Source: Ruminiclostridium herbifermentans
Lineage (GTDB): Bacteria > Bacillota > Clostridia > Acetivibrionales > DSM-1351
DNA length: 64,000 nt
NCBI RefSeq assembly: GCF_005473905.2
Contig: NZ_CP061336.1
Location: 2,224,501-2,288,500, forward strand
Reading direction: 5' to 3'
Under the pieces are notes generated by a model, which was not told the DNA's origin, did no database searches, and was given only the letters and a program-made list of their open reading frames with translations. Positions 1-64,000 of this stretch are shown here, piece by piece; within the stretch, counting starts at the first letter, position 1, and each line of letters begins with the position of its first letter. A program made the translations under genes and the position numbers.

Positions 1-675
1 TATAAAATCATTCTTTCCCTGAACCATTTTCCATCGTTCTACCACTTGACAGAGAACTTCATCTCCTGCATCATGTCCAACTGAATCATTAATGTTTTTA
101 AAATCATTTATATCTACTATAACTAATGCAAATTTAAAGCTATCATCATTACAGTCTGAAATTAGTCTTATCAAATAGTCATTGAATTTGCGGCGGTTGG
201 GAAGACCTGTAAGTGTATCAGTAAGAGCAAATTCTGCAATGATATTTTGATTGAGGTCTAACTTCTTTAAGTATAGATAGATTAATAAGGTTACAGTTAT
301 GCATGTAGATATTGCCGCTAATCCAGCAATTGATGAATATGCTTGAAGGAAAATAAACGGAATTGCTAAAATAATAGTATGAATAATACAAATTGTAACG
401 ACATTTTGAAATCCTTTTTTTCTATAAAATATAACCATTATTATGAGAAGAAACATTTGTAATTGAGTTAACATCCCACTAATTGTTAAGTAATGAAAAA
501 CTATATTAAATAATGTTAAATTGATTTGATATCTATTAATATAAGTTGTAGTTATCATAATTAATATATAAAAAAGAATAGGAAAAATCATAGTCCAGCT
601 TGGTAATTGAATTGATTTTGATGGCAATTGTATTGATTTTGAAAACTCCTTATCAAATGAATTATATTGTGTCAT
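1..675 (-). CDS. Membrane-bound diguanylate cyclase (GGDEF), 3' part cut by window edge
   Basis: The reading frame is open from the start codon at 675 to the window edge, giving 225 codons of an incomplete protein. The start has a good ribosome site (AGGAGA, about 8 bases upstream on the minus strand). About 140 residues of hydrophobic membrane segments are followed by the start of a GGDEF domain, including the typical LTDTLTGLPNRR and the D-x-N-D-F-K-N-I-N-D metal/substrate region. The GGDEF signature itself lies beyond the edge. It is closely similar in layout and sequence to the GGDEF-EAL protein encoded at 1164-2900, so the two are tandem paralogues. The expected role is c-di-GMP synthesis at the membrane. 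Whether an EAL domain follows cannot be seen. Confidence 0.85.
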   Translation of the reverse strand, partial: MTQYNSFDKEFSKSIQLPSKSIQLPSWTMIFPILFYILIMITTTYINRYQINLTLFNIVFHYLTISGMLTQLQMFLLIIMVIFYRKKGFQNVVTICIIHTIILAIPFIFLQAYSSIAGLAAISTCITVTLLIYLYLKKLDLNQNIIAEFALTDTLTGLPNRRKFNDYLIRLISDCNDDSFKFALVIVDINDFKNINDSVGHDAGDEVLCQVVERWKMVQGKNDFI

Positions 676-1050
676 ATATTATGTCTCCTGTATACTTTTT
701 ATCTCAACTGTAAATAATTAATTATTAAATATTAATTTTTACTTCAAATATTCAGATAGTATCTATAAAATAAATTCCTATCAAATTAAAAGGGTTGCCA
801 TTGTCTTAACCATATTTTAGTACAAAAGTAATTTCTAATTTAGAGATATAAAAAAATTCTGCTATTAATATACCTTTTATTCTAGAACTTTTATCACATT
901 GATATATACAATATTCCTTAGTAATAAAATAACATAAACATACAACAAATATCAACATAAATCTGCAAAAATGTAATTAATTTATACAAAATTGTAGATA
1001 TTATACAATAATTTAGCGATAAAGCACAAAAATGTAAAAAAATTAAAGAT
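676..1050. other. AT-rich intergenic stretch
   Basis: Very AT-rich DNA between the two GGDEF genes, both on the minus strand. It should contain the promoter of the 675 gene, but I see no single clear -35/-10 pair and no ORF with a ribosome site. Confidence 0.5.
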
Positions 1051-1082
1051 AAAAAAGGAACACATTAATTAAAATGTGTTCC
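1051..1082 (-). terminator. Intrinsic terminator of the GGDEF-EAL gene
   Basis: On the minus strand a perfect 10-bp stem (GGAACACATT, loop of 6, AATGTGTTCC; arms at 1057-1066 and 1073-1082) is followed by a run of six T. It lies about 80 bases after the stop codon of the gene ending at 1164. Confidence 0.85.
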
Positions 1083-1163
1083 AAATAAATTCCAATGGAA
1101 ATGTGCGCTTTTAATTTAGTTTGTGAAAGTTATATAAGTGACACTAAAAATTTAAGCTAGTTT

Positions 1164-2900
1164 TTAAGCTAATAATGTAGATTTTATTATTTCATCTGAT
1201 ACTCCTAATAGCTTTAAAGCATCTTTTGGAAGCATTGGTTTTCCCCATAGGTATCCTTGCATAAAATCACTTCCGAGATTGGTGAGTATATCTAACTGTT
1301 TTTGATTTTCAACACCCTCAGATATTACAGAAAAATTCATAATATGACCTATTGAAATAATTGCTTCAACATAATTCCTTCCAGATTCACTGACCAGAAG
1401 TTCGTCTATAAAAGACTTATCTATTTTTAATAAATCTATAGGGAGTTTTGATAGATAGCTGAGGGATGAATAACCTGTTCCAAAGTCGTCTAATGCAATA
1501 CACACACCTAATTTCTTTAATTCATTTAACGTTTCAATAGCTTTCGCCATTGAGGATATAAATACTGACTCTGTAATTTCTATTTCAAGGTTACTTGGAG
1601 GAAATTTTGTCTCGTTAAGCATTTGTTGTATCTCGTCTAAAAAACCTTTATTTAATAAATGAAGTACAGAGATATTTACTGAAAGAATAAGGTTTTCATT
1701 AGTTATATCTAAAACTCTTTTGAAAAATAACATTGAATTTCTTATAACCCAGTTATCGATACTAGTAATAAGTCCTGTTTTCTCTGCAACTGGAATGAAT
1801 GAAGCAGGATTGATTATATTACCGTATTCATCCTTCATACGAACAAGAGCTTCGAAGCCTCTAATCTTTCTTGTTTTAGTATCATATTGGGGCTGTAAGA
1901 CAAAATAAAGATTATTTTCCTCCAATGCTATCCTAATCTTCTGTTCCAGTGCAACACTGTTTTCTATTGTATCAGTCATAGAACGGTTGTACATAGTAAT
2001 GTTTACATTACCGCTATTCTTGGAAAAGTACATAGCTATGTCAGCGTAACGGAAAATTTCTGATGGATCTTTTGAATCCTTTGGATATAAAGCAACACCA
2101 AAACTAGCTGAAATATAAAAGTAGTTAAGATTAATTATAAATCTGCTTGATATAGCGGTTGAATATTTTTTAATTTTTCTCTCTAACTCTTCTTCAGAAC
2201 CATAATTCTTTATAATGATAGTAAATTCATCACCACCAATTCTTGCAATGAAATCATCAGCGCTTTGAACTATTTTCCAACGTTTAACAACTTCACTAAG
2301 AATTTCATCACCTGAATCATGTCCAACTGAATCATTTATATTCTTAAAATCATCTAAATCTATCATTACTAATGCAAATTTATCATCATCATTGCTATAT
2401 TCTGCAATAAGCTTGCTCAAATAATCATTAAAGGCTCTGCGATTAGGTAGACCAGTAAGTGTATCAGTGAATGCATATTTAGCAATTGTATTCTGATTAC
2501 TGTCTAATCTTTTTAAGTAAAAATAAATCAGTATTGATACCGCAGCACTAGAAATCAAAATTGCAATACCTGCAATAGAAGTGTAAACTTTGCCATAAAT
2601 AATTGGAAGAACTAATAAAGTGGCTTGAATGGTACTTAAAATCAATACAGAGACTAATCCAATCTTTCTGTAAAAAACCACAATTAGTATAAATAATAGC
2701 ATTTGAAATTGAGATATTATTCCGCCCAGTGATATATATGGGATTATAGCAGTGCCTATTTGGACAGATATCTGACGGTTATTTACTTGATAGGCAACTA
2801 CCAGTAAAAACAAATATAGTAAAACAGGAAATATTAAAGTCCAACTTGACAGATTTTTTGACCTATTAAAGTCATTTAGAATCGAATCATTTTTTTTCAT
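1164..2900 (-). CDS. Membrane-anchored GGDEF-EAL protein (c-di-GMP cyclase/phosphodiesterase)
   Basis: 578 residues from the ATG at 2900, chosen because GGAGG lies 8-9 bases upstream; an ATG 17 codons earlier has no ribosome site. Order: about 130 residues with several membrane segments, GGDEF domain with intact GGDEF near residue 222, then EAL domain. The inhibitory RxxD site is absent (SADD occupies that place). The EAL half keeps EALVR, NIS, the ESVF glutamate region, DDFGTGYSS, KIDKSF, EGVE and QGY, so both activities look possible. It would make and break cyclic di-GMP; which activity dominates cannot be decided from sequence. It is a tandem paralogue of the partial gene at 1-675. There is no periplasmic sensor domain of recognisable type, only the membrane region. 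Confidence 0.92.
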   Translation of the reverse strand: MKKNDSILNDFNRSKNLSSWTLIFPVLLYLFLLVVAYQVNNRQISVQIGTAIIPYISLGGIISQFQMLLFILIVVFYRKIGLVSVLILSTIQATLLVLPIIYGKVYTSIAGIAILISSAAVSILIYFYLKRLDSNQNTIAKYAFTDTLTGLPNRRAFNDYLSKLIAEYSNDDDKFALVMIDLDDFKNINDSVGHDSGDEILSEVVKRWKIVQSADDFIARIGGDEFTIIIKNYGSEEELERKIKKYSTAISSRFIINLNYFYISASFGVALYPKDSKDPSEIFRYADIAMYFSKNSGNVNITMYNRSMTDTIENSVALEQKIRIALEENNLYFVLQPQYDTKTRKIRGFEALVRMKDEYGNIINPASFIPVAEKTGLITSIDNWVIRNSMLFFKRVLDITNENLILSVNISVLHLLNKGFLDEIQQMLNETKFPPSNLEIEITESVFISSMAKAIETLNELKKLGVCIALDDFGTGYSSLSYLSKLPIDLLKIDKSFIDELLVSESGRNYVEAIISIGHIMNFSVISEGVENQKQLDILTNLGSDFMQGYLWGKPMLPKDALKLLGVSDEIIKSTLLA

Positions 2901-3324
2901 AAAATAATCCTCCGTACACGTGTAATTTATTATTATTTTGGAGAAAAGCAACTTAAATTGTTAGAAATATAATTCAAGTTTACTATATTCAATAATTTAC
3001 CGAACTAAATGCTCATATTTATAAAATACCATAAAATGACTACAAACATCAACACTAAACATACAAAAGTGTATAAAAATGTTAAATAATTATGTTGAAT
3101 TATTGAAAATTTGGTGTTTTTGCATGAAAAAGATACTTTTAGGCGGTAATTAATTGGTAAAATTAACCAAAAAAGTAAATGCAAAAGGATAAGAGAATTT
3201 TAAACTATATATACTTTTTACTTTAAAAGTAAAGATATATATTTTAGTATGAAAATTACTAAAAAGATATCGGATGTGAAATAATTTGACAGTGCTTCGA
3301 TAAAAATCGATTAAATTCGTTAAT

Positions 3325-3374
3325 AAATTCAAACATATCTTTAATCGAGTAACCATTTATCTAAGTTGTATTCG
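3325..3374 (+). repeat. Dispersed repeat family B, copy 1
   Basis: About 50 bases starting AAATTCAAACA, then ATCTTTAATC and TCTAAGTTGTA, recur with a few changes at 30330-30382. Both copies are intergenic and I find no reading frame in them. Confidence 0.6.
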
Positions 3375-3414
3375 CGTATAAGTAATATAATTCAATTTTT
3401 CCTATTTACCCAAA

Positions 3415-3473
3415 TAACTCGAAAGTACAGTTTGTGATTACATAGTGCACTTTCGAGTCTTTGGGTTTTTAAT
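3415..3473 (+). terminator. Hairpin resembling an intrinsic terminator
   Basis: Arms ACTCGAAAGT and ACTTTCGAGT, flanked by CCCAAA and TTTGGG, form a long stem followed by TTTTT on the plus strand. It lies downstream of the minus-strand CBS gene, where the tail is less T-rich, so the direction of action is unclear. The left arm with its flank also recurs near 54721. Confidence 0.55.
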
Positions 3474-3545
3474 GCGTTAGCGGTTTATGAAGCTTAGTAT
3501 TGTTATGGCTTTAAAAGTAATCAATTATCTTTATTAATGTTTTTA

Positions 3546-3965
3546 TTATTTAGTTGGCTTTGAAATATTGATTAGTGTTTCAGCAACCTCAGTATCGTAT
3601 TTTGCATCAACTGCTACGTCTCCAAGAGCCACTATTCCTACTAATGTGTTATTTTCTATGACAGGAACTCTTCTTATTTGGCTGTCAGCCATTTTTCTTG
3701 TAACATCCCTAATGTCCATATCAGGTGACACTGTTGAAACTCCTGTAGTCATCACATCTTTAACTGCTGTCATCTGTGGGTTTTTACCTGGAGCAATAGT
3801 TCTGACAACGATATCTCTATCAGTTACTATTCCAACTACACCGTTTTGATCACAAACTGGAATTGCACCAACATTATACTGCTGCATAAGATTTGCAGTT
3901 TCTGTGACAGTTGTTGCTGGATTAACATAAGTGACATTTTTAGTCATAACATCTTTTACTTTCAT
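3546..3965 (-). CDS. CBS-pair domain protein
   Basis: 139 residues, essentially two CBS domains (about 1-60 and 68-130) and nothing else, with the usual repeated V-x-D-V-M-T beginnings and the GIVTDRDIVVR segment. Such stand-alone CBS pairs (YhcV-like or Hrp1-like) bind adenosyl nucleotides such as AMP or ATP and are thought to sense energy or redox state; the partner is not shown by context. The start has GAAAGG about 9 bases upstream. It is monocistronic, with intergenic DNA on both sides. Cytoplasmic, with no signal or membrane segment. Confidence 0.88.
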   Translation of the reverse strand: MKVKDVMTKNVTYVNPATTVTETANLMQQYNVGAIPVCDQNGVVGIVTDRDIVVRTIAPGKNPQMTAVKDVMTTGVSTVSPDMDIRDVTRKMADSQIRRVPVIENNTLVGIVALGDVAVDAKYDTEVAETLINISKPTK

Positions 3966-4224
3966 TAATCATCAACCTTTCATATATTATTTAACAGCTA
4001 TATTCAGTATTTATATTTCCCAAGGTTAAAAGTAAAGACACGTGGAAAATAATTTCACTTAAATTGTTTAAAATTTGAATGATTTGAATGTAAACTCAGT
4101 TGCTAGTAAATTTACTAATAGTGGTAAAAAAAATAAATTAATTATTAAATTAATTGACTTTTCTTTCCATAAGTTAAAACTCCTACAACAGTTTAGTAAT
4201 TCAATTTATTTTTAAAGACTTCTT

Positions 4225-4260
4225 TTTAACAATGGTAATTAATAATGGTAATTAATAATA
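4225..4260 (+). repeat. 13-bp tandem repeat
   Basis: AATGGTAATTAAT occurs twice in direct succession upstream of the amine oxidase gene. Such a site could bind a regulator or be simple slippage; nothing decides. Confidence 0.4.
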
Positions 4261-4287
4261 CCATGTATAGGAATAATGGTTTAAATG

Positions 4288-4345
4288 CACCTTTAAATAT
4301 GTATTTTCATACATTTTAATAGGATGACAAATGTATTTAAAGGTG
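4288..4345 (+). promoter_or_regulatory. Hairpin enclosing the ribosome site of the amine oxidase gene
   Basis: Perfect 12-bp inverted repeat (CACCTTTAAATA at 4288-4299, TATTTAAAGGTG at 4334-4345). The 3' arm contains the ribosome site AAAGGTG of the gene starting at 4353. A competing 8-bp pairing, ATACATTT (about 4310-4317) with AAATGTAT (about 4329-4336), uses part of the same 3' strand and would leave the ribosome site free. This is the layout of a translational switch or thermosensor; no ligand can be named. Confidence 0.5.
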
Positions 4346-4352
4346 ATTAGCA

Positions 4353-6089
4353 ATGATTTGTCCAAATGTTCTCTATTCAAATATTCCAAGACCTCCTCAA
4401 CCGGATAACCCTACAGATGAAGAACGCAGCAAAATGTCATATTATGCTCTTTATAGAACTTGTCACACTGAAGATTTCCATAATATAACTGAAGCTTTAT
4501 CTCCGCCTAAGAGTATTACTTTACTTGCCAATCCAGGTGAATTCAAAGGAAAAAAGGTAGGTATAATAGGCGGTGGCTTAGCGGGAATGTCTTCTGCTTT
4601 TGAATTAAGAAAACTAGGCTTTGACATTACTATATTTGAGGCTTCTGATAAACGTATTGGAGGAAGAGTCTATACATATTATTTTGATAAAGACAAAAAG
4701 CTATATGGGGAACTTGGACCCATGCGTATTCCAGTAAATCATGAAACTGTTTGGCATTACATAAATTTATTCAAGCTTAATACAAGACCCTTTAGGCAAA
4801 CTGACCCTAATACCTTTATTTATTTGCATCAGACAAGAGTTAGGAATGATGCTTATGGTGAAAATGTAAAGAAATATATCTATCCTACATATAACTTAAC
4901 ACCTATGGAAAGAAGAACTGCATGGCAGGAGTTAGGTTATTATGCAATTGAGGCACCAATACTAAAAGCTCCTCCTAGCAGCAGAATTGAAATACTCAAA
5001 ACTAAGGAAACATATAGTAAGCCGCTTTTATATTGGGACAGTCTAAATACTAGGCAAATGTTTGAGAGCAGAAATCTAAGTCAGGGTGCTATAAACCTTC
5101 TATCCAATTTATTTCCCATTGGAGGGGAGTATCTATATAATAATTATGTTGACTTTGTTCAAGAGTATTTTCCTGTTAACTTCTGGTTTATGTATGAGAT
5201 TATTGATGGATTAGTTAATTTACCTCTTGCATTCCATAAATCCTTTTTAAGTAGTAAACCTCAAGAGTATTACCCAGGTATTCCTGTACAGCTGCTAGGA
5301 AAGGTTAAATGGAAATCAGGCAATACTGTTAAGGGAATTTACCGCAGAGAAAATAGTTATGTGACTTTATCATATCAAGACAATACTTCACAAGAAATTA
5401 GGTATGAGGACTTTGATTACATTATTTGTGCTGTTCCATTTTCTGTACTTAGAACAATGGATATAAAACCCATGTTTAGAAGCAGAAAAATGCAAGCTAT
5501 AAAAGAAGTTAATTATGGAAATGCTCTAAAATCTATTTTTAATTGTAATAAACGATTTTGGGAGGAACAAGGCATATTTGGAGGCGGCTCATACACAGAT
5601 CTTCCTATTACAACCATTTGGTATCCATCAGACTCTGTAAATAGTCAAACTAAAACAGAAAGTGAATTAAACTATAATGAAGCAGAAAACCCAAATAAAG
5701 CTGAAAATCCTGGGGTATTTCTTGCATCATATAATTTTAATTTGGATTCTGTTAGATTAGGTAATATAACTGATAAGGAGCGATTTGAAATAATTAAGCG
5801 TGATGTTGAAGAGGTACATGGTTTATCAAAATTTGAATTGGATTCTATTGTTACAGATTCTAAGACTCAAGTTTGGAGTGAGGATCCTTTGTTTAGAGGT
5901 GCTTTCTGTTATTTCACACCTCAGCAAAAAAAATTATTCTCTTGGGAAATGACGCTTCCTGAATACGATAATAGGGTTTTCTTTGCAGGAGAACATGTGT
6001 CTCCATTACATCGCTGGATGCAAGGAGCTCTTCAGAGTGGAATGGAGGCTGCTAATGCTTTAGTGAGTTCTCATATAAACGATATCTGA
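4353..6089 (+). CDS. Flavin monoamine oxidase family protein
   Basis: 578 residues. The FAD-binding beta-alpha-beta motif GGGLAG is at residues 73-78 with its acidic E96 and the following RIGGRVYTY, the hallmark of the monoamine/L-amino acid oxidase family. Near the C-terminus VFFAGEH and a Gly-Ala-rich helix (GALQSGMEAANAL) complete the FAD site. About 65 residues precede the FAD domain without a signal peptide. It should oxidise an amine or amino acid using flavin; the substrate is unknown, and an O2-dependent oxidase is odd in an anaerobe, so a dehydrogenase-like role is possible. Ribosome site AAAGGTG lies in a hairpin (see 4288-4345). Transcribed alone. Confidence 0.85.
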   Translation: MICPNVLYSNIPRPPQPDNPTDEERSKMSYYALYRTCHTEDFHNITEALSPPKSITLLANPGEFKGKKVGIIGGGLAGMSSAFELRKLGFDITIFEASDKRIGGRVYTYYFDKDKKLYGELGPMRIPVNHETVWHYINLFKLNTRPFRQTDPNTFIYLHQTRVRNDAYGENVKKYIYPTYNLTPMERRTAWQELGYYAIEAPILKAPPSSRIEILKTKETYSKPLLYWDSLNTRQMFESRNLSQGAINLLSNLFPIGGEYLYNNYVDFVQEYFPVNFWFMYEIIDGLVNLPLAFHKSFLSSKPQEYYPGIPVQLLGKVKWKSGNTVKGIYRRENSYVTLSYQDNTSQEIRYEDFDYIICAVPFSVLRTMDIKPMFRSRKMQAIKEVNYGNALKSIFNCNKRFWEEQGIFGGGSYTDLPITTIWYPSDSVNSQTKTESELNYNEAENPNKAENPGVFLASYNFNLDSVRLGNITDKERFEIIKRDVEEVHGLSKFELDSIVTDSKTQVWSEDPLFRGAFCYFTPQQKKLFSWEMTLPEYDNRVFFAGEHVSPLHRWMQGALQSGMEAANALVSSHINDI

Positions 6090-6166
6090 TACTTTTAAAT
6101 ATATTAAGTAATAAGTGAATAATCAATCAAGTTCTCAAATATAAGAGAATATCTGATATCCACCTC

Positions 6167-6406
6167 ATGCAAACAGTACTAATGAATAATAGGGAATTAA
6201 TTAAGGGATATACGGTGGATAAGTTTAATAAGCAGCTTGTGGCCTCCTTTGCCAATGGAGGTCATAAAAATTATGATTCTTTCATTAGATTTAACATGTA
6301 CTTACATTCTTATGTTGATTTGGGATATGTATCTATTGAGTTCTCTGTAAAGTATGTAATAACTAAGTTAACTAGATATTTAAAGAAAAAAATTAATAGA
6401 GAATGA
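6167..6406 (+). CDS. Small hypothetical protein, doubtful
   Basis: 79 codons following the amine oxidase by about 80 bases. I do not recognise the product. It is mixed hydrophilic with a basic C-terminal end (KKKINRE). No convincing ribosome site precedes either the first ATG or the one six codons in, so it may be a remnant or not translated. Retained because the frame is open and the composition is protein-like. Confidence 0.3.
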   Translation: MQTVLMNNRELIKGYTVDKFNKQLVASFANGGHKNYDSFIRFNMYLHSYVDLGYVSIEFSVKYVITKLTRYLKKKINRE

Positions 6407-6575
6407 TAATAGGCATAAAAATATAGTGATTTAAATTTGAAATAGAGAATGTTATAATGAACTAGTTGATACAATTTTCAATTACTGGAATATTAAAAGT
6501 CTACAGCGGAAGACTTATCAATGATTTGTTGTAAGATAAATCTAATTATTTGGCATAATTAAGGGGGATGAAATC

Positions 6576-7568
6576 ATGATAACAAAATACGAAGATATGG
6601 CCAAAACAGGAGACATTAGACCTTCAAGATTTGTGTCATCAGTAGCGATTATTCTTTATTTTTATCTTTTTATAGGGTCAACTATAGTATCAATACCGAT
6701 ATTTTTTATACTTTTTTCAAATAAAGATGCTTTATTTGATATTGTCAATATGACAAGTTCTATGGATTTATTTAATAAATATATCCCACCAATGCTAAAT
6801 TATATTCTGACTAACTTTACGATATATTTTATGCTTTTTGGTGCCTTTATAGCAGTTAAGTTTATTCATTATAGACCATTTAAAACCTTGATTACTACAA
6901 AACCTAAAATTCAATGGAGCAGGTTTTTTATCGGATTTTTTGTATATGGGGTTTTGCTATTGTTAGGTTCAGTTATAGATTATTTTATTTTTCCGGAGAC
7001 ATATTCTATAACATTTGATGCATCAAAGTTTTGGATAGCTTTGCCTATTATATTAATAATGACTCCTATTCAAGCCTGTACTGAAGAATTTGTATTTAGG
7101 GGCTATGTAATTCAAGGCTTTGGGCTTAAAATTAAGAATGGTATTATTCTTTCTATTATTTCAGGCGGCTTGTTTGCATTACCACACCTTGCTAATCCAG
7201 AAATTTATGCTTCCGCTAAATTAGGTGTATTTAGTACGGTATGTACGGTTTTAAATTACTTTGTTATTGGTTTGGTGTTGGCTTTAATAACAATTAAGAC
7301 AAATTCTCTTGAGGCGGCAATGGGAGCTCATACAGTCAATAACCTTATTTGTTTTATACTTATAAGCTATCCAGATGGTGTGTTACCAACAAATACAGTA
7401 TTTTTTACTTCAAATTTTGAACCTGTTAGCTCACTTATATCAACAACAATAGTAGGTGTCCTATTTTATATTATTACAGCAAAATTAATTGGTGAACGCA
7501 GAAGCCTTCTCCACAATAATATGCATTCTGAACAGAGTTTATTAGAAGAGAATACTTCTGAATCCTAA
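6576..7568 (+). CDS. CPBP family intramembrane metalloprotease
   Basis: 330 residues with about seven or eight hydrophobic segments. The CPBP (CAAX protease / Abi) motif EExxxR is present as EEFVFRG (E170, E171, R175) and the second motif has H204 in LFALPHL. These residues form the membrane-embedded metal site of the family (Rce1-like). Members process lipidated or membrane proteins or give bacteriocin self-immunity; no bacteriocin gene is seen nearby, so the role is open. Start supported by AAGGGGGATG upstream. It lies just ahead of addB with about 65 bases between, possibly co-transcribed but functionally unrelated. Confidence 0.85.
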   Translation: MITKYEDMAKTGDIRPSRFVSSVAIILYFYLFIGSTIVSIPIFFILFSNKDALFDIVNMTSSMDLFNKYIPPMLNYILTNFTIYFMLFGAFIAVKFIHYRPFKTLITTKPKIQWSRFFIGFFVYGVLLLLGSVIDYFIFPETYSITFDASKFWIALPIILIMTPIQACTEEFVFRGYVIQGFGLKIKNGIILSIISGGLFALPHLANPEIYASAKLGVFSTVCTVLNYFVIGLVLALITIKTNSLEAAMGAHTVNNLICFILISYPDGVLPTNTVFFTSNFEPVSSLISTTIVGVLFYIITAKLIGERRSLLHNNMHSEQSLLEENTSES

Positions 7569-7634
7569 AGACTATTAAGATAAACACTAAATTAGCAAAA
7601 CTATTTGCTGATTTTAAATAAAAGGGAGTAAGAT

Positions 7635-10600
7635 ATGAGCCTTCAATTTATTTATGGAAGAGCAGGCTCTGGAAAATCATTCCAATGCTTGAATCAGATT
7701 AAATTAAAACTGCTTGAAAACAACTCTAAAAAATTGGTATTGCTTGTTCCAGAACAATATACCTTACAGGCAGAACGAGATTTGATTAATGTTCTCAAAA
7801 CTGGTGGTATTCTCAAAACAGAGGTGCTTAGCTTTCGAAGGATGGCATATAGGGTGCTCAATGAAGTAGGAGGAATCACCTATCCGCACCTTCATCCAGC
7901 TGGAAAGTGCATGATTATTTACCGTATTTTAGATAAAATGAAGGATGAATTTGCAATTTTTCAGAAGTCAGCTAATTGTAAGGGCTTTGTAAATACTATA
8001 TCTACATTGATTACAGAACTGAAAAGATACGATGTTCACCCAGACAATCTGGACTCTGTTATAAAGCATTTAGATGAAGAGAACTATCTTAAATACAAAC
8101 TCAATGAAATTAAATTAATATATTCAGAATTTGAAAATATTTTATCCCAAAAATATAGAGATGCAGACGATGAACTTACATTATTGGCTGGTAGGCTTGA
8201 CGAAACTCAAATGTATGATAATGCTGAAATCTGGATTGATGGCTTTTCAGGCTTTACACCTCAGGAGTATGCTGTAATATCAAAGCTAATGCAAAAAGCG
8301 GACAAGCTTTATATTACTATTTGCACTGATGTATTAGAGGATGAAAGAGGAATTGATTTATCAGATGTTTTTTCTTCAGCAAAAAAAGCTTACAGGAAGC
8401 TTATTAGTATTGCTGCAAATTGCAATACCTCTGTGCTTTCGCCAATTGGACTAAATGGGGATGTTCCGCCTAGATTTAAGGTTAGTGAAGAACTAAGATG
8501 GCTAGAGGCTAATTATAATTCATATTCATATAGTTGCTATCAGAAACCAACTAAAGATATTGAACTTTTTGAGTCGATTAATATATATTCTGAAATTGAA
8601 GAATGTGCAAGGGATATTATTAGTAAGTGCCGTGACAATGGCTTAAGATATAAGGATATTACAGTAGTTACTAGAAATCTAGCAGGTTATGAAAATTTAA
8701 TTGAGGTGATTTTTGAACAATATGGAATTCCTTGCTTTATAGACTCAAAAACTGAAATAACCAATCATCCGTTGGTGAGATTGGTGCTATCCATGCTTGA
8801 TATATTTATTGAAAATTGGTCATATGAAACTGTCTTTCGTTACCTAAAATCAGGTTTAACAGGAATTGACGATACTAAGATTGATATACTAGAAAATTAT
8901 GTTTTGGCATGTGGAATAAGGGGAAGTCGATGGACTCAAAATACGGACTGGAAAACTAGTCCTGAGTTAGTAGCAGATGATAAACATAGCATTGATAATG
9001 ATCAATTGCTTTTGGAGATAAACAGGACAAGAGTTGAGATTTGTGAGCCACTTTTACGTTTTAGAAGTAAAGTAAAGGGAAGAAAAAGGGCAGCAGATTT
9101 TTGCTCATGTCTTTATGATTTTTTAATTGAAATTGGCGTACAAAACAGGATTGAAGAGCAGATAAAGCAATTTAACAATAATGGCTTGCTAAAGCTTGCT
9201 AATGAATACGAGCAGGTTTGGAATATATTAATGGATGTTTTTGACCAGATAGTTGAAGTAATGGGAGACGAAACCATTGGGCTTGAGCGCTTTACTAATA
9301 CCCTAAAAATAGGATTAGCTGAATATAAAATTTCTACTATACCGGCATCACTTGATCAGGTTTTAGTAGGTAGTGTGGAACATTCAAGAAGCCATGAAAT
9401 AAAGGCTCTATATGTTCTGGGTACAAATGATGGGATTTTTCCTTCTGCGGGAATAAAAGAAGGTATTTTATCAGATGCAGACAGGCTTATATTAAACAAA
9501 AATGGTATTGAACTGGCAAGTGACACAAAAACTCAAGTGTTTGATGAGCAGCAGCTTATTTATAGAACTTTAACAACACCAAAAAACTTTTTGCGAATAA
9601 GTTGGCCTATCGCAGACCATGAGGGGAAAAACATGAGACCCTCAACTATAATTTCTAGAATTAAAAAGTTATTTCCTAAGATAACTGAAAAAAGTAATTT
9701 ACAAAAGGAATTAAGTGAGAATCAAATTATTGCTTCTATTACAGCACCTATTCCTGCGTTTAACCAATTAGTGTCAGCATTAAGACAAAAAAATGATGGT
9801 GCTGATATAAGTGAAATATGGCTTGAAGTGTTTTCATGGTTTTTTAAGCAGCCTGATTGGAATGAAAGATGCCAAGTAATGCTAAAGGCATTAAAATATA
9901 AAAATATAGCTTTACCAGTTGATATATCAAAAATTCAGGAGTTATATGGCAGTAATGCTTATTCAAGTGTTTCAAGACTTGAGAAATACACAGCTTGTCC
10001 TTTTGCATATTATATTCAGTATGGCTTGGGGGCAAGGGAGAGAAAAATATATCAAATGAGTCCTCCTGATGTTGGAACCTTTATGCATACAGTAATAGAA
10101 AGGTTTTCTAAAATGCTTGAGGAACAAAATATTTCATGGAGAACCTTTGATAAGGAATGGTGTGAAGAGCAAATTGCTATAATAGTGGATAAGCTGTTAG
10201 ATAGTATGGGAAATACTATTATTGGTGCATCTAGAAGATTTAGAACTCTAACTTCCAGACTTAAGCGCGTTGTAACAAGGTCTGTTTGGCTTATTGCCGA
10301 ACATATACGAATGAGCAGCTTTGATCCGATAGGCTATGAAATTGATTTTGGTGAAGGGGGAAACTATCCTCCAATAGTTATTGAACTTGAATCAGGAAAA
10401 AGAGTCACATTAGTAGGTAGAATAGATAGAGTAGACGCGTTAAAAACAGATGATGGAACATTTTTAAGAATAGTGGATTACAAGTCGGGAAGTAAGGATT
10501 TCAAGCTATGTGATGTCTATTATGGACTTCAAATGCAGTTAATAACATATATGGATGCGCTTTGGGAAAATGCTGAAAAAACTAATAGCGACAAGGTTAT

Positions 10601-11102
10601 TCCTGCAGGAATGCTTTATTTTAAAATTGATGATCCAATAATAAATATTAATAATACGGCTACTGCTGAAGAAATAGAAATGTCTATAATGAAAAAGCTA
10701 AAGATGAAAGGTTTGCTGCTTGCTGATGTACAACTAATCAAGCATATGGACAATACTATAGAGGGCAGTTCAAAAATAATACCGGCAAGGATTAATAAGG
10801 GAGATACATTGGGCAAGTCTTCAACAGCATCACTTGAACAGTTTTTTGTGCTGCGTAACTATATACGAAAGCTGCTAAAGGATATGTGTACTGAAATGAT
10901 GAAGGGAAATGTGTCTATTAAACCATATAAAAAGAAGAAAGTAACTTCCTGTCAATATTGCAGCTTTTCATCTATATGTCAATTTGACTTAACTCAGAAG
11001 GAAAATAGCTTTAACATATTGTATGACAAGGAAGACGAAGAAGTATGGAAGCTAATGGCGGGCTTGACAAAAGAGGAAAAAGCACAAAACAAAGGGGAGT
11101 AA
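7635..11102 (+). CDS. addB: ATP-dependent helicase/nuclease subunit B (AddB)
   Basis: 1155 residues, close to the usual AddB length. The N-terminal Walker A is GRAGSGKS. The C-terminal RecB-family nuclease domain carries the Fe-S cysteines: C788 (in YTACPFAYY) and C1106, C1109 and C1115 with the C-x2-C-x5-C spacing typical of AddB. DYKSG in the nuclease core is a catalytic motif. With AddA it forms the double-strand-break processing complex that degrades ends until a Chi site and yields the 3' tail loaded with RecA. Ribosome site AAAGGGAGT. The stop is 3 bases before the addA start, so the two are translationally coupled. Confidence 0.96.
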   Translation: MSLQFIYGRAGSGKSFQCLNQIKLKLLENNSKKLVLLVPEQYTLQAERDLINVLKTGGILKTEVLSFRRMAYRVLNEVGGITYPHLHPAGKCMIIYRILDKMKDEFAIFQKSANCKGFVNTISTLITELKRYDVHPDNLDSVIKHLDEENYLKYKLNEIKLIYSEFENILSQKYRDADDELTLLAGRLDETQMYDNAEIWIDGFSGFTPQEYAVISKLMQKADKLYITICTDVLEDERGIDLSDVFSSAKKAYRKLISIAANCNTSVLSPIGLNGDVPPRFKVSEELRWLEANYNSYSYSCYQKPTKDIELFESINIYSEIEECARDIISKCRDNGLRYKDITVVTRNLAGYENLIEVIFEQYGIPCFIDSKTEITNHPLVRLVLSMLDIFIENWSYETVFRYLKSGLTGIDDTKIDILENYVLACGIRGSRWTQNTDWKTSPELVADDKHSIDNDQLLLEINRTRVEICEPLLRFRSKVKGRKRAADFCSCLYDFLIEIGVQNRIEEQIKQFNNNGLLKLANEYEQVWNILMDVFDQIVEVMGDETIGLERFTNTLKIGLAEYKISTIPASLDQVLVGSVEHSRSHEIKALYVLGTNDGIFPSAGIKEGILSDADRLILNKNGIELASDTKTQVFDEQQLIYRTLTTPKNFLRISWPIADHEGKNMRPSTIISRIKKLFPKITEKSNLQKELSENQIIASITAPIPAFNQLVSALRQKNDGADISEIWLEVFSWFFKQPDWNERCQVMLKALKYKNIALPVDISKIQELYGSNAYSSVSRLEKYTACPFAYYIQYGLGARERKIYQMSPPDVGTFMHTVIERFSKMLEEQNISWRTFDKEWCEEQIAIIVDKLLDSMGNTIIGASRRFRTLTSRLKRVVTRSVWLIAEHIRMSSFDPIGYEIDFGEGGNYPPIVIELESGKRVTLVGRIDRVDALKTDDGTFLRIVDYKSGSKDFKLCDVYYGLQMQLITYMDALWENAEKTNSDKVIPAGMLYFKIDDPIININNTATAEEIEMSIMKKLKMKGLLLADVQLIKHMDNTIEGSSKIIPARINKGDTLGKSSTASLEQFFVLRNYIRKLLKDMCTEMMKGNVSIKPYKKKKVTSCQYCSFSSICQFDLTQKENSFNILYDKEDEEVWKLMAGLTKEEKAQNKGE

Positions 11103-11105
11103 TAA

Positions 11106-14100
11106 ATGTCTGAAATGAAATGGACAAAGGAGCAGTTCAGCGCTATAACAGAAAAAAACTGTAATTTGTTAGTCGCAGCCGCAGCAGGCGCTGGTAAGAC
11201 AGCTGTTCTTGTAGAAAGAATAATTCAGAAGATAATTGATGAAAAAAATCCTATAGATATTGATGCATTGCTTGTAGTTACATTTACTAATGCTGCTGCA
11301 ACTGAAATGAGAGAGAGAATTGGAGCCGCAATATCAAAAACTATTGAGGAAAACAAAGCTTCAAAGAATGTTCGCAGACAGCTTGCACTTCTTAACAAGG
11401 CTTCAATAACTACAATTCACTCCTTTTGCCTTGAAGTGATTAGAAATAACTTTCAGAGTATTGATATTGACCCTAATTTCAGAATCCTTGATGAGACTGA
11501 GGCAACGCTCTTAAAGATTGAAACTCTAAATGAGTTATTTGAAGAAATATATGAGGAAGAAGAGGAAAAAAATCAAGACTTTATTGAACTTTTAGAATCC
11601 TTTGGAAGTAACAGGGATGATCAGAAAATACAGGATATGGTGCTTTCGGTATATAGTTTTGTACAGAGTTATCCATGGCCGCAGCAATGGCTGAATAAAC
11701 AGCTTGAAAGTTATATGATAGACGAGGACTGCGATTTTGCAAATACCATGTGGGGGAAAATCTTATTAGAAACAATAAAATTGCGTCTTGAGGGTTTACA
11801 GGTAATAATGGAAAAGGCTTGCAGTAAGCTGCAATTTGCAATGGGTTTGGAAAAATATTTACCTGTATTTATTGATGATGCAGACATGCTGCGTACATTA
11901 ATAAATAAATTTAGTGTCGCTTTAAATAAGAATAATTTAAATAAGGATAATAAGTTTAACAGTGAAAAGGAAGAAGCAGAAAATAGTGAGATATTAACTA
12001 ACTCAAGGTGGGACGAAATATATAACTTTATTTCAAATATTGAGTTCAGTACATTACCACGTTGCGGTAAGGATGCCGACAAGGAAATTCAGGAAGAAGT
12101 CAAGAAAATCAGAGATGAGTTAAAGGCATATATTAAAAGTCTCAAAGAAGAAGCTTTTTTGCTTAAATCAGCAGAAATAATAGCTGATTTAAAAGCAATG
12201 CATCCAATTCTAAAGTGTTTAACAAGGCTTATTTTAGATTTTAGCAATAAATATACAAATAAGAAAAATCAAAGGGCTTCAGTTGACTTTAATGATTTAG
12301 AGCATTTATGCTTAAAAATACTTTCAGAGGTTGATGAGGAAGGAAATATTCATCCTACTAAGGTGGCAAATTTTTATAAAGAGAAGTATTCAGAGATATT
12401 GGTTGATGAATATCAGGACAGCAATTTAGTTCAAGAAATCCTTATAAAAATGATATCCCGTGAAGACATAGGTACTCCAAATGTATTTATGGTTGGGGAC
12501 GTTAAGCAGAGCATTTATAGATTTAGGCAGGCAAAGCCTGAATTATTTCTCGAGAAATATAATAACTATTCTGATGCAGAGAATAGCTTGTATAGAAAGA
12601 TATTACTGTTTAAAAACTTCAGAAGCAGAAAAGAGGTAATTGATGGAGTTAACTTCGTTTTTAAACAAATAATGTCGGAAAGTATCGGTGAACTTGATTA
12701 CTCAGATATAGAAAAATTGAATCCTGGAGCCAGCTATACTGAAAACTTTGATGAAAGCAGGAAGGTAGGCGGTGAAGTAGAACTTCACTTAATAGAAACT
12801 GTAGACAGAGATAATGAGATTAATTTTGAACATTCAGATAACGAAAGCTATGGAGAGGAAACAGAAATTGATGAAAAACTTGATGAGGATGAGATATTAG
12901 ACAATCTTCAACAGGAGGCTAGAATGGTTGCAAACAGGATAGTTGAACTGTTAAAGCCTGATAAAAATGGAAAGAAATTTAGTGTTTTAGACAAAAAAAC
13001 AAATGAGTATAGAGACTTACAGTTTAAAGATATTGTAATACTGCTTAGAACAACTAAAAATTGGACAGACATTTTTTCAGAAGAACTTTCAAAGTCTGGA
13101 ATACCTACATTTTCAGACACAGGAAGTGGATTTTTCAAAACACCAGAGGTACAAGTGGTTTTATCTCTATTACAGATAATAGACAATCCATATCAAGATA
13201 TTCCCCTTTTATCTGTATTAAGATCACCTATAGGGAATTTCAGTACAAATGATTTAGCTGAACTGAGACTTGCTGACAAAAGGTCTTCATTATTTGAAGC
13301 TTTAAAAATATTAGCATTACAGGAAAACAAAACGAGTGGCAATAGTAATTTTGAAAATGCTAATACAAGTAGTGAAAAGGCAAAAAGGTTTTTGGATAAC
13401 TTAGCAAAGTGGAGAGATATGTCATTGTATATGTCTACTCATAAGCTGATTTGGCAGCTATATGATGATACTGCATATTTTAGCATAGTAGGTGCAATGC
13501 AGGATGGTGAAAAAAAACAGGCAAATTTACGTGTGCTATTTGAAAGGGCTCTTCAGTTTGAGAATACCAGCTATAAGGGTTTGTTTAATTTTATAAACTT
13601 TATAGATAAATTGAAGACAAACAAAGGTGATTTGGGCAGCGCTAAGATACTTGGTGAAAATGATAATGTAGTGAGACTTATGAGCATACATAAAAGTAAA
13701 GGCTTGGAGTTCCCTGTTGTTTTTTTATGCGGCTGCGGCAAGAAATTTAATTTTCAAGATATGTACAAGGGTATTTTACTTCACCAAGAGTTAGGTTTTG
13801 GGCCTGATTATGTTGATTATAAAAAGAGAATAAAATATCCTTCTGTACCTAAATTAGCTATTGCAGAGAAGCTTAAAAAAGAAACTCTTTCCGAAGAAAT
13901 GCGTATTTTATATGTTGGAATGACTAGAGCAAGAGAGAAGCTTATTTTAACAGGTGCGGTAAATAACTTGGAGAGGTCGGCAAACAAATGGCTTTCTGTT
14001 TCATTAAACAACACTGAAAAATTTCCTGCACACGATATGATGAAGGCTCAAAATTATTTAGATTGGATTTGTCCTTGCGCAATGAGGCATATCAATTCGG

Positions 14101-14984
14101 ATAAGCTTCGGAAAGTAGCTGGTATTGGAAAGGAACTGGGTCAATTTAGAATAAACGACCAATCAGTATGGGAGATTTTTCTCTATAATAAAAAGCATGT
14201 AGCTGTACCTAATATTGTGGAGCAGGAAAGTACAATAAAAACAGACGCTATAGACTGGCTAAAAAGCAATACTTCAGAGATTAGATGCAGAGAAGAACTT
14301 GTTAGGCGTTTGGATTGGAAATATAAATATAAGAATTTTGCAAGTATACCATCAAAGATATCAGTTACTGAGATAAAAAGATTTTTTAATATAAATAATG
14401 AAGGTGAGGATGCTCCAATAAATAGAGAGGTTGGTATAAAAAAACCCTTGTTTTTGCAGGAGAAAAAAGGACTTAGTTCAGCAGAAAAAGGTACAACCAT
14501 GCACTTTGTAATGCAGCACCTTGATTTTTATGATAATAATATTCAAAATCAAATAAATAATATGGTTCAAAAAGAATTGATAACCGATAAGCAGGCAAAG
14601 AGCGTAAATGTTAACAAAATTAAAGCATTTATTTCATCGCCTATATGTCAAAGAATGCTATTGTCTGGGAATTTTTTCAGAGAGGTTCCATTTAATATTG
14701 AACTTCCCTTTGAAGAACTATATCCTGCAGCTGACACGGAATTAATTACTGATGATAATATACTGCTGCAGGGCGTAATTGACTGCTACTTTGAAGAAGA
14801 CAACAAAATAATATTAATTGATTATAAAACAGATTATATTAAAAAAGGGGAAATCGAGAATATAAAAAGGAAATATGGCATTCAGATATCTTATTACACT
14901 AAAGCTTTGGAACTACTAACAGGTTTGTCTGTAAGTGAACGATATATATATTTATTTTCAGTTGGGGAATTTGTTGAAATGTAG
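11106..14984 (+). CDS. addA: ATP-dependent helicase/nuclease subunit A (AddA)
   Basis: 1292 residues. UvrD/RecB-type superfamily 1 helicase with Walker A AAAGAGKTA near residue 25, Walker B region LVDEYQDSN, and helicase motifs VGDVKQSIYRFR, SIHKSKGLEFPVVF and YVGMTRARE. The C-terminal nuclease domain has GVIDC and IDYKTDY (near residue 1239), the metal-binding Asp and Lys of RecB-family nucleases. It is the motor and 3'-strand nuclease of AddAB in recombinational repair. The acidic, Glu-rich stretch around residues 560-600 appears to be a linker. The start has GGGGAGTAA just upstream; the gene directly follows addB. Confidence 0.96.
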   Translation: MSEMKWTKEQFSAITEKNCNLLVAAAAGAGKTAVLVERIIQKIIDEKNPIDIDALLVVTFTNAAATEMRERIGAAISKTIEENKASKNVRRQLALLNKASITTIHSFCLEVIRNNFQSIDIDPNFRILDETEATLLKIETLNELFEEIYEEEEEKNQDFIELLESFGSNRDDQKIQDMVLSVYSFVQSYPWPQQWLNKQLESYMIDEDCDFANTMWGKILLETIKLRLEGLQVIMEKACSKLQFAMGLEKYLPVFIDDADMLRTLINKFSVALNKNNLNKDNKFNSEKEEAENSEILTNSRWDEIYNFISNIEFSTLPRCGKDADKEIQEEVKKIRDELKAYIKSLKEEAFLLKSAEIIADLKAMHPILKCLTRLILDFSNKYTNKKNQRASVDFNDLEHLCLKILSEVDEEGNIHPTKVANFYKEKYSEILVDEYQDSNLVQEILIKMISREDIGTPNVFMVGDVKQSIYRFRQAKPELFLEKYNNYSDAENSLYRKILLFKNFRSRKEVIDGVNFVFKQIMSESIGELDYSDIEKLNPGASYTENFDESRKVGGEVELHLIETVDRDNEINFEHSDNESYGEETEIDEKLDEDEILDNLQQEARMVANRIVELLKPDKNGKKFSVLDKKTNEYRDLQFKDIVILLRTTKNWTDIFSEELSKSGIPTFSDTGSGFFKTPEVQVVLSLLQIIDNPYQDIPLLSVLRSPIGNFSTNDLAELRLADKRSSLFEALKILALQENKTSGNSNFENANTSSEKAKRFLDNLAKWRDMSLYMSTHKLIWQLYDDTAYFSIVGAMQDGEKKQANLRVLFERALQFENTSYKGLFNFINFIDKLKTNKGDLGSAKILGENDNVVRLMSIHKSKGLEFPVVFLCGCGKKFNFQDMYKGILLHQELGFGPDYVDYKKRIKYPSVPKLAIAEKLKKETLSEEMRILYVGMTRAREKLILTGAVNNLERSANKWLSVSLNNTEKFPAHDMMKAQNYLDWICPCAMRHINSDKLRKVAGIGKELGQFRINDQSVWEIFLYNKKHVAVPNIVEQESTIKTDAIDWLKSNTSEIRCREELVRRLDWKYKYKNFASIPSKISVTEIKRFFNINNEGEDAPINREVGIKKPLFLQEKKGLSSAEKGTTMHFVMQHLDFYDNNIQNQINNMVQKELITDKQAKSVNVNKIKAFISSPICQRMLLSGNFFREVPFNIELPFEELYPAADTELITDDNILLQGVIDCYFEEDNKIILIDYKTDYIKKGEIENIKRKYGIQISYYTKALELLTGLSVSERYIYLFSVGEFVEM

Positions 14985-15048
14985 AATAGTGGCAGCACAG
15001 TAACGTGATAACAGATAAAAATACTTTCAGAAAAATATAAATAAAGTG

Positions 15049-15077
15049 TTGACACTTTAAATTTATCGTGCTAAAAT
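15049..15077 (+). promoter_or_regulatory. Promoter of tRNA-Gln
   Basis: TTGACA (15049-15054), 17-base spacer, TAAAAT (15072-15077), about 20 bases before the tRNA. A near-consensus vegetative promoter. Confidence 0.85.
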
Positions 15078-15095
15078 ACTTCTTGTTGATGACGT

Positions 15096-15169
15096 TGCGG
15101 GTTTGTGTAATGGCAGCACGACTGACTCTGGCTCAGTTTGTCAGGGTTCAAATCCTTGACCCGCAGCCA
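15096..15169 (+). tRNA. tRNA-Gln (anticodon CTG)
   Basis: 74 bases including an encoded CCA. Acceptor TGCGGGT pairs with ACCCGCA, the anticodon loop is CTCTGGC, and the T arm is CAGGG-TTCAAAT-CCTTG. Expressed alone between its own promoter and terminator. Confidence 0.92.
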
Positions 15170-15208
15170 AAAGTATTTCAATTTATGTTGAAATACTTTT
15201 TTTATTTT
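15169..15208 (+). terminator. Intrinsic terminator of tRNA-Gln
   Basis: AAAAGTATTTCAA, short loop, TTGAAATACTTTTTTT: a 12-13 bp stem with a T run directly after the CCA end. Confidence 0.9.
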
Positions 15209-15250
15209 TATAGAAAACTATCATCATAGCTAATAATTTTCTATAAAAAC

Positions 15251-15282
15251 AAAAAAACAGAAGTCAAAGCTTCTGCTTTTTT
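15251..15282 (+). terminator. Second small terminator-like hairpin
   Basis: CAGAAG, 6-base loop, CTTCTG followed by CTTTTTTG, and preceded by seven A, so it could act in either direction. It may back up the tRNA terminator. Confidence 0.55.
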
Positions 15283-15494
15283 GAATTAAATTTCTTTGTT
15301 TATCGTCCGGGTAAAACAAAAGAGCTCTTACGTTTAATAATAGTTTTATTATACAAAGTAAATAATAGTAGTGTCAATAAGTGGGGCAATTTTCTTATTT
15401 AGATATTAATTTTACTACTATAACATTATATTCTGTAATATGACTAAATGCTATTGGCAAAATAATATTTGAACATTGATATGCTGTGTTTTAT

Positions 15495-15560
15495 ATATTT
15501 TGTGAGTAACTCATTTAGGTAAGTTTGCACAGAAGTATTAGTAATCAGTACTATAATTTT
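15495..15560 (+). repeat. Dispersed repeat family A, copy 1
   Basis: One of four intergenic copies (others 23861-23965, 30139-30205 minus, 37130-37225). Shared core: TTGTGAGTA, CATTTAGGTA, GTTTG, then an AGTAC..GTACT mini-hairpin and CTATAA. The rest of the 15209-15820 gap is very AT-rich DNA in which I see no gene. Confidence 0.6.
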
Positions 15561-15820
15561 ATACCTAGATTATATTTGTTCGGAAAAAGCCAATACTTTA
15601 AAATATTTTGAAAGATGTATAAAATAATTTGCACAACGCGTTAATAGTTAATATAAATAAAATATATTATAGCTTAGTATTTTATGTGAAAACATAGAAT
15701 GATTACAATAATATATAATGATTACTAAAATGTATTTTGTAATATGTACTTTAGTATGATAGAATAATATAGATACTAATTTTATAGATACTTAGTATTT
15801 CGTTAAAAGAGGAAATATTT

Positions 15821-17011
15821 ATGAAAATATTGATGCTGTCTTGGGAATATCCACCAAGAATAATAGGTGGAATATCTCGAGTAGTTTATGATTTAGCTCA
15901 AAATTTAGGCGAAGCTGGCAATGATGTTCATGTCTTGACATGCTGGGAGCCTTATACACAAGAATATGAGATTGATAAGAATGTAACAGTGCATAGAGTA
16001 CATGTCTACAATAATCCATCAAGCACTTTTGTAGAGTGGGTTATGCAGCTTAATTTTGCGATGGTTGAATATGCGGTAAAGCTTCTCCAAAATTATGAAT
16101 TTGACATAGTTCATGCTCATGATTGGCTTGTGGCGTATGCTTCGAGGGTATTAAAGCATTCTTATGATATTCCGATTATTTCAACAATACATGCTACCGA
16201 ATATGGAAGAAATAATGGAATACATACCGATTTATCGAGAACAATAAATAATATAGAAAAATGGTTGATGAGTGAGTCTGATTCTCTTATTGTCAACAGT
16301 AAATATATGAAGGATGAATTAATATCCGTTTTCAATATTAATTCAGATAAGATTAGAGTTATTAGCAATGGCGTTGATTTAGATAAATTTAAAAATACAT
16401 CTAAGGATTTAGAGTTTAGAAAAAATTATGCTTCTCCAAATGAAAAAATAGTGTTTTATGTGGGAAGACTTGTTAATGAAAAAGGTGTTCATGTATTACT
16501 AAATGCAGCACCTAAAATATTACGTGAATTTAATGATGTAAAGTTTGTAATTGCGGGCAAAGGACCGTGCTTAAATAATTTAATAGAACTTAGCCATGAG
16601 TTAAATGTTAACGAAAAAATTTACTTTACTGGCTTTGTAAGTGAGGAGGTTTTGTTAAAACTTTATATGTGTTCGGATATAGCTGTTTTTCCGAGTACTT
16701 ACGAGCCTTTTGGTATCGTTGCACTAGAAGGAATGGTTGCAGGCATTCCTGTTGTGGTATCTGATGCTGGAGGTCTCAATGAAATTGTAAATCATAAAGA
16801 AGATGGAATGAAATTTTATAGCGGAAATTCAAATTCTTTAGCTGATTGTATTTTAGAATTATTAAAAAATCATGAACTGTCAGAAAAAATTTGCAATGCA
16901 GCATTAGAAAAGGTACAAAAATATTATAATTGGAGTAATATATCAAAAACCATTTCTGAAGAATATAGATATGTTATTTCTCAATTTAGCAGCGAAAAGA
17001 AAACTAAATAA
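15821..17011 (+). CDS. Family 4 glycosyltransferase (GT-B fold)
   Basis: 396 residues. The N-terminus MKILMLSWEYPPRIIGG is the classic glycogen synthase/sucrose synthase-like beginning with the Gly-rich nucleotide loop, and the C-terminal half has NEKGVHVLLNAA and the E-x7-E motif in PSTYEPFGIVALEG. It transfers a sugar from an activated nucleotide donor with retention; the acceptor could be a cell-envelope lipid or polysaccharide, which sequence cannot decide. No membrane segments. Start has GAGGAAAT upstream. RNase J follows by 85 bases on the same strand, but no functional link is apparent. Confidence 0.88.
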   Translation: MKILMLSWEYPPRIIGGISRVVYDLAQNLGEAGNDVHVLTCWEPYTQEYEIDKNVTVHRVHVYNNPSSTFVEWVMQLNFAMVEYAVKLLQNYEFDIVHAHDWLVAYASRVLKHSYDIPIISTIHATEYGRNNGIHTDLSRTINNIEKWLMSESDSLIVNSKYMKDELISVFNINSDKIRVISNGVDLDKFKNTSKDLEFRKNYASPNEKIVFYVGRLVNEKGVHVLLNAAPKILREFNDVKFVIAGKGPCLNNLIELSHELNVNEKIYFTGFVSEEVLLKLYMCSDIAVFPSTYEPFGIVALEGMVAGIPVVVSDAGGLNEIVNHKEDGMKFYSGNSNSLADCILELLKNHELSEKICNAALEKVQKYYNWSNISKTISEEYRYVISQFSSEKKTK

Positions 17012-17096
17012 TAGCTATATAGGAAACATTTCCGAAATAAACCAATTTAGTTAGTATAAGTAGTTATTTTTTTATAGTAAAATTGGAGGATTAATT

Positions 17097-18764
17097 GTGT
17101 CAAAAAGTAAAAAAAAGTTAAGAGTAATACCATTAGGTGGATTGCAGGAAATTGGCAAGAATATTACTGCGTTTGAATATGGTGATGATATTGTTGTTGT
17201 TGATTGCGGGCTTTCATTTCCTGAGGATGAAATGCTGGGAATTGATTTAGTTATACCAGATGTGACTTATTTAGTTAAAAATAAAGAAAAGGTTAGGGCA
17301 ATAGTATTAACCCATGGACACGAGGACCATATTGGAGCACTGCCATATGTTTTAAGAGAATTAAATGTTCCTGTATATGGAACAAAATTGACTATAGGTT
17401 TAATAAAATGCAAGCTTGAAGAGCATAGTTTGCTAGATACTACTGATTTAAGGACTGTTTGTGCAGGTCAAACTATTGACCTTGGAGCTTTTAAGGTAGA
17501 ATTTATTCATAATACTCATAGTATTGCTGATTCGGTATCTTTAGCTATACACACTCCATTAGGAGTTATAGTTCATACTGGAGATTTTAAGATTGATTAT
17601 ACTCCAATACAAGGCGAAACAATGGATTTAGCAAGATTTGCTGAACTTGGAAAAAAAGGTGTTCTATTACTTATGTGTGATAGCACTAACATAGAAAATG
17701 AAGGCTATACAATGTCTGAACGTACTGTTGGAGAAACCTTCAATGAAATTTTTGCTGACTGCAAGGGTAGGATTTTGGTTGCAACCTTTGCATCAAATGT
17801 TCATAGAGTACAGCAGGTAATCAATTCTGCAGTTAAATATGGTAGAAAGGTTACTGTTATTGGAAGAAGCATGGTAAATGTTGTTAATGTAGCAATAGAA
17901 CTTGGTTATTTGATTATTCCAGAGGGTGTACTTGTTGATATGGAAAACATGGATAAAATTCCTCCTGATAAGCTTGTAATAATTACTACAGGCAGTCAGG
18001 GTGAAACAATGTCTGCGTTAACAAGAATTACTTTTGGAGAACATAAAAAAGTAGAAATATATCCTGGGGATTTAGTAATTATTTCAGCTTCACCTATCCC
18101 TGGTAACGAAAAACTTATTTCAAGAGTTGTAAATGAACTGTTTAAAAAGGGTGCTAAAGTTGTATATGAGGCATTAGCTGATATTCACGTCTCGGGACAT
18201 GCGTGTCAGGAAGAAATAAAGCTTATTCATAATCTCGTTAAACCAAAATTTTTCATGCCAGTACACGGAGAACACAGGCATTTGAGACAGCATACTGATT
18301 TGGCAATAAAAATGGGAATGCCAAGTGAAAATGTATTCATATTAGAAAACGGTAAAGTGCTAGAGTTAACCCATGATTCTGCCAAAATAAATGGAAGTGT
18401 TACAGCTGGAAGAGTCCTTGTAGATGGACTTGGAGTTGGAGATGTTGGTAATGTTGTTCTTAGAGATAGAAGACATTTATCACAGGATGGCTTGATTGTG
18501 GTTGTTATTACTATTGAAGGTGATACTGGCAATGTAGTAGCAGGCCCTGATATTATTTCAAGAGGCTTTGTTTATGTTCGTGAATCAGAAGATTTGATGG
18601 ATCAGATAAAAGAAATTGCAAAACAAGCTGTCAATAAAAGTGCAGGCAAAAGCCGCGGTGATTGGTCTATTAGAAAGTCTGCTATACGTGAGGATTTAAA
18701 AGACTGTATTTATCAGAAAACAAAGCGTAAACCAATGATTTTGCCAATAATAATGGAGATATAA
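17097..18764 (+). CDS. rnj: Ribonuclease J
   Basis: 555 residues, the normal length for RNase J. It starts at GTG, with GGAGGA 6 bases upstream. The metallo-beta-lactamase signature THGHEDHIG (residues 72-80) binds two zinc ions, the beta-CASP region carries HVSGHA, and MPVHGE provides another ligand histidine. It acts in cytoplasmic mRNA turnover and rRNA/tRNA processing as 5'-3' exonuclease and endonuclease. Only one copy is in the window, so J1 versus J2 is not decided. It faces the minus-strand TmcAL gene across a short gap. Confidence 0.95.
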   Translation: MSKSKKKLRVIPLGGLQEIGKNITAFEYGDDIVVVDCGLSFPEDEMLGIDLVIPDVTYLVKNKEKVRAIVLTHGHEDHIGALPYVLRELNVPVYGTKLTIGLIKCKLEEHSLLDTTDLRTVCAGQTIDLGAFKVEFIHNTHSIADSVSLAIHTPLGVIVHTGDFKIDYTPIQGETMDLARFAELGKKGVLLLMCDSTNIENEGYTMSERTVGETFNEIFADCKGRILVATFASNVHRVQQVINSAVKYGRKVTVIGRSMVNVVNVAIELGYLIIPEGVLVDMENMDKIPPDKLVIITTGSQGETMSALTRITFGEHKKVEIYPGDLVIISASPIPGNEKLISRVVNELFKKGAKVVYEALADIHVSGHACQEEIKLIHNLVKPKFFMPVHGEHRHLRQHTDLAIKMGMPSENVFILENGKVLELTHDSAKINGSVTAGRVLVDGLGVGDVGNVVLRDRRHLSQDGLIVVVITIEGDTGNVVAGPDIISRGFVYVRESEDLMDQIKEIAKQAVNKSAGKSRGDWSIRKSAIREDLKDCIYQKTKRKPMILPIIMEI

Positions 18765-18788
18765 TTAATTATAAAAACCTATTGGAGT

Positions 18789-18873
18789 TGTTGCAAAGCA
18801 AAAAATTGCTACTGCTTACTATTTCATGTTCATGCAATAAGATGGGTATACAGAAAAAAGTTGCTTTGCAACA
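18789..18873. repeat. 13-bp perfect inverted repeat between convergent genes
   Basis: TGTTGCAAAGCAA (18789-18801) and TTGCTTTGCAACA (18861-18873), 59 bases apart. It lies between the converging rnj and TmcAL stops and may serve both as a weak bidirectional terminator, although there is no T tract. Confidence 0.5.
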
Positions 18874-18892
18874 GCCACTAAATGGTTTTAAA

Positions 18893-20170
18893 CTAATTTA
18901 TTATAACAATATTCTGCGTATATTCTTGTCCAGACTTTCTGAAGGCTGGATTTTTATAGCCTAGAACATACAAATCAGTTGATTGGGCTTCAATTTCAAG
19001 CATTCTTTTAAGTAGTCTGTTACAAGAATTCTTATAGTCAACAGGTTTTGTAACAATAGGTAATATAGAGTTTTTCTTAATTTTCGTAAGTATTTCTCGG
19101 CCTCTTTTATTAAATCCTAATATTCTAGCATATTGAGGTCCTCCATCCTGTTGGAATAAATCCATGTCATCCTTTGTAACTCCAGCGAGTAGAGAGAATA
19201 ATATTCTTTGTAATCTAGTTCTTGTATACCTTTTTGTACATATATTTGATAAAAGGCTGTCAATGCTGCCAGAAGAATCAGCAGCTTTTTTGATTCTATA
19301 TTCAAGACCCTCTGATATACCAGTTATTTTCCCAAGCTTTTCTATACTTACATACCTCAAGAATGCAAGAAGAATGTCTTCAAATGAATTAATGTTAATA
19401 GGACCTCTGCCTTCTTTAAATTCTCTCTCTATAATGGTTTTGGTAATATCAGGTATAGCCTGAACAGTATTAGGACATAATTGCTGCTCTTGCTCATCAT
19501 AAATATTAAAAATACTGTTTCTTATTGCAGTAGCACTTGAAATGTCCCCTGTGATAACAGGTGAATTGTATTGATTTGCTACCCTTTCAATTGTATATGG
19601 CTTAATGGCGCTTTTTAGCCTGTTTAGTGCCTTTAGATACTCAATGCCTAAAATATTATTTGAAGTCTCAAGAAGGGAAGAAAGATTAACTGTATGCTCT
19701 GAAACCAAATGATGCTTTATATAATATTCAATACCCTTTTGCCTGCAAACAGGGAAGGATAATCCTAATGAGAGCTGCCTTTTCAACTCAGCTTTGTATT
19801 CATCGGGCTCCTTTACTAAAATATCGGCAATGGATATTAGAGAATCAATATTACCATGCTCACTTCCAAAGGAGATACAATCAACCACACCTATACTATC
19901 TAATATTTTGACAGCTCCAAAACCAAAAGCTTCTGCGCTTGACATGGCATAAGGAAGAGGTAATTCAATAACTAAATCAACTCCGCTTTGAAGGGCAATT
20001 TCTGCTCTGGCAAATTTATTTATGAGTGCAGGTTCACCACGTTGAATAAAATTACCGCTCATAACACAAACAACAGTGTCACAACCAGTTATTTCTTTTG
20101 ATTTTTCTATATGATATTTATGACCATTATGAAAAGGATTGTATTCTGTAACAATACCAAGTACACTCAT
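18893..20170 (-). CDS. tmcAL: tRNA(Met) cytidine acetate ligase
   Basis: 425 residues from the ATG at 20170, chosen because GGAGGTTAAT directly precedes it; an ATG nine codons upstream has no such site. The nucleotidyltransferase HIGH-like motif is seen in EYNPFHNGHKYH at the N-terminus, followed by SGNFIQRGEPA and NKFARAE, which are characteristic of the YlbM/TmcAL family. The enzyme activates acetate with ATP and forms N4-acetylcytidine at the wobble position of elongator tRNA-Met. A CAT-anticodon tRNA is encoded at 29975-30051. Monocistronic and convergent with rnj. Confidence 0.92.
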   Translation of the reverse strand: MSVLGIVTEYNPFHNGHKYHIEKSKEITGCDTVVCVMSGNFIQRGEPALINKFARAEIALQSGVDLVIELPLPYAMSSAEAFGFGAVKILDSIGVVDCISFGSEHGNIDSLISIADILVKEPDEYKAELKRQLSLGLSFPVCRQKGIEYYIKHHLVSEHTVNLSSLLETSNNILGIEYLKALNRLKSAIKPYTIERVANQYNSPVITGDISSATAIRNSIFNIYDEQEQQLCPNTVQAIPDITKTIIEREFKEGRGPININSFEDILLAFLRYVSIEKLGKITGISEGLEYRIKKAADSSGSIDSLLSNICTKRYTRTRLQRILFSLLAGVTKDDMDLFQQDGGPQYARILGFNKRGREILTKIKKNSILPIVTKPVDYKNSCNRLLKRMLEIEAQSTDLYVLGYKNPAFRKSGQEYTQNIVIIN

Positions 20171-20374
20171 ATTAACCTCCCATGTCGTTTTGGGCACAAA
20201 ATTTTGTGAATACTTAGTGGTGAAATACTTACAAGCCTAAGTATCAATGGTTATTATATCAATTAAGCATTTAATACTCAACTTGCAATTTAAAATTGGT
20301 TTATAAGAAAATTAGAATCGTGTTAATGAAAAAATATTATAACTTCAATTTTAATTACTTGAGCTGAATTAATT

Positions 20375-20580
20375 TATATTTATGCAACAAATAAGGATGC
20401 ATGATTCGATGTGAGAATGATGAATGAAGAAACTATGTGGACGAATGATTTGAACTCTTCACTGAGTAGTCTTTTCAACGTCCGAGGAAGAACTTTGCAT
20501 CTACTGAGAACTGCAGACACCAATAAATTAACTGAGAAAGTTAAGGTAATTAAGGGGTGTCGGATGGTTATTGCATGTTT
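20375..20580. other. Possible structured RNA or leader region
   Basis: This block is richer in G+C than its surroundings and carries several short complementary segments: ATGCAA/TTGCAT enclosing most of it, GGACG/CGTCC, ACTC/GAGT, GACACC/GGTGTC and TTAACT/AGTTAA. There is no ORF with a ribosome site. It ends about 95 bases before the hydrolase start. I cannot match it to a known riboswitch or housekeeping RNA. Confidence 0.3.
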
Positions 20581-20675
20581 ATTTTATTAGTCATTTGAAA
20601 TTACTTGCTATATATCAATGCAAATGTTAAATTATGTATATAATATAAAATTTAAAAATACTATGAGGTGATTAG

Positions 20676-21452
20676 ATGAGCCAATACACTATAACACAAA
20701 TTGCTCCCCAAGTAACAACAATAGTAGATGATGATACGAGTATTTATGTGGTTGAAGGTGATAAAGCTGCTATTGTAATTGACACAGGATATGGCTGCTT
20801 GAACTTAAAGGCAGCTGTGGAAGAAATAACCCCAAAACCACTAATTGTAGTATGTACACATGGACATATAGATCATGCTTTTGGTGCTCATTATTTTGAT
20901 AAGGCATATATTAGCAGAGAAGATATGGATTTATACGAAGAACATAGAAAAATAAAATACTATGTAAAGGATGAAAAGAAAGCTGCATATAATTTGTCAG
21001 ATGAGCAACTTAAGCAGTGGTGTGAAAGTACTGCAAACTTAGAATTTATAACACCTGGTAAGACCTTTGATATAGGAGGTAATATTTTAGAGGTTATTTC
21101 ATTAAAAGGGCATACAGCAGGCAGCATTGGATTATTGGACAGGAAGCATAGAATACTATTTTCAGGAGATGGAATTATATCACATGTGTGGATGCAGCTA
21201 AAAGAATCAACTACCCTTTCTGAATATCTGAAAACTGTTAAGGCTTTAAAATCATATTGTAATGACTTTGACACTATTTATATGGGACATAAAAATCATG
21301 AAGCAGCATCTTTTATTGATGAACTAGAAGCTGCTATAAATGACATTTTATCTGGGAGTACTGGAAAACCATATAATAATAGGGCGTTTTATGGATTGAT
21401 TTACAAACGCGGAAGATGTGAGATAGTATATAATCCAGAACGTATTAAATAA
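20676..21452 (+). CDS. Metallo-beta-lactamase fold hydrolase
   Basis: 258 residues. The metal-binding motif T-H-G-H-I-D-H is at residues 61-67, with GHTAGSIG, SGDGI and GHKNH supplying the later ligands. The family covers glyoxalase II-like thioesterases, lactonases and many others, so the substrate is not predictable. Short for a flavo-diiron protein, and no flavodoxin domain follows. Ribosome site GAGGTG 7 bases before ATG. Monocistronic; the preceding 500 bases hold a possible structured RNA. Confidence 0.85.
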   Translation: MSQYTITQIAPQVTTIVDDDTSIYVVEGDKAAIVIDTGYGCLNLKAAVEEITPKPLIVVCTHGHIDHAFGAHYFDKAYISREDMDLYEEHRKIKYYVKDEKKAAYNLSDEQLKQWCESTANLEFITPGKTFDIGGNILEVISLKGHTAGSIGLLDRKHRILFSGDGIISHVWMQLKESTTLSEYLKTVKALKSYCNDFDTIYMGHKNHEAASFIDELEAAINDILSGSTGKPYNNRAFYGLIYKRGRCEIVYNPERIK

Positions 21453-21709
21453 TATATATCTTTATTATATTTTATTATTTATCTCCAAATAAAAAAAAGA
21501 GGTTTGTAATAAAAAAAGACTTACCAAGTAGATTACAGCTATATATTATTTCACCAGTTTTATAAAATTTTATTATAGGTATTTTTGTGTGTTAGGTAAT
21601 GATGAAATCATTTATCTAAAACAAATAGGGAATTAGACTAATGATTACATATAGTGTAATTATTTATAAACTAGGAAATATACTAATTGTATAAATGGAG
21701 GATACATTT

Positions 21710-22636
21710 ATGATTGAAGCACTAAAGCAAGAAGCACTATTACATGGTAATAAACTTCAGGTAGTACCAATAAAGCACTTGCAAACACTAAAAAAAGAAA
21801 TTGATTTATTTAAGGAAAATGATGAGTTAAACGGTTTTCATGAATTTATTATTCAGAATATGTATAGTTTTGATTTACCTAAGGTTGATTTTACTATTAA
21901 ATCCATCATTTTAGTTGCTATACCACATCCTACATATGCAAAATTAGAGTTTGAGAGACAGGGGAAGAAATGCAGTGCTTATGGAATTGTAGCATCGGAT
22001 TTTGAAAATACCGGAAAATATTTAAGTGATTTTCTTGTACCTAAGAATTATCATATTGAACCGGTATATAGCATTCCTATGAAGAGAATGGCTGCACAAT
22101 GTGGTCTTGCAGTTTATGGCAGAAACAACATTTGCTATATAGACGGTATGGGCAGTAATTTTGGACTTGCTGCATATTTTTCTGACATTCCATGTGAAGA
22201 GGACAATTGGAATAAAATGAGTTATGCGGATGCATGTACAGATTGCATGGCATGTGTAAACAATTGCCCAACAGGAGCCATTAGAACTGATCGCTTTTTG
22301 ATAGATAATGATAAATGTTTGTCTTGTCTTAATGAAGGTGTAGAGGAATTTCCAGAATGGCTACCTAAATCGGCGCATCATTGCCTTTACGACTGCCTTA
22401 AATGTCAGTTAATTTGCCCTATGAACGAGGGGTGTGAAAATAATGTCATGAGTCCCATTAAGTTTGACGAAAAGGAAACTAACATGCTTCTTGATGGAAT
22501 TCCTTATAGTGAATACTCAGACGAGCTTAAGATGAAAGCAAAGATATTAGGAATGGCTGAGTGGCCTGACATTACAAAGGCAATACCTAGAAATCTAAGA
22601 GTATTATTTGAAATTAGTGAAGAGAAAGAGGATTAA
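21710..22636 (+). CDS. QueG-like double 4Fe-4S cluster protein
   Basis: 308 residues from the ATG at 21710 (TGGAGG 8 bases upstream). The middle resembles the epoxyqueuosine reductase family (AVYGRNNICYI, GSNFGLAAYF), and two ferredoxin-type clusters are formed by CTDCMACVNNCP, CLSC, and CLYDCLKCQLICP. True QueG reduces epoxyqueuosine in tRNA with cobalamin; this protein is shorter and more divergent and could be a paralogue acting on another substrate. Cytoplasmic. Three bases separate its stop from the next gene, whose ribosome site lies inside this gene's 3' end, so they form an operon. Confidence 0.8.
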   Translation: MIEALKQEALLHGNKLQVVPIKHLQTLKKEIDLFKENDELNGFHEFIIQNMYSFDLPKVDFTIKSIILVAIPHPTYAKLEFERQGKKCSAYGIVASDFENTGKYLSDFLVPKNYHIEPVYSIPMKRMAAQCGLAVYGRNNICYIDGMGSNFGLAAYFSDIPCEEDNWNKMSYADACTDCMACVNNCPTGAIRTDRFLIDNDKCLSCLNEGVEEFPEWLPKSAHHCLYDCLKCQLICPMNEGCENNVMSPIKFDEKETNMLLDGIPYSEYSDELKMKAKILGMAEWPDITKAIPRNLRVLFEISEEKED

Positions 22637-22639
22637 GGT

Positions 22640-23140
22640 ATGAAAGGTTCAATAGTTGGGCTTTTAATTGGCATTATAATGACAGGTGCTATTGGTATGG
22701 CTATGTATAGAAGTGCAGATATAAACTCCAATTTTGACTTTATGCTGAAGTATGGTTATGAAGGCAGAAGTGTAATAAATACCTATGATGATACATACAT
22801 AAAAGAAGGTTCAACTATTATCAAAATGAAATTAAGCAATGATGAAATGGAAACTATACTTAATGAAATGCATGAAATTGATATTTTTAATTACCCGGAA
22901 GCGTTTCCTGTATATGGACATGTAAATCTTCCAATGAAACAATATCTAGAAGTAACCTATAACGGAAAAAAGAAAACTATTGCTTGGAGTCTAGATAATA
23001 TGCCTCCTTTCGGTTTTGATTTAGATACTTATGAAGATAATGAAGTGTTATTATTAGACAGAATGGCAAACAAGATTATTAGACTAATTGAAGCAAAGGA
23101 TGAGTATAAAAAATTACAGGAATCTAGATTAAATGAATAG
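22640..23140 (+). CDS. Membrane-anchored hypothetical protein, first of a tandem pair
   Basis: 166 residues. An N-terminal hydrophobic helix (about residues 4-24) without a lipobox suggests a membrane anchor with the rest outside. I do not recognise the family. The remainder is hydrophilic, with a long similarity to the neighbour at 23292 covering nearly the whole length. The ribosome site GAGG is inside the 3' end of the QueG-like gene, so translation is coupled. No catalytic motif is obvious. Confidence 0.75.
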   Translation: MKGSIVGLLIGIIMTGAIGMAMYRSADINSNFDFMLKYGYEGRSVINTYDDTYIKEGSTIIKMKLSNDEMETILNEMHEIDIFNYPEAFPVYGHVNLPMKQYLEVTYNGKKKTIAWSLDNMPPFGFDLDTYEDNEVLLLDRMANKIIRLIEAKDEYKKLQESRLNE

Positions 23141-23291
23141 CAACTAGTATAAACGCAGCAAAAACAAGTCTCTCACTTCTAAAAATTTTGATTTGAATCT
23201 AGGTTTTATAAAGCAGTACATTTAAGTTGATGGATGTTAACTTAATCTAATAGTTTAATATTAGATAAGTGAAGAGAAAGGGGACTAATTA

Positions 23292-23855
23292 ATGAAAGGA
23301 TCAATAGTTGGGCTTTTAATTGGTATTATAATGACAGGTGCTATTGGTATGGCTATGTATAGAAGTACGGATATAGACTCCAATTTTGACTTTATACTAA
23401 AATATAATGTTGAAGGAAGAAGTGTGATAAATACCTATGATGATACATATACAAAAGAAGGCTCACCTATTATCAAAATGAAATTAAGTAAGGATGAAAT
23501 GGAAACCATACTTAGTGAAATGCAGAAAATTGATATTTTTAATTACCCTGAATCCTTTCCAGAGTATGTTTATTGTTCTCTTCCAGTTAAGTATAATCTA
23601 GAAATAACATATAAAGGAAGTAAGAAAAATATTGCTTGGACTATTAATAATATACCTCCATTTTCAATAAATGTAGAAACTGGTGAAGTATCGTTTGATG
23701 ATAAATATAAAGATAATGAGGTGCTTTTATTAAATGGCATTGTTAGAAAAATTATTGATATAATTGAGGCTAAGCCTGAGTACAAAGAGTTACCAGAAGA
23801 TAAAGCACGTTATGCGGGTGATTTTTCTCTAGTTAATTCAGTGCTCTTGAGTTGA
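23292..23855 (+). CDS. Membrane-anchored hypothetical protein, second of a tandem pair
   Basis: 187 residues. The first 35 residues are nearly identical to the preceding protein and the rest is clearly homologous, with an added segment (about residues 128-142) and a longer C-terminus. The ribosome site AAAGGGGA and the flanking GTGAAGAGAAAG are copied from the end of the QueG-like gene, showing that the duplicated unit began inside that gene. Function unknown; probably membrane-anchored facing outside. Confidence 0.75.
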   Translation: MKGSIVGLLIGIIMTGAIGMAMYRSTDIDSNFDFILKYNVEGRSVINTYDDTYTKEGSPIIKMKLSKDEMETILSEMQKIDIFNYPESFPEYVYCSLPVKYNLEITYKGSKKNIAWTINNIPPFSINVETGEVSFDDKYKDNEVLLLNGIVRKIIDIIEAKPEYKELPEDKARYAGDFSLVNSVLLS

Positions 23856-23860
23856 TAGAA

Positions 23861-23965
23861 AATATTTTGTGAGTAGACCGTTTAGGTATGTTTGTACGGA
23901 AGTACCAGTAAGACAATACTATAAAATTACCATGCAAGGCTTATATAATGATTAGCACTCATAAA
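23861..23965 (+). repeat. Dispersed repeat family A, copy 2
   Basis: Begins AATATTTTGTGAGTA six bases after the stop of the preceding gene. It contains TTTAGGTATGTTTGTACGG and the hairpin AGTACC..TACT, and continues through GCAAGGC..TATATAATGA, a 3' extension shared with the copy at 37130. Confidence 0.65.
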
Positions 23966-23995
23966 ATTAGAACTCATATTTTGAGGTAAAATAAG

Positions 23996-24035
23996 AGGTT
24001 CAGACAAAGTTGAATACTTAATCTGAACCTTTTTA
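23996..24035 (+). terminator. Intrinsic terminator between convergent operons
   Basis: AGGTTCAGA (23996-24004) and TCTGAACCT (24022-24030), followed by TTTTT on the plus strand. The minus-strand side also has a T-rich tail, so it may serve the ABC exporter genes as well. Confidence 0.8.
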
Positions 24036-24048
24036 TATTATTCATAAA

Positions 24049-25881
24049 TTACCTTTTATCAAGCATAGCTGCCCCAGTCTCTTCTTCGAATTGCTTTTGA
24101 TATAGTGAAAAGTAGTAGCCTTTTTGTTTTAATAGCTCATTATGGGTTCCACGCTCAATAATATTACCATTTTTAACCACTAGAATAATATCGGCTTTCT
24201 TGATTGTTGATAATCTATGAGCAATTAAAAAGGAAGTCCTGTTTTTTAATATGTGCATGATGGCGTTCTGAATTAACTGCTCTGTTTGAGTGTCAATTGA
24301 AGAGGTTGCCTCATCTAGCACAAATATTTTTGGATCAGCTATAATTGCTCTAGCAAAGGATATAAGCTGCTTTTCACCAGTGGACAGCCGATCGCCGCCT
24401 TCACCAATATTGGTATCCAGCCCTTTATCCATACTATTTATAATTGTATCTGCAGCCACAAGCTTGATGGCGGCATTAATCTCTTCATCTGTTGCATCAA
24501 ACTTTCCATATCGAATGTTGTCTCGAATTGTTCCAGAAAACAGATGTGGACTTTGCAGTACATAGCCAATATTATTATGAAGCCATAGCTGTGAACGTTC
24601 TCTATAGTCCTTTCCATCAATCAGAATCTGACCTTTTGTGGGTTCAAAGAATCTGCAAGCAAGATTCACAAGGGTACTTTTTCCTGCACCTGTTTCACCT
24701 ACAATTGCTACAGTGGTTCCAGCAGGTATCTTGAGATTAAAATCTTTAAGTATATATTCATCACCATCTGGATACTTGAAGGAAACATTCTTAAACTCAA
24801 TATCACCTTTTATAGTTTCCCAATTTTCCTTTTTAGGATTAAAATTGTCACCATATTTCTCAATAACCTTAGGAGTATCAGTTATATCAGGTTCAGTTTC
24901 AATTAATCCTGTTACACGTTCAATATTAGCTTGAGTAGAAACAAAATCAGCAAATACACGGGCTATTTGCTGTATTGGCTCAAATATACTTATACCATAG
25001 GTGATAAAAACAGAAAGTGTTCCAAATTCCATTGCATCATTTATAACTAAATAACCACCCCGTACCAACACAATGCAAACTGCAAGAGTACTGAAAGATA
25101 GTACTAAAGGTATAAATATAGCATTAAGTATAGTAGCACGCATGGTTAAAGAATAGAACTTATCAGTAATTACCGAAAATTCCTTTAGGTTTTTATCTTC
25201 AATAACCAGTGTTTTAGAGGTTCTTGCACCTGTAATACCTTCATTGAAGGCTCCGGTCAATCTGGAATTGATTTTTCGGATTTTTCTGTTTACATCTAAA
25301 ATTTTCTTTTGAAAATACATTGTAATAAGTGCAATAACTGGGATTACACACATAACTAACAGTGCCAGCTTGAAATTTAATATCAGCATAGCAATGAATA
25401 CACCAACTACATATACAACTGCCCATAAAATATCTGTCATACCCCATGATACCATTTGTCCGATACGCCCAGTATCACTCATAACTCTTGCCATCATATA
25501 TCCTACAGGGGTAGTATTATAATAACTAAAGGAAAGTTTTTGAAGATGAACAAACAATGCCTTTCTGATGGCTTTAGCAACATTTAGTTCTACCTTCATT
25601 GAATTTTCTATAAACACGATTACAGCAAATACCTGCACTAAAATAACACAACCGTATAAAGCGGCAAATTTCCAAATACCCTCTGCTTTTGCAGGTATAA
25701 TATAATTATTAATTGCGTATCTTTGAAATAATGGGTAAGTTACATCAATAATTGATAAGAAAATTAAAAAGCCCATTGCTGAAAAAAATTGTTTTTTGTA
25801 CAGCTTTACAAATGGTATTATTTTTGCCCATACCTTAAATGAAAAGGGCTTTTTATATTCTTCCTCTTCCAAAAATGCCAT
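24049..25881 (-). CDS. Heterodimeric ABC exporter subunit, canonical Walker B half
   Basis: 610 residues: six membrane helices (to about 330) and an ATPase domain. Walker A GETGAGKST and Walker B FVLDEA with catalytic Glu are normal, but the signature is LSTGEKQL instead of LSGGQ. The partner encoded just upstream has a normal signature but Asp for the catalytic Glu. This complementary pattern is that of heterodimeric exporters such as BmrCD and TM287/288, which have one degenerate ATP site. Likely exports drugs or lipids. GGGGGGTGA precedes the start; the start overlaps the upstream gene by 29 bases. Confidence 0.92.
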   Translation of the reverse strand: MAFLEEEEYKKPFSFKVWAKIIPFVKLYKKQFFSAMGFLIFLSIIDVTYPLFQRYAINNYIIPAKAEGIWKFAALYGCVILVQVFAVIVFIENSMKVELNVAKAIRKALFVHLQKLSFSYYNTTPVGYMMARVMSDTGRIGQMVSWGMTDILWAVVYVVGVFIAMLILNFKLALLVMCVIPVIALITMYFQKKILDVNRKIRKINSRLTGAFNEGITGARTSKTLVIEDKNLKEFSVITDKFYSLTMRATILNAIFIPLVLSFSTLAVCIVLVRGGYLVINDAMEFGTLSVFITYGISIFEPIQQIARVFADFVSTQANIERVTGLIETEPDITDTPKVIEKYGDNFNPKKENWETIKGDIEFKNVSFKYPDGDEYILKDFNLKIPAGTTVAIVGETGAGKSTLVNLACRFFEPTKGQILIDGKDYRERSQLWLHNNIGYVLQSPHLFSGTIRDNIRYGKFDATDEEINAAIKLVAADTIINSMDKGLDTNIGEGGDRLSTGEKQLISFARAIIADPKIFVLDEATSSIDTQTEQLIQNAIMHILKNRTSFLIAHRLSTIKKADIILVVKNGNIIERGTHNELLKQKGYYFSLYQKQFEEETGAAMLDKR

Positions 25882-27733
25882 TATTTGTCACCCCCCCTAA
25901 ATGCTCATCCTTAGCATCATCTAAAAACTCTGTTTCAAAGCTGCTCTGAATATCATATATTTTTCTGTAAATTCCATTTTGATTTGCCAAAAGTTCAGAA
26001 TGGGTTCCTATTTCTGAGATTTGACCATCATTAAGAACCATAATTACATCAGCCTGCATTAGTGTGGTAATTCTATGTGATACAAGAATGACTGTGCTAT
26101 GTGCAGTGTTTTCACTTAATTGTGCACGAATTTTTGCATCAGTTTCAGCATCTACAGCCGACAGAGAATCATCAAAAATCATGATAGGTGATTTTTGCAT
26201 TAACATTCTTGCAATAGCTACTCTTTGTTTTTGGCCGCCCGAAAGAGTAACTCCACGTTCTCCTACAATGGTATCATAGCCTTTAGAAAACCCAAGTATA
26301 GAGTCATCAACAGCTGCTATGCTTGCATTGTGGCGAATTAACTCAATATCATTAGTATTTTTAAAGACATCAATGTTCTCTTTAATTGTTTTTGAGAAAA
26401 GAAAGGGCTCTTGAAGCACAAAGCCAATATTGCTTCTTAAATAATCCAGCTTGATTTTTTTGATATTTACTCCGCCGATTTCTATACTCCCACATTCATC
26501 AGGAAGCTCGTAAAGCCTATCTAGTAAATACATAAGTGTTGATTTCCCAGAGCCAGTTCCTCCTAAAATACCAAAGGTGGTACCAGACTTAATTTTAAAT
26601 GAAATATTTTTAAGAACAGGCTTAATACCTTCATAATCAAAATTAACATTTTTAAATTCAATGTCACCAGTCATATCAGGTGTAATTGCATCCTCACAAT
26701 CCTTTTCTTCTTCTTCAGAAAGAATTTCATTGATACGGCTGAGGGAAACACTGGTTTTACTCATTTCAGATAGTATTCTTCCAAAATTTCTGATTGGCCA
26801 AACCAGCATAGAATTATAGAAAATAAAAACTAAAAATTCTCCTAAGGTTATTACACCGTTAGCAGCTTCAATTGAGCCTAAAATTATAATAAGCATTACC
26901 TGAAGACTTGAGAAAAAGTCACCGATACCCCAGTATTTACTGAGCAAAAAGCCTAACTTAATCCAGTAATTTGCGAAATAATCATTTTTAACATCAAAAT
27001 TCTCAATCTCATGGGCTTGCCTTCCAAAAGCACGAACAACACGTACACCTGTAAAGTTCTCCTGAACCATTGCAGATAGCGCGCCTTCGGCCTCATCAGC
27101 AAACTTAAACCTATCAGCAATTTTCTTGTAGAATATAGCTGAATAGGCTATTACAATTGGTATAAAAGCAAGAGCAATCAGTGAAAGCTTTACATTCATC
27201 AAAAACATCAGCAGGAGAGAGAAGGCTATTAGAAAAACCGTTCTGACCATCTCTATAAACTGTAACAATAAAAAATTTCTTACTACTTCAACGTCAGAGG
27301 TACAACGTTGAATAATATCACCAGTTTGATTTTTAACATGCCAACTATAAGGCAGCTTTTGAATGTGATCAAACAGGTGGTTTCGAAGCTTTCTGATAGT
27401 ACCCTCAGATGCTTTTGCTATACAAACTCTAAATAGATATGTAAAAGCACCCGATAATATTGCCAAAACAAGAGCTGCCAGGGAGCAGAGGAGAAGGTTG
27501 CTTCTAAGCATATCTCTGCCACCATGTAAGTTGATATAGTTTAAAATTATTTTTGGAAGCTTTAATGGCTCAGTTCCAATTACTGAGTCTATAATAATTT
27601 TGATAATCTGTGGCATAAGATAGTTAAAAATAATTGCAAGCATGGTTGAAAAAATTGCAAGAATAAATAGCCATCTAAAGCCTTTAATAAAAGAAAAAAG
27701 CATTTTTAGTCTGCCGTTTTTGTTTTGTTCCAT
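25853..27733 (-). CDS. Heterodimeric ABC exporter subunit, degenerate Walker B half
   Basis: 626 residues: six membrane helices then an ATPase domain with Walker A GGTGSGKST, normal signature LSGGQKQR, and Walker B MIFDDS, where Asp replaces the catalytic Glu. It is the first gene of the operon and pairs with the 610-residue subunit. Ribosome site GGAGG 5-6 bases before ATG. The family (BmrC-like) is known for antibiotic export. Upstream, a 12-residue leader ORF and an intrinsic terminator lie between the promoter and this gene, suggesting induction by ribosome stalling, as reported for bmrCD of Bacillus subtilis. Confidence 0.92.
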   Translation of the reverse strand: MEQNKNGRLKMLFSFIKGFRWLFILAIFSTMLAIIFNYLMPQIIKIIIDSVIGTEPLKLPKIILNYINLHGGRDMLRSNLLLCSLAALVLAILSGAFTYLFRVCIAKASEGTIRKLRNHLFDHIQKLPYSWHVKNQTGDIIQRCTSDVEVVRNFLLLQFIEMVRTVFLIAFSLLLMFLMNVKLSLIALAFIPIVIAYSAIFYKKIADRFKFADEAEGALSAMVQENFTGVRVVRAFGRQAHEIENFDVKNDYFANYWIKLGFLLSKYWGIGDFFSSLQVMLIIILGSIEAANGVITLGEFLVFIFYNSMLVWPIRNFGRILSEMSKTSVSLSRINEILSEEEEKDCEDAITPDMTGDIEFKNVNFDYEGIKPVLKNISFKIKSGTTFGILGGTGSGKSTLMYLLDRLYELPDECGSIEIGGVNIKKIKLDYLRSNIGFVLQEPFLFSKTIKENIDVFKNTNDIELIRHNASIAAVDDSILGFSKGYDTIVGERGVTLSGGQKQRVAIARMLMQKSPIMIFDDSLSAVDAETDAKIRAQLSENTAHSTVILVSHRITTLMQADVIMVLNDGQISEIGTHSELLANQNGIYRKIYDIQSSFETEFLDDAKDEHLGGVTNNGIFGRGRI

Positions 27734-28010
27734 AATATCCTCCCACGCCTAAATAAAACAAAATTATTGAAATTATAGTTGGAGAACTAAAATTTATTAA
27801 ACGTTTATATTATTTCCACAGAGTTAATTATCATTTATATTTATCTTTTATAAACAATGATTTACATAAGTAAAGTAACAGTACAACGAGCCAGCTTATA
27901 CGTCTTATGTAGTAAATTTATCATTGGCTGCTGTAAAACCTTTTGCTTTACTTGCCTGCAACAAAGCTTAGATAAGTATGTATTTCAAAAAATACACAAA
28001 AATAGGGAAT

Positions 28011-28044
28011 AAAAAAACACGATAACTCATCAACTCATCGTGTT
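28011..28044 (-). terminator. Intrinsic terminator in the leader of the ABC exporter operon
   Basis: Minus strand: AACACGAT, 13-base loop, ATCGTGTT followed by seven T (arms at 28037-28044 and 28016-28023). It stands between the promoter and the first structural gene, about 280 bases before its start, so it should be conditional (attenuator). Confidence 0.8.
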
Positions 28045-28127
28045 AATATTTCTATAAATGACGGTTACTCAAATGGTTAACCTAATAGAAAGTATATAAG
28101 TACTAACTATATAGGTTCAATATTAAA

Positions 28128-28166
28128 TTAATAAAAAAACACCTCATATATATTAGTTGTTTTCAT
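28128..28166 (-). CDS. Putative 12-residue leader peptide of the ABC exporter operon
   Basis: Minus-strand ATG at 28166, peptide MKTTNIYEVFFY, then TAA. AAGGAG lies about 12 bases upstream, slightly far but clear. It sits between a promoter (28241-28270) and the terminator at 28011-28044. Leader peptides of this kind make ribosome stalling by an antibiotic change the downstream RNA fold. Size and context support it; expression is not shown. Confidence 0.5.
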   Translation of the reverse strand: MKTTNIYEVFFY

Positions 28167-28240
28167 TTTTTTAATACACTCCTTTCACCGTAGAATTGTT
28201 TGTAAGTAAAATTAAAAATAGTAAAAACACTTACTTTGTA

Positions 28241-28270
28241 ATAGTATTACACAATGATAAGTTGTGTCAA
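28241..28270 (-). promoter_or_regulatory. Promoter of the ABC exporter operon
   Basis: Minus strand: TTGACA (28265-28270), 18 bases, TACTAT (28241-28246). An inverted repeat ACACAA..TTGTGT overlaps the spacer and might be an operator. Confidence 0.65.
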
Positions 28271-28541
28271 TAGTTTTTTGGATTTGAATTTGTTATTTTT
28301 AACATAGTTTGCTATTAAGGTACTCTTTATAGTATTAACTTAATTTTCCTAATGTGAAAAGCCTGACAATGCTAAAATTTATCAATGGTTTGGGTTTGTT
28401 ACAGAAACAGTTGAAAGAAATTAGAGATTGCTAGATACTAACATTATTAATTCTTAAAATTTTCTGCATTTACCATCTGTTTTTTATTGAGGGCAAAAGC
28501 AAAAATAAAAAGAGTTAGTTGTACAATTGAAATATTCTTGA

Positions 28542-28678
28542 TTAATATATTCTATTTTACATCTTCAGGTCATTGATTTCAGCAAGAACAACCTTCAGGA
28601 TCTTCCGCAAAAACTGCTTCAGCCTGATTTCAAGCTTGTTGCACACCTAATCAAGCAATGTATATTTAAAATAACATA
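28542..28678 (+). pseudogene. Degenerate coding fragment
   Basis: An open frame of about 45 codons without a start codon or ribosome site reads like the C-terminal part of a protein (includes VIDFSKNNLQDLPQKLL). Base composition is more coding-like than the flanks. It lies beside tRNA-Tyr, a common insertion site. The parent family is not recognised with confidence; a PD-(D/E)XK/Rpn-type transposase is a guess. Confidence 0.3.
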
Positions 28679-28727
28679 AAATAAAAACCCTGAACACAGC
28701 GTAATCGCGAATGTACAAGGCTTTTTA

Positions 28728-28812
28728 TGGTGGAAGGAGATGGATTCGAACCATCGAAGCGAGACGCAACAGATTTACAGTCTGCCCCCTTTGGCCACTC
28801 GGGAACCCTTCC
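28728..28812 (-). tRNA. tRNA-Tyr (anticodon GTA)
   Basis: 85 bases with encoded CCA and a long variable arm (class II). Acceptor GGAAGGG pairs with CTCCTTCC and the anticodon loop is CTGTAAA. Confidence 0.93.
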
Positions 28813-28950
28813 ATGCTCATTTAGCAAAATGTCACAGATTTTTGCGACAAGTAAGATTATGCATTAATTTATTCAAAATGTCAACAGTTTTTTTAAAAAT
28901 TTTTAAAATTATTTTCTAATGTTATATCATTTACTAATTTTTTATTAAGC

Positions 28951-28990
28951 AAAAAACGCCTAATCATCTCATAAGAATTGTTAGACGCTT
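28951..28990 (-). terminator. Intrinsic terminator downstream of the STAS-like gene
   Basis: Minus strand: CGTCTAA and TTAGGCG form a 7-bp stem (one G-T pair) followed by TTTTTT. Confidence 0.6.
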
Positions 28991-29099
28991 TTTGAGTATT
29001 ATATATTAGCATTAATTTTATATATAAAGATATTATTTTTTCATGTTATGGAATTGTGTTTTCTAGCAGTTAATTGTTTTGAATTTTAACATTCATCAT

Positions 29100-29459
29100 T
29101 TACTTTGCGGCCTTTAGAGCTTCTTCTACCGTTTTAAACATTTTATAACGTTGGTCAAAACCTAAAGTCTTAGCAACTCTGTTTATTTGTGAATTGGTTA
29201 TTAAAGAAGAAAATTCGATTAAGAAAATATTTTTAAAATCATCTTTCATGTAAAGTTCTGTGCATTTTTCCAGCAATGGTATCATTTTTTGAGGTAGTAC
29301 TTTTAATTCAGTAGCATTTAGAATCAAAGTTGTTTTTTTTGTGTCTATTGTTTTTACTATTTGGGAATACTCAGCCATAAATGAAGTTGCCTCATTTTCA
29401 GAAAAAAGGCCTGAGTTATTAATTATAAGTACATTACCTTTCAAATCAAAACTATACAT
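29100..29459 (-). CDS. STAS-like domain protein
   Basis: 119 residues from the ATG at 29459 (MYSFDLKGN), chosen because AAAGGATTGA lies upstream; an earlier ATG 16 codons out has none. The alternating strand-helix pattern, VLIINNSGLFSE, TTLILNATELKVLPQ and NIFLIEF look like an anti-sigma-antagonist/STAS (SpoIIAA-like) fold. No clear phosphorylatable Ser in the usual D-S-S context is visible, so it may be a structural or lipid-binding variant. Cytoplasmic and monocistronic, with tRNA genes on both sides. Family assignment is tentative. Confidence 0.55.
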   Translation of the reverse strand: MYSFDLKGNVLIINNSGLFSENEATSFMAEYSQIVKTIDTKKTTLILNATELKVLPQKMIPLLEKCTELYMKDDFKNIFLIEFSSLITNSQINRVAKTLGFDQRYKMFKTVEEALKAAK

Positions 29460-29810
29460 ATTAATCAATCCTTTCCTTAAAATATAAATTTCTACTATTT
29501 TAAACATTATAAACTAAATACTTACAAAACACAATAATTTACACAGAAAATTCGATATAATACAAAGAAATTTTCTGTTGTTTTAAAAGAAATGCAATTC
29601 TAATTTTATTTATGACATAATTAACTTATTATAATGTATGTGAATTGACACTTGAAATCTTAAAAAAATTGAAATATTGTAATGTTGAAGATTTTAATGA
29701 AAAAATATTGCTGATTAAAAAGTAAGAATATATGGGATATGAATTTTGATAGTATCATTTTGAGAAATTCTATATAAAGTAGATTACATAAATTGATAAT
29801 ATATTAAAAA
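29460..29810. other. Intergenic stretch
   Basis: AT-rich DNA upstream of the STAS-like gene. It contains no ORF with a ribosome site and I see no repeat. Confidence 0.5.
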
Positions 29811-29852
29811 TAAAAAAGCAAATTTTTGAAATCACTCAAAATTTGCTTTTTT
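29811..29852. terminator. Bidirectional terminator after tRNA-Phe
   Basis: AGCAAATTTT (29817-29826) and AAAATTTGCT (29838-29847), a perfect 10-bp stem with A6 before and T6 after. It terminates the minus-strand tRNA pair. Confidence 0.85.
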
Positions 29853-29854
29853 AT

Positions 29855-29930
29855 TGGTGCCCAGAGCCGGAATCGAACCAGCGACACGGGGATTTTCAGT
29901 CCCCTGCTCTACCGACTGAGCTATCTGGGC
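29855..29930 (-). tRNA. tRNA-Phe (anticodon GAA)
   Basis: 76 bases with encoded CCA. Acceptor GCCCAGA pairs with TCTGGGC and the anticodon loop is CTGAAAA. Second of a two-tRNA unit on the minus strand. Confidence 0.95.
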
Positions 29931-29974
29931 GCTTAATGATATTTAATTATATGTACACAAGTTAAAGAGTTAAA

Positions 29975-30051
29975 TGGTGGGCCTTCAGGGACTCGAACCC
30001 CGGACCAACCGGTTATGAGCCGGTTGCTCTAACCAACTGAGCTAAAGGCCC
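29975..30051 (-). tRNA. tRNA with anticodon CAT (Met elongator or Ile-lysidine type)
   Basis: 77 bases with encoded CCA. Acceptor GGGCCTT pairs with AAGGCCC, the anticodon loop is CTCATAA and the anticodon stem is ACCGG/CCGGT. The general body fits elongator tRNA-Met of clostridia, but tRNA-Ile2 also has CAT and is not excluded by eye. Confidence 0.9.
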
Positions 30052-30138
30052 TCAAGAAACGAACGAAACTTAGTATAATAAAAAAAGTAGATTATGTCAA
30101 TAGAAAATATAAAAATATTATTAGAATTTGCTAATAAA

Positions 30139-30205
30139 ATTATAGTACTGGTTTTCTGGTACTTCCGTGCAAACTATCTTAATGGGCTGCTCTCAAGATA
30201 TTTGT
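30139..30205 (-). repeat. Dispersed repeat family A, copy 3 (reverse)
   Basis: Reverse orientation of the family core: on the minus strand GTTTGCACGGAAGTACCAG, then CCAGTACTATAAT. It lies in the 850-base gap before the first M42 gene. Confidence 0.65.
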
Positions 30206-30329
30206 TGAATTAGTTTTGGTTCATCACAGTTAATTATGCACCTTACTACATTCAGAATCCATGCTTCATCGTAAGACTAAAACCTACATCGTGTGGCTTT
30301 AACTGCATAGTTAAATATTCTTCACCTAC

Positions 30330-30382
30330 AAATTCAAACAAATATCTTTAATCAAGTACTCTATATATCTAAGTTGTACTCG
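30330..30382 (+). repeat. Dispersed repeat family B, copy 2
   Basis: Matches 3325-3374 (AAATTCAAACA, ATCTTTAATC, TCTAAGTTGTA, TCG). The rest of 30206-30897 is AT-rich DNA with no supported gene. Confidence 0.6.
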
Positions 30383-30897
30383 TTTACCAGTATATTTAAT
30401 AAGTATTTATCTGCATACTCAGTTGAAAATAAATTGGTTAGAAGTTAGAACTATAAACTTTGCATTTTCCAATGAACCACCTATGAATTTAAAGAAAAAT
30501 TTGTTAAAATGTAATACTGAAATGTATTTACTTAAAAAATTTTATTGATATATCTTTTATTGATATAAATTTTATTATTGATGTAAATATATTTTTTAAT
30601 GTTTATTAATAGGTTAATAATATAAATAAAGATTTAAATAATTTAATAGTAAAGTAAAAAATAGTAGATAAATATTTTTTTTACAGGCCATTATTGCTGG
30701 CTTTAGTTTTTATAAGTCAAAGTATTAGCGTATTATGATCACTAAAGGTTAACAAAATTTAATTTATATCAAAATTCTGTTTAAAGCATGTTAGAAAGCA
30801 TGTTTCAAAAAGGTATATTCTATTGCTAAGTGCTTTTAACAGCATTTGAAACAGGCAATTTATTTTAAACTATTTCAATAGGAAAGAGGATTAGTAC

Positions 30898-31950
30898 ATG
30901 AATATAACTGAGAATTTGCAATACTTATCAGAGTTAGTTGCTGTAGCTGGATTTGAAAAAGCTGCTTCTGAGAAGGTTGCGGAGTTATTTAAAGGTTGCT
31001 GCGATTATGTAGAGGTTGATAAATTTTCAAATGTAATTTGTTTAAAAAAGGGAACTAGTGACAAAGCAAAAAAAATTATAATCACAGCCCACATTGATGA
31101 GATTGGATTTCTAGTAAGGTCTATAGATGAAAAAGGCTTTGTTGGAATTGCAAACATTGGTGGAATTGATAGTAAAATTTTATTGGCACAGGAAGTAATA
31201 ATTCATGGAAAGAAAGATGTTATAGGTATTATAGGTGCTACACCGCCTCACCTGATGAAGGCAGAAGACTCGAATAAACCTGTTAAAATAAATGACTTAT
31301 TTGTGGATACGGGATTTACAGGAAAAGAACTTAAAGAAATTGTCTCTGTGGGTGATATTGTTTCATTTAAATCTAAATTTACCATTATGAATGAGCAAAA
31401 GGTAAGCGGTAAGTCTTTAGATAATAGAGCCAGTGTAGCATGTTTACTAATGATATTGGAAAATTTAAAAAATATTAAACATGAAAATGATATTATTTTT
31501 GTTGCATCAACACAGGAGGAGGCGTCTTTGGTTGGAGTGATAACGGCATCATATTCATTAATGCCTGATGCAGCAATTGTAATAGATGCTTGTCACGGTG
31601 ATATTCCTGACCTATCTAAGGATTATTCCTCTACACCTGGAAAAGGCCCTGAAATTTCAATTGGACCAAATCTACACCCCAAAATGGTTAATAAGTTGTT
31701 TGAACTTGGAAAGGAATATTCCATTCCATTTCAAAAAATGGTGGAGGCTGGTGATACAGGAACAGAAGCGTGGGCGACGCAGGTTAGTACAAAAGGAATA
31801 CCTACGGCACTGCTATCCATTCCAATCCGATATATGCATACTGAGGTTGAAACTTTAAATATTGAGGATATTAAATATACTGCCAGACTTGTAGCGGAAT
31901 TTGCGAAGATAGGAAGCACTGAGTTAGAAGAGTTAATTTCAATTATATAA
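30898..31950 (+). CDS. M42 family metallo-aminopeptidase, paralogue 1
   Basis: 350 residues. Co-catalytic metal ligands of the M42/PepA-TET family are visible: AHIDEIGF (His, Asp), LDNRASV (bridging Asp), TQEEAS (catalytic Glu pair), DACHGD (Asp) and YMHTE (His). The usual QEEVGLRGA is changed to QEEASLVGV here, marking this as the most divergent of the three adjacent paralogues. Cytoplasmic peptidase, expected as large tetrahedral assemblies, trimming peptides; some family members act as glucanases. Ribosome site AAAGAGGA. Followed by the two further M42 genes in the same orientation. Confidence 0.9.
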   Translation: MNITENLQYLSELVAVAGFEKAASEKVAELFKGCCDYVEVDKFSNVICLKKGTSDKAKKIIITAHIDEIGFLVRSIDEKGFVGIANIGGIDSKILLAQEVIIHGKKDVIGIIGATPPHLMKAEDSNKPVKINDLFVDTGFTGKELKEIVSVGDIVSFKSKFTIMNEQKVSGKSLDNRASVACLLMILENLKNIKHENDIIFVASTQEEASLVGVITASYSLMPDAAIVIDACHGDIPDLSKDYSSTPGKGPEISIGPNLHPKMVNKLFELGKEYSIPFQKMVEAGDTGTEAWATQVSTKGIPTALLSIPIRYMHTEVETLNIEDIKYTARLVAEFAKIGSTELEELISII

Positions 31951-32064
31951 TAAGGCAAGATTAAACGGCTCTAAAATAAGGTTTTTGTGAACAAGGTTCC
32001 TTTTCGAACCGCAAAAACCACTAATGGTTATTGATGGTGTAAGTAGAATAAAACGGAGGATGGC

Positions 32065-32127
32065 TTGAATAATGTGGATGAAATGCAAAAAATAATGCGT
32101 ACCTCCACATTAGATTTACTAAATTAA
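32065..32127 (+). CDS. Possible 20-residue leader ORF
   Basis: TTG start with GGAGGA 4 bases upstream, 20 codons, TAA stop; spans the hairpin segments that precede the second M42 gene. Translation through it would break the upstream hairpin. Supported only by the ribosome site and position. Confidence 0.35.
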   Translation: MNNVDEMQKIMRTSTLDLLN

Positions 32128-32150
32128 TAACGCAAATGGTGCGTGGAGGT
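32070..32150 (+). promoter_or_regulatory. Switch-like leader sequestering the ribosome site of M42 paralogue 2
   Basis: A central segment ACCTCCACATTA (32101-32112) can pair either with TAATGTGGA upstream (32070-32078, 9 bp) or with GTGGAGGT downstream (32143-32150, 8 bp), the latter being the ribosome site of the gene at 32155. The two pairings share TCCAC and exclude each other. Confidence 0.5.
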
Positions 32151-32154
32151 TAGT

Positions 32155-33210
32155 ATGCTTATAAAAGAACTTACAGACTTAAATGGTGTCTCAGGTAATG
32201 AAAAAGAAGTCAGAGACTTTATTATCCAAAAAGTAGATAAATATTGTGATTCTATTAGAGTGGATTCTATAGGAAATGTTATTGCTTATAAAAAGGGAGC
32301 AAGCAATACTGGCAAATTAAAAGTAATGCTGGCTGCTCATATGGATGAAGTGGGTTTTATTGTATCGGGACATACTGATAAGGGTTTCATTAAGTTTAAG
32401 GCAGTAGGAGGGGTAGATGATAGAATCCTTCCTGGTAAAAGAGTGTTAATAGGAAATAAAAAATTGGCTGGAGTTATTGGCTCAAAGCCAATACATCAAC
32501 AAGAAAAGGAAGAGAGAGAGAGGATAACCAGAATTAAGAATTTATATATTGATATAGGTGCAGAAACAAAGGAGGAAGCTGAAAGACTTGCCCCTCTCGG
32601 AGAATATATAGCTTTTGACAGTCAGTTTGTGGAACTTGGAAGAGATTGTATAAAGGCAAAAGCACTTGATGACAGGGTTGGATGTGCTGTTTTAATTGAG
32701 GTTTTAAAGCATAGATTCGATTTTGATATGTATGTTTGCTTTACTGTACAGGAAGAAGTTGGATTAAGAGGAGCACAGATAGCTGCTTATAGTATAATGC
32801 CTGATGTTGCATTAGTAATAGAAGGAACTACATGTTCTGATGTTCCAAATGTAGAGCCCCATGACTATTCAACTGTATTAGGAAATGGCGCTGCACTAAC
32901 AATAATGGACAGAACCTGTTATTGCGATAAAGGAATGGTGCGCTTCCTAAGTGATGTAGCAACTAAAAACAATATAAAGTTCCAGTTTAAGCAAACAACT
33001 ACAGGCGGAAATGATTCAGGACAGATTCAAAGAACTGGTACTGGTGTCAAAATAGCTTCTATATCTGTACCTTGTAGATATATACATTCACCTGTATCGG
33101 TAATGTGCAGGAGTGATTATGAAAGTGTAGAGAGGCTTACTCTTGCAGCATTAAAAGAAATGAATAAGGATAAGGATTTTTTAAAAACTATTGATAAACT
33201 GATTTGTTAA
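32155..33210 (+). CDS. M42 family metallo-aminopeptidase, paralogue 2
   Basis: 351 residues from the ATG at 32155 (GGAGGT 4 bases upstream); a GTG four codons earlier lies inside the ribosome site. Ligand motifs: AHMDEVGF, LDDRVG, QEEVGLRGA, VIEGT (Glu in place of the third-metal Asp) and YIHSP. All catalytic positions are kept. It likely forms a TET-type aminopeptidase complex, alone or with the neighbouring paralogues. The 200-base leader before it contains alternative hairpins over the ribosome site, so its translation may be separately regulated from paralogue 1. Confidence 0.92.
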   Translation: MLIKELTDLNGVSGNEKEVRDFIIQKVDKYCDSIRVDSIGNVIAYKKGASNTGKLKVMLAAHMDEVGFIVSGHTDKGFIKFKAVGGVDDRILPGKRVLIGNKKLAGVIGSKPIHQQEKEERERITRIKNLYIDIGAETKEEAERLAPLGEYIAFDSQFVELGRDCIKAKALDDRVGCAVLIEVLKHRFDFDMYVCFTVQEEVGLRGAQIAAYSIMPDVALVIEGTTCSDVPNVEPHDYSTVLGNGAALTIMDRTCYCDKGMVRFLSDVATKNNIKFQFKQTTTGGNDSGQIQRTGTGVKIASISVPCRYIHSPVSVMCRSDYESVERLTLAALKEMNKDKDFLKTIDKLIC

Positions 33211-33319
33211 CTAACAAACTTTGAGAATTTCTAATATAAACTAAATGATTTTTAAGTATAATATTAGACTCTCAACTGGGATAGTTGAGTAAATAATTTT
33301 ATTTAATATGGAGGGTACC

Positions 33320-34321
33320 ATGCAGGAAACATTAAGGAAGGTAACTCAAGCTTTTGGTGTATCAGGTAATGAGGAAGAAATAAGAGATGTAATTACTTCG
33401 GAGATAAGAAAATATGTTGATGAAATAAAAGTTGATAATATGGGCAATTTAATTGCTATCAAGAATGGGAAAAGTAAGACAGATGGTCAGGCAAAAAAGA
33501 TTATGCTGGCAGCGCATATGGATGAAATAGGTATTATTGCCACATTTATTGATGAAAAGGGATTTATACGTTTTTCTAATATTGGTGGAGTATCAGCCTT
33601 TAATGCTTTGGCTCAGAGGGTTAGATTTAAAAATGGCACCATTGGCACTATAAGTGCAGAAGAAAAGCTTGAAGATTTTAAAAATCTTAAGCTGGACAAA
33701 ATGTTCATTGATATTGGCTGTAAAAGTAAAGAAGAGACAGAAAAATTAGTTAAAATAGGAGACACCGCCACTTTTGTAGGAGATTTTTATGTTCAAGGTG
33801 ATCATGCAATTTCAAAGGCAATGGACAATAGAAGTGGATGTGCTATATTGATTGAACTAGCCAAAACTCTTCCTAAAACAGATAATGAAATTTATTATGT
33901 TTTTACTACACAAGAAGAAGTTGGGTTAAGGGGAGCTAAAACAGCTGCATTCGGAATAATGCCTGATTATGCAATTGCAATAGATGTTACACTTACTGGA
34001 GACACTCCACAGTGCAAAGACAGAGAAGTTAAATTAGGCAGAGGGCCTGCAATTAAAGTCAAGGATAGTGCCTATATCGCCCATCCTCAGGTAAGAAGGG
34101 AACTTGAAGAATTGGCAAAGAGCAATGGAATTCCATATACATTGGAATTGCTTGATAGAGGAGGAAGTGATCCTGGAGCCATACAATCTACTGGTAATGG
34201 AGTACCCTGCGGAGGGATATCCATACCTTGCAGATATGTTCATTCACCGTCTGAAATGATAAGCTTAGAAGATTTGAAAAATTGCGTAAAGCTAGCTGGA
34301 TTGTATGCAAGTAAAGCTTAG
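33320..34321 (+). CDS. M42 family metallo-aminopeptidase, paralogue 3
   Basis: 333 residues from the ATG at 33320, with GGAGG 5 bases upstream; the ATG four codons earlier overlaps that site. Motifs AHMDEIGI, MDNRSG, QEEVGLRGA, AIDVT and YVHSP give the complete dinuclear metal site. It is the closest of the three to standard M42 glutamyl/leucyl aminopeptidases. A small dyad (CTCAACT..AGTTGAG) lies in the 110-base gap after paralogue 2. Cytoplasmic peptide breakdown is the expected role. Confidence 0.92.
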   Translation: MQETLRKVTQAFGVSGNEEEIRDVITSEIRKYVDEIKVDNMGNLIAIKNGKSKTDGQAKKIMLAAHMDEIGIIATFIDEKGFIRFSNIGGVSAFNALAQRVRFKNGTIGTISAEEKLEDFKNLKLDKMFIDIGCKSKEETEKLVKIGDTATFVGDFYVQGDHAISKAMDNRSGCAILIELAKTLPKTDNEIYYVFTTQEEVGLRGAKTAAFGIMPDYAIAIDVTLTGDTPQCKDREVKLGRGPAIKVKDSAYIAHPQVRRELEELAKSNGIPYTLELLDRGGSDPGAIQSTGNGVPCGGISIPCRYVHSPSEMISLEDLKNCVKLAGLYASKA

Positions 34322-34494
34322 TTTCCTTAGAATGAAGAGAACAGAGAGACTGTATTTGCATTTGGCGAAATTATATTGCTACATGAACTAAAGCTAAAAT
34401 AAGGAATTTCAAATATTTACCACCCGTATTAATTTTTTTAGCTGCTAACAAAAGCAAATAATAATAAAAGTTAAAAGAGTGAAGAAGTGGTAAC

Positions 34495-34541
34495 AAAAAT
34501 TCGAACATTTTTTATATTTATAATGCAAATATTCGGATTTT
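34495..34541 (+). promoter_or_regulatory. Inverted PurBox pair (PurR operator) upstream of purB
   Basis: AAAATTCGAACATT and, inverted, AAAATCCGAATATT, about 18 bases apart. This matches the CGAA-core PurBoxes of Firmicutes PurR. A TATAAT lies at 34546-34551, so the operator covers the -35 region. Together they predict purine control of purB. Confidence 0.65.
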
Positions 34542-34685
34542 GTTGTATAATATTTGATGTTGCAGAGAAACTGCTGGCTTTAATTAAAGATTGATGATAT
34601 ATTTGCTGTAATTTAATGTTAGAATAATTGACTATATGATTAAAGCTTTGTAACAATATAGTATTAAATGGAGGAAAATTTTTAA

Positions 34686-36113
34686 ATGAAAAACGTTTAT
34701 GAAAGTCCTTTAAACGCTAGATATGCAAGTGATGAAATGCAGTATATTTTTTCACCTAATATGAAGTTTACAACATGGAGAAAGCTTTGGATTGCTTTGG
34801 CTGAAGCTGAAAAAGAGTTAGGCTTAAATATTACTGATGAACAGATTAATCAACTAAAAAGCAATGTTAATAATATTAATTATGAAGTTGCTGAAAAATA
34901 TGAAAAACAGTTCAGACATGATGTAATGTCACATGTTCATGCATATGGGGAACTTTGTCCAGATGCGAAGGGTATTATTCACCTTGGTGCTACATCCTGC
35001 TATGTTGGTGATAACACAGATGTAATAATCATGACTGAGGGATTAAAGCTTCTCAGAAATAAGTTGCTTATTCTTATAAAAAAGCTTTCTGATTTTGCAT
35101 TAGAGTATAAAGCTATGCCAACTTTAGGTTATACTCATTACCAGCCAGCACAATTAGTTACAGTAGGAAAAAGAGCTTGTTTATGGATTCAAGAACTACT
35201 AATGGACTTAGAGGACTTAGATCATACTCTTGATAATATGAAGCTTTTAGGTTCAAAGGGTACAACAGGAACTCAAGCTAGTTTTCTTAATTTATTTGAT
35301 GGTGATCATGAAAAGGTTAAAAAGCTTGAAGCATTGATTGCTGAAAAGATGGGCTTCAAAAAAGTATTTGCAGTATCTGGACAAACATATCCTAGAAAAC
35401 TAGATAGCAGAGTTTTAGGTGTGTTAAGTGCTATTGCTCAGAGTGCATATAAGTTTGGAAATGACATGAGACTCCTTCAAAGCATGAAAGAGATGGAGGA
35501 GCCATTTGAAGAGAAGCAAATTGGTTCATCTGCAATGGCTTATAAACGAAACCCAATGAGATGTGAAAGAATTTGTTCTCTAGCAAGATACGTTATTATA
35601 GATGCAATAAATCCTGCTATTACAGCTTCAACACAGTGGTTTGAAAGAACACTTGATGACTCAGCTAATAAGAGAATCTCTATACCAGAGGCCTTTTTGG
35701 CTACAGATGCAATATTAAATATATATATTAATGTTGCAAGCGGCTTTGTTGTTTATCCAAAAGTAATTGCAAAGCATGTGATGGAAGAACTGCCATTTAT
35801 GGCAACTGAAAATATAATGATGGAAGCAGTAAAACGTGGCGGGGACAGACAGGAACTTCATGAGCAGATTAGAACTCATTCTATGGAAGCAGGCAAGAGA
35901 GTAAAAGTTGATGGAGAAAAAAATGATTTGATAGAAAGAATTGCAAATGACCCAATGTTTGGAATGTCTCTTGAGGAACTCAATTCCGTACTTGAACCAA
36001 AGCACTATATAGGAAGATGTGCAGAACAGGTAGAGGAGTTTATTGAGAATGAAGTAAAAAAAGTACTTGCTACTGCTGATGTAACTGATATTGTAGTGGA
36101 CTTAAAAGTTTAG
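34686..36113 (+). CDS. purB: Adenylosuccinate lyase
   Basis: 475 residues, the length of the clostridial/eukaryote-like PurB group. The fumarase/aspartase superfamily signature appears as [15 protein letters not shown], with [11 protein letters not shown] and [11 protein letters not shown] as the other two conserved blocks. It cleaves SAICAR to AICAR and adenylosuccinate to AMP, both releasing fumarate. Start follows GGAGGAAAATTTTTAA. Preceded by an inverted PurBox pair, which supports both identity and purine regulation. Monocistronic here; other pur genes are not in the window. Confidence 0.95.
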
Positions 36114-36215
36114 ACTTTCTGGGATTATCTTAATTCCAACTTTATAATAGAAGACCTGCAATACATATTTGACAATTTCTCAATAGCAGAAAACTATTGG
36201 ATTGTCTTCTGAATA

Positions 36216-36273
36216 GATAGAAGCTTATCTATTGATAATAATTTATCAGTTGATAAAAATTTATCGGTTGATA
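36216..36273 (+). repeat. Four 18-bp-phased GATA-n5/6-TTATC repeats
   Basis: GATA starts at 36216, 36234, 36252 and 36270, an exact 18-bp period; the first three are each followed by TTATC, making small palindromes (e.g. GATAAAAATTTATC). The array lies about 90 bases before the GntR regulator and 100 after purB. Confidence 0.7.
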
Positions 36274-36311
36274 AACTGCATAATGTCTTATATAATTAAA
36301 GATATGTTAAA

Positions 36312-36346
36312 GATAGGATGTCATTACATCATCCTATCTTTTGGTT
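36312..36346 (+). terminator. Terminator-like hairpin before the GntR gene
   Basis: AGATAGGATG, short loop, CATCCTATCT followed by TTTGG. It ends about 20 bases before the GntR start, so it is either the end of the purB transcript or a leader structure. Confidence 0.55.
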
Positions 36347-36364
36347 TATTTGAGAGGTGTGCAG

Positions 36365-37111
36365 ATGATAAATAAATTTAGCAATATCCCATTATATTTG
36401 CAATTAAAAGACTTAATTCTAGAAAAAATAGAGAGTAATGAATACCCTCCAAATACTCAGATACCATCTGAGCAGGATTTATGTGAAATTTATGATATTA
36501 GCAGACCAACTGTCAGGCAAGCAATAAGCGAATTGACAAGCAGTGGTTACCTATATAAGGAGAAGGGTAAAGGAACCTTTGTTTCTGGTAAGAAGAAGAT
36601 AATTGATATTAAAAACTTTAATGGTTTTACTGATTCTATTCTGGATTGCAAATCTCCAGCTGAGAAAAACATTATTGATATTAATGTTATTGAGAGTTCT
36701 TCTGTTGAGATATTAAACAATATATTCAATTACAATACCAGTATGCCGGTAGCACAAATTAGTTATTTATCATATATTGATAACCAGCCTAATTCTGTGT
36801 ATTCCTTCAATAAATCTTACATACCTGTTAATTTGTTTCCTGATATTGTTGTTCAACTGAAGGATGGGAAATCATCACTTGACATATTAAGAGGGAAATA
36901 TCCATTAATTCCTGACAAGAGCAAAAGTATATTGGATGTGATTTTTGCTGATAATAATGATTCTCCAATACTTAGGGTTCAGCCTGGACAACCTTTGATA
37001 AGGGTTCAAAATACTTTGTATTCAAAAAGCGGACAATGCGTAGAATATGTTTGTTCAAAGTATAGAGCAGACAATTGCAGAATTCTATTTGAAGGAAGCA
37101 AGCCAGTATAA
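36365..37111 (+). CDS. GntR/HutC family transcriptional regulator with UTRA domain
   Basis: 248 residues from the ATG at 36365 (GAGAGGTG upstream). N-terminal winged helix-turn-helix with the hallmark PSEQDLCEIYDISRPTVRQA and GKGTFV (residues about 30-80), then a UTRA ligand-binding domain ending in VQNTLYSKSGQCVEYV. UTRA domains usually bind sugars or amino-acid-derived small molecules. The 18-bp-phased palindrome array just upstream is a plausible autoregulatory operator. The likely target is itself and/or the beta-lactamase-like gene downstream; the ligand is unknown. Confidence 0.9.
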   Translation: MINKFSNIPLYLQLKDLILEKIESNEYPPNTQIPSEQDLCEIYDISRPTVRQAISELTSSGYLYKEKGKGTFVSGKKKIIDIKNFNGFTDSILDCKSPAEKNIIDINVIESSSVEILNNIFNYNTSMPVAQISYLSYIDNQPNSVYSFNKSYIPVNLFPDIVVQLKDGKSSLDILRGKYPLIPDKSKSILDVIFADNNDSPILRVQPGQPLIRVQNTLYSKSGQCVEYVCSKYRADNCRILFEGSKPV

Positions 37112-37129
37112 TCAATACTAATTTAACTA

Positions 37130-37225
37130 ATATTTTGGAAGTAACACATTTAGGTTGGTTTATACGGAAATACCAGTAAACTAGTACTATAACTTCATAG
37201 CAAGGTTTTTATATAATTCGCACTA
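37130..37225 (+). repeat. Dispersed repeat family A, copy 4
   Basis: CATTTAGGTTGGTTTATACGG, AATACCAGTAAACTAGTACT hairpin, then GCAAGGTTTTTATATAAT, the 3' extension shared with the copy at 23861. Confidence 0.65.
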
Positions 37226-37273
37226 TACATTAATAAATAGTATATATATTTATATTTTGGAGGCTATATTTTT

Positions 37274-38368
37274 ATGAGTTCATATTATTTAAGAAAAGAC
37301 AAAAAACATAAAAGGAGAAGAGTTCTTGTTGCTACACTAGCTATTTCTTGTATAATTGCTGCATTTTTGGGAGCATATTTATACTTAAATAAAAATAATT
37401 TTGATAACTTAAAACAAAGATCTGAGCAATCAAATACAACATCCGCAGTAGAAACATCAACAAGTGACAACTCTCCACAAACTACAGATGCAGTGTCAAC
37501 AGACACAGCTCAAACAGCAAGCAATACAACTGACATAACTCAAATTAATGTCGATTCCAATACAGTGACAACAAAGGATCATGGTGTTTTACCAAAGGTT
37601 GGAACAGTACCAAAGAGCGGGAAAATGGATGAACTAGAAAAGCTTATTACCGATTTTACTTCTAAGCTACCTGGCAAATATGGAGTAACCTTCATCGACC
37701 TTGCAACTGGAGAAATGGTAAATGTTAATGATAAAATAGAATATATTGCAGCTAGTACGTCAAAGCTGCCAATAAACGTACTATTGTATAAAAATATTGA
37801 AGCAGGCAAAATAAAAATGGAAGACAAGTTAGTTTACAAAAAAGAGGATTTAGAGTATGGTACTGGGATTATAATTAATTCTCCATATGGAACAGAATAC
37901 ACAGTTAGAGAAACCTCAAGGCTTTCAATTCAGAAATCTGACAATTGTGGAGTAAACATGCTTATTAGACTTTTGGGTATAGAAAATGTTCGAAATTATA
38001 TTGATGAAGTTGGAGGCCAGGTTCATTATGGAAAAACTCATCGTTCCTGCCCTTATGATATGGCTCAGATTGCTCAGGATTTATACAAACTATATTTAAA
38101 TAATGAAGAAGTATATGGTGAATTAATTAACTACATGGAAACTACCGATTGGAGTGACAGAATAGACGCAAAGCTGCCAAAGGATGTGAAAGTAGCCCAT
38201 AAGATAGGCAATCAGGTATCCACTAGAAATGATGTTGGAATTGTTTTTGCAACTCATCCCTATGTGCTGTCAATAATGAGTGATAATGTAAACGTAGACG
38301 CAGCTACAAAGGCTATTGCAGATTTGTCAAAATTAATTTATGATTTTGAGGAAGAATATGCTAATTAG
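37274..38368 (+). CDS. Membrane-anchored serine hydrolase, class A beta-lactamase-like
   Basis: 364 residues. A basic start and one membrane helix (about 17-38) are followed by a Ser/Thr-rich linker (50-110) and a penicillin-recognising domain. Active-site motifs: S161-T-S-K164 (SxxK), S222-D-N224, and K310-I-G in place of KTG. The domain fits PF13354-type class A beta-lactamase/D-Ala carboxypeptidase-like proteins. With the KTG change and no obvious Glu of the omega loop, it may act on cell-wall peptides rather than antibiotics. Outside face of the membrane. Ribosome site GGAGG. Follows the GntR gene, which could regulate it. Confidence 0.82.
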   Translation: MSSYYLRKDKKHKRRRVLVATLAISCIIAAFLGAYLYLNKNNFDNLKQRSEQSNTTSAVETSTSDNSPQTTDAVSTDTAQTASNTTDITQINVDSNTVTTKDHGVLPKVGTVPKSGKMDELEKLITDFTSKLPGKYGVTFIDLATGEMVNVNDKIEYIAASTSKLPINVLLYKNIEAGKIKMEDKLVYKKEDLEYGTGIIINSPYGTEYTVRETSRLSIQKSDNCGVNMLIRLLGIENVRNYIDEVGGQVHYGKTHRSCPYDMAQIAQDLYKLYLNNEEVYGELINYMETTDWSDRIDAKLPKDVKVAHKIGNQVSTRNDVGIVFATHPYVLSIMSDNVNVDAATKAIADLSKLIYDFEEEYAN

Positions 38369-38448
38369 TTTCATTTTTAGTTGAAGTTATTAAGTTAAAA
38401 TTATAGGTAGGGAGACCTTATCAAATTATACTAAAATAAAACTAAGAT

Positions 38449-38590
38449 AAGTTACTCAACTATTCCAGTTGAAAAATTTTACGTTTGCTTTTCAAATGAA
38501 AAGTAAAATTTTTGATAAGTATTTTTTGTCAATAAGCCATTGATAAGCTTAGTAGTAGCTTTATTTATTTATTTTAAAGTTGAGTAACTT
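38449..38590. mobile_element. 142-bp inverted-repeat element (MITE-like)
   Basis: Perfect 13-bp ends AAGTTACTCAACT and AGTTGAGTAACTT, with a second internal inverted repeat (AAAATTTTAC / GTAAAATTTT). No ORF. No clear target duplication, so it could also be a large RNA hairpin. The rest of the 38369-38865 gap is AT-rich. Confidence 0.45.
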
Positions 38591-38865
38591 GTTTTACTTA
38601 GTATGATGATGTTTTGATTCATATTTTGATTCAATAGAATTTTTATTTATGAAGCGAATAGATACTAAATAAACAGACAAAATGATTAGTTTTGGGTATA
38701 ATTAGTATAACAAAAAAATCCCTATTTTGTATAAGCGTTGGGGTACGGTTTTGTTTTTACAGTAGATATATATAGCCTTGTTAAATGCCGCTTAATCTAA
38801 TTGAATTTTTGAAAATCTAGGCGTTATAATTTATTGGCTAAATTCTAAGGAGGCAACAATTTTTA

Positions 38866-39507
38866 ATGGATGGCTTTTTACTTTACTTTACTCAAACTAT
38901 AATTAACGGGAATCCTGTTTTCACATATATATTTATTTTTATAACTGGCGTACTTCAATTGATTTTTCCTCCGTTTCCATCTGATGTTATTATTGTACTG
39001 GAAGGTTATTTAACAACTGTTGGAAGTAATTATAGTTTTTATTCTGTATGTATTGTTTCAGTACTTGGAAGTATTTTGGGTTCCTTTATTGTCTATTTGT
39101 TTGGATATAAAAAGGGAAGTGAAGTTTTAAAGTATCAAATTGTTCTTAAATATATTAGTGATAAGCACATTAAAAGATCTGAAAAGGTTTTTCATAAGTA
39201 TGGGAAATATGGATTAATAATAAGTAAATTCATTCCTGGAACTAGTTCAATTATGGTATTATTCTCTGGTGTTTTCAAAGTAAAAAGAAGAATATATTTC
39301 CCATATATTATTTTTTCGATTTTCTTACAGCAGTTCATTTATCTTTTACTTGGAAGATTTATAGGTCATAATGTGGAACAAGTAAAGAAATTTTTTTCAA
39401 TATTTAATTTAGTTGCAGTAATTGTAGTTGTAGTTTTTGCAATATTAATTTTTATAATTTACAAATGTAAAAAATCTAAAAAAGTTAAGGCTGAAAATTG
39501 TAAATAA
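38866..39507 (+). CDS. DedA/VTT-family membrane protein
   Basis: 213 residues with about five hydrophobic segments. The DedA/VTT signature region is seen as PPFPSDVIIVLEGYL, a GSILGSFIVYLFGYKKG segment, and the conserved F-[x]-RF-x-PG-like loop as SKFIPGTSSIMVLFSGV, followed by a basic C-terminal tail (KCKKSKKVKAENCK). DedA proteins act in membrane lipid (undecaprenyl phosphate or phosphatidylethanolamine) flipping. The ribosome site GGAGG is about 12 bases from ATG. Monocistronic; strong hairpins lie downstream. Confidence 0.85.
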   Translation: MDGFLLYFTQTIINGNPVFTYIFIFITGVLQLIFPPFPSDVIIVLEGYLTTVGSNYSFYSVCIVSVLGSILGSFIVYLFGYKKGSEVLKYQIVLKYISDKHIKRSEKVFHKYGKYGLIISKFIPGTSSIMVLFSGVFKVKRRIYFPYIIFSIFLQQFIYLLLGRFIGHNVEQVKKFFSIFNLVAVIVVVVFAILIFIIYKCKKSKKVKAENCK

Positions 39508-39653
39508 GTATTATCGGTATACTTAGAAGATGATATTTACCTTATTTTCTTTTATTTTAAAATTATTTATCAATACTAAAATTTTTTACTTTTCATAGCT
39601 ATAGGTCAATTGATTGAAGAGAAGGCAATTACATGGTATGATTATCGTACATT

Positions 39654-39683
39654 TCATATAACACCATTTCATATAACATATGT
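39654..39683 (+). repeat. Short tandem repeat
   Basis: ATTTCATATAACA occurs twice 15 bases apart, downstream of the DedA gene. No function is suggested. Confidence 0.4.
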
Positions 39684-39792
39684 TTAAATCATTAATTGAG
39701 TGTATCATATATAATTATGAAAAGCATATATAACATTGATTCTAAAATAATAATTAAGTATTACACTAGTAATATAAGTATAACTAATTGAA

Positions 39793-39838
39793 ATTAAAAG
39801 AGCGTAACTCCAGATAGTGGATATTACGCTCTTTTAAT
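39793..39838. terminator. Bidirectional terminator
   Basis: ATTAAAAGAGCGTAA and TTACGCTCTTTTAAT form a perfect 15-bp stem with a 16-base loop; T-rich on both sides. About 290 bases after the DedA gene. Confidence 0.7.
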
Positions 39839-40028
39839 ATTTTGAATTCCATTTTTAGTCGGTATTGGTTTATTTAAATAGTGATAAATAAATTACTAGC
39901 CTAGAAACCTACTTATACCTACTTAATAGGCATACTCTTTTTTCATTAGAACAAATCTAATGAAAACCCTCTAAATTAGCTTCAATAGGCAAAGAAAAAA
40001 TTTTCATACTTAACAGTTTTTACTATGA

Positions 40029-40074
40029 ACCATCTAATAAAATAATTCGTAAGGAAGGATTTTTATTAGATGGT
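40029..40074. repeat. 14-bp perfect inverted repeat
   Basis: ACCATCTAATAAAA (40029-40042) and TTTTATTAGATGGT (40061-40074), 18-base loop containing AAGGAAGGA. No T tract follows, so it is not a typical terminator. Confidence 0.55.
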
Positions 40075-40109
40075 TTAAAGAGAAATTATTTTTAGTAAAT
40101 AAAAACAAA

Positions 40110-40155
40110 CCCATACAGACAACAAATGTGACTACTATCTGTATGGGCCTTTTCA
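40110..40155. terminator. Terminator-like hairpin
   Basis: CCCATACAGA and TCTGTATGGG form a 10-bp stem followed by CCTTTT; the minus side is also T-rich. About 140 bases before the ROK gene. Confidence 0.6.
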
Positions 40156-40293
40156 TTTATAAAGCTAGCTATTATGGAATTAATATCTTTACTTTGTTAA
40201 AAAATTAATTATTTAATATTGAAAATTATCTAAAAATATAATAATATGGATACATTAATAAAAGCCATTTATAAAACTAGGTGAAAAAGGCGT

Positions 40294-41421
40294 ATGAACA
40301 ATAATGGAGTAAATAGTATTGAAATTAAAAAAATAAACAGACAAACTATATATAAATTTTTGTATAGGCATGAGCCCATATCTATTCAAGAAATTGCGTA
40401 TACGTTAAATATGAGCTTACCCACGGTTACTCAAAATATTAAAGAATTATATGAACGAGGGTTAGTTATAAAAACTGGGCTTTTTGAATCTACTGGCGGG
40501 AGAAAGGCTAAAGCTATTTCTTACAATAGTACTGCCCGTTATGCAATTGGGCTTGATGTAACAAGAAATCATATTGGTGCTGTGTTAATTGACTTAAGTG
40601 GAAAAGTCATAAAAAACGAAAGACGCCAGTTTCCATTTATAAACTCAAAAGAGTATTTTAAAGGTGTTGGCAATTATGTTCAAGCATTTATCGAAGATTA
40701 TAATATAAATACAAAAGATATTTTAGGTGTTGGTATTGCATTGCCTGCTATTATAGCACCAGACAGAGAGACTGTAAGCTATGCAACAGTTATTGATTTT
40801 AAAGGCGGGAAGGTTAGTGCTTTTTCTGAGTATATACCTTATCCATGTGTATTTAGCAATGACGCTAATGCAGCAGGTTTTGCAGAAATGTGGGGTGATG
40901 AAACCTTTGAAAATGTAGTTTATTTATCATTAAATAATTCTGTTGGAGGTTCAATCATCATAAAGAAAAATATTTATGAGGGATATAATAATAGAAGTGG
41001 TGAGTTTGGTCATATGACAATTGTACCAAACGGCAGAGCTTGTTATTGCGGCAAAAAGGGTTGTGTTGATGCATATTGTTCAGCAAAACTCTTGTCTGAT
41101 AGTACAAATGGGAATATCGCTGAGTTTTTCAGACTCCTTTCTATAGGAAACAAAGAGCAGAAGCTTATTTGGGAGGAATATGTTTCACATCTTGTTATTG
41201 CTGTTAATAATTTGAGAATGTTGTTTGATTGCAATGTTATCTTAGGAGGATATGCTGGTGCTTATATGGATGATTATATTGGTGAAATAAGGGAATTAGC
41301 TTCTAAATACAATACCTTTGAGGTTGATGGTAGTTATTTGAGGGTTTGTAAATATAAGCTTGAAACTACAGCAGTTGGAGCAGCATTAATACTGGTGGAA
41401 GATTTTATTAAAAATATATAA
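40294..41421 (+). CDS. ROK family transcriptional regulator
   Basis: 375 residues. An N-terminal winged helix (about 10-75, QEIAYTLNMSLPTVTQNIKEL) is followed by a ROK sugar-kinase-like domain. The ROK zinc motif is complete: GEFGHM, then CYCGKKGC. The ATP-binding beginning IGLDVTRNHIGAVLIDL is kept but divergent, as in NagC/XylR regulators that bind sugar without phosphorylating it. Adjacent to a sugar ABC importer and a polyol-type dehydrogenase, so it most likely senses that sugar and controls their transcription. Its own terminator separates it from them. Confidence 0.92.
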   Translation: MNNNGVNSIEIKKINRQTIYKFLYRHEPISIQEIAYTLNMSLPTVTQNIKELYERGLVIKTGLFESTGGRKAKAISYNSTARYAIGLDVTRNHIGAVLIDLSGKVIKNERRQFPFINSKEYFKGVGNYVQAFIEDYNINTKDILGVGIALPAIIAPDRETVSYATVIDFKGGKVSAFSEYIPYPCVFSNDANAAGFAEMWGDETFENVVYLSLNNSVGGSIIIKKNIYEGYNNRSGEFGHMTIVPNGRACYCGKKGCVDAYCSAKLLSDSTNGNIAEFFRLLSIGNKEQKLIWEEYVSHLVIAVNNLRMLFDCNVILGGYAGAYMDDYIGEIRELASKYNTFEVDGSYLRVCKYKLETTAVGAALILVEDFIKNI

Positions 41422-41480
41422 TACAAAGGATACCAAATAATACTAATAATATTTTTAAATACAATAAATGTATATTGGAT

Positions 41481-41520
41481 AGACTAAATGTTAAGAAAAA
41501 GCATTTAGTCTTTTTTATTT
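41481..41520 (+). terminator. Intrinsic terminator of the ROK gene
   Basis: AGACTAAATG, 11-base loop, CATTTAGTCT then TTTTT. A 10-bp perfect stem 60 bases after the stop. Confidence 0.9.
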
Positions 41521-41739
41521 TTTATTTATCTTAAGTATTAATGGCTTTGTATGCAATTTAATTATTCAAGATTGTAATAATATCTAAATAGCCTAAGATA
41601 TTATAAATTTTGGATTTTTATACATGGACATTATTATTAGTAATATATGTTTTTGGTAATAAACTGTTTAGTAAAAACTTGATTTTGCGTATCATTGTGC
41701 AAAATGTCAAAAAAAGTTGAAAAATATATTAAAAATATA

Positions 41740-41767
41740 TTGACTTTTACTATGTTGAAGATATAAT
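41740..41767 (+). promoter_or_regulatory. Promoter of the sugar ABC operon
   Basis: TTGACT (41740-41745), 16-base spacer, TATAAT (41762-41767), about 90 bases before the ATPase gene. A regulator site is not obvious. Confidence 0.7.
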
Positions 41768-41854
41768 AATACTTATTAAAAATGATTTATAAAAGTCTTA
41801 AAGAAAATGTTTTAAATAACTTGCATTATTCAAGATTTATTACAGGAGAAGGAT

Positions 41855-43366
41855 ATGGAAAATAATATTAAACTCAGAGTTTCAAAAATTGAAAAATCCT
41901 TTCCAGGAGTAAAGGCTCTTGATAAGATTGATTTTACTGTAAAAAAAGGCTCTGTTCATGTATTATGCGGAGAAAATGGCGCAGGAAAATCAACATTAAT
42001 GAAAATCATAAATGGCATTTATCAACCAGATAGTGGTCAGATATTCATTGATGAAAAGCCTGTGAAGATTAGCAATCCCATTCAAGCTAGAAGTCTTGGC
42101 ATTTCAATGATATTTCAAGAAATGAATTATGTTCCTGAAATGACAGTAGAGGAAAATATATTTCTTGGGAATCTGCCGGTAAACAAGTTTGGGAGCGTTG
42201 ACTGGAAACTAGTAAGAAAACGAGCTACTGAACTATTAAGATTAGAGAATTTACCCTATTCACCAACTACCTTATTAAAGGATTTAACTGTATCTGATAT
42301 TCAAATGTTAGAAATAATAAAGGCAATTTCTTATAAATCAGATATTATCATTATGGATGAGCCTACTTCAGCAATAACTCTAAAAGAAGTAGAAAAGCTG
42401 TTTGTCAAGATTAGAGAACTGAAGGCTAGAGGCGTAAGCATAATTTATATTTCACACAAATTGGATGAAATATTTCAAATAGCTGATGAAATAACAGTGT
42501 TTAGAGATGGAACAGTTGTAGAAAGCCATCCTAAAGAAGAATTAGATATTGAAACAGTGATTGCTTTAATGGTTGGTCGTAAACTCACAAACACCTATCC
42601 AAAAGAAGAGGTGAAACAGGGAGAGAATTTACTTGAGGTTAAAAAGCTAAATAGTAAAGGTGTTTTTAATAATGTAAACTTTCATGTAAAAAAAGGAGAA
42701 ATAGTCGGCTTTGCAGGACTAATGGGAGCTGGAAGAACAGAAGTAATGAGATCTTTATTTGGACTTGATCCTATAACCTCCGGCTCTGTGAAAATTAAAG
42801 GTAAAGAAGTTTCCATTAAAAATGTACGAGGGTCAATAAATAATGGACTGGTAATGCTTTCTGAGGATAGAAGAAGATATGGAATTATACCAGTAAGATC
42901 TGTTAGGGAAAATACTACTCTGACATTTTTGCAGAAGGTATTTTATAAAATGATGTATCATAAAAAGGTTGAGCACAATATAGTTACTGATATGTTTACA
43001 AAAATGAAGGTTAAAACTCCTACCCTTGAAACTACAATACAATCCTTAAGCGGAGGTAATCAACAAAAAGTGGTATTGGCAAAATGGATGATAAGAAATC
43101 CTGATATTTTAATTCTTGATGAACCAACCAGAGGTATTGATGTAGGGGCTAAATTTGAAATATATAAGCTTATGACAAATTTAGTTAAAGAGGGTAAGGC
43201 GGTAATAATGGTATCTTCTGAGTTGCCTGAACTAATAGGCATGTGCGATAGAATTTATGTAATGTCAAAGGGAACCATAACCGGTGAAATTGAAAGAAAA
43301 GACTTTTCTCAGGAACTTATAATGAAATATGCTACCGGAACACTAATATCTAATGAGGTGAATTAA
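41855..43366 (+). CDS. Sugar ABC transporter ATP-binding protein (RbsA/XylG type)
   Basis: 503 residues with two ATPase domains, the architecture of monosaccharide importers. First domain: Walker A GENGAGKST, Walker B IIIMDEPTSA. Second domain: divergent Walker A GLMGAGRTE, signature LSGGNQQK, Walker B ILILDEPTRG. It powers the permease encoded 2 bases downstream. Ribosome site AGGAGAAGG. The substrate is not decided by this subunit; the neighbouring dehydrogenase suggests a pentose, hexose or polyol. Confidence 0.93.
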   Translation: MENNIKLRVSKIEKSFPGVKALDKIDFTVKKGSVHVLCGENGAGKSTLMKIINGIYQPDSGQIFIDEKPVKISNPIQARSLGISMIFQEMNYVPEMTVEENIFLGNLPVNKFGSVDWKLVRKRATELLRLENLPYSPTTLLKDLTVSDIQMLEIIKAISYKSDIIIMDEPTSAITLKEVEKLFVKIRELKARGVSIIYISHKLDEIFQIADEITVFRDGTVVESHPKEELDIETVIALMVGRKLTNTYPKEEVKQGENLLEVKKLNSKGVFNNVNFHVKKGEIVGFAGLMGAGRTEVMRSLFGLDPITSGSVKIKGKEVSIKNVRGSINNGLVMLSEDRRRYGIIPVRSVRENTTLTFLQKVFYKMMYHKKVEHNIVTDMFTKMKVKTPTLETTIQSLSGGNQQKVVLAKWMIRNPDILILDEPTRGIDVGAKFEIYKLMTNLVKEGKAVIMVSSELPELIGMCDRIYVMSKGTITGEIERKDFSQELIMKYATGTLISNEVN

Positions 43367-43367
43367 A

Positions 43368-44369
43368 ATGAGTTTACAAAAAAATAATGTTTTGAGTACA
43401 GTAACAAAAAAATATAGTATATTTATGATTCTCTTTGTTCTATTTGTTATTTGCTCTTTTGCTAATCCTAACTTTCTGACAGCAAACAACTTAACAAATA
43501 TTTCAAGACAATTAGCAGTAACAACAATTTTGGCATTTGGACAAACAATGCTTATTATAAGCGGTATGCTTGACCTTTCACAAGGTTCTGTGCTTGCACT
43601 TTCGGGTGTATTTGCCGTTTCAACATATAAAGCTACAGGCTCACTGATTCTTTCAATGCTTGTAGGAATTATAACTGGTGTTGTATGTAACTTTATTAAT
43701 GCTATTATGGTAAGTTCTTTAAAAACTCCTCCATTTATTGCTACCTTAGCAATGCTGACAATGGCAAGGGGAGTAGCACTTCTTTTTACAAAAGGCCAAA
43801 ATATACTTCAACTAGGAGATTTTATAGTATTTGGTCAAGGATCATTAGGAGTAATTCCTATTCCAATAATTTTTCTAATAGTAATTGCAATATTAACTTG
43901 GTATATTTTACGCCATACTAGATTTGGAAGATCGCTATATGCTGTTGGTGGCAATGAAGAAGCTTCTGTTGCTTCAGGAATAAATGTTTCAAGAGTTAAA
44001 TATAAAGCATTTATTATAAATGGAATATTTGTAGGAATTGCTGGTGTATTATTTATGTCACGTGTAAACGCAGGTCTTCCTAATGGCGCCGTTGGTTTTG
44101 AAATGACTGCACTGACAGCAGCTATTATTGGTGGTACAAGCTTCTCTGGCGGTATTGGTTCTGCGGCAGGTACATTAGCGGGTGCTTTTATAGTTGGTTT
44201 CTTAGATAACATAATGAATTTGACAAACGTAGATTCATATATGCAGCAGATAGTTAGAGGCGCAATAATTGCATTAGCAGTTATTTATGATATTCAATCA
44301 AAGAATCGCAGAACAAAGAGTGCCTTGGGTAGAATTGAGGATAAAGAAAATAAATCTGAAAAGGCATAA
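43368..44369 (+). CDS. Sugar ABC transporter permease (RbsC type)
   Basis: 333 residues, about eight to ten membrane helices; the conserved BPD_transp_2 segments GMLDLSQGSVLALSG and GGTSFSGGIGSAAGTLAGA are present. It starts one base after the ATPase stop, with GAGGTG as ribosome site inside the previous gene. Forms the membrane channel of the importer as a homodimer. Its C-terminus ends in a charged tail. The binding-protein gene follows after an 87-base gap that contains an 18-bp palindrome. Confidence 0.93.
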   Translation: MSLQKNNVLSTVTKKYSIFMILFVLFVICSFANPNFLTANNLTNISRQLAVTTILAFGQTMLIISGMLDLSQGSVLALSGVFAVSTYKATGSLILSMLVGIITGVVCNFINAIMVSSLKTPPFIATLAMLTMARGVALLFTKGQNILQLGDFIVFGQGSLGVIPIPIIFLIVIAILTWYILRHTRFGRSLYAVGGNEEASVASGINVSRVKYKAFIINGIFVGIAGVLFMSRVNAGLPNGAVGFEMTALTAAIIGGTSFSGGIGSAAGTLAGAFIVGFLDNIMNLTNVDSYMQQIVRGAIIALAVIYDIQSKNRRTKSALGRIEDKENKSEKA

Positions 44370-44409
44370 GAGTTTTAAAATCCGTTATTTGTAGAATTAA
44401 AACAGTATT

Positions 44410-44427
44410 AAACAGGTATACCTGTTT
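44410..44427. promoter_or_regulatory. 18-bp perfect palindrome inside the sugar operon
   Basis: AAACAGGTATACCTGTTT lies between the permease and binding-protein genes. It could be an internal operator, or an RNA hairpin that stabilises the binding-protein mRNA to give excess of that subunit. Confidence 0.5.
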
Positions 44428-44456
44428 ATAATATTAAAAGAAAAGGATGGTAAATT

Positions 44457-45470
44457 ATGAAGAAGAGACGTTTAGGTTTTATTTCAATGCTATTAGCAGC
44501 GGCTTTATTAGCAGCATGTGGTACTACTGGAAAAGACAATAATGACACAGCTAATAACACATCAGCAGCTGGATCTACTAGTGCTGGAGAAAAACAATAT
44601 AAGGTAGCATATATTGCTCGTGCGCAATCAGATTCATTTGCAGCATGGCTTGCAAATGCTGTAAAGGAAGAATCAACTAAATATCCAAATATTAAGTTGG
44701 ACGTATTTGATGGTGAAGCAAATGATGAAAAAGAAAATTCAATGATTGAAAATGCTATTACTAACAAATATGATTTGGTTATCATACAACCTAACAATGG
44801 CGAAGCTCAAAGGCCATATGTTGAAAAGGTAGTTAAAGCAGGTATATTTGCTATCACTACAAACGCAAGAATTTCAGATATTGAAGGTGCATCTTCCGTA
44901 GATGCTAATCCATATGAACAAGCAGCAGTAAATGCGCGTGCTGCGATAAATCAAATTCCTCAAAACGCAAATGTAGTAGTACTTGATGGTCCTTCTGGTA
45001 ACTTCCATGCTGATGAAAGACGTAAGAGCTGGCAAGCAGAATTCTTTGACAAACGTAAGGATGTAAAAATAGTTGGTGAACAAATTGCAAACTGGAACAA
45101 AGATGAAGCTATGAAATATATGGAAGACTGGGTACAAGCAAATGACAAAATAGATGCAGTTATTTCAATGAATGATAATATGGCTGCAGGTGCTATCGAA
45201 GTAGTTAAAGACAATCCAAAATACAAAGATTTACTAGTTTATGGTGTAGATGGTACTGCAGAAGCTTGTCTTTTGATACAGGAAGGTAAAATGACTTCTA
45301 CTTGTATGCAGAGTGCATATGATCTTGCAACAAAGCTATTAGATACAAGTAACAAGCTGTTGACAGGTGCAGAAAAGCAAATTGATACTGATATTGGTAA
45401 TCCACTAGTTACTAAAGATAATGTTCAAGAATTTATAGAAATGCATAAAAAATCAGGAGCTATTAAATAG
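44457..45470 (+). CDS. Sugar ABC transporter substrate-binding lipoprotein
   Basis: 337 residues. Signal peptide with lipobox LLAAC (Cys 21), Ser/Thr/Asn-rich linker to about 40, then a periplasmic-binding-protein type I sugar-binding domain (VAYIARAQSDSFAAW, NAITNKYDLVIIQPNNG, VVVLDGPSGN, DAVISMNDNMAAGA, GVDGTAEA). Type I proteins of this sort bind ribose, xylose, galactose or inositol. Anchored on the outer face of the membrane. Ribosome site AAAAGGATGG. Third gene of the ABC operon in the order ATPase-permease-binding protein. Confidence 0.92.
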   Translation: MKKRRLGFISMLLAAALLAACGTTGKDNNDTANNTSAAGSTSAGEKQYKVAYIARAQSDSFAAWLANAVKEESTKYPNIKLDVFDGEANDEKENSMIENAITNKYDLVIIQPNNGEAQRPYVEKVVKAGIFAITTNARISDIEGASSVDANPYEQAAVNARAAINQIPQNANVVVLDGPSGNFHADERRKSWQAEFFDKRKDVKIVGEQIANWNKDEAMKYMEDWVQANDKIDAVISMNDNMAAGAIEVVKDNPKYKDLLVYGVDGTAEACLLIQEGKMTSTCMQSAYDLATKLLDTSNKLLTGAEKQIDTDIGNPLVTKDNVQEFIEMHKKSGAIK

Positions 45471-45556
45471 TAGATTAAAATAAAATTAACTTTCATTGAT
45501 AAGACTAACACAGTAATTCAACTGGGAAAGTTAATCAGTAAAAATATTTTAATGAA

Positions 45557-45590
45557 TAAGATGCATGAACTACTAATTCATGCATCTTAC
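45557..45590 (+). terminator. Hairpin at the end of the sugar ABC operon
   Basis: AAGATGCATGAA and TTCATGCATCTT, a perfect 12-bp stem with a 7-base loop, followed by ACTCTAATTT. Weak T tract, so possibly a terminator or mRNA 3' stabiliser. The rest of 45471-45851 is AT-rich without a gene. Confidence 0.55.
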
Positions 45591-45851
45591 TCTAATTTAA
45601 CATTTAAGATAAGAATTTGATTGGAATACATTTTAATACAAATATTGTACTAAAAAAGTCTCTTTAAATCTATTTTTTCAAATCTGACAAATTTCCTATT
45701 TATATAAGTATGAACACCATACAATTTTCGCTGAGGAATTAAGTTATTTTGATTCAGAAGTTTACTAAGATTACAAACATAATTAATTGATTCAACATAA
45801 AAAATATAAATTAGATACTAATTTACATTAACTAAAGGAGGATGATATATA

Positions 45852-46892
45852 GTGAAAAACAGAGCAGCATATATGACCGGTCTTAGAAAAATGGAAATAA
45901 GAGATATTGAAATGCCCAAGCTTAAGGAAAAAGATGTACTTGTAAAATTAGAATATGTTGGAATATGCGGATCAGATGTGCATTATCTCGAACATGGAAA
46001 AATAGGTGATTTTGTCGTTGATGGCGATTTTATACTTGGACATGAATGTGCTGGAACTATTGTAGAATTGGGAAGTGGAGTTAAAAGCCTTAAGGTTGGA
46101 GACAAAGTAGCTTTAGAACCTGGAATAACTTGCGGACAATGTGAGTTTTGTAAAAGTGGAAGATATAATTTATGTCCCCATGTTGAGTTTTTAGCAACTC
46201 CGCCATACCACGGTTCAATGATGAAGTACATTGCCTTTCCTGAAAATATGTGCTTTAAACTTCCTGATAATATAACTACAAAAGAAGGCGCTTTAGTTGA
46301 GCCATTGTCAGTTGGAATGCATGCTGCAATGCAGGGTGGAGTTAAGCTGGGAGATTCTGTTGTAATACTTGGTGCTGGTACTATTGGTCTAGTAACTCTT
46401 CTGGCTTGCAAAGCCTTTGGCGCTACTGATATTACGGTTGTTGATGTAATACCTAAAAGACTAGAGTACGCAAGAAAGCTTGGAGCAACAACTGTTATTA
46501 ATGCGGCAGAGGCTGATGTTTTTGCAGAAGTGGAAAAGCTTACAAATAAAACTGGAGTGGATATTGTTATTGAAACAGCTGGAACAGCTAGAACAATTTC
46601 TCAGACTCCATATCTGATAAAAAATGGAGGTACTATTGTTCTCGTTGGTATGGCTCCACAAGATATCATTGAGTTCAACTTTGCTAAAATTATGGCAAAG
46701 GAAGCCCAGATAAAATCTGTATTCCGTTATAGAAATATATATCCAATTGCAATTAAAGCATTAGCACAAGGTATTATTGATATAAAAGGAATAGTTACTC
46801 ACGAGTTTGATTTTGAGGAAAGTGCGAAAGCTTTTGACTTTGTAATAAACAATAAGCAGGATGTGGTAAAAGCAGTAATAAAAATAGACTAG
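45852..46892 (+). CDS. Zinc-dependent sorbitol/xylitol-type dehydrogenase (MDR family)
   Basis: 346 residues, GTG start preceded by GGAGGATG. Catalytic zinc ligands in CGSDVHYLEHG and GHECAG; structural zinc site CGQCEFCKSGRYNLC; NAD-binding Rossmann motif GAGTIGLV with an acidic residue (VVDV) at the end of the second strand, typical of NAD over NADP. It would oxidise a polyol such as sorbitol or xylitol to the ketose, or an L-threonine-like substrate. Its position after a sugar importer and ROK regulator argues for polyol use. Separate transcription unit with a strong terminator after it. Confidence 0.9.
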   Translation: MKNRAAYMTGLRKMEIRDIEMPKLKEKDVLVKLEYVGICGSDVHYLEHGKIGDFVVDGDFILGHECAGTIVELGSGVKSLKVGDKVALEPGITCGQCEFCKSGRYNLCPHVEFLATPPYHGSMMKYIAFPENMCFKLPDNITTKEGALVEPLSVGMHAAMQGGVKLGDSVVILGAGTIGLVTLLACKAFGATDITVVDVIPKRLEYARKLGATTVINAAEADVFAEVEKLTNKTGVDIVIETAGTARTISQTPYLIKNGGTIVLVGMAPQDIIEFNFAKIMAKEAQIKSVFRYRNIYPIAIKALAQGIIDIKGIVTHEFDFEESAKAFDFVINNKQDVVKAVIKID

Positions 46893-46937
46893 AGCAATTA
46901 TTTTTTAGCAACAGATTAAATTTAATATTTGAATAGT

Positions 46938-46985
46938 AAACTCCTTCTTTGTCATATTGTTATGGCAGTAAGAAGGAGTTTTTGT
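46938..46985 (+). terminator. Intrinsic terminator of the polyol dehydrogenase gene
   Basis: AAACTCCTTCT and AGAAGGAGTTT, 11-bp stem, then TTTGT. About 45 bases after the stop. Confidence 0.85.
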
Positions 46986-47013
46986 ATATACCTAACAATA
47001 CCTTTGAAATGTG

Positions 47014-47420
47014 GTTACTATTCAGCCTAGTCTATAAGTATTCAAATTTATCAATGACTTAATTCCAAAATAATTACATTAATTAGTATATACTTTTCAA
47101 TACATCTCTGTATATCCATAATTATTTCAATAAATAGTACGCGAGTGCAATATATATCTAATTGCGAGGCTCGGTTAGAAATTGATGCTAGAAATAATAG
47201 GTGAAACAAGTATTGCAGCCGACACACCTACATGATGTAGCTGTGAGTATTAACCCGAGACAAGGATGCCTTGTTAATACGGTCGGCGGAAGTGCTTGTT
47301 CTGCACTGCAATTATTTCAGCATCAATTTCGTGAGCAAGCAATAGATATATATTGTACGGGAGTACTATTTAAGCGGTTTAATATTTTGTATATAGTATT
47401 GACATAGGCTGAATAGTAAC
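47014..47420. mobile_element. 407-bp nested palindromic element with 16-bp terminal inverted repeats
   Basis: Ends GTTACTATTCAGCCTA (47014-47029) and TAGGCTGAATAGTAAC (47405-47420) are perfect inverted repeats. Inside, further segments pair in register: AAATAGTAC..CAATATATATCTA with TAGATATATATTG..GTACTATTT, GAAATTGATGCT with AGCATCAATTTC, and AACAAG..GCCGAC with GTCGGC..CTTGTT. A small hairpin GTATTAAC/GTTAATAC is at the tip. Flanks show a possible AATGT target duplication. No credible transposase; it looks like a non-autonomous element or a very large RNA hairpin. Confidence 0.65.
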
Positions 47421-47452
47421 AATGTAAAAATTGTAAAAATATTTTTTGAAAA

Positions 47453-47487
47453 TAACCATTGACACCAATGGTTAAATATGGTATAAA
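47453..47487 (+). promoter_or_regulatory. yezD promoter with overlapping operator-like dyad
   Basis: TTGACA (47459-47464), 17-base spacer, TATAAA (47482-47487). The dyad TAACCATTG-ACAC-CAATGGTTA (47453-47474) covers the -35 box, as expected for a repressor site. Confidence 0.7.
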
Positions 47488-47544
47488 TAATAAAAAGAAT
47501 TCATAGTAATCCTAGTATAAAAGTATGGAATTGGGGTGGGGCTT

Positions 47545-47703
47545 TTGAAAAATAGTGACATTAACAGAAGACTAGAAGAAGAAAATATAAAACTTTTATT
47601 GGACTATATAAATAAAATTAAGTATGGTTCTGTAACTGTAAATATACAGGATGGTAAAATTGTTCAGATAGAAAAAAATGAAAAAATAAGGATTAAAAAC
47701 TGA
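47545..47703 (+). CDS. YezD-like small protein (DUF2292)
   Basis: 52 residues from a TTG start; a GTG three codons upstream is an alternative, and the GGTGGGG ribosome site lies close to both. The C-terminal half, YGSVTVNIQDGKIVQIEK then EKIRI, is the hallmark of the YezD/DUF2292 family, which is often found near sulfur-assimilation genes. Function unknown; a small cytoplasmic protein. It has its own strong promoter with an operator-like dyad, and its stop codon lies inside a conserved leader/terminator element that recurs before the nifH-like gene 10 kb away. Confidence 0.75.
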   Translation: MKNSDINRRLEEENIKLLLDYINKIKYGSVTVNIQDGKIVQIEKNEKIRIKN

Positions 47704-47762
47704 CTAGACAACTAGAGGTTTTTGACATTTGCCTTGTGCAAATATCAAGACCTTTTTTTATA
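47697..47762 (+). promoter_or_regulatory. Conserved leader/terminator element, copy 1 (after yezD)
   Basis: The core at 47697-47722 (CTGACTAGA..ACTAGAGG) matches 58137-58162 in 25 of 26 bases. The CTAG..CTAG mini-hairpin overlaps the 5' arm of a terminator (AGGTTTTTGACATTTG with CAAATATCAAGACCT, then TTTTTTT). The two folds exclude each other, so transcription past this point could be conditional. Confidence 0.65.
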
Positions 47763-47942
47763 TAGCTTTATACTTATGAAAAATAAGAAATTTCAAAAGT
47801 AATTATTATTGGATAAATTTTCGATGATGTTAGATGGCAGATTTAAGTTTGTAGTCCAAATGGAATATTAGCATAATTGACTTAAGCTTCAAGTTGTTAC
47901 TGAAACAAACTACTCTTCGTATAAGGAAAAAGGTGAGAATGC

Positions 47943-48803
47943 TTGTCAAATAGAATACGGCTACTTGGTTTAGATTTGGATGGAACATTATTAGATAACG
48001 AAAAATTATTATCAAAAGTTAATGAAGATAGTATCAAGGAGGCAATGAATAAAGGAGTAGTTGTAGTACCAATAACGGGACGCCCGAAGAGTGGAATTCC
48101 AGATGCTATTTTGCAGCTATTTCACAGTTCATACATAATTACTTCTAATGGTGCAGTAACAACTGATATAAAGGCTCAAAGGGACATAGATGGCGTTTAT
48201 TTAAAAAATCAAACAGTAATTGAAGTATTTTCCGAAATTCAAAAAATAAATGAGAAAGTGGAATTTGAAGTTTTTGTTGATGGTATTGGATATGCTCAGA
48301 AGCAGCATTTTTACAACATCAGTGAAAAATATAGAGGAACTCCATTAGAATCTTATATCAAGAATAGCCGAAGTCCTGTAGATGATATTATTAGCTTCAT
48401 AGCAAGCAGGGAAAATGATATTACAGGGATATCAATAATGACAGAATCAACTTTTATAAAGAATAGGATTCTAAATGTACTTACTGAGTTTCATAATATT
48501 AAAATAACTTCATCTATTCCAACAGATTTAGAAATTAATGCAGCAAACGCAGGAAAAGGGCTGGCTCTTTTGAGATTAGCAAATAGCTTGGGAATTCAAA
48601 AGTCGCAAATAATGGCATGTGGTGATAGCGAAAATGATATTGAAATGCTGGAAATGGCGGAGATTGGAGTGGCGATGGGTAATGCAGATGAGAAAGTAAA
48701 ATTAATAGCTGATTATATAACCTTGAGTAATGAAGAAGATGGTGTTGCACATGCAATAAACAGGTTTATAAGCTGCCAACCGCCGCTAATCCTTACACCT
48801 TGA
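47943..48803 (+). CDS. Cof-type HAD phosphatase
   Basis: 286 residues from a TTG start (AAAGGTGAG upstream). HAD motif I is LDLDGTLLD, motif II PITGR, and motifs III/IV are GKGLALL and ACGDSENDIEML followed by GVAMGNA; the type IIB cap sits between. These enzymes dephosphorylate sugar phosphates, flavins or pyridoxal phosphate; the target here is unknown. It lies between yezD and the sulfonate-type transporter, downstream of the conditional terminator, but has no obvious sulfur link by itself. Confidence 0.88.
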   Translation: MSNRIRLLGLDLDGTLLDNEKLLSKVNEDSIKEAMNKGVVVVPITGRPKSGIPDAILQLFHSSYIITSNGAVTTDIKAQRDIDGVYLKNQTVIEVFSEIQKINEKVEFEVFVDGIGYAQKQHFYNISEKYRGTPLESYIKNSRSPVDDIISFIASRENDITGISIMTESTFIKNRILNVLTEFHNIKITSSIPTDLEINAANAGKGLALLRLANSLGIQKSQIMACGDSENDIEMLEMAEIGVAMGNADEKVKLIADYITLSNEEDGVAHAINRFISCQPPLILTP

Positions 48804-49043
48804 ATAAAAACCGCCGGGAGGCTTGATTAGAAAGAATTGCTTAGTCATCCTTGCAAAGAAAGATATAAATAAAAGAAAAAATTAAATAAAAGAAAAATTA
48901 ATTATATTCAAGAACTCAAGAACTTTCAAAGCATTAGATTTGATAATAATTATTTTCAGTATTAAGCGCATGTAAGTTAATTTGCTGATTGATAGCAAAA
49001 TAATATATTCGCTTTATAAACTAATAATTGGAAGGGGTAAATA

Positions 49044-50078
49044 ATGGTGATAGGCGTAAGTGAAAGCAAGACTTTGGAGAATAAGAGATATCAAATAAAC
49101 ATTAAAAGTTGGAAACTCAGTAAGAATATGATCAATCAAATTAAAAAAATTCTCCCAATATTAGCAGTAGCAATAACTTTAATATGTCATTTATTCATTG
49201 AAGATTCCGGACAGCAAAAGAAAACTTCACAACCTTATTTTACATACTTTTTGATTACAGTCCTAGTTATATATGCTGTACTTTACATAATTTCTTTTTT
49301 CAATAAGAAAATAGATAAAAAAATTATATATAAGGGTGGCTTTTACGCAGGAGTAATATTCTTTCTAAATATATTAAATATAATCACTCTCAAATATGCA
49401 TTTCTTCCAAAATTGTTTTTCCCTTCGTTAGATAGGGTACTTGGTACCTTGGTTGAAGATAGGATATTTTTACTTGAATGTATTGTGTATTCACTAAAAT
49501 TATTATTTAAGGGATTTGTTTGCGGAGGAATTGTTGGATTTATAACAGGCATACTATTAGGATTTAGTAAGACTGCTGGCTATTGGCTAAACCCTGTTAC
49601 AAGAATACTTGGTCCAATACCAACAACTGCATGGGTACCCCTTGCATTATCAACTTTTCCTACTTCATATTCAGCAAGTGTATTTCTAATTGCATTTGCA
49701 GTATGGTTTCCAACAGCACTAATGACCAGCAGTGGTATTCACAATACTAGCAATGCTTATTTTGAAGTATCTAGAACACTGGGAGCTAGCACTTTATATC
49801 AGGTATTTAAAGTGGGAATTCCAAATGCTATGCCAAATATATTTCTCGGTATTTTTTATGGAACATGTTCATCATTTATTACACTTATGACGGCAGAAAT
49901 GGTGGGAAGTTCTTGCGGAATTGGATGGTATATAAACTGGCAGAAGCAAATGATGGTATATCCTGGAGTTTATGCAGGTTTGATAATTATAGCTGTGATA
50001 TGTACAACAATATTAACTTTATTGTTTAAGGTTAGGGATAGGATTTTGGTATGGCAGAAGGGAGTTATCAAATGGTAG
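49044..50078 (+). CDS. Sulfonate/taurine-type ABC transporter permease
   Basis: 344 residues: a long hydrophilic and membrane N-terminal part (about 110 residues, longer than usual for SsuC/TauC), then a BPD_transp_1 domain with the EAA-like loop EVSRTLGASTLYQVFKVGIPNAMPNI. The nitrate/sulfonate/taurine permease family shows the same GPIPTTAWVPLALSTFP segment. Ribosome site GGAAGGGG. Its stop overlaps the ATPase start by 7 bases. With that ATPase and the lipoprotein encoded at 53578 it would import a sulfonate, taurine or related organosulfur/nitrogen compound. Confidence 0.88.
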   Translation: MVIGVSESKTLENKRYQINIKSWKLSKNMINQIKKILPILAVAITLICHLFIEDSGQQKKTSQPYFTYFLITVLVIYAVLYIISFFNKKIDKKIIYKGGFYAGVIFFLNILNIITLKYAFLPKLFFPSLDRVLGTLVEDRIFLLECIVYSLKLLFKGFVCGGIVGFITGILLGFSKTAGYWLNPVTRILGPIPTTAWVPLALSTFPTSYSASVFLIAFAVWFPTALMTSSGIHNTSNAYFEVSRTLGASTLYQVFKVGIPNAMPNIFLGIFYGTCSSFITLMTAEMVGSSCGIGWYINWQKQMMVYPGVYAGLIIIAVICTTILTLLFKVRDRILVWQKGVIKW

Positions 50079-50857
50079 GAGAAATTGACATTAAAGATGT
50101 GGTTCGTATATTTGAAAATCCTGATTCAAAAGGAGAAGATATTGTAGCATTAAATAAACTGAGTTTAATAGTACAGCCAGGAAAGTTTGTATCGCTAATT
50201 GGCCCCTCTGGCTGTGGCAAATCTACACTTCTCAGACTAATTGCAGGGTTGGATATTCCAAATGAAGGAGAAATATTTCTAGATGGGAATAAAATAGTTA
50301 AACCCAGCTATGAAAGAGGGTTTGCATTTCAGGCGGCTAATTTATTTCCCTGGCTGACTATTAGAGAAAACATAGCATTTGGATTACGTGCAAGACATGA
50401 ATACAAGAAAAAGAAAGATGATGTAGATGAATATATTAATTTAGTAGGATTAAAAGGATTTGAAAAAGCCTATCCCCATCAAGTATCAGGTGGAATGTGT
50501 CAAAGAGCATCGTTGGCAAGAGCATTAGTAGGGCATCCAAAAGTATTATTATTAGATGAGCCTCTAGGAGCATTAGATGCATTTACAAGAATGAATATGC
50601 AGGATGAACTGCTAAGGATTTGGGAAGAACACAAAATGACAATGATTATGGTTACACATGATGTTGATGAAGCAATTTACTTGTCGGATCAAGTTGTTGT
50701 AATGTCACCTAGACCGGCAAAAATAGAAAAAATAATTGATATTGATTTGTCAAGACCAAGAGCCAGAAATCAAGATGCGTTCCTAAAATATAGAACAGAA
50801 ATACTTGAAATACTACATTTTGGAGGAGAGATTAAGGCTCCTGATTACTTCTTATAA
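50072..50857 (+). CDS. Sulfonate/taurine-type ABC transporter ATPase
   Basis: 261 residues from the ATG at 50072 (AAGGGA upstream; an ATG seven codons earlier lacks a site). Walker A GPSGCGKST, signature VSGGMCQRA, Walker B VLLLDEPLGALD and the switch His in THDVDEAIYL. Belongs to the SsuB/TauB/NrtD group. Energises the permease with which it overlaps. The C-terminal IDLSRPRARN stretch is typical of this group. Followed by a 320-base gap before the DUF4418 module. Confidence 0.92.
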   Translation: MVGEIDIKDVVRIFENPDSKGEDIVALNKLSLIVQPGKFVSLIGPSGCGKSTLLRLIAGLDIPNEGEIFLDGNKIVKPSYERGFAFQAANLFPWLTIRENIAFGLRARHEYKKKKDDVDEYINLVGLKGFEKAYPHQVSGGMCQRASLARALVGHPKVLLLDEPLGALDAFTRMNMQDELLRIWEEHKMTMIMVTHDVDEAIYLSDQVVVMSPRPAKIEKIIDIDLSRPRARNQDAFLKYRTEILEILHFGGEIKAPDYFL

Positions 50858-50907
50858 GAGAGTTTCTGTTAGTCTAACTTTTTATGGTTCAAATCTAAAA
50901 TATTTTG

Positions 50908-50969
50908 TTAAACTCGAAAAAGTTTAGAGTTGTAAAAATTTTACTAAACTCGAAAAAAGCTCAGAGTTA
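50908..50969 (+). repeat. Two tandem small hairpin repeats
   Basis: TAAACTCGAAAAAG..AGAGTT occurs twice, 36 bases apart, each able to fold as AACTC..GAGTT. It lies between the ATPase gene and the DUF4418 gene; otherwise the 50858-51176 gap is AT-rich. Confidence 0.45.
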
Positions 50970-51176
50970 TAAATACCTTGGACTCAAAGCCTTTGATTTT
51001 AGTTAGCATTAAAAATGCATTACATATCTAAATTTTAACTGTTACAGATATATGATTGTTCGAAATTAAAATGCAAATTATGAGCAACATGAGAATTATT
51101 TATTTTTATCCAGTTCAAAGAGGATAAGAAAATCATTAATTTAAATAATAATCAAGAAAGGTTTATTGGTATATAT

Positions 51177-51617
51177 ATGAAGAACAGATTAATTACTTCG
51201 CTTATTTATTTAATAACTGCTTTATTATTGATAGTTGGCCCAAATACAATTTTCAAGGTATGTGAGGTTATGGAAAAGCCAATGAAATGCTACTATAGTA
51301 CAAAAGCTGTGGTTGGTATCGCAATTATTTTAATAGCTATAGCCATTTTGTATTTTTTTACAAGAACCATCAGAGAAAGCTTATTACTTACTATTGCTGT
51401 AATACCAATTGGTATTATAACTCTATTAATACCAAGCATTTTGATTGGCGGATGCTCTATGAAAACAATGGCATGCCAAGCTGTAAGCTTTCCGGCTATA
51501 TATGTGATTTCAGTATTACTAATAATTATTTCAGTATTTAACATTTTCTATTTAATAAAAAGTCATAAAAGAAATTTGGTGAAGTTAAATGAGGCAGAAC
51601 AGAAAAATTACTATTAG
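51177..51617 (+). CDS. DUF4418 family membrane protein
   Basis: 146 residues with four hydrophobic segments. The family hallmarks are visible: C-x4-K-P-M-K-C in the first loop (VCEVMEKPMKCYY) and GGCSMKTMACQ in the third, so four cysteines that may sit on the outer face and bind a metal. Function is unknown in the literature I know. Its end overlaps the FtsX-like permease by 29 bases, so the three genes 51177-53483 form one translationally linked module with an ABC ATPase. Confidence 0.75.
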   Translation: MKNRLITSLIYLITALLLIVGPNTIFKVCEVMEKPMKCYYSTKAVVGIAIILIAIAILYFFTRTIRESLLLTIAVIPIGIITLLIPSILIGGCSMKTMACQAVSFPAIYVISVLLIIISVFNIFYLIKSHKRNLVKLNEAEQKNYY

Positions 51618-52806
51618 GAGTATTGCATTAAGTAATTTGCTATATCAGCGCTTTCGCACAATGATTATATTCGTATTATTGGTGGTTACTACTATTGCAT
51701 TATTTCTTAGTGAGTTTTTAACTTTAAGCATGAGAGAGGGAATCGAAGAAACTGGCGAAAGAATAGGCGCGGATATTATTGTCGTACCAGATACTTTTGT
51801 TTCAAGCATTGAAAATGCCTTGTTTTTAGGCAGACCCTGTACTGTAAATTTTGATAGAAATTGGTTAGACAAAATTGGTGCAGTTGAAGGTGTTGATAAG
51901 GTTAGTTCACAACTTTATTTGGCATCTTTAAGTTCTGATTGCTGTGACAGTCCAATGCAGCTAATTGCATTTGATATTAATGCAGATTTTACTGTAGTAC
52001 CTTGGCTGGAAAGAGATGGCATTACTTCACTAAAAGATGATGAAATTATATTGGGAACTAATATAACTAAAGAGATCGGAGATAAAATTAAGTATTTTGG
52101 AAGAGAATTTACAGTTGTTAATGTATTAGAAGAAACGGGAATGGGATATGACAACAGTGCGTTTATCAGCTATGAGGCTGCTTTTGAAATAGCAAAGGAT
52201 CCTGTTTATCAAAGGCTATTACCTTTTAGAAGTGATAGCAATGTAATTTCCATGGTTTTACTGAATATTGCTGAAGGATATGGACTGCATAAGGTTAAAG
52301 AAAATATTGAAAAAAAATATGGAGATAAAGAAATTGCTGTTTATTCAACAAATCAATTGTTAACAAAATTTTCAGATAGTCTTACAAATATTAATATATA
52401 TGGAACTTTGATAAAGGTACTGTTTATACTGTTAGCCACTGTATCATTATATGCAATATTCTCTATAACAATATATTTAAGAAGGCATGAATTTGGCAGT
52501 ATGCTATCAGTAGGTGTCTCCAGAAGAAAAATTATTAATATACTTGTATGGGAAATGTTTTATGTTGTAGTTATTGCAAGCATAGTTGGGATTTTAATTG
52601 TTTGCGGAGTTATTTTTCCCTTTCATATGCAAATAAAAAGTCTGTTTACTATTCCTTATTTGTTACCAAGTGCAGGAATTATTGTTTCTATGAGTTTTAA
52701 AATGTTTACTATCAATGTATTGGTATGCGTGGCTGCATCATTTCAATTATTTTGGAAATTCAGTAAGATGGAAGCGCAAGAACTCATAAAGGAGGAAAAC
52801 GGATGA
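51589..52806 (+). CDS. MacB/FtsX-type ABC transporter permease
   Basis: 405 residues. One N-terminal membrane helix, a large outside domain (about 60-260, MacB periplasmic-core-like with ADIIVVP and GRPCTVNF), and three C-terminal membrane helices with the FtsX signature YLRRHEFGSMLSVGVSRRKI. Such permeases couple ATP hydrolysis to movement of their outer domain rather than to import through the membrane. Overlaps DUF4418 at its start and the ATPase by 4 bases (ATGA) at its end. Confidence 0.88.
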   Translation: MRQNRKITIRSIALSNLLYQRFRTMIIFVLLVVTTIALFLSEFLTLSMREGIEETGERIGADIIVVPDTFVSSIENALFLGRPCTVNFDRNWLDKIGAVEGVDKVSSQLYLASLSSDCCDSPMQLIAFDINADFTVVPWLERDGITSLKDDEIILGTNITKEIGDKIKYFGREFTVVNVLEETGMGYDNSAFISYEAAFEIAKDPVYQRLLPFRSDSNVISMVLLNIAEGYGLHKVKENIEKKYGDKEIAVYSTNQLLTKFSDSLTNINIYGTLIKVLFILLATVSLYAIFSITIYLRRHEFGSMLSVGVSRRKIINILVWEMFYVVVIASIVGILIVCGVIFPFHMQIKSLFTIPYLLPSAGIIVSMSFKMFTINVLVCVAASFQLFWKFSKMEAQELIKEENG

Positions 52807-53483
52807 TACTTAGAGCTGTAAATATTAGAAAGACATTTGATAGGGCTGATAACAATACTTGTGGGATAATCGATGTGAGTATTACCATAAGACCTGCGGA
52901 ATATCATTGCATTTTTGGAACCTCTGGAAGTGGAAAAAGTACTATACTTAATATTTTGGCAGGTATGCTAGCCCCATCTAGCGGAAGTGTTTATTTAGAT
53001 AATATGGACATTTATTCTAATAAAAAATTTATGAGAACAAGTATGAGAATAAATTCTATTGGATATATAATGCAAAGCGCAAGTCTTCTAAGCAATATTT
53101 CTGTATATGATAACATTATATTTCCTTTAGAAATAGCAAAAAAACAAGTTAATTACAGGCAAGTTGAAGATATTATAAACAAATTGGAATTAAGCCATCT
53201 AGTTGATGCGTATCCTAAAGAACTTTCGGGAGGTGAATATAAAAGAGTCACTATTGCTAGAACAATTGTTAGTAACCCGCAGATAATACTTGCTGATGAA
53301 CCTACAAGTAACCTAGATGAAAAAAATGCAAATATTATCAGAAATATTTTTGAAGATTTATATTTAGAGGGAAAAGGCATTGTAGTAGCAACGCATGATA
53401 TGAAATTTATTGAATCACATCACATTATTCATAACATAAGAAATGGAAAATTGTACTATGCGCAAAAGGTTTGCTATGGATAA
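52803..53483 (+). CDS. MacB/LolD-type ABC transporter ATPase
   Basis: 226 residues. Walker A GTSGSGKST, signature LSGGEYKRV, Walker B IILADEPTSNLD, and the THD switch. Typical of the MacB/LolD group that pairs with FtsX-like permeases. Start overlaps the permease stop (ATGA), with AAAGGAGG just upstream. The cargo may be a lipoprotein, peptide or metal-related factor. The sulfonate-type lipoprotein gene follows 95 bases downstream, which suggests the module is part of the same operon. Confidence 0.9.
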   Translation: MILRAVNIRKTFDRADNNTCGIIDVSITIRPAEYHCIFGTSGSGKSTILNILAGMLAPSSGSVYLDNMDIYSNKKFMRTSMRINSIGYIMQSASLLSNISVYDNIIFPLEIAKKQVNYRQVEDIINKLELSHLVDAYPKELSGGEYKRVTIARTIVSNPQIILADEPTSNLDEKNANIIRNIFEDLYLEGKGIVVATHDMKFIESHHIIHNIRNGKLYYAQKVCYG

Positions 53484-53577
53484 TGGATAGAATACAAAAT
53501 AATATAAAAAGGAGGGGTGAGTCCATGTTCATATTTTAATAGAGTTCAATAAAAAATATAGGGCATGGATGTAATTT

Positions 53578-54660
53578 ATGAAACTTAAAATTTTAATTAA
53601 GAAAAGCAGTTTATTGCTATTAATGGTGGTGTTAGTTGTTAGTACAGTAATAGGTTGTGGAAAAAGCACCGCAGAAACCGCCAGTAAAGAAGCTGATAGT
53701 AATGCAGAAGTGAAGATAGGATTTGCAAAGGGTTCTTTATGCTTAGCACCAATTCATCTTGCTTATTTAAACGGGTATTTTGAAGAGGAATTTAAAGCAG
53801 CAGGTGTTTCATGGAAAATGGAAGAGGTGGATTTATCCCAAGCAGCTGAATTATTAGCTGCAGGTAAAATTAATGCTGCTGTTGGTTTGACAGCAAGCTT
53901 AATTCAGCCAATTGATAATGGATTAGATATTACATTTACTACTGGGTTACATACAGGATGTACCAAATATTATGTAGCAGCTGATTCAGGAATTAACTCG
54001 GTTGCTGATTTGAAAGGTAAAAAAATTGGTGTTCCAGGGCTTTCTGATTCTTCAACAATGAATATTAAAAGAAAGCTTAATGATGTAGGAATTGGAGTTA
54101 CAACTGATAACATGGAAGTGACTTTAGTACCATATGCTTTAACCGATTTACCATTAGCCTTGGCAAATGGGGCAGTAGATGCGGTTGCACTTCATGATCC
54201 TGTTGCATATAAAGCAGAAGAAGAATACGGCTTTAAAAAGATTCTGGATACTGCGATAGATGAAAAATTCTTAGGAGAGTATTGCTGTGAATCATATGTA
54301 ACAATAGATTTAGCAACTAAAAATCCAAAGGCGGCAGCAGCGTATACTAGAGCAATGCAGAAGGCAGCTGCATTTATACAGGCCAGTCCAAAGGAAGCAG
54401 CAAAAATTCAAATTGATAGTGGGTATTGCTCTGGAGATTTGGAGACAAATGCTCAATTACTAGACTCATATAACTATTCACCATCAGTTAGCGGTGGACT
54501 GGAAACCTTTAAGGCAGCAGCATTGGAGTTAAAAACAATTGGGGATTTAAAGCAAGATACTGATGTAGAAGCCTTTTCGTCAGTTCATTTTACAAAATTA
54601 GAGGGAGTTCCAGACAGTATAACTTATGATACAGCAGCGAAAAAATTTGTTTCAAAATAA
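53578..54660 (+). CDS. Sulfonate/taurine-type ABC substrate-binding lipoprotein
   Basis: 360 residues. Signal peptide with lipobox VIGC (Cys 27), then an NMT1/SsuA-type binding domain: LCLAPIHLAYLNGYFEE, AAVGLTASLIQP, GKKIGVPGLSDSS, GAVDAVALHDPVA. The double Cys in EYCCESYV is unusual. It should deliver substrate to the permease/ATPase at 49044-50857, although the DUF4418 module separates them. Anchored on the outer membrane face. A second lipoprotein of the same type starts at 63754, so two related ligands may be used. Start preceded by a weak site. Confidence 0.88.
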   Translation: MKLKILIKKSSLLLLMVVLVVSTVIGCGKSTAETASKEADSNAEVKIGFAKGSLCLAPIHLAYLNGYFEEEFKAAGVSWKMEEVDLSQAAELLAAGKINAAVGLTASLIQPIDNGLDITFTTGLHTGCTKYYVAADSGINSVADLKGKKIGVPGLSDSSTMNIKRKLNDVGIGVTTDNMEVTLVPYALTDLPLALANGAVDAVALHDPVAYKAEEEYGFKKILDTAIDEKFLGEYCCESYVTIDLATKNPKAAAAYTRAMQKAAAFIQASPKEAAKIQIDSGYCSGDLETNAQLLDSYNYSPSVSGGLETFKAAALELKTIGDLKQDTDVEAFSSVHFTKLEGVPDSITYDTAAKKFVSK

Positions 54661-54752
54661 TTAACTCAGCTTTCCTACACCAAAATATATCGGCGTTCAA
54701 ACCTAATAATGGTTTGTTGACAAAATAACTCGAAAGTATAATTGATTCTTAC

Positions 54753-54788
54753 ATTGTAAGCTTTATTGTAAGCTTTATTGTAAGCTTT
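54753..54788 (+). repeat. Three perfect 12-bp tandem repeats
   Basis: ATTGTAAGCTTT three times in a row, after a hairpin arm (ATAACTCGAAAGTA) also found at 3415. Probable slippage array; no gene. Confidence 0.7.
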
Positions 54789-54892
54789 CTAGTTTGGTAT
54801 TGGTGGTGTAGGAAACTTGAATAATTGATTATAAATTTAATATAATCTAACTAATATAATTAATAATATTTTAAATGCAAAGGAGAAGAGCT

Positions 54893-55291
54893 ATGGACGA
54901 GGTAGTTAAGTTTTTAGAAGAAAATCCAGTGTTTTATATTGCTACAGTAGATGGAGATACTCCAAAAGTAAGACCTTTTGGCTTTTTTTTGAAGCATCAG
55001 CAAAAACTTTATTTTGGAGTAGGAAATCAAAAAGAAACATTTAAGCAATTGCAAAAGAATCCGAAATTTGAGATCTCAACAACTTCAAAGGATAATACAT
55101 GGCTGAGATTAAGTGGAAATGCAGTATTTGAAACCAGTGAGGAATTATTAGAGAAAGCTTTTGAGAGAAATCCTAATTTGAAGGCCCTTTATTCAAAGGA
55201 AAATGGACCTAGACTAGAATTATTTTATATTGAAAACGCAAAAGCAGAATTTTTGAATTTTTTAGGTGAACATAAAGTTATTAATTTCTAA
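54893..55291 (+). CDS. Pyridoxamine 5'-phosphate oxidase-like (PPOX) protein
   Basis: 132 residues from the ATG at 54893 (AAGGAG upstream). Split-barrel flavin-binding family: EENPVFYIATVDGDTPKVRPFGF at the start, KLYFGVGNQKETFKQL and WLRLSGNAVFE later. These small clostridial proteins bind FMN or F420-like flavins and reduce unknown substrates. Not true PdxH, since the pyridoxal phosphate motifs are absent. Position next to the sulfonate transporter hints at redox chemistry on a sulfur compound, but this is inference. Confidence 0.82.
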   Translation: MDEVVKFLEENPVFYIATVDGDTPKVRPFGFFLKHQQKLYFGVGNQKETFKQLQKNPKFEISTTSKDNTWLRLSGNAVFETSEELLEKAFERNPNLKALYSKENGPRLELFYIENAKAEFLNFLGEHKVINF

Positions 55292-55375
55292 ATATTTCAG
55301 ACCTCTTATAGGAAGAATGAAATTAGAAAGAATTAAAATTAGAAATAATGTTCTGTATACTAATGAATTAATAAG

Positions 55376-55790
55376 AAATAGTAATTGAGTGCAATACATT
55401 TTAATGCTGAAGCGATTCTAAATTAAGTTAGAAATTGATGCTAGAAATAGTTAGGTAAGAACAAGTATTTAAACCGACACTGCCTATATAAGTAGCTGTG
55501 AGTATTAACTCTTCAACAACTCATACATTCACTGCTACTGGCAAAGGTGCCAAGCAATCAATGTGGATCTAGGTAAGGATTTAGCAAATGAATCTTCATT
55601 CTTTGATACAGTCACAACACCAGATACATTTTTACCAAAAGGCAGCTACCAATTATACAGAATGTCTTGGCTATGCGGTCGGCTGCAGTGCTTGTTCTTA
55701 ACCAAAATTATTTCAGTATTTACCGGTAAAAGCCGTAGATTATACTGCGCGATAGTACTTATTAATAGTACTATTTAAGGGTTTAATATT
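55376..55790. mobile_element. Second copy of the palindromic element, interrupted by a coding-like insert
   Basis: Left part (AAATAGTA..GAGTGCAATA, GTTAGAAATTGATGCTAGAA, TAGCTGTGAGTATTAAC) and right part (GCGGTCGG..AGTGCTTGTTCT, AATTATTTCAG, AGTACTATTTAAG..GTTTAATATT) match 47132-47386. The outer 16-bp ends are missing. The tip hairpin is replaced by about 190 bases that read like protein-coding DNA. Confidence 0.6.
55505..55680 (+). pseudogene. Protein-coding fragment inside the palindromic element
   Basis: One frame reads HTFTATGKGAKQSM and stops; a shifted frame continues VDLGKDLANESSFFDTVTTP then DTFLPKGSYQLY. Joined by one frameshift they look like part of a secreted or surface domain. 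No start or ribosome site. Family not recognised. Confidence 0.4.
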
Positions 55791-55873
55791 GATTAAATTA
55801 TTTCTTGTTTTCATTAATCCCTATTCCTAAATTCTATAACAACAGTAATTTATAAGGAGCGAAATAGATTCAA

Positions 55874-56359
55874 ATGCTAAAGATTAGAAAAGCAAATATA
55901 AATGATATTGATGCTATTGCGGACATCGAAAAGAGATGTTTTCCAGCAGCAGAGGCAGCATCAAAAAGTACTTTCGAGAGTAGAATGAATATCTTTATAA
56001 ACCATTTTTATGTAGCAGAAATTGATGGAGAAATAGTTGGCTTTGTTAATGGTTTTGTTAGCGATGAAAGAACAATCAGGGATGAAATGTTTGAAGATGC
56101 TTCATTACATAACGAAAGCGGAAAGTATCAAATGATTTTTGGATTAGATGTTTTGAAAGAGCATAGAAGAAAAGGAATAGGCCATAAGCTTGTACAGACA
56201 ATGATAGAAGCTGCAAAAGATGAAGGAAGAGCAGGCGTAATTCTTACTTGCAAAAATGAACTGATATCCTATTATGAAGGTATGGGCTTTATAAATAGAG
56301 GAGCCTCAAAATCAGTTCATGGGGGAGCAGTTTGGTATGACATGGAGTTGATTTTTTAG
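55874..56359 (+). CDS. GNAT family N-acetyltransferase
   Basis: 161 residues. Acetyl-CoA-binding motif A is EHRRKGIGHKLVQTMI with the R/Q-x-x-G-x-G/A loop; GVILTCKNELISYYEGMGFINRG is the C-terminal GNAT signature. Substrate unknown; the family includes acetyltransferases of amines and amino acids. Start has AAGGAGCG, 14 bases off, a little far. It lies at the entrance of the nitrogenase-like cluster and may belong to it, for example making an O- or N-acetyl intermediate, but this is only inference. Confidence 0.85.
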   Translation: MLKIRKANINDIDAIADIEKRCFPAAEAASKSTFESRMNIFINHFYVAEIDGEIVGFVNGFVSDERTIRDEMFEDASLHNESGKYQMIFGLDVLKEHRRKGIGHKLVQTMIEAAKDEGRAGVILTCKNELISYYEGMGFINRGASKSVHGGAVWYDMELIF

Positions 56360-56480
56360 TATAAGGAATTTGGTATTACAGAAAAGAATGGTTATTACAG
56401 TTTGAAATGTAATGAGTACTGCGAATAAAAAAGAGTAGTACGAATAAAATTAAAAAAATAGAAAAGGAATTGCCGAGCAC

Positions 56481-57434
56481 ATGCCATTTTTTGTGAAGGA
56501 AATGCATATTTCCTTGATGTTCTTGTGCGAAATGTTGGGCATGGGTATATTTATGGTGACAAAAACAAATAATTATGAAAATTTAAAGCTTTCCCATCCG
56601 TGCTTTGGTGGACACAAAAATAATAAAGGCAGAATTCATCTTCCAGTTAGTCCAGGATGTAATATACAATGTAAGTTCTGCGACAGAAAGATTAATGATG
56701 ATGAGCAGCGACCAGGGGTTACTTCAAAGGTAATTACTCCGGAGGAAGCGCTTGGTGTTATTAAAAGAGCATTAGAACTATGTCCTGAGATTACAGTTGT
56801 AGGAATAGCAGGTCCAGGTGATACTCTTGCCACTGATAATGCAATAGAAACCTTCAGGCTGGTAAAAGAACACTATCCTAATTTGCTTAAATGTATGAGT
56901 ACAAATGGCCTTCTGTTATATGAGAGAGCAGACGAGATTATTGAAGTTGGAATTGATTCTCTTACTGTAACAGTTAATGCAGTTGACCCAGAGATAGAGG
57001 CTAAGCTTAACTCAGCAATTGTATATCATAGCAAAAAGTATGAGGGAGTAGAGGCAGCTAAAATTCTTATTGAAAATCAGATAAAGGGTATTGAAAAAGT
57101 AGCTAAAGCTGGAATTACTGTTAAAGTAAACAGTGTATTGGTTCCAGGAATAAATGATAATCACATTGAAGAAATTGCAAAGATAGTAAGTAAAGCCGGT
57201 GCTTCTATCTATAATATTATTCCACTCATTCCACAGTTTGAATTAGCTGATATTCCTGCTCCGACCTGTGCACAAATTGATGCTGCAAGAACCAAAGCAG
57301 GTGAGTACATAGATGTGTTCAGACATTGCCAAAGATGTCGAGCTGATGCAATAGGCGTCCCTGGAGAAAGTGATTTTGGAGATCAGATATATCAAAGAAG
57401 AATCTCTCTTAAAGAAACTTTTTCTCATGGATAA
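56481..57434 (+). CDS. NifB-like radical SAM protein
   Basis: 317 residues; the start is uncertain (an ATG 24 codons in, before TKTNNYENLKLSHPCF, is also possible; neither has a strong site). NifB hallmarks: SHPCF, GRIHLPVSPGCNIQCKFCDR (C-x3-C-x2-C for the SAM cluster), RPGVTSKVI, VGIAGPGDTLA, KVNSVLVPGINDNH, and the C-terminal CQRCRADAIG. NifB joins two 4Fe-4S units with carbide from SAM to make NifB-co. It lacks the fused NifX domain, which is instead encoded next at 57527. It implies a carbide-containing Fe-S cofactor in the nitrogenase-like enzyme downstream. Confidence 0.9.
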   Translation: MPFFVKEMHISLMFLCEMLGMGIFMVTKTNNYENLKLSHPCFGGHKNNKGRIHLPVSPGCNIQCKFCDRKINDDEQRPGVTSKVITPEEALGVIKRALELCPEITVVGIAGPGDTLATDNAIETFRLVKEHYPNLLKCMSTNGLLLYERADEIIEVGIDSLTVTVNAVDPEIEAKLNSAIVYHSKKYEGVEAAKILIENQIKGIEKVAKAGITVKVNSVLVPGINDNHIEEIAKIVSKAGASIYNIIPLIPQFELADIPAPTCAQIDAARTKAGEYIDVFRHCQRCRADAIGVPGESDFGDQIYQRRISLKETFSHG

Positions 57435-57526
57435 ATGAAAAATATTTTTGAAAAAAGAATTTATGAGAAGAGTTTTTTAAAATGGAAAATTGAAAGAATA
57501 GACGTTTTGGTCTGAATGGAGGAAAC

Positions 57527-57889
57527 ATGTCATATAAGATAGCAGTAGCATCCACTGATGGTAAAGTAGTAAATCAGCATTTTGGAAGAGCAGATAAGTT
57601 TTATATTATTGAGGTTAATGATGAGGATAAGTTTGAAGCCATTGAACTTCGAAAATTGCTTCCAATATGTCAAGGTGGAGATCATGATGAGGATGCAATG
57701 CAGAGAAATGTAAATTTATTATCTGATTGTGAATTTGTTCTGGTAAGCAGAATTGGTAAAATTGCTGAAAATGCCTTAAACCAGCAAGGAATAAGCGTAT
57801 ATATTATACCTGACATTATAGAAAATGCTGTTACAAAATTAATTTCATATGTGAAAATAAATAAAATGATTAATGATATTGCAAGATAA
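57527..57889 (+). CDS. NifX/NafY-like iron-molybdenum cofactor-binding protein
   Basis: 120 residues. DiNase_FeMo-co family (PF02579): KIAVASTDGKVVNQHFGRADKFYI, CQGGDHDEDAMQRN and DCEFVLVSRIGKIAENAL are its signature blocks. The family binds NifB-co or FeMo-co and shuttles it. Stands between NifB-like and NifH-like genes, so it probably carries the NifB product to the NifD/K-like complex, which has no NifEN here. Ribosome site GGAGG. Followed by a 520-base gap with the promoter and attenuator of the nifH-like gene. Confidence 0.88.
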   Translation: MSYKIAVASTDGKVVNQHFGRADKFYIIEVNDEDKFEAIELRKLLPICQGGDHDEDAMQRNVNLLSDCEFVLVSRIGKIAENALNQQGISVYIIPDIIENAVTKLISYVKINKMINDIAR

Positions 57890-58071
57890 ATGAAATCAAG
57901 TTTTATTTTCAAGTTATAGTAATACTATTTTATTTCAATTTAGCTTGAGGAAAGTTAAAACACTTTATATAGCTTATTGGGATTAGTTCTAAGTAAGAAA
58001 GTCAATGAATAAAAAAGTGAATATGCCACTATAAAGGTTATATTTTTTTAACTAAATTCATACAAATCATA

Positions 58072-58100
58072 TTGACAAACTATGAAAAGAATAGTATTAT
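58072..58100 (+). promoter_or_regulatory. Promoter of the nifH-like operon
   Basis: TTGACA (58072-58077), 17-base spacer, TATTAT (58095-58100). The transcript would first meet the leader/terminator element at 58137. Confidence 0.8.
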
Positions 58101-58136
58101 TTCTATAACGCAGTAATAAATTAAATTTATATTATG

Positions 58137-58198
58137 AAACTGACTAGAAAACTAGAGGTTTTGGAAAAGGATTATATTTTCTGAAACCTCTTTTTTTA
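58137..58198 (+). promoter_or_regulatory. Conserved leader/terminator element, copy 2 (before nifH-like gene)
   Basis: Core 58137-58162 matches 47697-47722 in 25 of 26 bases. The terminator is AGAGGTTT (58154-58161) with AAACCTCT (58184-58191) then T7. CTAG-AAAA-CTAG just before it shares two bases with the terminator arm, so the folds compete. It lies between the promoter and the nifH-like gene, as an attenuator should. The 58199-58411 stretch after it is AT-rich. Confidence 0.7.
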
Positions 58199-58411
58199 TA
58201 AAGAAACATTAGATGACTTGTTGTCAATTTAGTATCCATAAAGATAAAAGTCAATTGAGATGATATGCATTCAAATCAAAAACTTAAAATTATTAATCTT
58301 AGCAAATTCACAGCAATTACTGTTGATGCAGCTTTAACAATTTTCAAATACATTAGTGGTTAATAGTGTCATATAAGAAGATAACCGCTAAATAAAGAAA
58401 GGAGAATTTTT

Positions 58412-59287
58412 GTGAAGAAGAAAATAAAGCAAATTGCAATTTATGGAAAAGGAGGAATTGGAAAATCAACTACTACATCAAATTTAAGCGCAGCTTTGTC
58501 TGAAATGGGACTAAAAGTAATGCAATTTGGGTGTGACCCAAAAAGTGATTCTACAAATACATTAAGAGATGGTAAATATATTCCAACTGTATTAGACACA
58601 TTAAGAGAGAAAAAAATTGTTAAAGCACATGATGTTATATTTGAAGGCTTTAATGGCATTTACTGCGTTGAAGCAGGGGGGCCAGCTCCAGGTGTAGGAT
58701 GTGCAGGAAGAGGAATCATAACTGCAGTTGAATTATTTAAGCAGCAAAAGGTTTTTGAAGAATTAGACTTAGATATAGTTATTTATGATGTGTTAGGTGA
58801 TGTTGTGTGTGGTGGATTTGCAGTGCCTATTCGTGAGGGAATAGCTGAACATGTATTTACTGTATCCTCATCAGACTTTATGTCTGTTTATGCTTCAAAT
58901 AATCTGTTTAAAGGAATCAGTAAATATTCCAGTTCTGGCGGAGCGTTATTGGGCGGTGTAATAGCAAATTCTATGGGAAGTCCATTCTCAAAAGAAATAA
59001 TTGATGATTTTGTAAATAAAACACAAACTCAGATTATTGAATATGTTCCTCGATCTGTCACAGTAACTCAAAGTGAGTTGCAAGGAAAGACAACTATTGA
59101 GGCAGCGCCAACTTCTAAACAGGCAGATGTCTATCGGTCACTAGCAAGAAAAATCGCAGGCCATGAAGAGTCAAAAACGCCTGCTCCTCTTGATACAGTA
59201 GAATTGAGAAAATGGGCTGCAAAATGGGGTGATTATCTCTTAAGTGTTGAACAGGGAAATATTACATCTATTGGGGCATCAATATAA
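58412..59287 (+). CDS. NifH-like nitrogenase reductase homologue
   Basis: 291 residues (GTG start, AAAGGAG upstream). P-loop GKGGIGKST at 12-20; switch I region GCDPKSDST; the two 4Fe-4S ligands C97 (GCAGRG, with R100) and C133 ([14 protein letters not shown]). These define the NifH/BchL/CfbC/MarH superfamily. It would form a homodimer and pass electrons with ATP hydrolysis to the NifDK-like complex. The C-terminal 20 residues diverge from true NifH. First gene of a set with cysK and nifK/nifD-like genes. Confidence 0.92.
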
Positions 59288-59305
59288 TTAAAGGAGTGTA
59301 AGAAT

Positions 59306-60235
59306 ATGTGTAAAATAGCAGAAAGTCTTGTTGATTTAATAGGAAAAACACCACTTTTGAAATTAAACAAATATTCAAAGGACAAAGACTTATCAGGTAA
59401 TTTAATTGGTAAACTGGAATATTTCAATCCGCTTGGAAGTGTAAAGGACAGAATAGCATTTGCAATGATTACAGATGCAGAGAAAAGAGGAATTATTAAT
59501 GAGGAGTCCACAATTATTGAACCTACAAGTGGAAACACAGGAATTGGTCTTGCATTTGTTGCGGCAGCTAAAGGTTACAGAATTATTCTTGTAATGCCAG
59601 ACACAATGAGTGCTGAAAGAAGAAGGCTACTTAGTGCATTAGGAGCTGAATTAGTATTAACTCCAGGTGAACAGGGTATGAAAGCTGCTATCAGAAAAGC
59701 AGAAGAATTAAATGCACAAATTGAAAATTCATTTATTCCTCAGCAATTTGATAATCCGGTAAATCCACAGATTCATAGGGAGACAACTGCTCGAGAGATA
59801 ATTGAAGATACTGATGGAAAGGTTGATATATTTGTTGCAGGAGTTGGAACAGGAGGAACAGTAACTGGAGTGGGTGAGGAACTCAAAAAATATAACCCAG
59901 ATATAAAAATTGTTGCTGTTGAGCCATATGATTCCTCTGTCCTGTCTGGTGAGGCTCCCGGACCTCATCCTATTCAGGGAATTGGTGCAGGTTTTGTTCC
60001 AAATATTTTAAATAGGAATGTAATTGATGAAATATTTAGAGTAAAAAATAAGGAAGCAATTGAAGCTTCTAGAGAGGTCGCTAGAAAAGAGGGCCTTTTG
60101 GTTGGAATTTCTTCAGGTGCTGCATTATTTGCTGCTACTCAGATTGCTAAAAGAAAAGAAAATGCTGGGAAAAACGTTGTTGTTTTATTACCAGATACAG
60201 GAGAAAGGTATTTATCAACTAAATTGTTTTCATAG
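59306..60235 (+). CDS. cysK: Cysteine synthase (O-acetylserine sulfhydrylase)
   Basis: 309 residues. PLP lysine in [11 protein letters not shown] (K near residue 49), [11 protein letters not shown] loop, GTGGTVTG phosphate cup and SSGAALFAA near the end. Converts O-acetylserine plus sulfide to cysteine. Cysteine synthase is not part of nitrogen-fixation operons of this kind, so its place between nifH-like and nifK-like genes is a strong hint that the cluster releases sulfide. Start follows AAAGGAGTG. Spaced 18 bases after the nifH-like gene; a 230-base structured gap follows. Confidence 0.95.
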
Positions 60236-60415
60236 TCAATTATTAACGGGCTAGAAACGGTCTAAAATATATTTTTTGGTATGTAGCTAAAGCTATATTT
60301 TAGAGAAAGCATAATATAAACCAATTGATTAAAGCCAGCTTTAAAGCACTATTTGCCTAAATAAAAAGCGCATTGCCTTGAAATTCTATGTTAAATGGCT
60401 TTAAGCAATAATTGA
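60236..60415 (+). promoter_or_regulatory. Possible three-way-junction leader before the nifK-like gene
   Basis: Nested perfect complements: TCAATTATT/AATAATTGA (60236-60244, 60407-60415) closes the region; CTAAAATATA/TATATTTTAG (60262-60271, 60294-60303) and TTAAAGCCA/TGGCTTTAA (60329-60337, 60396-60404) form two arms inside. Stems are AT-rich, so chance is possible. The ribosome site is just downstream. Confidence 0.35.
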
Positions 60416-60465
60416 TACTTTGGAAATACTATTAAAATAATTGATATTTGGAAAGGAGTAATTGC

Positions 60466-61800
60466 ATGTCACATATAGAAAGGCCAAGATTTTCATGTAT
60501 GCTAGGTGGTGTTTTAGCAACCCTCAGTGCTTTACCTAAAACTGTTCCCATAATACATGGAGCGCAAGGTTGCGGAGGTAGTTTGGCAAATGCATATTCG
60601 CTAGGGGGCTACTTGGGAGTAGGATATTGTGGAGGATCTGGAGCACCTAGTTCTAATATAGGAGAGTCAGACATAATTTTTGGTGGCGTAGACAGGTTGA
60701 CTACAGAAATCAAAAATACATTTGAAGTAATGGATGGGGAATTATATGTGTTAACAACCACTTGTATGACTGATATTATCGGTGATGATGTCAAGAGTGT
60801 GTTAAACGAAATAGGTGAAAAAGAAAAGCCAATTTTGTTCATTGATACAGGAGGGTTCCAAGGCAATTCATATTATGGGTATTCTAAACTCATAGAAGTG
60901 CTTTTTGAACAATACATACCCAAAAAAGAAACAAAGAAAAAGAATTTAGTAAATATTTTAGGCTTAGTTCCAGGCTACGACCCATTCTTTAGGGGAGACT
61001 TAGAGGAAATTCAAAGAATACTTGCACTTGTGGGTGTAGAGGCCAATACTTTTTTCACACATGACCAAACTCAAGAAAATATCCTTAGTGCAGGAGAAGC
61101 CTCTTTGAATATTGTACTTTCTAGGTTATACGGAGTAGATGCTGCTAAAGCAATAAAAGAATCCCATGATATTGATTATTTAATTACAGACTTGCCAATA
61201 GGAAATCTGGCAACTGTTGATTTTATTAATCAAGTTGCTGAAAAGTTACAGCTAGACAAGGATAAAGTTAAAGCTGTACTAGAGAAAGAATCAAGCAGCT
61301 ATTATAAATACGTTGATAGGGCGACAGATGTAATTGCCGATACTGATTTTCAAAATTATGCGGTTGTAATTGCTAATGGAACTGAGGCTCTGCCGTATGC
61401 AAAATTCTTAGACAATGAAATTGGTTGGATTCCAGGTTATGTTTTTATAACAGATGAATTGACAGAGGACCAAAAAGCTACAATTGTAGAGGCATTTGAA
61501 AAAATAGAATTTGCAGAAAGACCAGAACTTGTTTTTGAAACAGATACATATCGAATTCAGCAGTATATAGAACAAAACAATCCTCAGTTCAAGTCAGACA
61601 AATATTACGAAACCTTTTCTCCAGCATTTGTCTTGGGAAGTACCATAGATAGAAAATTATCAACAGTACTCAATGGAAATTTATTGTCTATAAGTTTTCC
61701 TATAATAAACAGAATAGTTATAACAAAAGGGTATGCAGGATTTTATGGCGGATTAAATCTCATAGAAGATTTAATTACTGCACAAATTTCAGGAAGGTGA
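60466..61800 (+). CDS. NifK-like subunit of a nitrogenase-like enzyme
   Basis: 444 residues from the ATG at 60466 (AAGGAG 6-7 bases upstream). The beginning RPRFSCMLGG, IIHGAQGCGG and TTTCMTDIIGDD gives C11, C36 and C100, the positions that hold the P-cluster in NifK; an extra C55 lies in GYCGG. The later TGGFQGNSYYGY corresponds to the TPSFxGSH region. It is shorter than NifK of nitrogenase (about 520), as in group IV homologues. Expected as the beta half of a NifDK-like heterotetramer with the protein encoded at 61806, whose start overlaps its stop region. Confidence 0.88.
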   Translation: MSHIERPRFSCMLGGVLATLSALPKTVPIIHGAQGCGGSLANAYSLGGYLGVGYCGGSGAPSSNIGESDIIFGGVDRLTTEIKNTFEVMDGELYVLTTTCMTDIIGDDVKSVLNEIGEKEKPILFIDTGGFQGNSYYGYSKLIEVLFEQYIPKKETKKKNLVNILGLVPGYDPFFRGDLEEIQRILALVGVEANTFFTHDQTQENILSAGEASLNIVLSRLYGVDAAKAIKESHDIDYLITDLPIGNLATVDFINQVAEKLQLDKDKVKAVLEKESSSYYKYVDRATDVIADTDFQNYAVVIANGTEALPYAKFLDNEIGWIPGYVFITDELTEDQKATIVEAFEKIEFAERPELVFETDTYRIQQYIEQNNPQFKSDKYYETFSPAFVLGSTIDRKLSTVLNGNLLSISFPIINRIVITKGYAGFYGGLNLIEDLITAQISGR

Positions 61801-61805
61801 TAAAT

Positions 61806-63383
61806 TTGACTAATACAAATAAGGTTGAAAAACAAACTTCAGTTGTTTTTGATGTGAACTTTGATTCAAAATTCCCCGAAAGTAGAGAAATTAGCCGTCG
61901 TACTGGCTTTGCCTATGGTGGTTGCACCAGTAGTTTAACAAATTGTGCCCAAAAGGGGTGCTTACAAAACTGCGATAGAGAATTTTCACAAGCCTCTATT
62001 TGTCAAATGACGGTATCCACATTAATATCTTTTTCTGTAAAAGACTCAGTAGTTATCTTGCATGGACCTGTTGGATGCGGTTCACAAAGTCATATTATAG
62101 ATTTTAGTATAAGGGCCTACGGCGCAGCACGCGGTGTAAAAATGGAAGGAGCAAGATGGTTCAGCACGAATCTTACAGAGGCAGACGTAATTTCAGGTGG
62201 GGAAGAAAAACTAAAAGCAACTATTTTAGATGCAGACAAACGATTCAGACCAACGGCAATTTTTATTCTGACATCATGTACACCATCAATCATAGGTGAT
62301 GATATTGATGAAGTGGTAAATCAGCTGCAAAGTGATGTGGCTGCAACATTGGTGCCATTACACTGTCCCGGCTTTAAAGCAAAGGTTTTCTCTTCTGCTT
62401 ATGATGTTGTTTACCATGGTATTTTACAGAAATTTAAATTTGAGCCAATTCCATATGTAGATTACTATCCTTTTGATAAAAATGATAAGGATTATGAACT
62501 GAAGGTACAGCAATATAATTACAAAAAGAGCCGTACAGTAAATCTATATAATGCATGGTCAATTGGGCCTGCTGATGAAGCAGAAATTAAGCGACTATTA
62601 GAAGCCATTGGACTAAATGTTCAGATTTTTGTGGAATTTAAGGAACCGGATGAATGGAGGCATATTACAGAGGCAGCATTAAACGTAAGCTTCTGTCATG
62701 TACATGATGTATATTTCCTTGAATTCTTAAAGCAAAAGTTTAATATGCCGTATATTTTACCAACTATCCCAGTAGGGCTTGGCCCAACTGCTAAATTTAT
62801 ATTAGAAATAGCAGAATTCTTTGGTTTAGAAGAACAAGCAAAGAAAATTATCGAAAAGGAAGAAGCTAAAGTACTTGCTGCTTTAGAGCCAATAAAAGAA
62901 AAAGTAAGAGGTAAAAGAGTTCTTATAAGCGGAGGTTATTTAAGGATTGGTGCCACTGGCTTATTGGCAAAGGAATTGGGCATGGAAGTGGTTGGTTTTA
63001 GAAACTTTAACTATGATTCCTTCGGAAATGAACTGTTTAGTGAAATAGAGGAAAAAATTGGGGATGTTTCTAATAGTATTTCAAATCAGCCATCTGAATT
63101 GGTTAATGTTCTTAGAAAATTAAAACCCGATATAGCCATTTCACATCCAGGTGTTGGCGTGTGGGTTACTAAGTCAGGAATACCTTCCATTACATTATTT
63201 GCACAAAGATTTGCTTTCTTTGGATACAGAGGGGCTTATGATTTATCTAGAAGAATTGCACGAACTGTTTCTAACCCTAATTATTCAAAAAATCTAGGCA
63301 GAAATGTTGAACTGCCATTTAAGAAAGAATGGTATGAAAAGGATCCATATCACTATATTGTTGATAGTAATTTAAATGAATAA
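61806..63383 (+). CDS. NifD-like subunit with Cys-rich insertion
   Basis: 525 residues from TTG at 61806 (AGGAAGGTGA upstream); a GTG at 61797 overlapping the nifK-like stop is the alternative. HGPVGCGSQS (C91) and TSCTPSIIGDDID (C158) match P-cluster ligands of NifD. Where NifD has GCAYAG this protein has GFAYGGC (C40), followed by an insert with C47, C52, C56 and C66. SFCHVHDVYF (C297) matches the cofactor-binding Cys region, but no counterpart of the MHSWDYSGPYHG histidine is visible (LFAQRFAFFGYRG instead). Catalytic subunit of an unknown reductase, probably sulfur-related. Confidence 0.85.
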   Translation: MTNTNKVEKQTSVVFDVNFDSKFPESREISRRTGFAYGGCTSSLTNCAQKGCLQNCDREFSQASICQMTVSTLISFSVKDSVVILHGPVGCGSQSHIIDFSIRAYGAARGVKMEGARWFSTNLTEADVISGGEEKLKATILDADKRFRPTAIFILTSCTPSIIGDDIDEVVNQLQSDVAATLVPLHCPGFKAKVFSSAYDVVYHGILQKFKFEPIPYVDYYPFDKNDKDYELKVQQYNYKKSRTVNLYNAWSIGPADEAEIKRLLEAIGLNVQIFVEFKEPDEWRHITEAALNVSFCHVHDVYFLEFLKQKFNMPYILPTIPVGLGPTAKFILEIAEFFGLEEQAKKIIEKEEAKVLAALEPIKEKVRGKRVLISGGYLRIGATGLLAKELGMEVVGFRNFNYDSFGNELFSEIEEKIGDVSNSISNQPSELVNVLRKLKPDIAISHPGVGVWVTKSGIPSITLFAQRFAFFGYRGAYDLSRRIARTVSNPNYSKNLGRNVELPFKKEWYEKDPYHYIVDSNLNE

Positions 63384-63425
63384 TAAAGGAATGGGCAGTA
63401 CATATTTTGCATGGAATGTTTTTAA

Positions 63426-63513
63426 AGTATGTTAATTAATATATGTCAATTTTGGTTTACCCAAATTTACCCAATAATTTAGATGATGCGAGTATGTTAA
63501 TTAATATATGTCA
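63426..63513 (+). repeat. 23-bp direct repeat after the nifD-like gene
   Basis: AGTATGTTAATTAATATATG plus TCA at 63426-63448 and again at 63491-63513, 65 bases apart. May be regulator sites for the following lipoprotein gene. Confidence 0.6.
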
Positions 63514-63530
63514 CTTTAGGCCCATTATTT

Positions 63531-63552
63531 CCAGGTTTTTTACCTGGAAAAA
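63531..63552. other. Small hairpin
   Basis: TTTCCAGGT, TTTT, ACCTGGAAA, without a T tract. Together with a GGAGGAA..TTCCTCC hairpin (63621-63647) it may end the nifD-like transcript. Confidence 0.45.
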
Positions 63553-63620
63553 GAATGCTTTTATCGTATCTTTTAATTTCAGATTTGATTCTTATGATTT
63601 TCTGATTTGATTCTTACGAA

Positions 63621-63650
63621 TGGAGGAAACAGTTATAATTCCTCCTTCGT
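63621..63650 (+). terminator. Terminator-like hairpin before the last lipoprotein gene
   Basis: GGAGGAA, 10-base loop, TTCCTCC then TTCGT. The stem is good but the T tract is short. Confidence 0.45.
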
Positions 63651-63753
63651 ACTATTTAGTTTATCCCAATATATTTCTGTTATATTATCAATAAAATTCT
63701 CAGTGTGTTTCATTATGTTTTTATTTGGTGAAGCGGAAGGAATGTGAGTTCAT

Positions 63754-64000
63754 ATGAAAATACATACTAAAAGACTAATTTCTATTATATTATTGCTGGT
63801 ATTTGTTTTAAGCATATCTGCTTGTGGAGGTGAGAATGAAAGAAAAGTCAGCAGTTCCTCGCAAAAAAATGTAGGAACTCTAAAGGTAGCATGGTTTCCT
63901 GCAACTATTAAAGCTGCACTGACCAGTACTGCATATAGCCTTGGCTATTTTGACGAAGAAGGTGTAACCGTTGAGTGTGAGACCTTACAAAATGCAGCTG
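63754..64000 (+). CDS. Second sulfonate/taurine-type ABC substrate-binding lipoprotein, cut by window edge
   Basis: 82 codons are visible. The signal peptide has a lipobox-like SISAC (Cys 22), then TLKVAWFPATIKAALTSTAY and LGYFDEEGVTVE, typical for NMT1/SsuA proteins. It lies 370 bases after the nifD-like gene, in the same orientation, suggesting that the substrate imported is that of the nitrogenase-like enzyme. Ribosome site AAGGAATGTGAG is about 8-12 bases off. The remainder is beyond the window, where permease and ATPase genes would be expected. Confidence 0.85.
   Translation, partial: MKIHTKRLISIILLLVFVLSISACGGENERKVSSSSQKNVGTLKVAWFPATIKAALTSTAYSLGYFDEEGVTVECETLQNAA

Follow-up and report, generated by a model that had tools for sequence, protein, structure and literature searches.

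A nitrogenase-like operon with cysK in Ruminiclostridium herbifermentans, a candidate reductase system for sulfur assimilation

The window, i.e., the whole stretch of 64,000 nucleotides of Ruminiclostridium herbifermentans DNA analysed here, ends with a nifB-nifX-nifH-cysK-K-D gene row (56481-63383, on the forward strand like every feature given below), followed by an SsuABC-type transporter that extends beyond the window end. The row begins with a NifB-like radical SAM protein devoid of a NifX domain (56481..57434; TIGR01290 288.7 bits, below the cut-off of 343.65), whose HPCFGG, CNIQCKFC and CQRCRADA stretches line up with like stretches of the genome's own NifB. It continues with a NifX-like cofactor carrier (57527..57889; PF02579 70.3 bits), a NifH-like Fe protein starting with GTG (58412..59287; TIGR01287 406.4 bits, above the cut-off of 394.35) and CysK, an O-acetylserine sulfhydrylase (59306..60235; TIGR01139 457.5 bits, above the equivalog cut-off of 350.95). 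The K subunit, called from a TTG start (60448..61800; PF00148 216.7 bits, with the P-cluster cysteine columns), and the D subunit (61797..63383; PF00148 above cut-off) close the row, after which the substrate-binding lipoprotein of the operon's transporter starts (63754..64000; remainder outside the window, L010:255-3113). This succession, lipoprotein included, had been described in an earlier note on the window, and it is confirmed at these coordinates. The same note had reported neither nifE nor nifN; indeed, D and K are the sole PF00148 matches in the window, hence neither gene is there. A nif cluster made of nifH, two nifI, D, K, E and a fused N-B, together with nifV-like and modAB-like frames assigned by eye, is located elsewhere in the genome (approximately C1:288-302 kb). 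A second nitrogenase-like/CysK operon with another D/K pair lies directly beyond the window, and a Mar-type pair matching 13/13 MarD columns adjoins MetY elsewhere in the genome. No member of the window's D subclade was found in the plasmid records searched, the best match being 30% identical.

Upstream of this row, a second transporter set (49044-54660) was found, preceded by a small DUF2292 protein of 55 aa with a GTG start (47536..47703; PF10055 59.8 bits, above the cut-off of 22). It comprises an SsuC/SaoP-like ABC permease (49044..50078; SaoP model 99.4 bits, cut-off 295), homologues of which adjoin related D genes in L025, L026, L029 and L077, an SsuB/SaoA-like ABC ATPase (50051..50857; SaoA model 269.8 bits, cut-off 360) and a substrate-binding lipoprotein of the NMT1/SsuA superfamily (53578..54660; PF09084 74.6 bits). 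The earlier note had taken this transporter as complete: all three components are present, but they are split by a DUF4418 membrane protein (51177..51617; PF14387 99.2 bits; mirrored 3' of D in L077), an FtsX/MacB-like permease (51589..52806; PF02687 42.3 bits) and a LolD-like ATPase assigned by eye (52803..53483), the last two having homologues close to related D genes in L067, L073 and L077. Its description of both transporters as of sulfonate/taurine type was not sustained by the curated SsuABC/TauABC models: the two binding proteins score 75.9 (that of 53578..54660) and 46.7 bits with SsuA_fam, under the cut-off of 163.5, and ATPases and permeases are below all cut-offs. The top-scoring models are SaoA/ntrCD for the ATPases and SaoP for the permeases, likewise below cut-off. 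Among proteins of solved structure, the matches of both binding proteins are weak and mixed: one resembles an unnamed ABC binding protein, whereas the second hits THI5/THI13 proteins, a sulfonate-binding protein and further ones. At the level of the transporter superfamily only, a sulfonate would be a plausible substrate.

Two copies of an attenuator-like leader, each continuing into a terminator hairpin and a T-run, occur at 47700..47757 (GACTAGACAACTAGAG) and, 5' of nifH, at 58140..58195 (GACTAGAAAACTAGAG). A promoter-like TTGACA-17-TATTAT element (58072..58100) comes from a consensus scan only, and the shuffled region yields more such sites than the real one. When the leader pattern was searched order-wide, 11 out of 12 sites preceded nifH, metY, URO-D, corrinoid, S-type D or transporter genes, as did six among the seven sites first found by this search. 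This conserved attenuator-like leader marks a regulon. Against Rfam, the leaders gave two microRNA matches (24.8 and 23.8 bits), far below the cut-offs of 100 and 78; one of the two, which covers the L184 leader (E 0.67), was dismissed as chance. The window from 48000 on gave no Rfam match at E <= 0.1. A borderline TwoAYGGAY match was observed at 47176-47332.

The D subunit was placed with respect to known nitrogenase-like proteins. In a tree of 53 rows (75 before 22 near-copies and long branches were removed), the window D belongs to a clade of its own, outside Nif and outside Mar (UFBoot/SH-aLRT 99/96), and the Mar + S clade is supported at 100/100 without it. The constraint of the AU test, core and Mar together versus all others, also splits their sister groups and so confounds this test, and in another grouping of rows one S-labelled and one unassigned row landed outside the groups. 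Outside the trees, CfbD and Bch were assessed by profile scores and Isr by its published ligand pattern. D and K both pass the PF00148 cut-off and both fall below all nitrogenase equivalog cut-offs, as illustrated for D by TIGR01862 (172 bits, cut-off 486), nifD (132.5, 654), VnfD (116, 823) and AnfD (99.7, 874). The scores of D with CfbD (53 bits, cut-off 268), BchN (55, 420), BchB (85, 490) and BchY (30, 425) are also below cut-off. As anticipated in the earlier note, D is outside the true nitrogenases in the tree, and CfbD is ruled out by profile score. It is closer to Mar than to any nitrogenase, both in sequence (237 versus 109 bits) and in predicted fold, the closest being Mar 9fmg_A, and the top PDB match of K is MarK 9d9u_C (227 bits).

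By alignment, Cys69, Cys94 and Cys161 of the window D correspond to the P-cluster cysteines, and Cys300 and His450 to the cofactor ligands; it also has Arg383 and a His303-Asp304 signature. Rows shorter than 420 aa, such as the incomplete D of L024, were omitted from one of the column comparisons. C66, C91, C158, C270 and H429 (Mar numbering) are present in 38/38 aligned rows of the clade, as are the nitrogenase-type arginine (window Arg383) together with the Mar loop-I His, and an added Cys-x-x-His-Asp signature. Among 34 W-type K rows, the three P-cluster cysteines of K are found in 33, 34 and 34, respectively, with an alignment gap as the single miss. By contrast, the Mar hallmark Arg428, present in 19 of the 20 rows assigned to Mar or S, is absent from all 38 rows of the clade, which together with the separate clade agrees with the earlier claim of a reductase distinct from Mar. 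In the window subclade (core), W195, F199 and H375 of Mar are moreover substituted in 13/13 rows, all without R428. The column of the NifD loop-II His (His442) is a gap in 38/38 clade rows, with a His within five columns in seven of them.

The linkage to cysK is conserved among related loci. In 11 of the 14 core loci, i.e., those of the window D subclade, cysK lies immediately 5' of K, which exceeds chance; the contigs of the remaining three begin 553, 1003 and 1409 bases 5' of D, too near to show it. A binding protein is encoded within 8 kb in 12/14, so that the gene neighbours singled out in the earlier note recur across genomes. In L013 and L022, nifH-cysK-K-D-ssuABC are consecutive (intergenic gaps of -4 to 32 bp), the transporters directly 3' of D being 60-78% identical to the operon's SsuABC-type one. 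Within 8 kb, on contigs of which some are short, none of the 14 core loci showed MetY, URO-D or corrinoid genes. In the sister loci, URO-D or corrinoid genes occur in 14/31 rows, some with CysK or MetY. Since CysK also adjoins such loci, its presence need not mean that sulfide is released by D/K itself. In L023, a 938-aa frame hinted at a fusion of the K and D genes; this was ruled out by tblastn, which sets K in a different frame (8637-9980).

Taken together, these features point, with a probability of about 0.6, to a system in which an imported organosulfur compound loses its sulfur as sulfide, by means of a reductase of [Fe8S9C] type, for use by CysK. The whole would work as an ATP-driven two-component nitrogenase-type reductase for sulfur assimilation. 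The SsuABC-superfamily transporter would bring in a small organosulfur compound, while NifB and NifX, judging from homology, would assemble and carry an [Fe8S9C]-type cluster. This cluster would be held in D by Cys300 and His450, assigned as ligands by alignment, with a putative P-cluster adjacent on six D/K cysteines. Electrons would be supplied by NifH, as in homologous systems, and the cluster may then break the C-S bond to give sulfide. From sulfide and O-acetylserine, CysK, identified by profile, would form cysteine, a coupling suggested by gene linkage. Sulfide rather than methanethiol as product, as proposed in the earlier note, would be consistent with CysK, with core loci that have no MetY nearby and with 12/15 core genomes, many being drafts, in which no PF01077 (siroheme sulfite reductase) protein was found. 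The last point is a weaker argument, since within the family to which G677 (Treponema) belongs, taken as a control, there was no depletion (PF01077 in 19/60 W carriers versus 27/135 other members, p 0.10); in another genome sample, PF01077 was present in 13/15 genomes with W-, S- or Mar-type genes. Hence the sulfide assignment stays conditional, and the interpretation in the earlier note is, overall, partly supported.

Other routes from the same genes have to be weighed. As reported for Isr, whose assigned product is sulfite (PMC11423573), the enzyme could convert a sulfonate to sulfite, which a sulfite reductase would reduce to sulfide for CysK. SsuA-superfamily transporters do adjoin the genes, like ssuCAB in R. 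capsulatus according to the same report, and sulfite could be used in R. herbifermentans itself because its genome encodes an AsrC-like protein (135.8 bits, below the cut-off of 324.1) beside cysD, cysN and cysH frames assigned by eye. However, PF01077 was not found in the 12 core genomes mentioned above, and the window clade retains the P-cluster and cofactor cysteines and has a NifB-like radical SAM protein, whereas IsrD is reported to keep a single P-cluster cysteine out of three and to lack Cys275 (cofactor), and IsrB to stand apart from NifB. An Isr-like route is therefore unlikely. It is improbable that a thioether is converted to methanethiol as by Mar, with CysK adjacent for other reasons or supplied by methanethiol demethylation: MarD and MarK are the closest solved relatives, the URO-D and corrinoid proteins of sister loci could demethylate methanethiol, and MarHDK-like genes with such methyltransferases are described in the available part of PMC10418091, but W195, F199, H375 and R428 of Mar are replaced or absent in all core rows, no MetY, URO-D or corrinoid gene was seen within 8 kb in the core loci, some of them on short contigs, and the genome already has its distinct MarD-matching pair.

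On the grounds of profile scores, the loop-II His and gene linkage, N2 fixation and a CfbD/Bch function were ruled out. An alternative nitrogenase of NfaDK type (group IV-A), considered here by means other than NfaD sequence comparison, would be in keeping with NifB and both sets of ligands, which are all there, and Endomicrobium is reported to fix N2 without NifEN, presumably via NfaDK (PMC9147875, as far as available). Such a function is quite improbable given the separate nif cluster, the linkage to cysK and the gap at the loop-II His column, tempered by the nearby His in some rows. Finally, D/K might serve as a cofactor scaffold or maturase for adjacent S-type and Mar-type enzymes instead of being a catalyst, in keeping with the further pair adjoining that of the window and with multiple paralogous D/K pairs per genome, as remarked for other species in the accessible text of PMC3464626. 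This is very improbable, as importer and cysK accompany D/K even where a second pair is not seen (e.g., L013 and L022), and Arg383 and the loop-I His are kept throughout the clade.

Sulfide release by an [Fe8S9C]-type reductase with a nitrogenase-type cofactor pocket, the preferred reading, would, if shown, extend nitrogenase-type chemistry to a new purpose; 8Fe-carbide clusters would then perform a wider C-S cleavage chemistry, and anaerobic communities, e.g., in guts, would have a hidden source of cysteine sulfur. A bolder version, rather unlikely, is that oxidised organosulfur, sulfonate or other, is taken to sulfide in one [Fe8S9C] active site without siroheme sulfite reductase, by a many-electron enzyme spread by gene transfer among anaerobes of several phyla under a new attenuator RNA. 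In any case, nifH and nifDK genes of this kind should not be read as evidence of N2 fixation.

Two nitrogenase-like sulfur-assimilation enzymes, Mar and Isr, are characterised in the literature consulted. The comparison with IsrBHDK, a 2012 remark on cysteine synthase, the second operon past the window and the genome's Mar-type pair all go beyond the earlier note. With MarBHDK (R. rubrum, PDB 9FMG, 9D9U), the window system has in common the subunit set, the six P-cluster cysteines and the Cys270 and loop-I His429 ligands, as well as, following the part of PMC12552129 available, a NifB-type partner and a link to sulfur amino-acid synthesis. It differs from Mar by its separate clade without Arg428, by the loss of Trp195, Phe199 and His375 in the core, by the added Cys-x-x-His-Asp and nitrogenase-type Arg, and by CysK in place of MetY plus an SsuABC-type importer in the operon. 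In PMC12552129, R. capsulatus served as host for producing Mar. With IsrBHDK (R. capsulatus) it shares nitrogenase-like HDK, a radical SAM gene, an SsuABC-type importer and sulfur assimilation, at least as outlined in PMC11423573; the Isr pattern of a single P-cluster Cys, no Cys275 and a non-NifB radical SAM protein is not that of the window clade. The MarHDK-like genes (group IV-A) with mlp methyltransferase clusters (PMC10418091) resemble the sister loci with URO-D and corrinoid proteins, whereas such methyltransferase genes were seen in 0/14 window-subclade loci. For Cys275-bearing group IV sequences, Dos Santos et al. (2012) noted a link to O-acetylhomoserine sulfhydrylase or cysteine synthase (PMC3464626), and in 2026 cysteine synthase was reported adjoining group-IV nifKD in Pillotina corrugata (PMC13067680); the available parts of these two sources describe neither a clade or ligand pattern of the window kind nor such a regulon or operon transporter. 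The cysteine-synthase linkage (2012), Mar and Isr are thus already known, and the window type is a further variant.

The earlier note had placed a row of nitrogenase-like genes near the end of the window, and profile search confirmed it by family matches to NifB-like, NifX-like, NifH, CysK, K (NifK-like, 60448..61800) and D (NifD-like, 61797..63383) proteins in this order at 56481-63383 on the plus strand, with a four-base overlap between the K and D genes. In this NifB, the stretches HPCFGG, CNIQCKFC and CQRCRADA, which we take to hold the NifB clusters, align with like stretches of the genome's own NifB. A SsuA-SsuB-SsuC set opens with the lipoprotein at 63754 and extends beyond the window's end into L010, the adjoining locus. 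Because transporters 60-78% identical to it lie immediately 3' of D in two other loci, L013 and L022, this set is most likely part of the nitrogenase-like operon. Beyond it, a second operon (L010:3658-10569) encodes NifH, CysK, D, K, a divergent CysK and NifX; its D is of another type, here called S, which keeps the Arg-His hallmark of methylthio-alkane reductase (Mar) yet forms its own clade beside Mar. The genome also carries a nif cluster with a fused nifN-nifB at 0.29 Mb and a third D/K pair 0.7 Mb off, beside MetY and a LysR regulator. Compared with R. rubrum MarD, the D of the third pair scored 639 bits and agrees in 13/13 alignment columns examined; judged by its sequence, this pair is of Mar type.

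The window's D scored 237 bits to MarD versus 109 for the best nitrogenase, and in a curated profile search it fell under all nitrogenase, CfbD and Bch equivalog cut-offs. The structures nearest to its predicted fold (mean pLDDT 79.2, pTM 0.80) were 9fmg_A and 9d9u. In both a quick tree of 75 rows and a careful one of 53 rows, it belonged to a clade, W, separate from Mar plus S-type D and from Nif. Supports in the 53-row tree were 99/96 for W and 100/100 for each of the core subclade holding the window's D, Mar plus S-type D, and Nif. Since the trees were built without NfaD, IsrD, CfbD and Bch rows, the W clade may coincide in part with a group IV subgroup already described.

With few candidates scored per genome, the core type was found in one genome besides its own among 398 sampled from the phylum and in no other among 291 sampled from the class; the genus itself does, however, hold a 41% relative. 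Within the family of G677, a Treponema MAG, 60/195 genomes encode a D of W type (E up to 1e-90), and five of these 60 have the core type. This distribution points to spread by gene transfer. Plasmid pTS2 of Treponema saccharophilum JCM 32279 carries at 330-348 kb (L111) cysK, a radical SAM gene, a NifX-like gene, nifH and two D/K pairs; this strain might serve for experiments on the S-type enzyme.

A genome scan with the window's D as query gave 18 loci in MAGs that carry the labels Bacillota, Ruminococcus, Treponema and other spirochetes, Planctomycetota and Candidatus Adiutrix. A roe deer rumen is named in one record title; most of the others presumably come from termite guts, as guessed from isolate names. 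Taking as core those at least 67% to the window's D gave 14 loci (12 of the 18, L061 and the window). Among these, cysK directly precedes K in 11, the contigs of L020, L021 and L024 starting only 553 to 1409 bases before D, and 12 have a binding-protein gene no more than 8 kb away, L024 showing none in that range. MetY, URO-D and corrinoid genes were seen within 8 kb of none of the 14, some contigs being short. In the core locus L016 (524-7510, from G677), the place of the usual transporter, immediately ahead of cysK, is taken by a peptide-type ABC transporter together with an amidohydrolase, which hints at a different sulfur source. Sister W rows, some of which share a contig, have CysK within 8 kb in 19/31 and URO-D or corrinoid genes in 14/31. 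URO-D type methyltransferases or corrinoid proteins adjoin D/K in L065, L068, L070, L074, L075, L076, L078, L080, L119, L120 and others, several also with CysK; from this we infer that the sister enzymes may release methanethiol, which demethylation would convert to sulfide.

The proposal of a sulfur-salvage reductase stands in outline, its substrate and product being putative. As far as the drafts show, many hosts would be unable to use sulfite by way of a known siroheme enzyme: PF01077 (siroheme sulfite and nitrite reductases) was missing from 12/15 core genomes, many of them drafts, and found in G678, G683 and the genome studied here (G000). The W trait does not, however, go with loss of siroheme reductase, since W carriers in the G677 family are no poorer in PF01077 (19/60 vs 27/135, Fisher p 0.10) and 13/15 genomes in a set of W, S or Mar-type carriers, mostly of sister type, have it. 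An AsrC-like protein of the genome itself reached 135.8 bits (cut-off 324.1), and the frames beside it are, by eye, cysD, cysN and cysH. The "sulfonate/taurine-type" label given to the transporters was not borne out: no binding protein, ATPase or permease reached a curated cut-off for sulfonate or taurine transport, the best-scoring models being SaoA or ntrCD for ATPases and SaoP for permeases.

The leader GACTAGAAAACTAGAG sits between a promoter-like site and nifH, with a strong terminator hairpin immediately after. A conserved GACYRGAAAACYRGAG hairpin, joined to an intrinsic terminator, recurs at 58140-58195 and 47700-47757 in the window, at L013:447, L022:6634 and L077:4383, and in L080, L119, L121, L124 and others, before nitrogenase-like, cysK, metY, URO-D and transporter genes; it is a candidate new attenuator RNA. 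A borderline TwoAYGGAY RNA match (47176-47332; 44.8 bits, cut-off 43) precedes the gene for a DUF2292 small protein as well as the first window copy. A search with GACYAGAAARCYRGAG found 12 sites, spread over 10/58 genomes of the order, and none in the reversed control. Eleven precede W-type nifH, MetY, URO-D, corrinoid, S-type D or transporter genes; the remaining site stands before an unassigned 175-aa frame. Of the 12, five (window, L119, L121, L124 and a copy of L013) were known before the search, and 6/7 newly found sites fit the same gene kinds. With a wider pattern, 22/398 phylum genomes showed 31 sites, against 6 in the control; several of the 31 fall within genes or precede genes that are unrelated or unknown. 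Over all fetched loci, 33/46 unique sites are intergenic with a T-run. A four-pair stem is possible in all 33, and 20 have a gene of the named kinds within 1.5 kb in a sample partly fetched for such genes; four stem-mismatch sites fall outside this kind. With a looser pattern, four pairs were formed in 14 of 32 sites versus a shuffled mean of 5.7. Paired base changes in the stem (Fisher 5e-5 and 6e-8, the rows not being independent) suggest that the leader forms an RNA hairpin, the 3' strand of which, by eye, also begins the terminator stem in some leaders (L165, L169). No fitting family was found in an Rfam search. Two tandem copies precede a MetK-like gene (SAM synthetase, by eye) in L190 (G147, C19:38707-38827), which hints at a wider sulfur or methionine regulon.

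Mar and isethionate reductase have been characterised (PMC12552129; PMC11423573, respectively). Cys275-bearing nitrogenase-like genes were linked with O-acetylhomoserine sulfhydrylase or cysteine synthase (Dos Santos 2012, PMC3464626), MarHDK-like genes were tied to methyltransferase clusters (passages of PMC10418091), and cysteine synthase adjoins group-IV nifKD in a termite spirochete (PMC13067680, in part). No description of the W clade or the leader was recognised in the open-access literature searched by topic. When 60 D rows were aligned (W, 38; Mar or S, 20; Nif, 2), the window's D and all other W rows proved to share with Mar Cys66, Cys91, Cys158, Cys270 and His429, whose numbers and roles are taken from passages of PMC12552129. 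Arg428 with His429, proposed there as a Mar hallmark, is broken in W, where His429 is kept whereas Arg428 is gone from 38/38 rows. Of the 34 K rows of W type, 33, 34 and 34 keep the respective K cysteines, and a gap accounts for the single miss. W further has an extra Cys-x-x-His-Asp, its His and Asp present in 38/38 W rows and 0/20 Mar or S rows. Mar Trp195, Phe199 and His375 are replaced by Phe, Tyr and Asn in 13/13 core rows. Finally, W shares with the genome's own NifD the GGSR arginine, presumably Av Arg359 lining the FeMo-cofactor, an arginine being aligned there in 38/38 W rows but in only 1/20 Mar or S rows.
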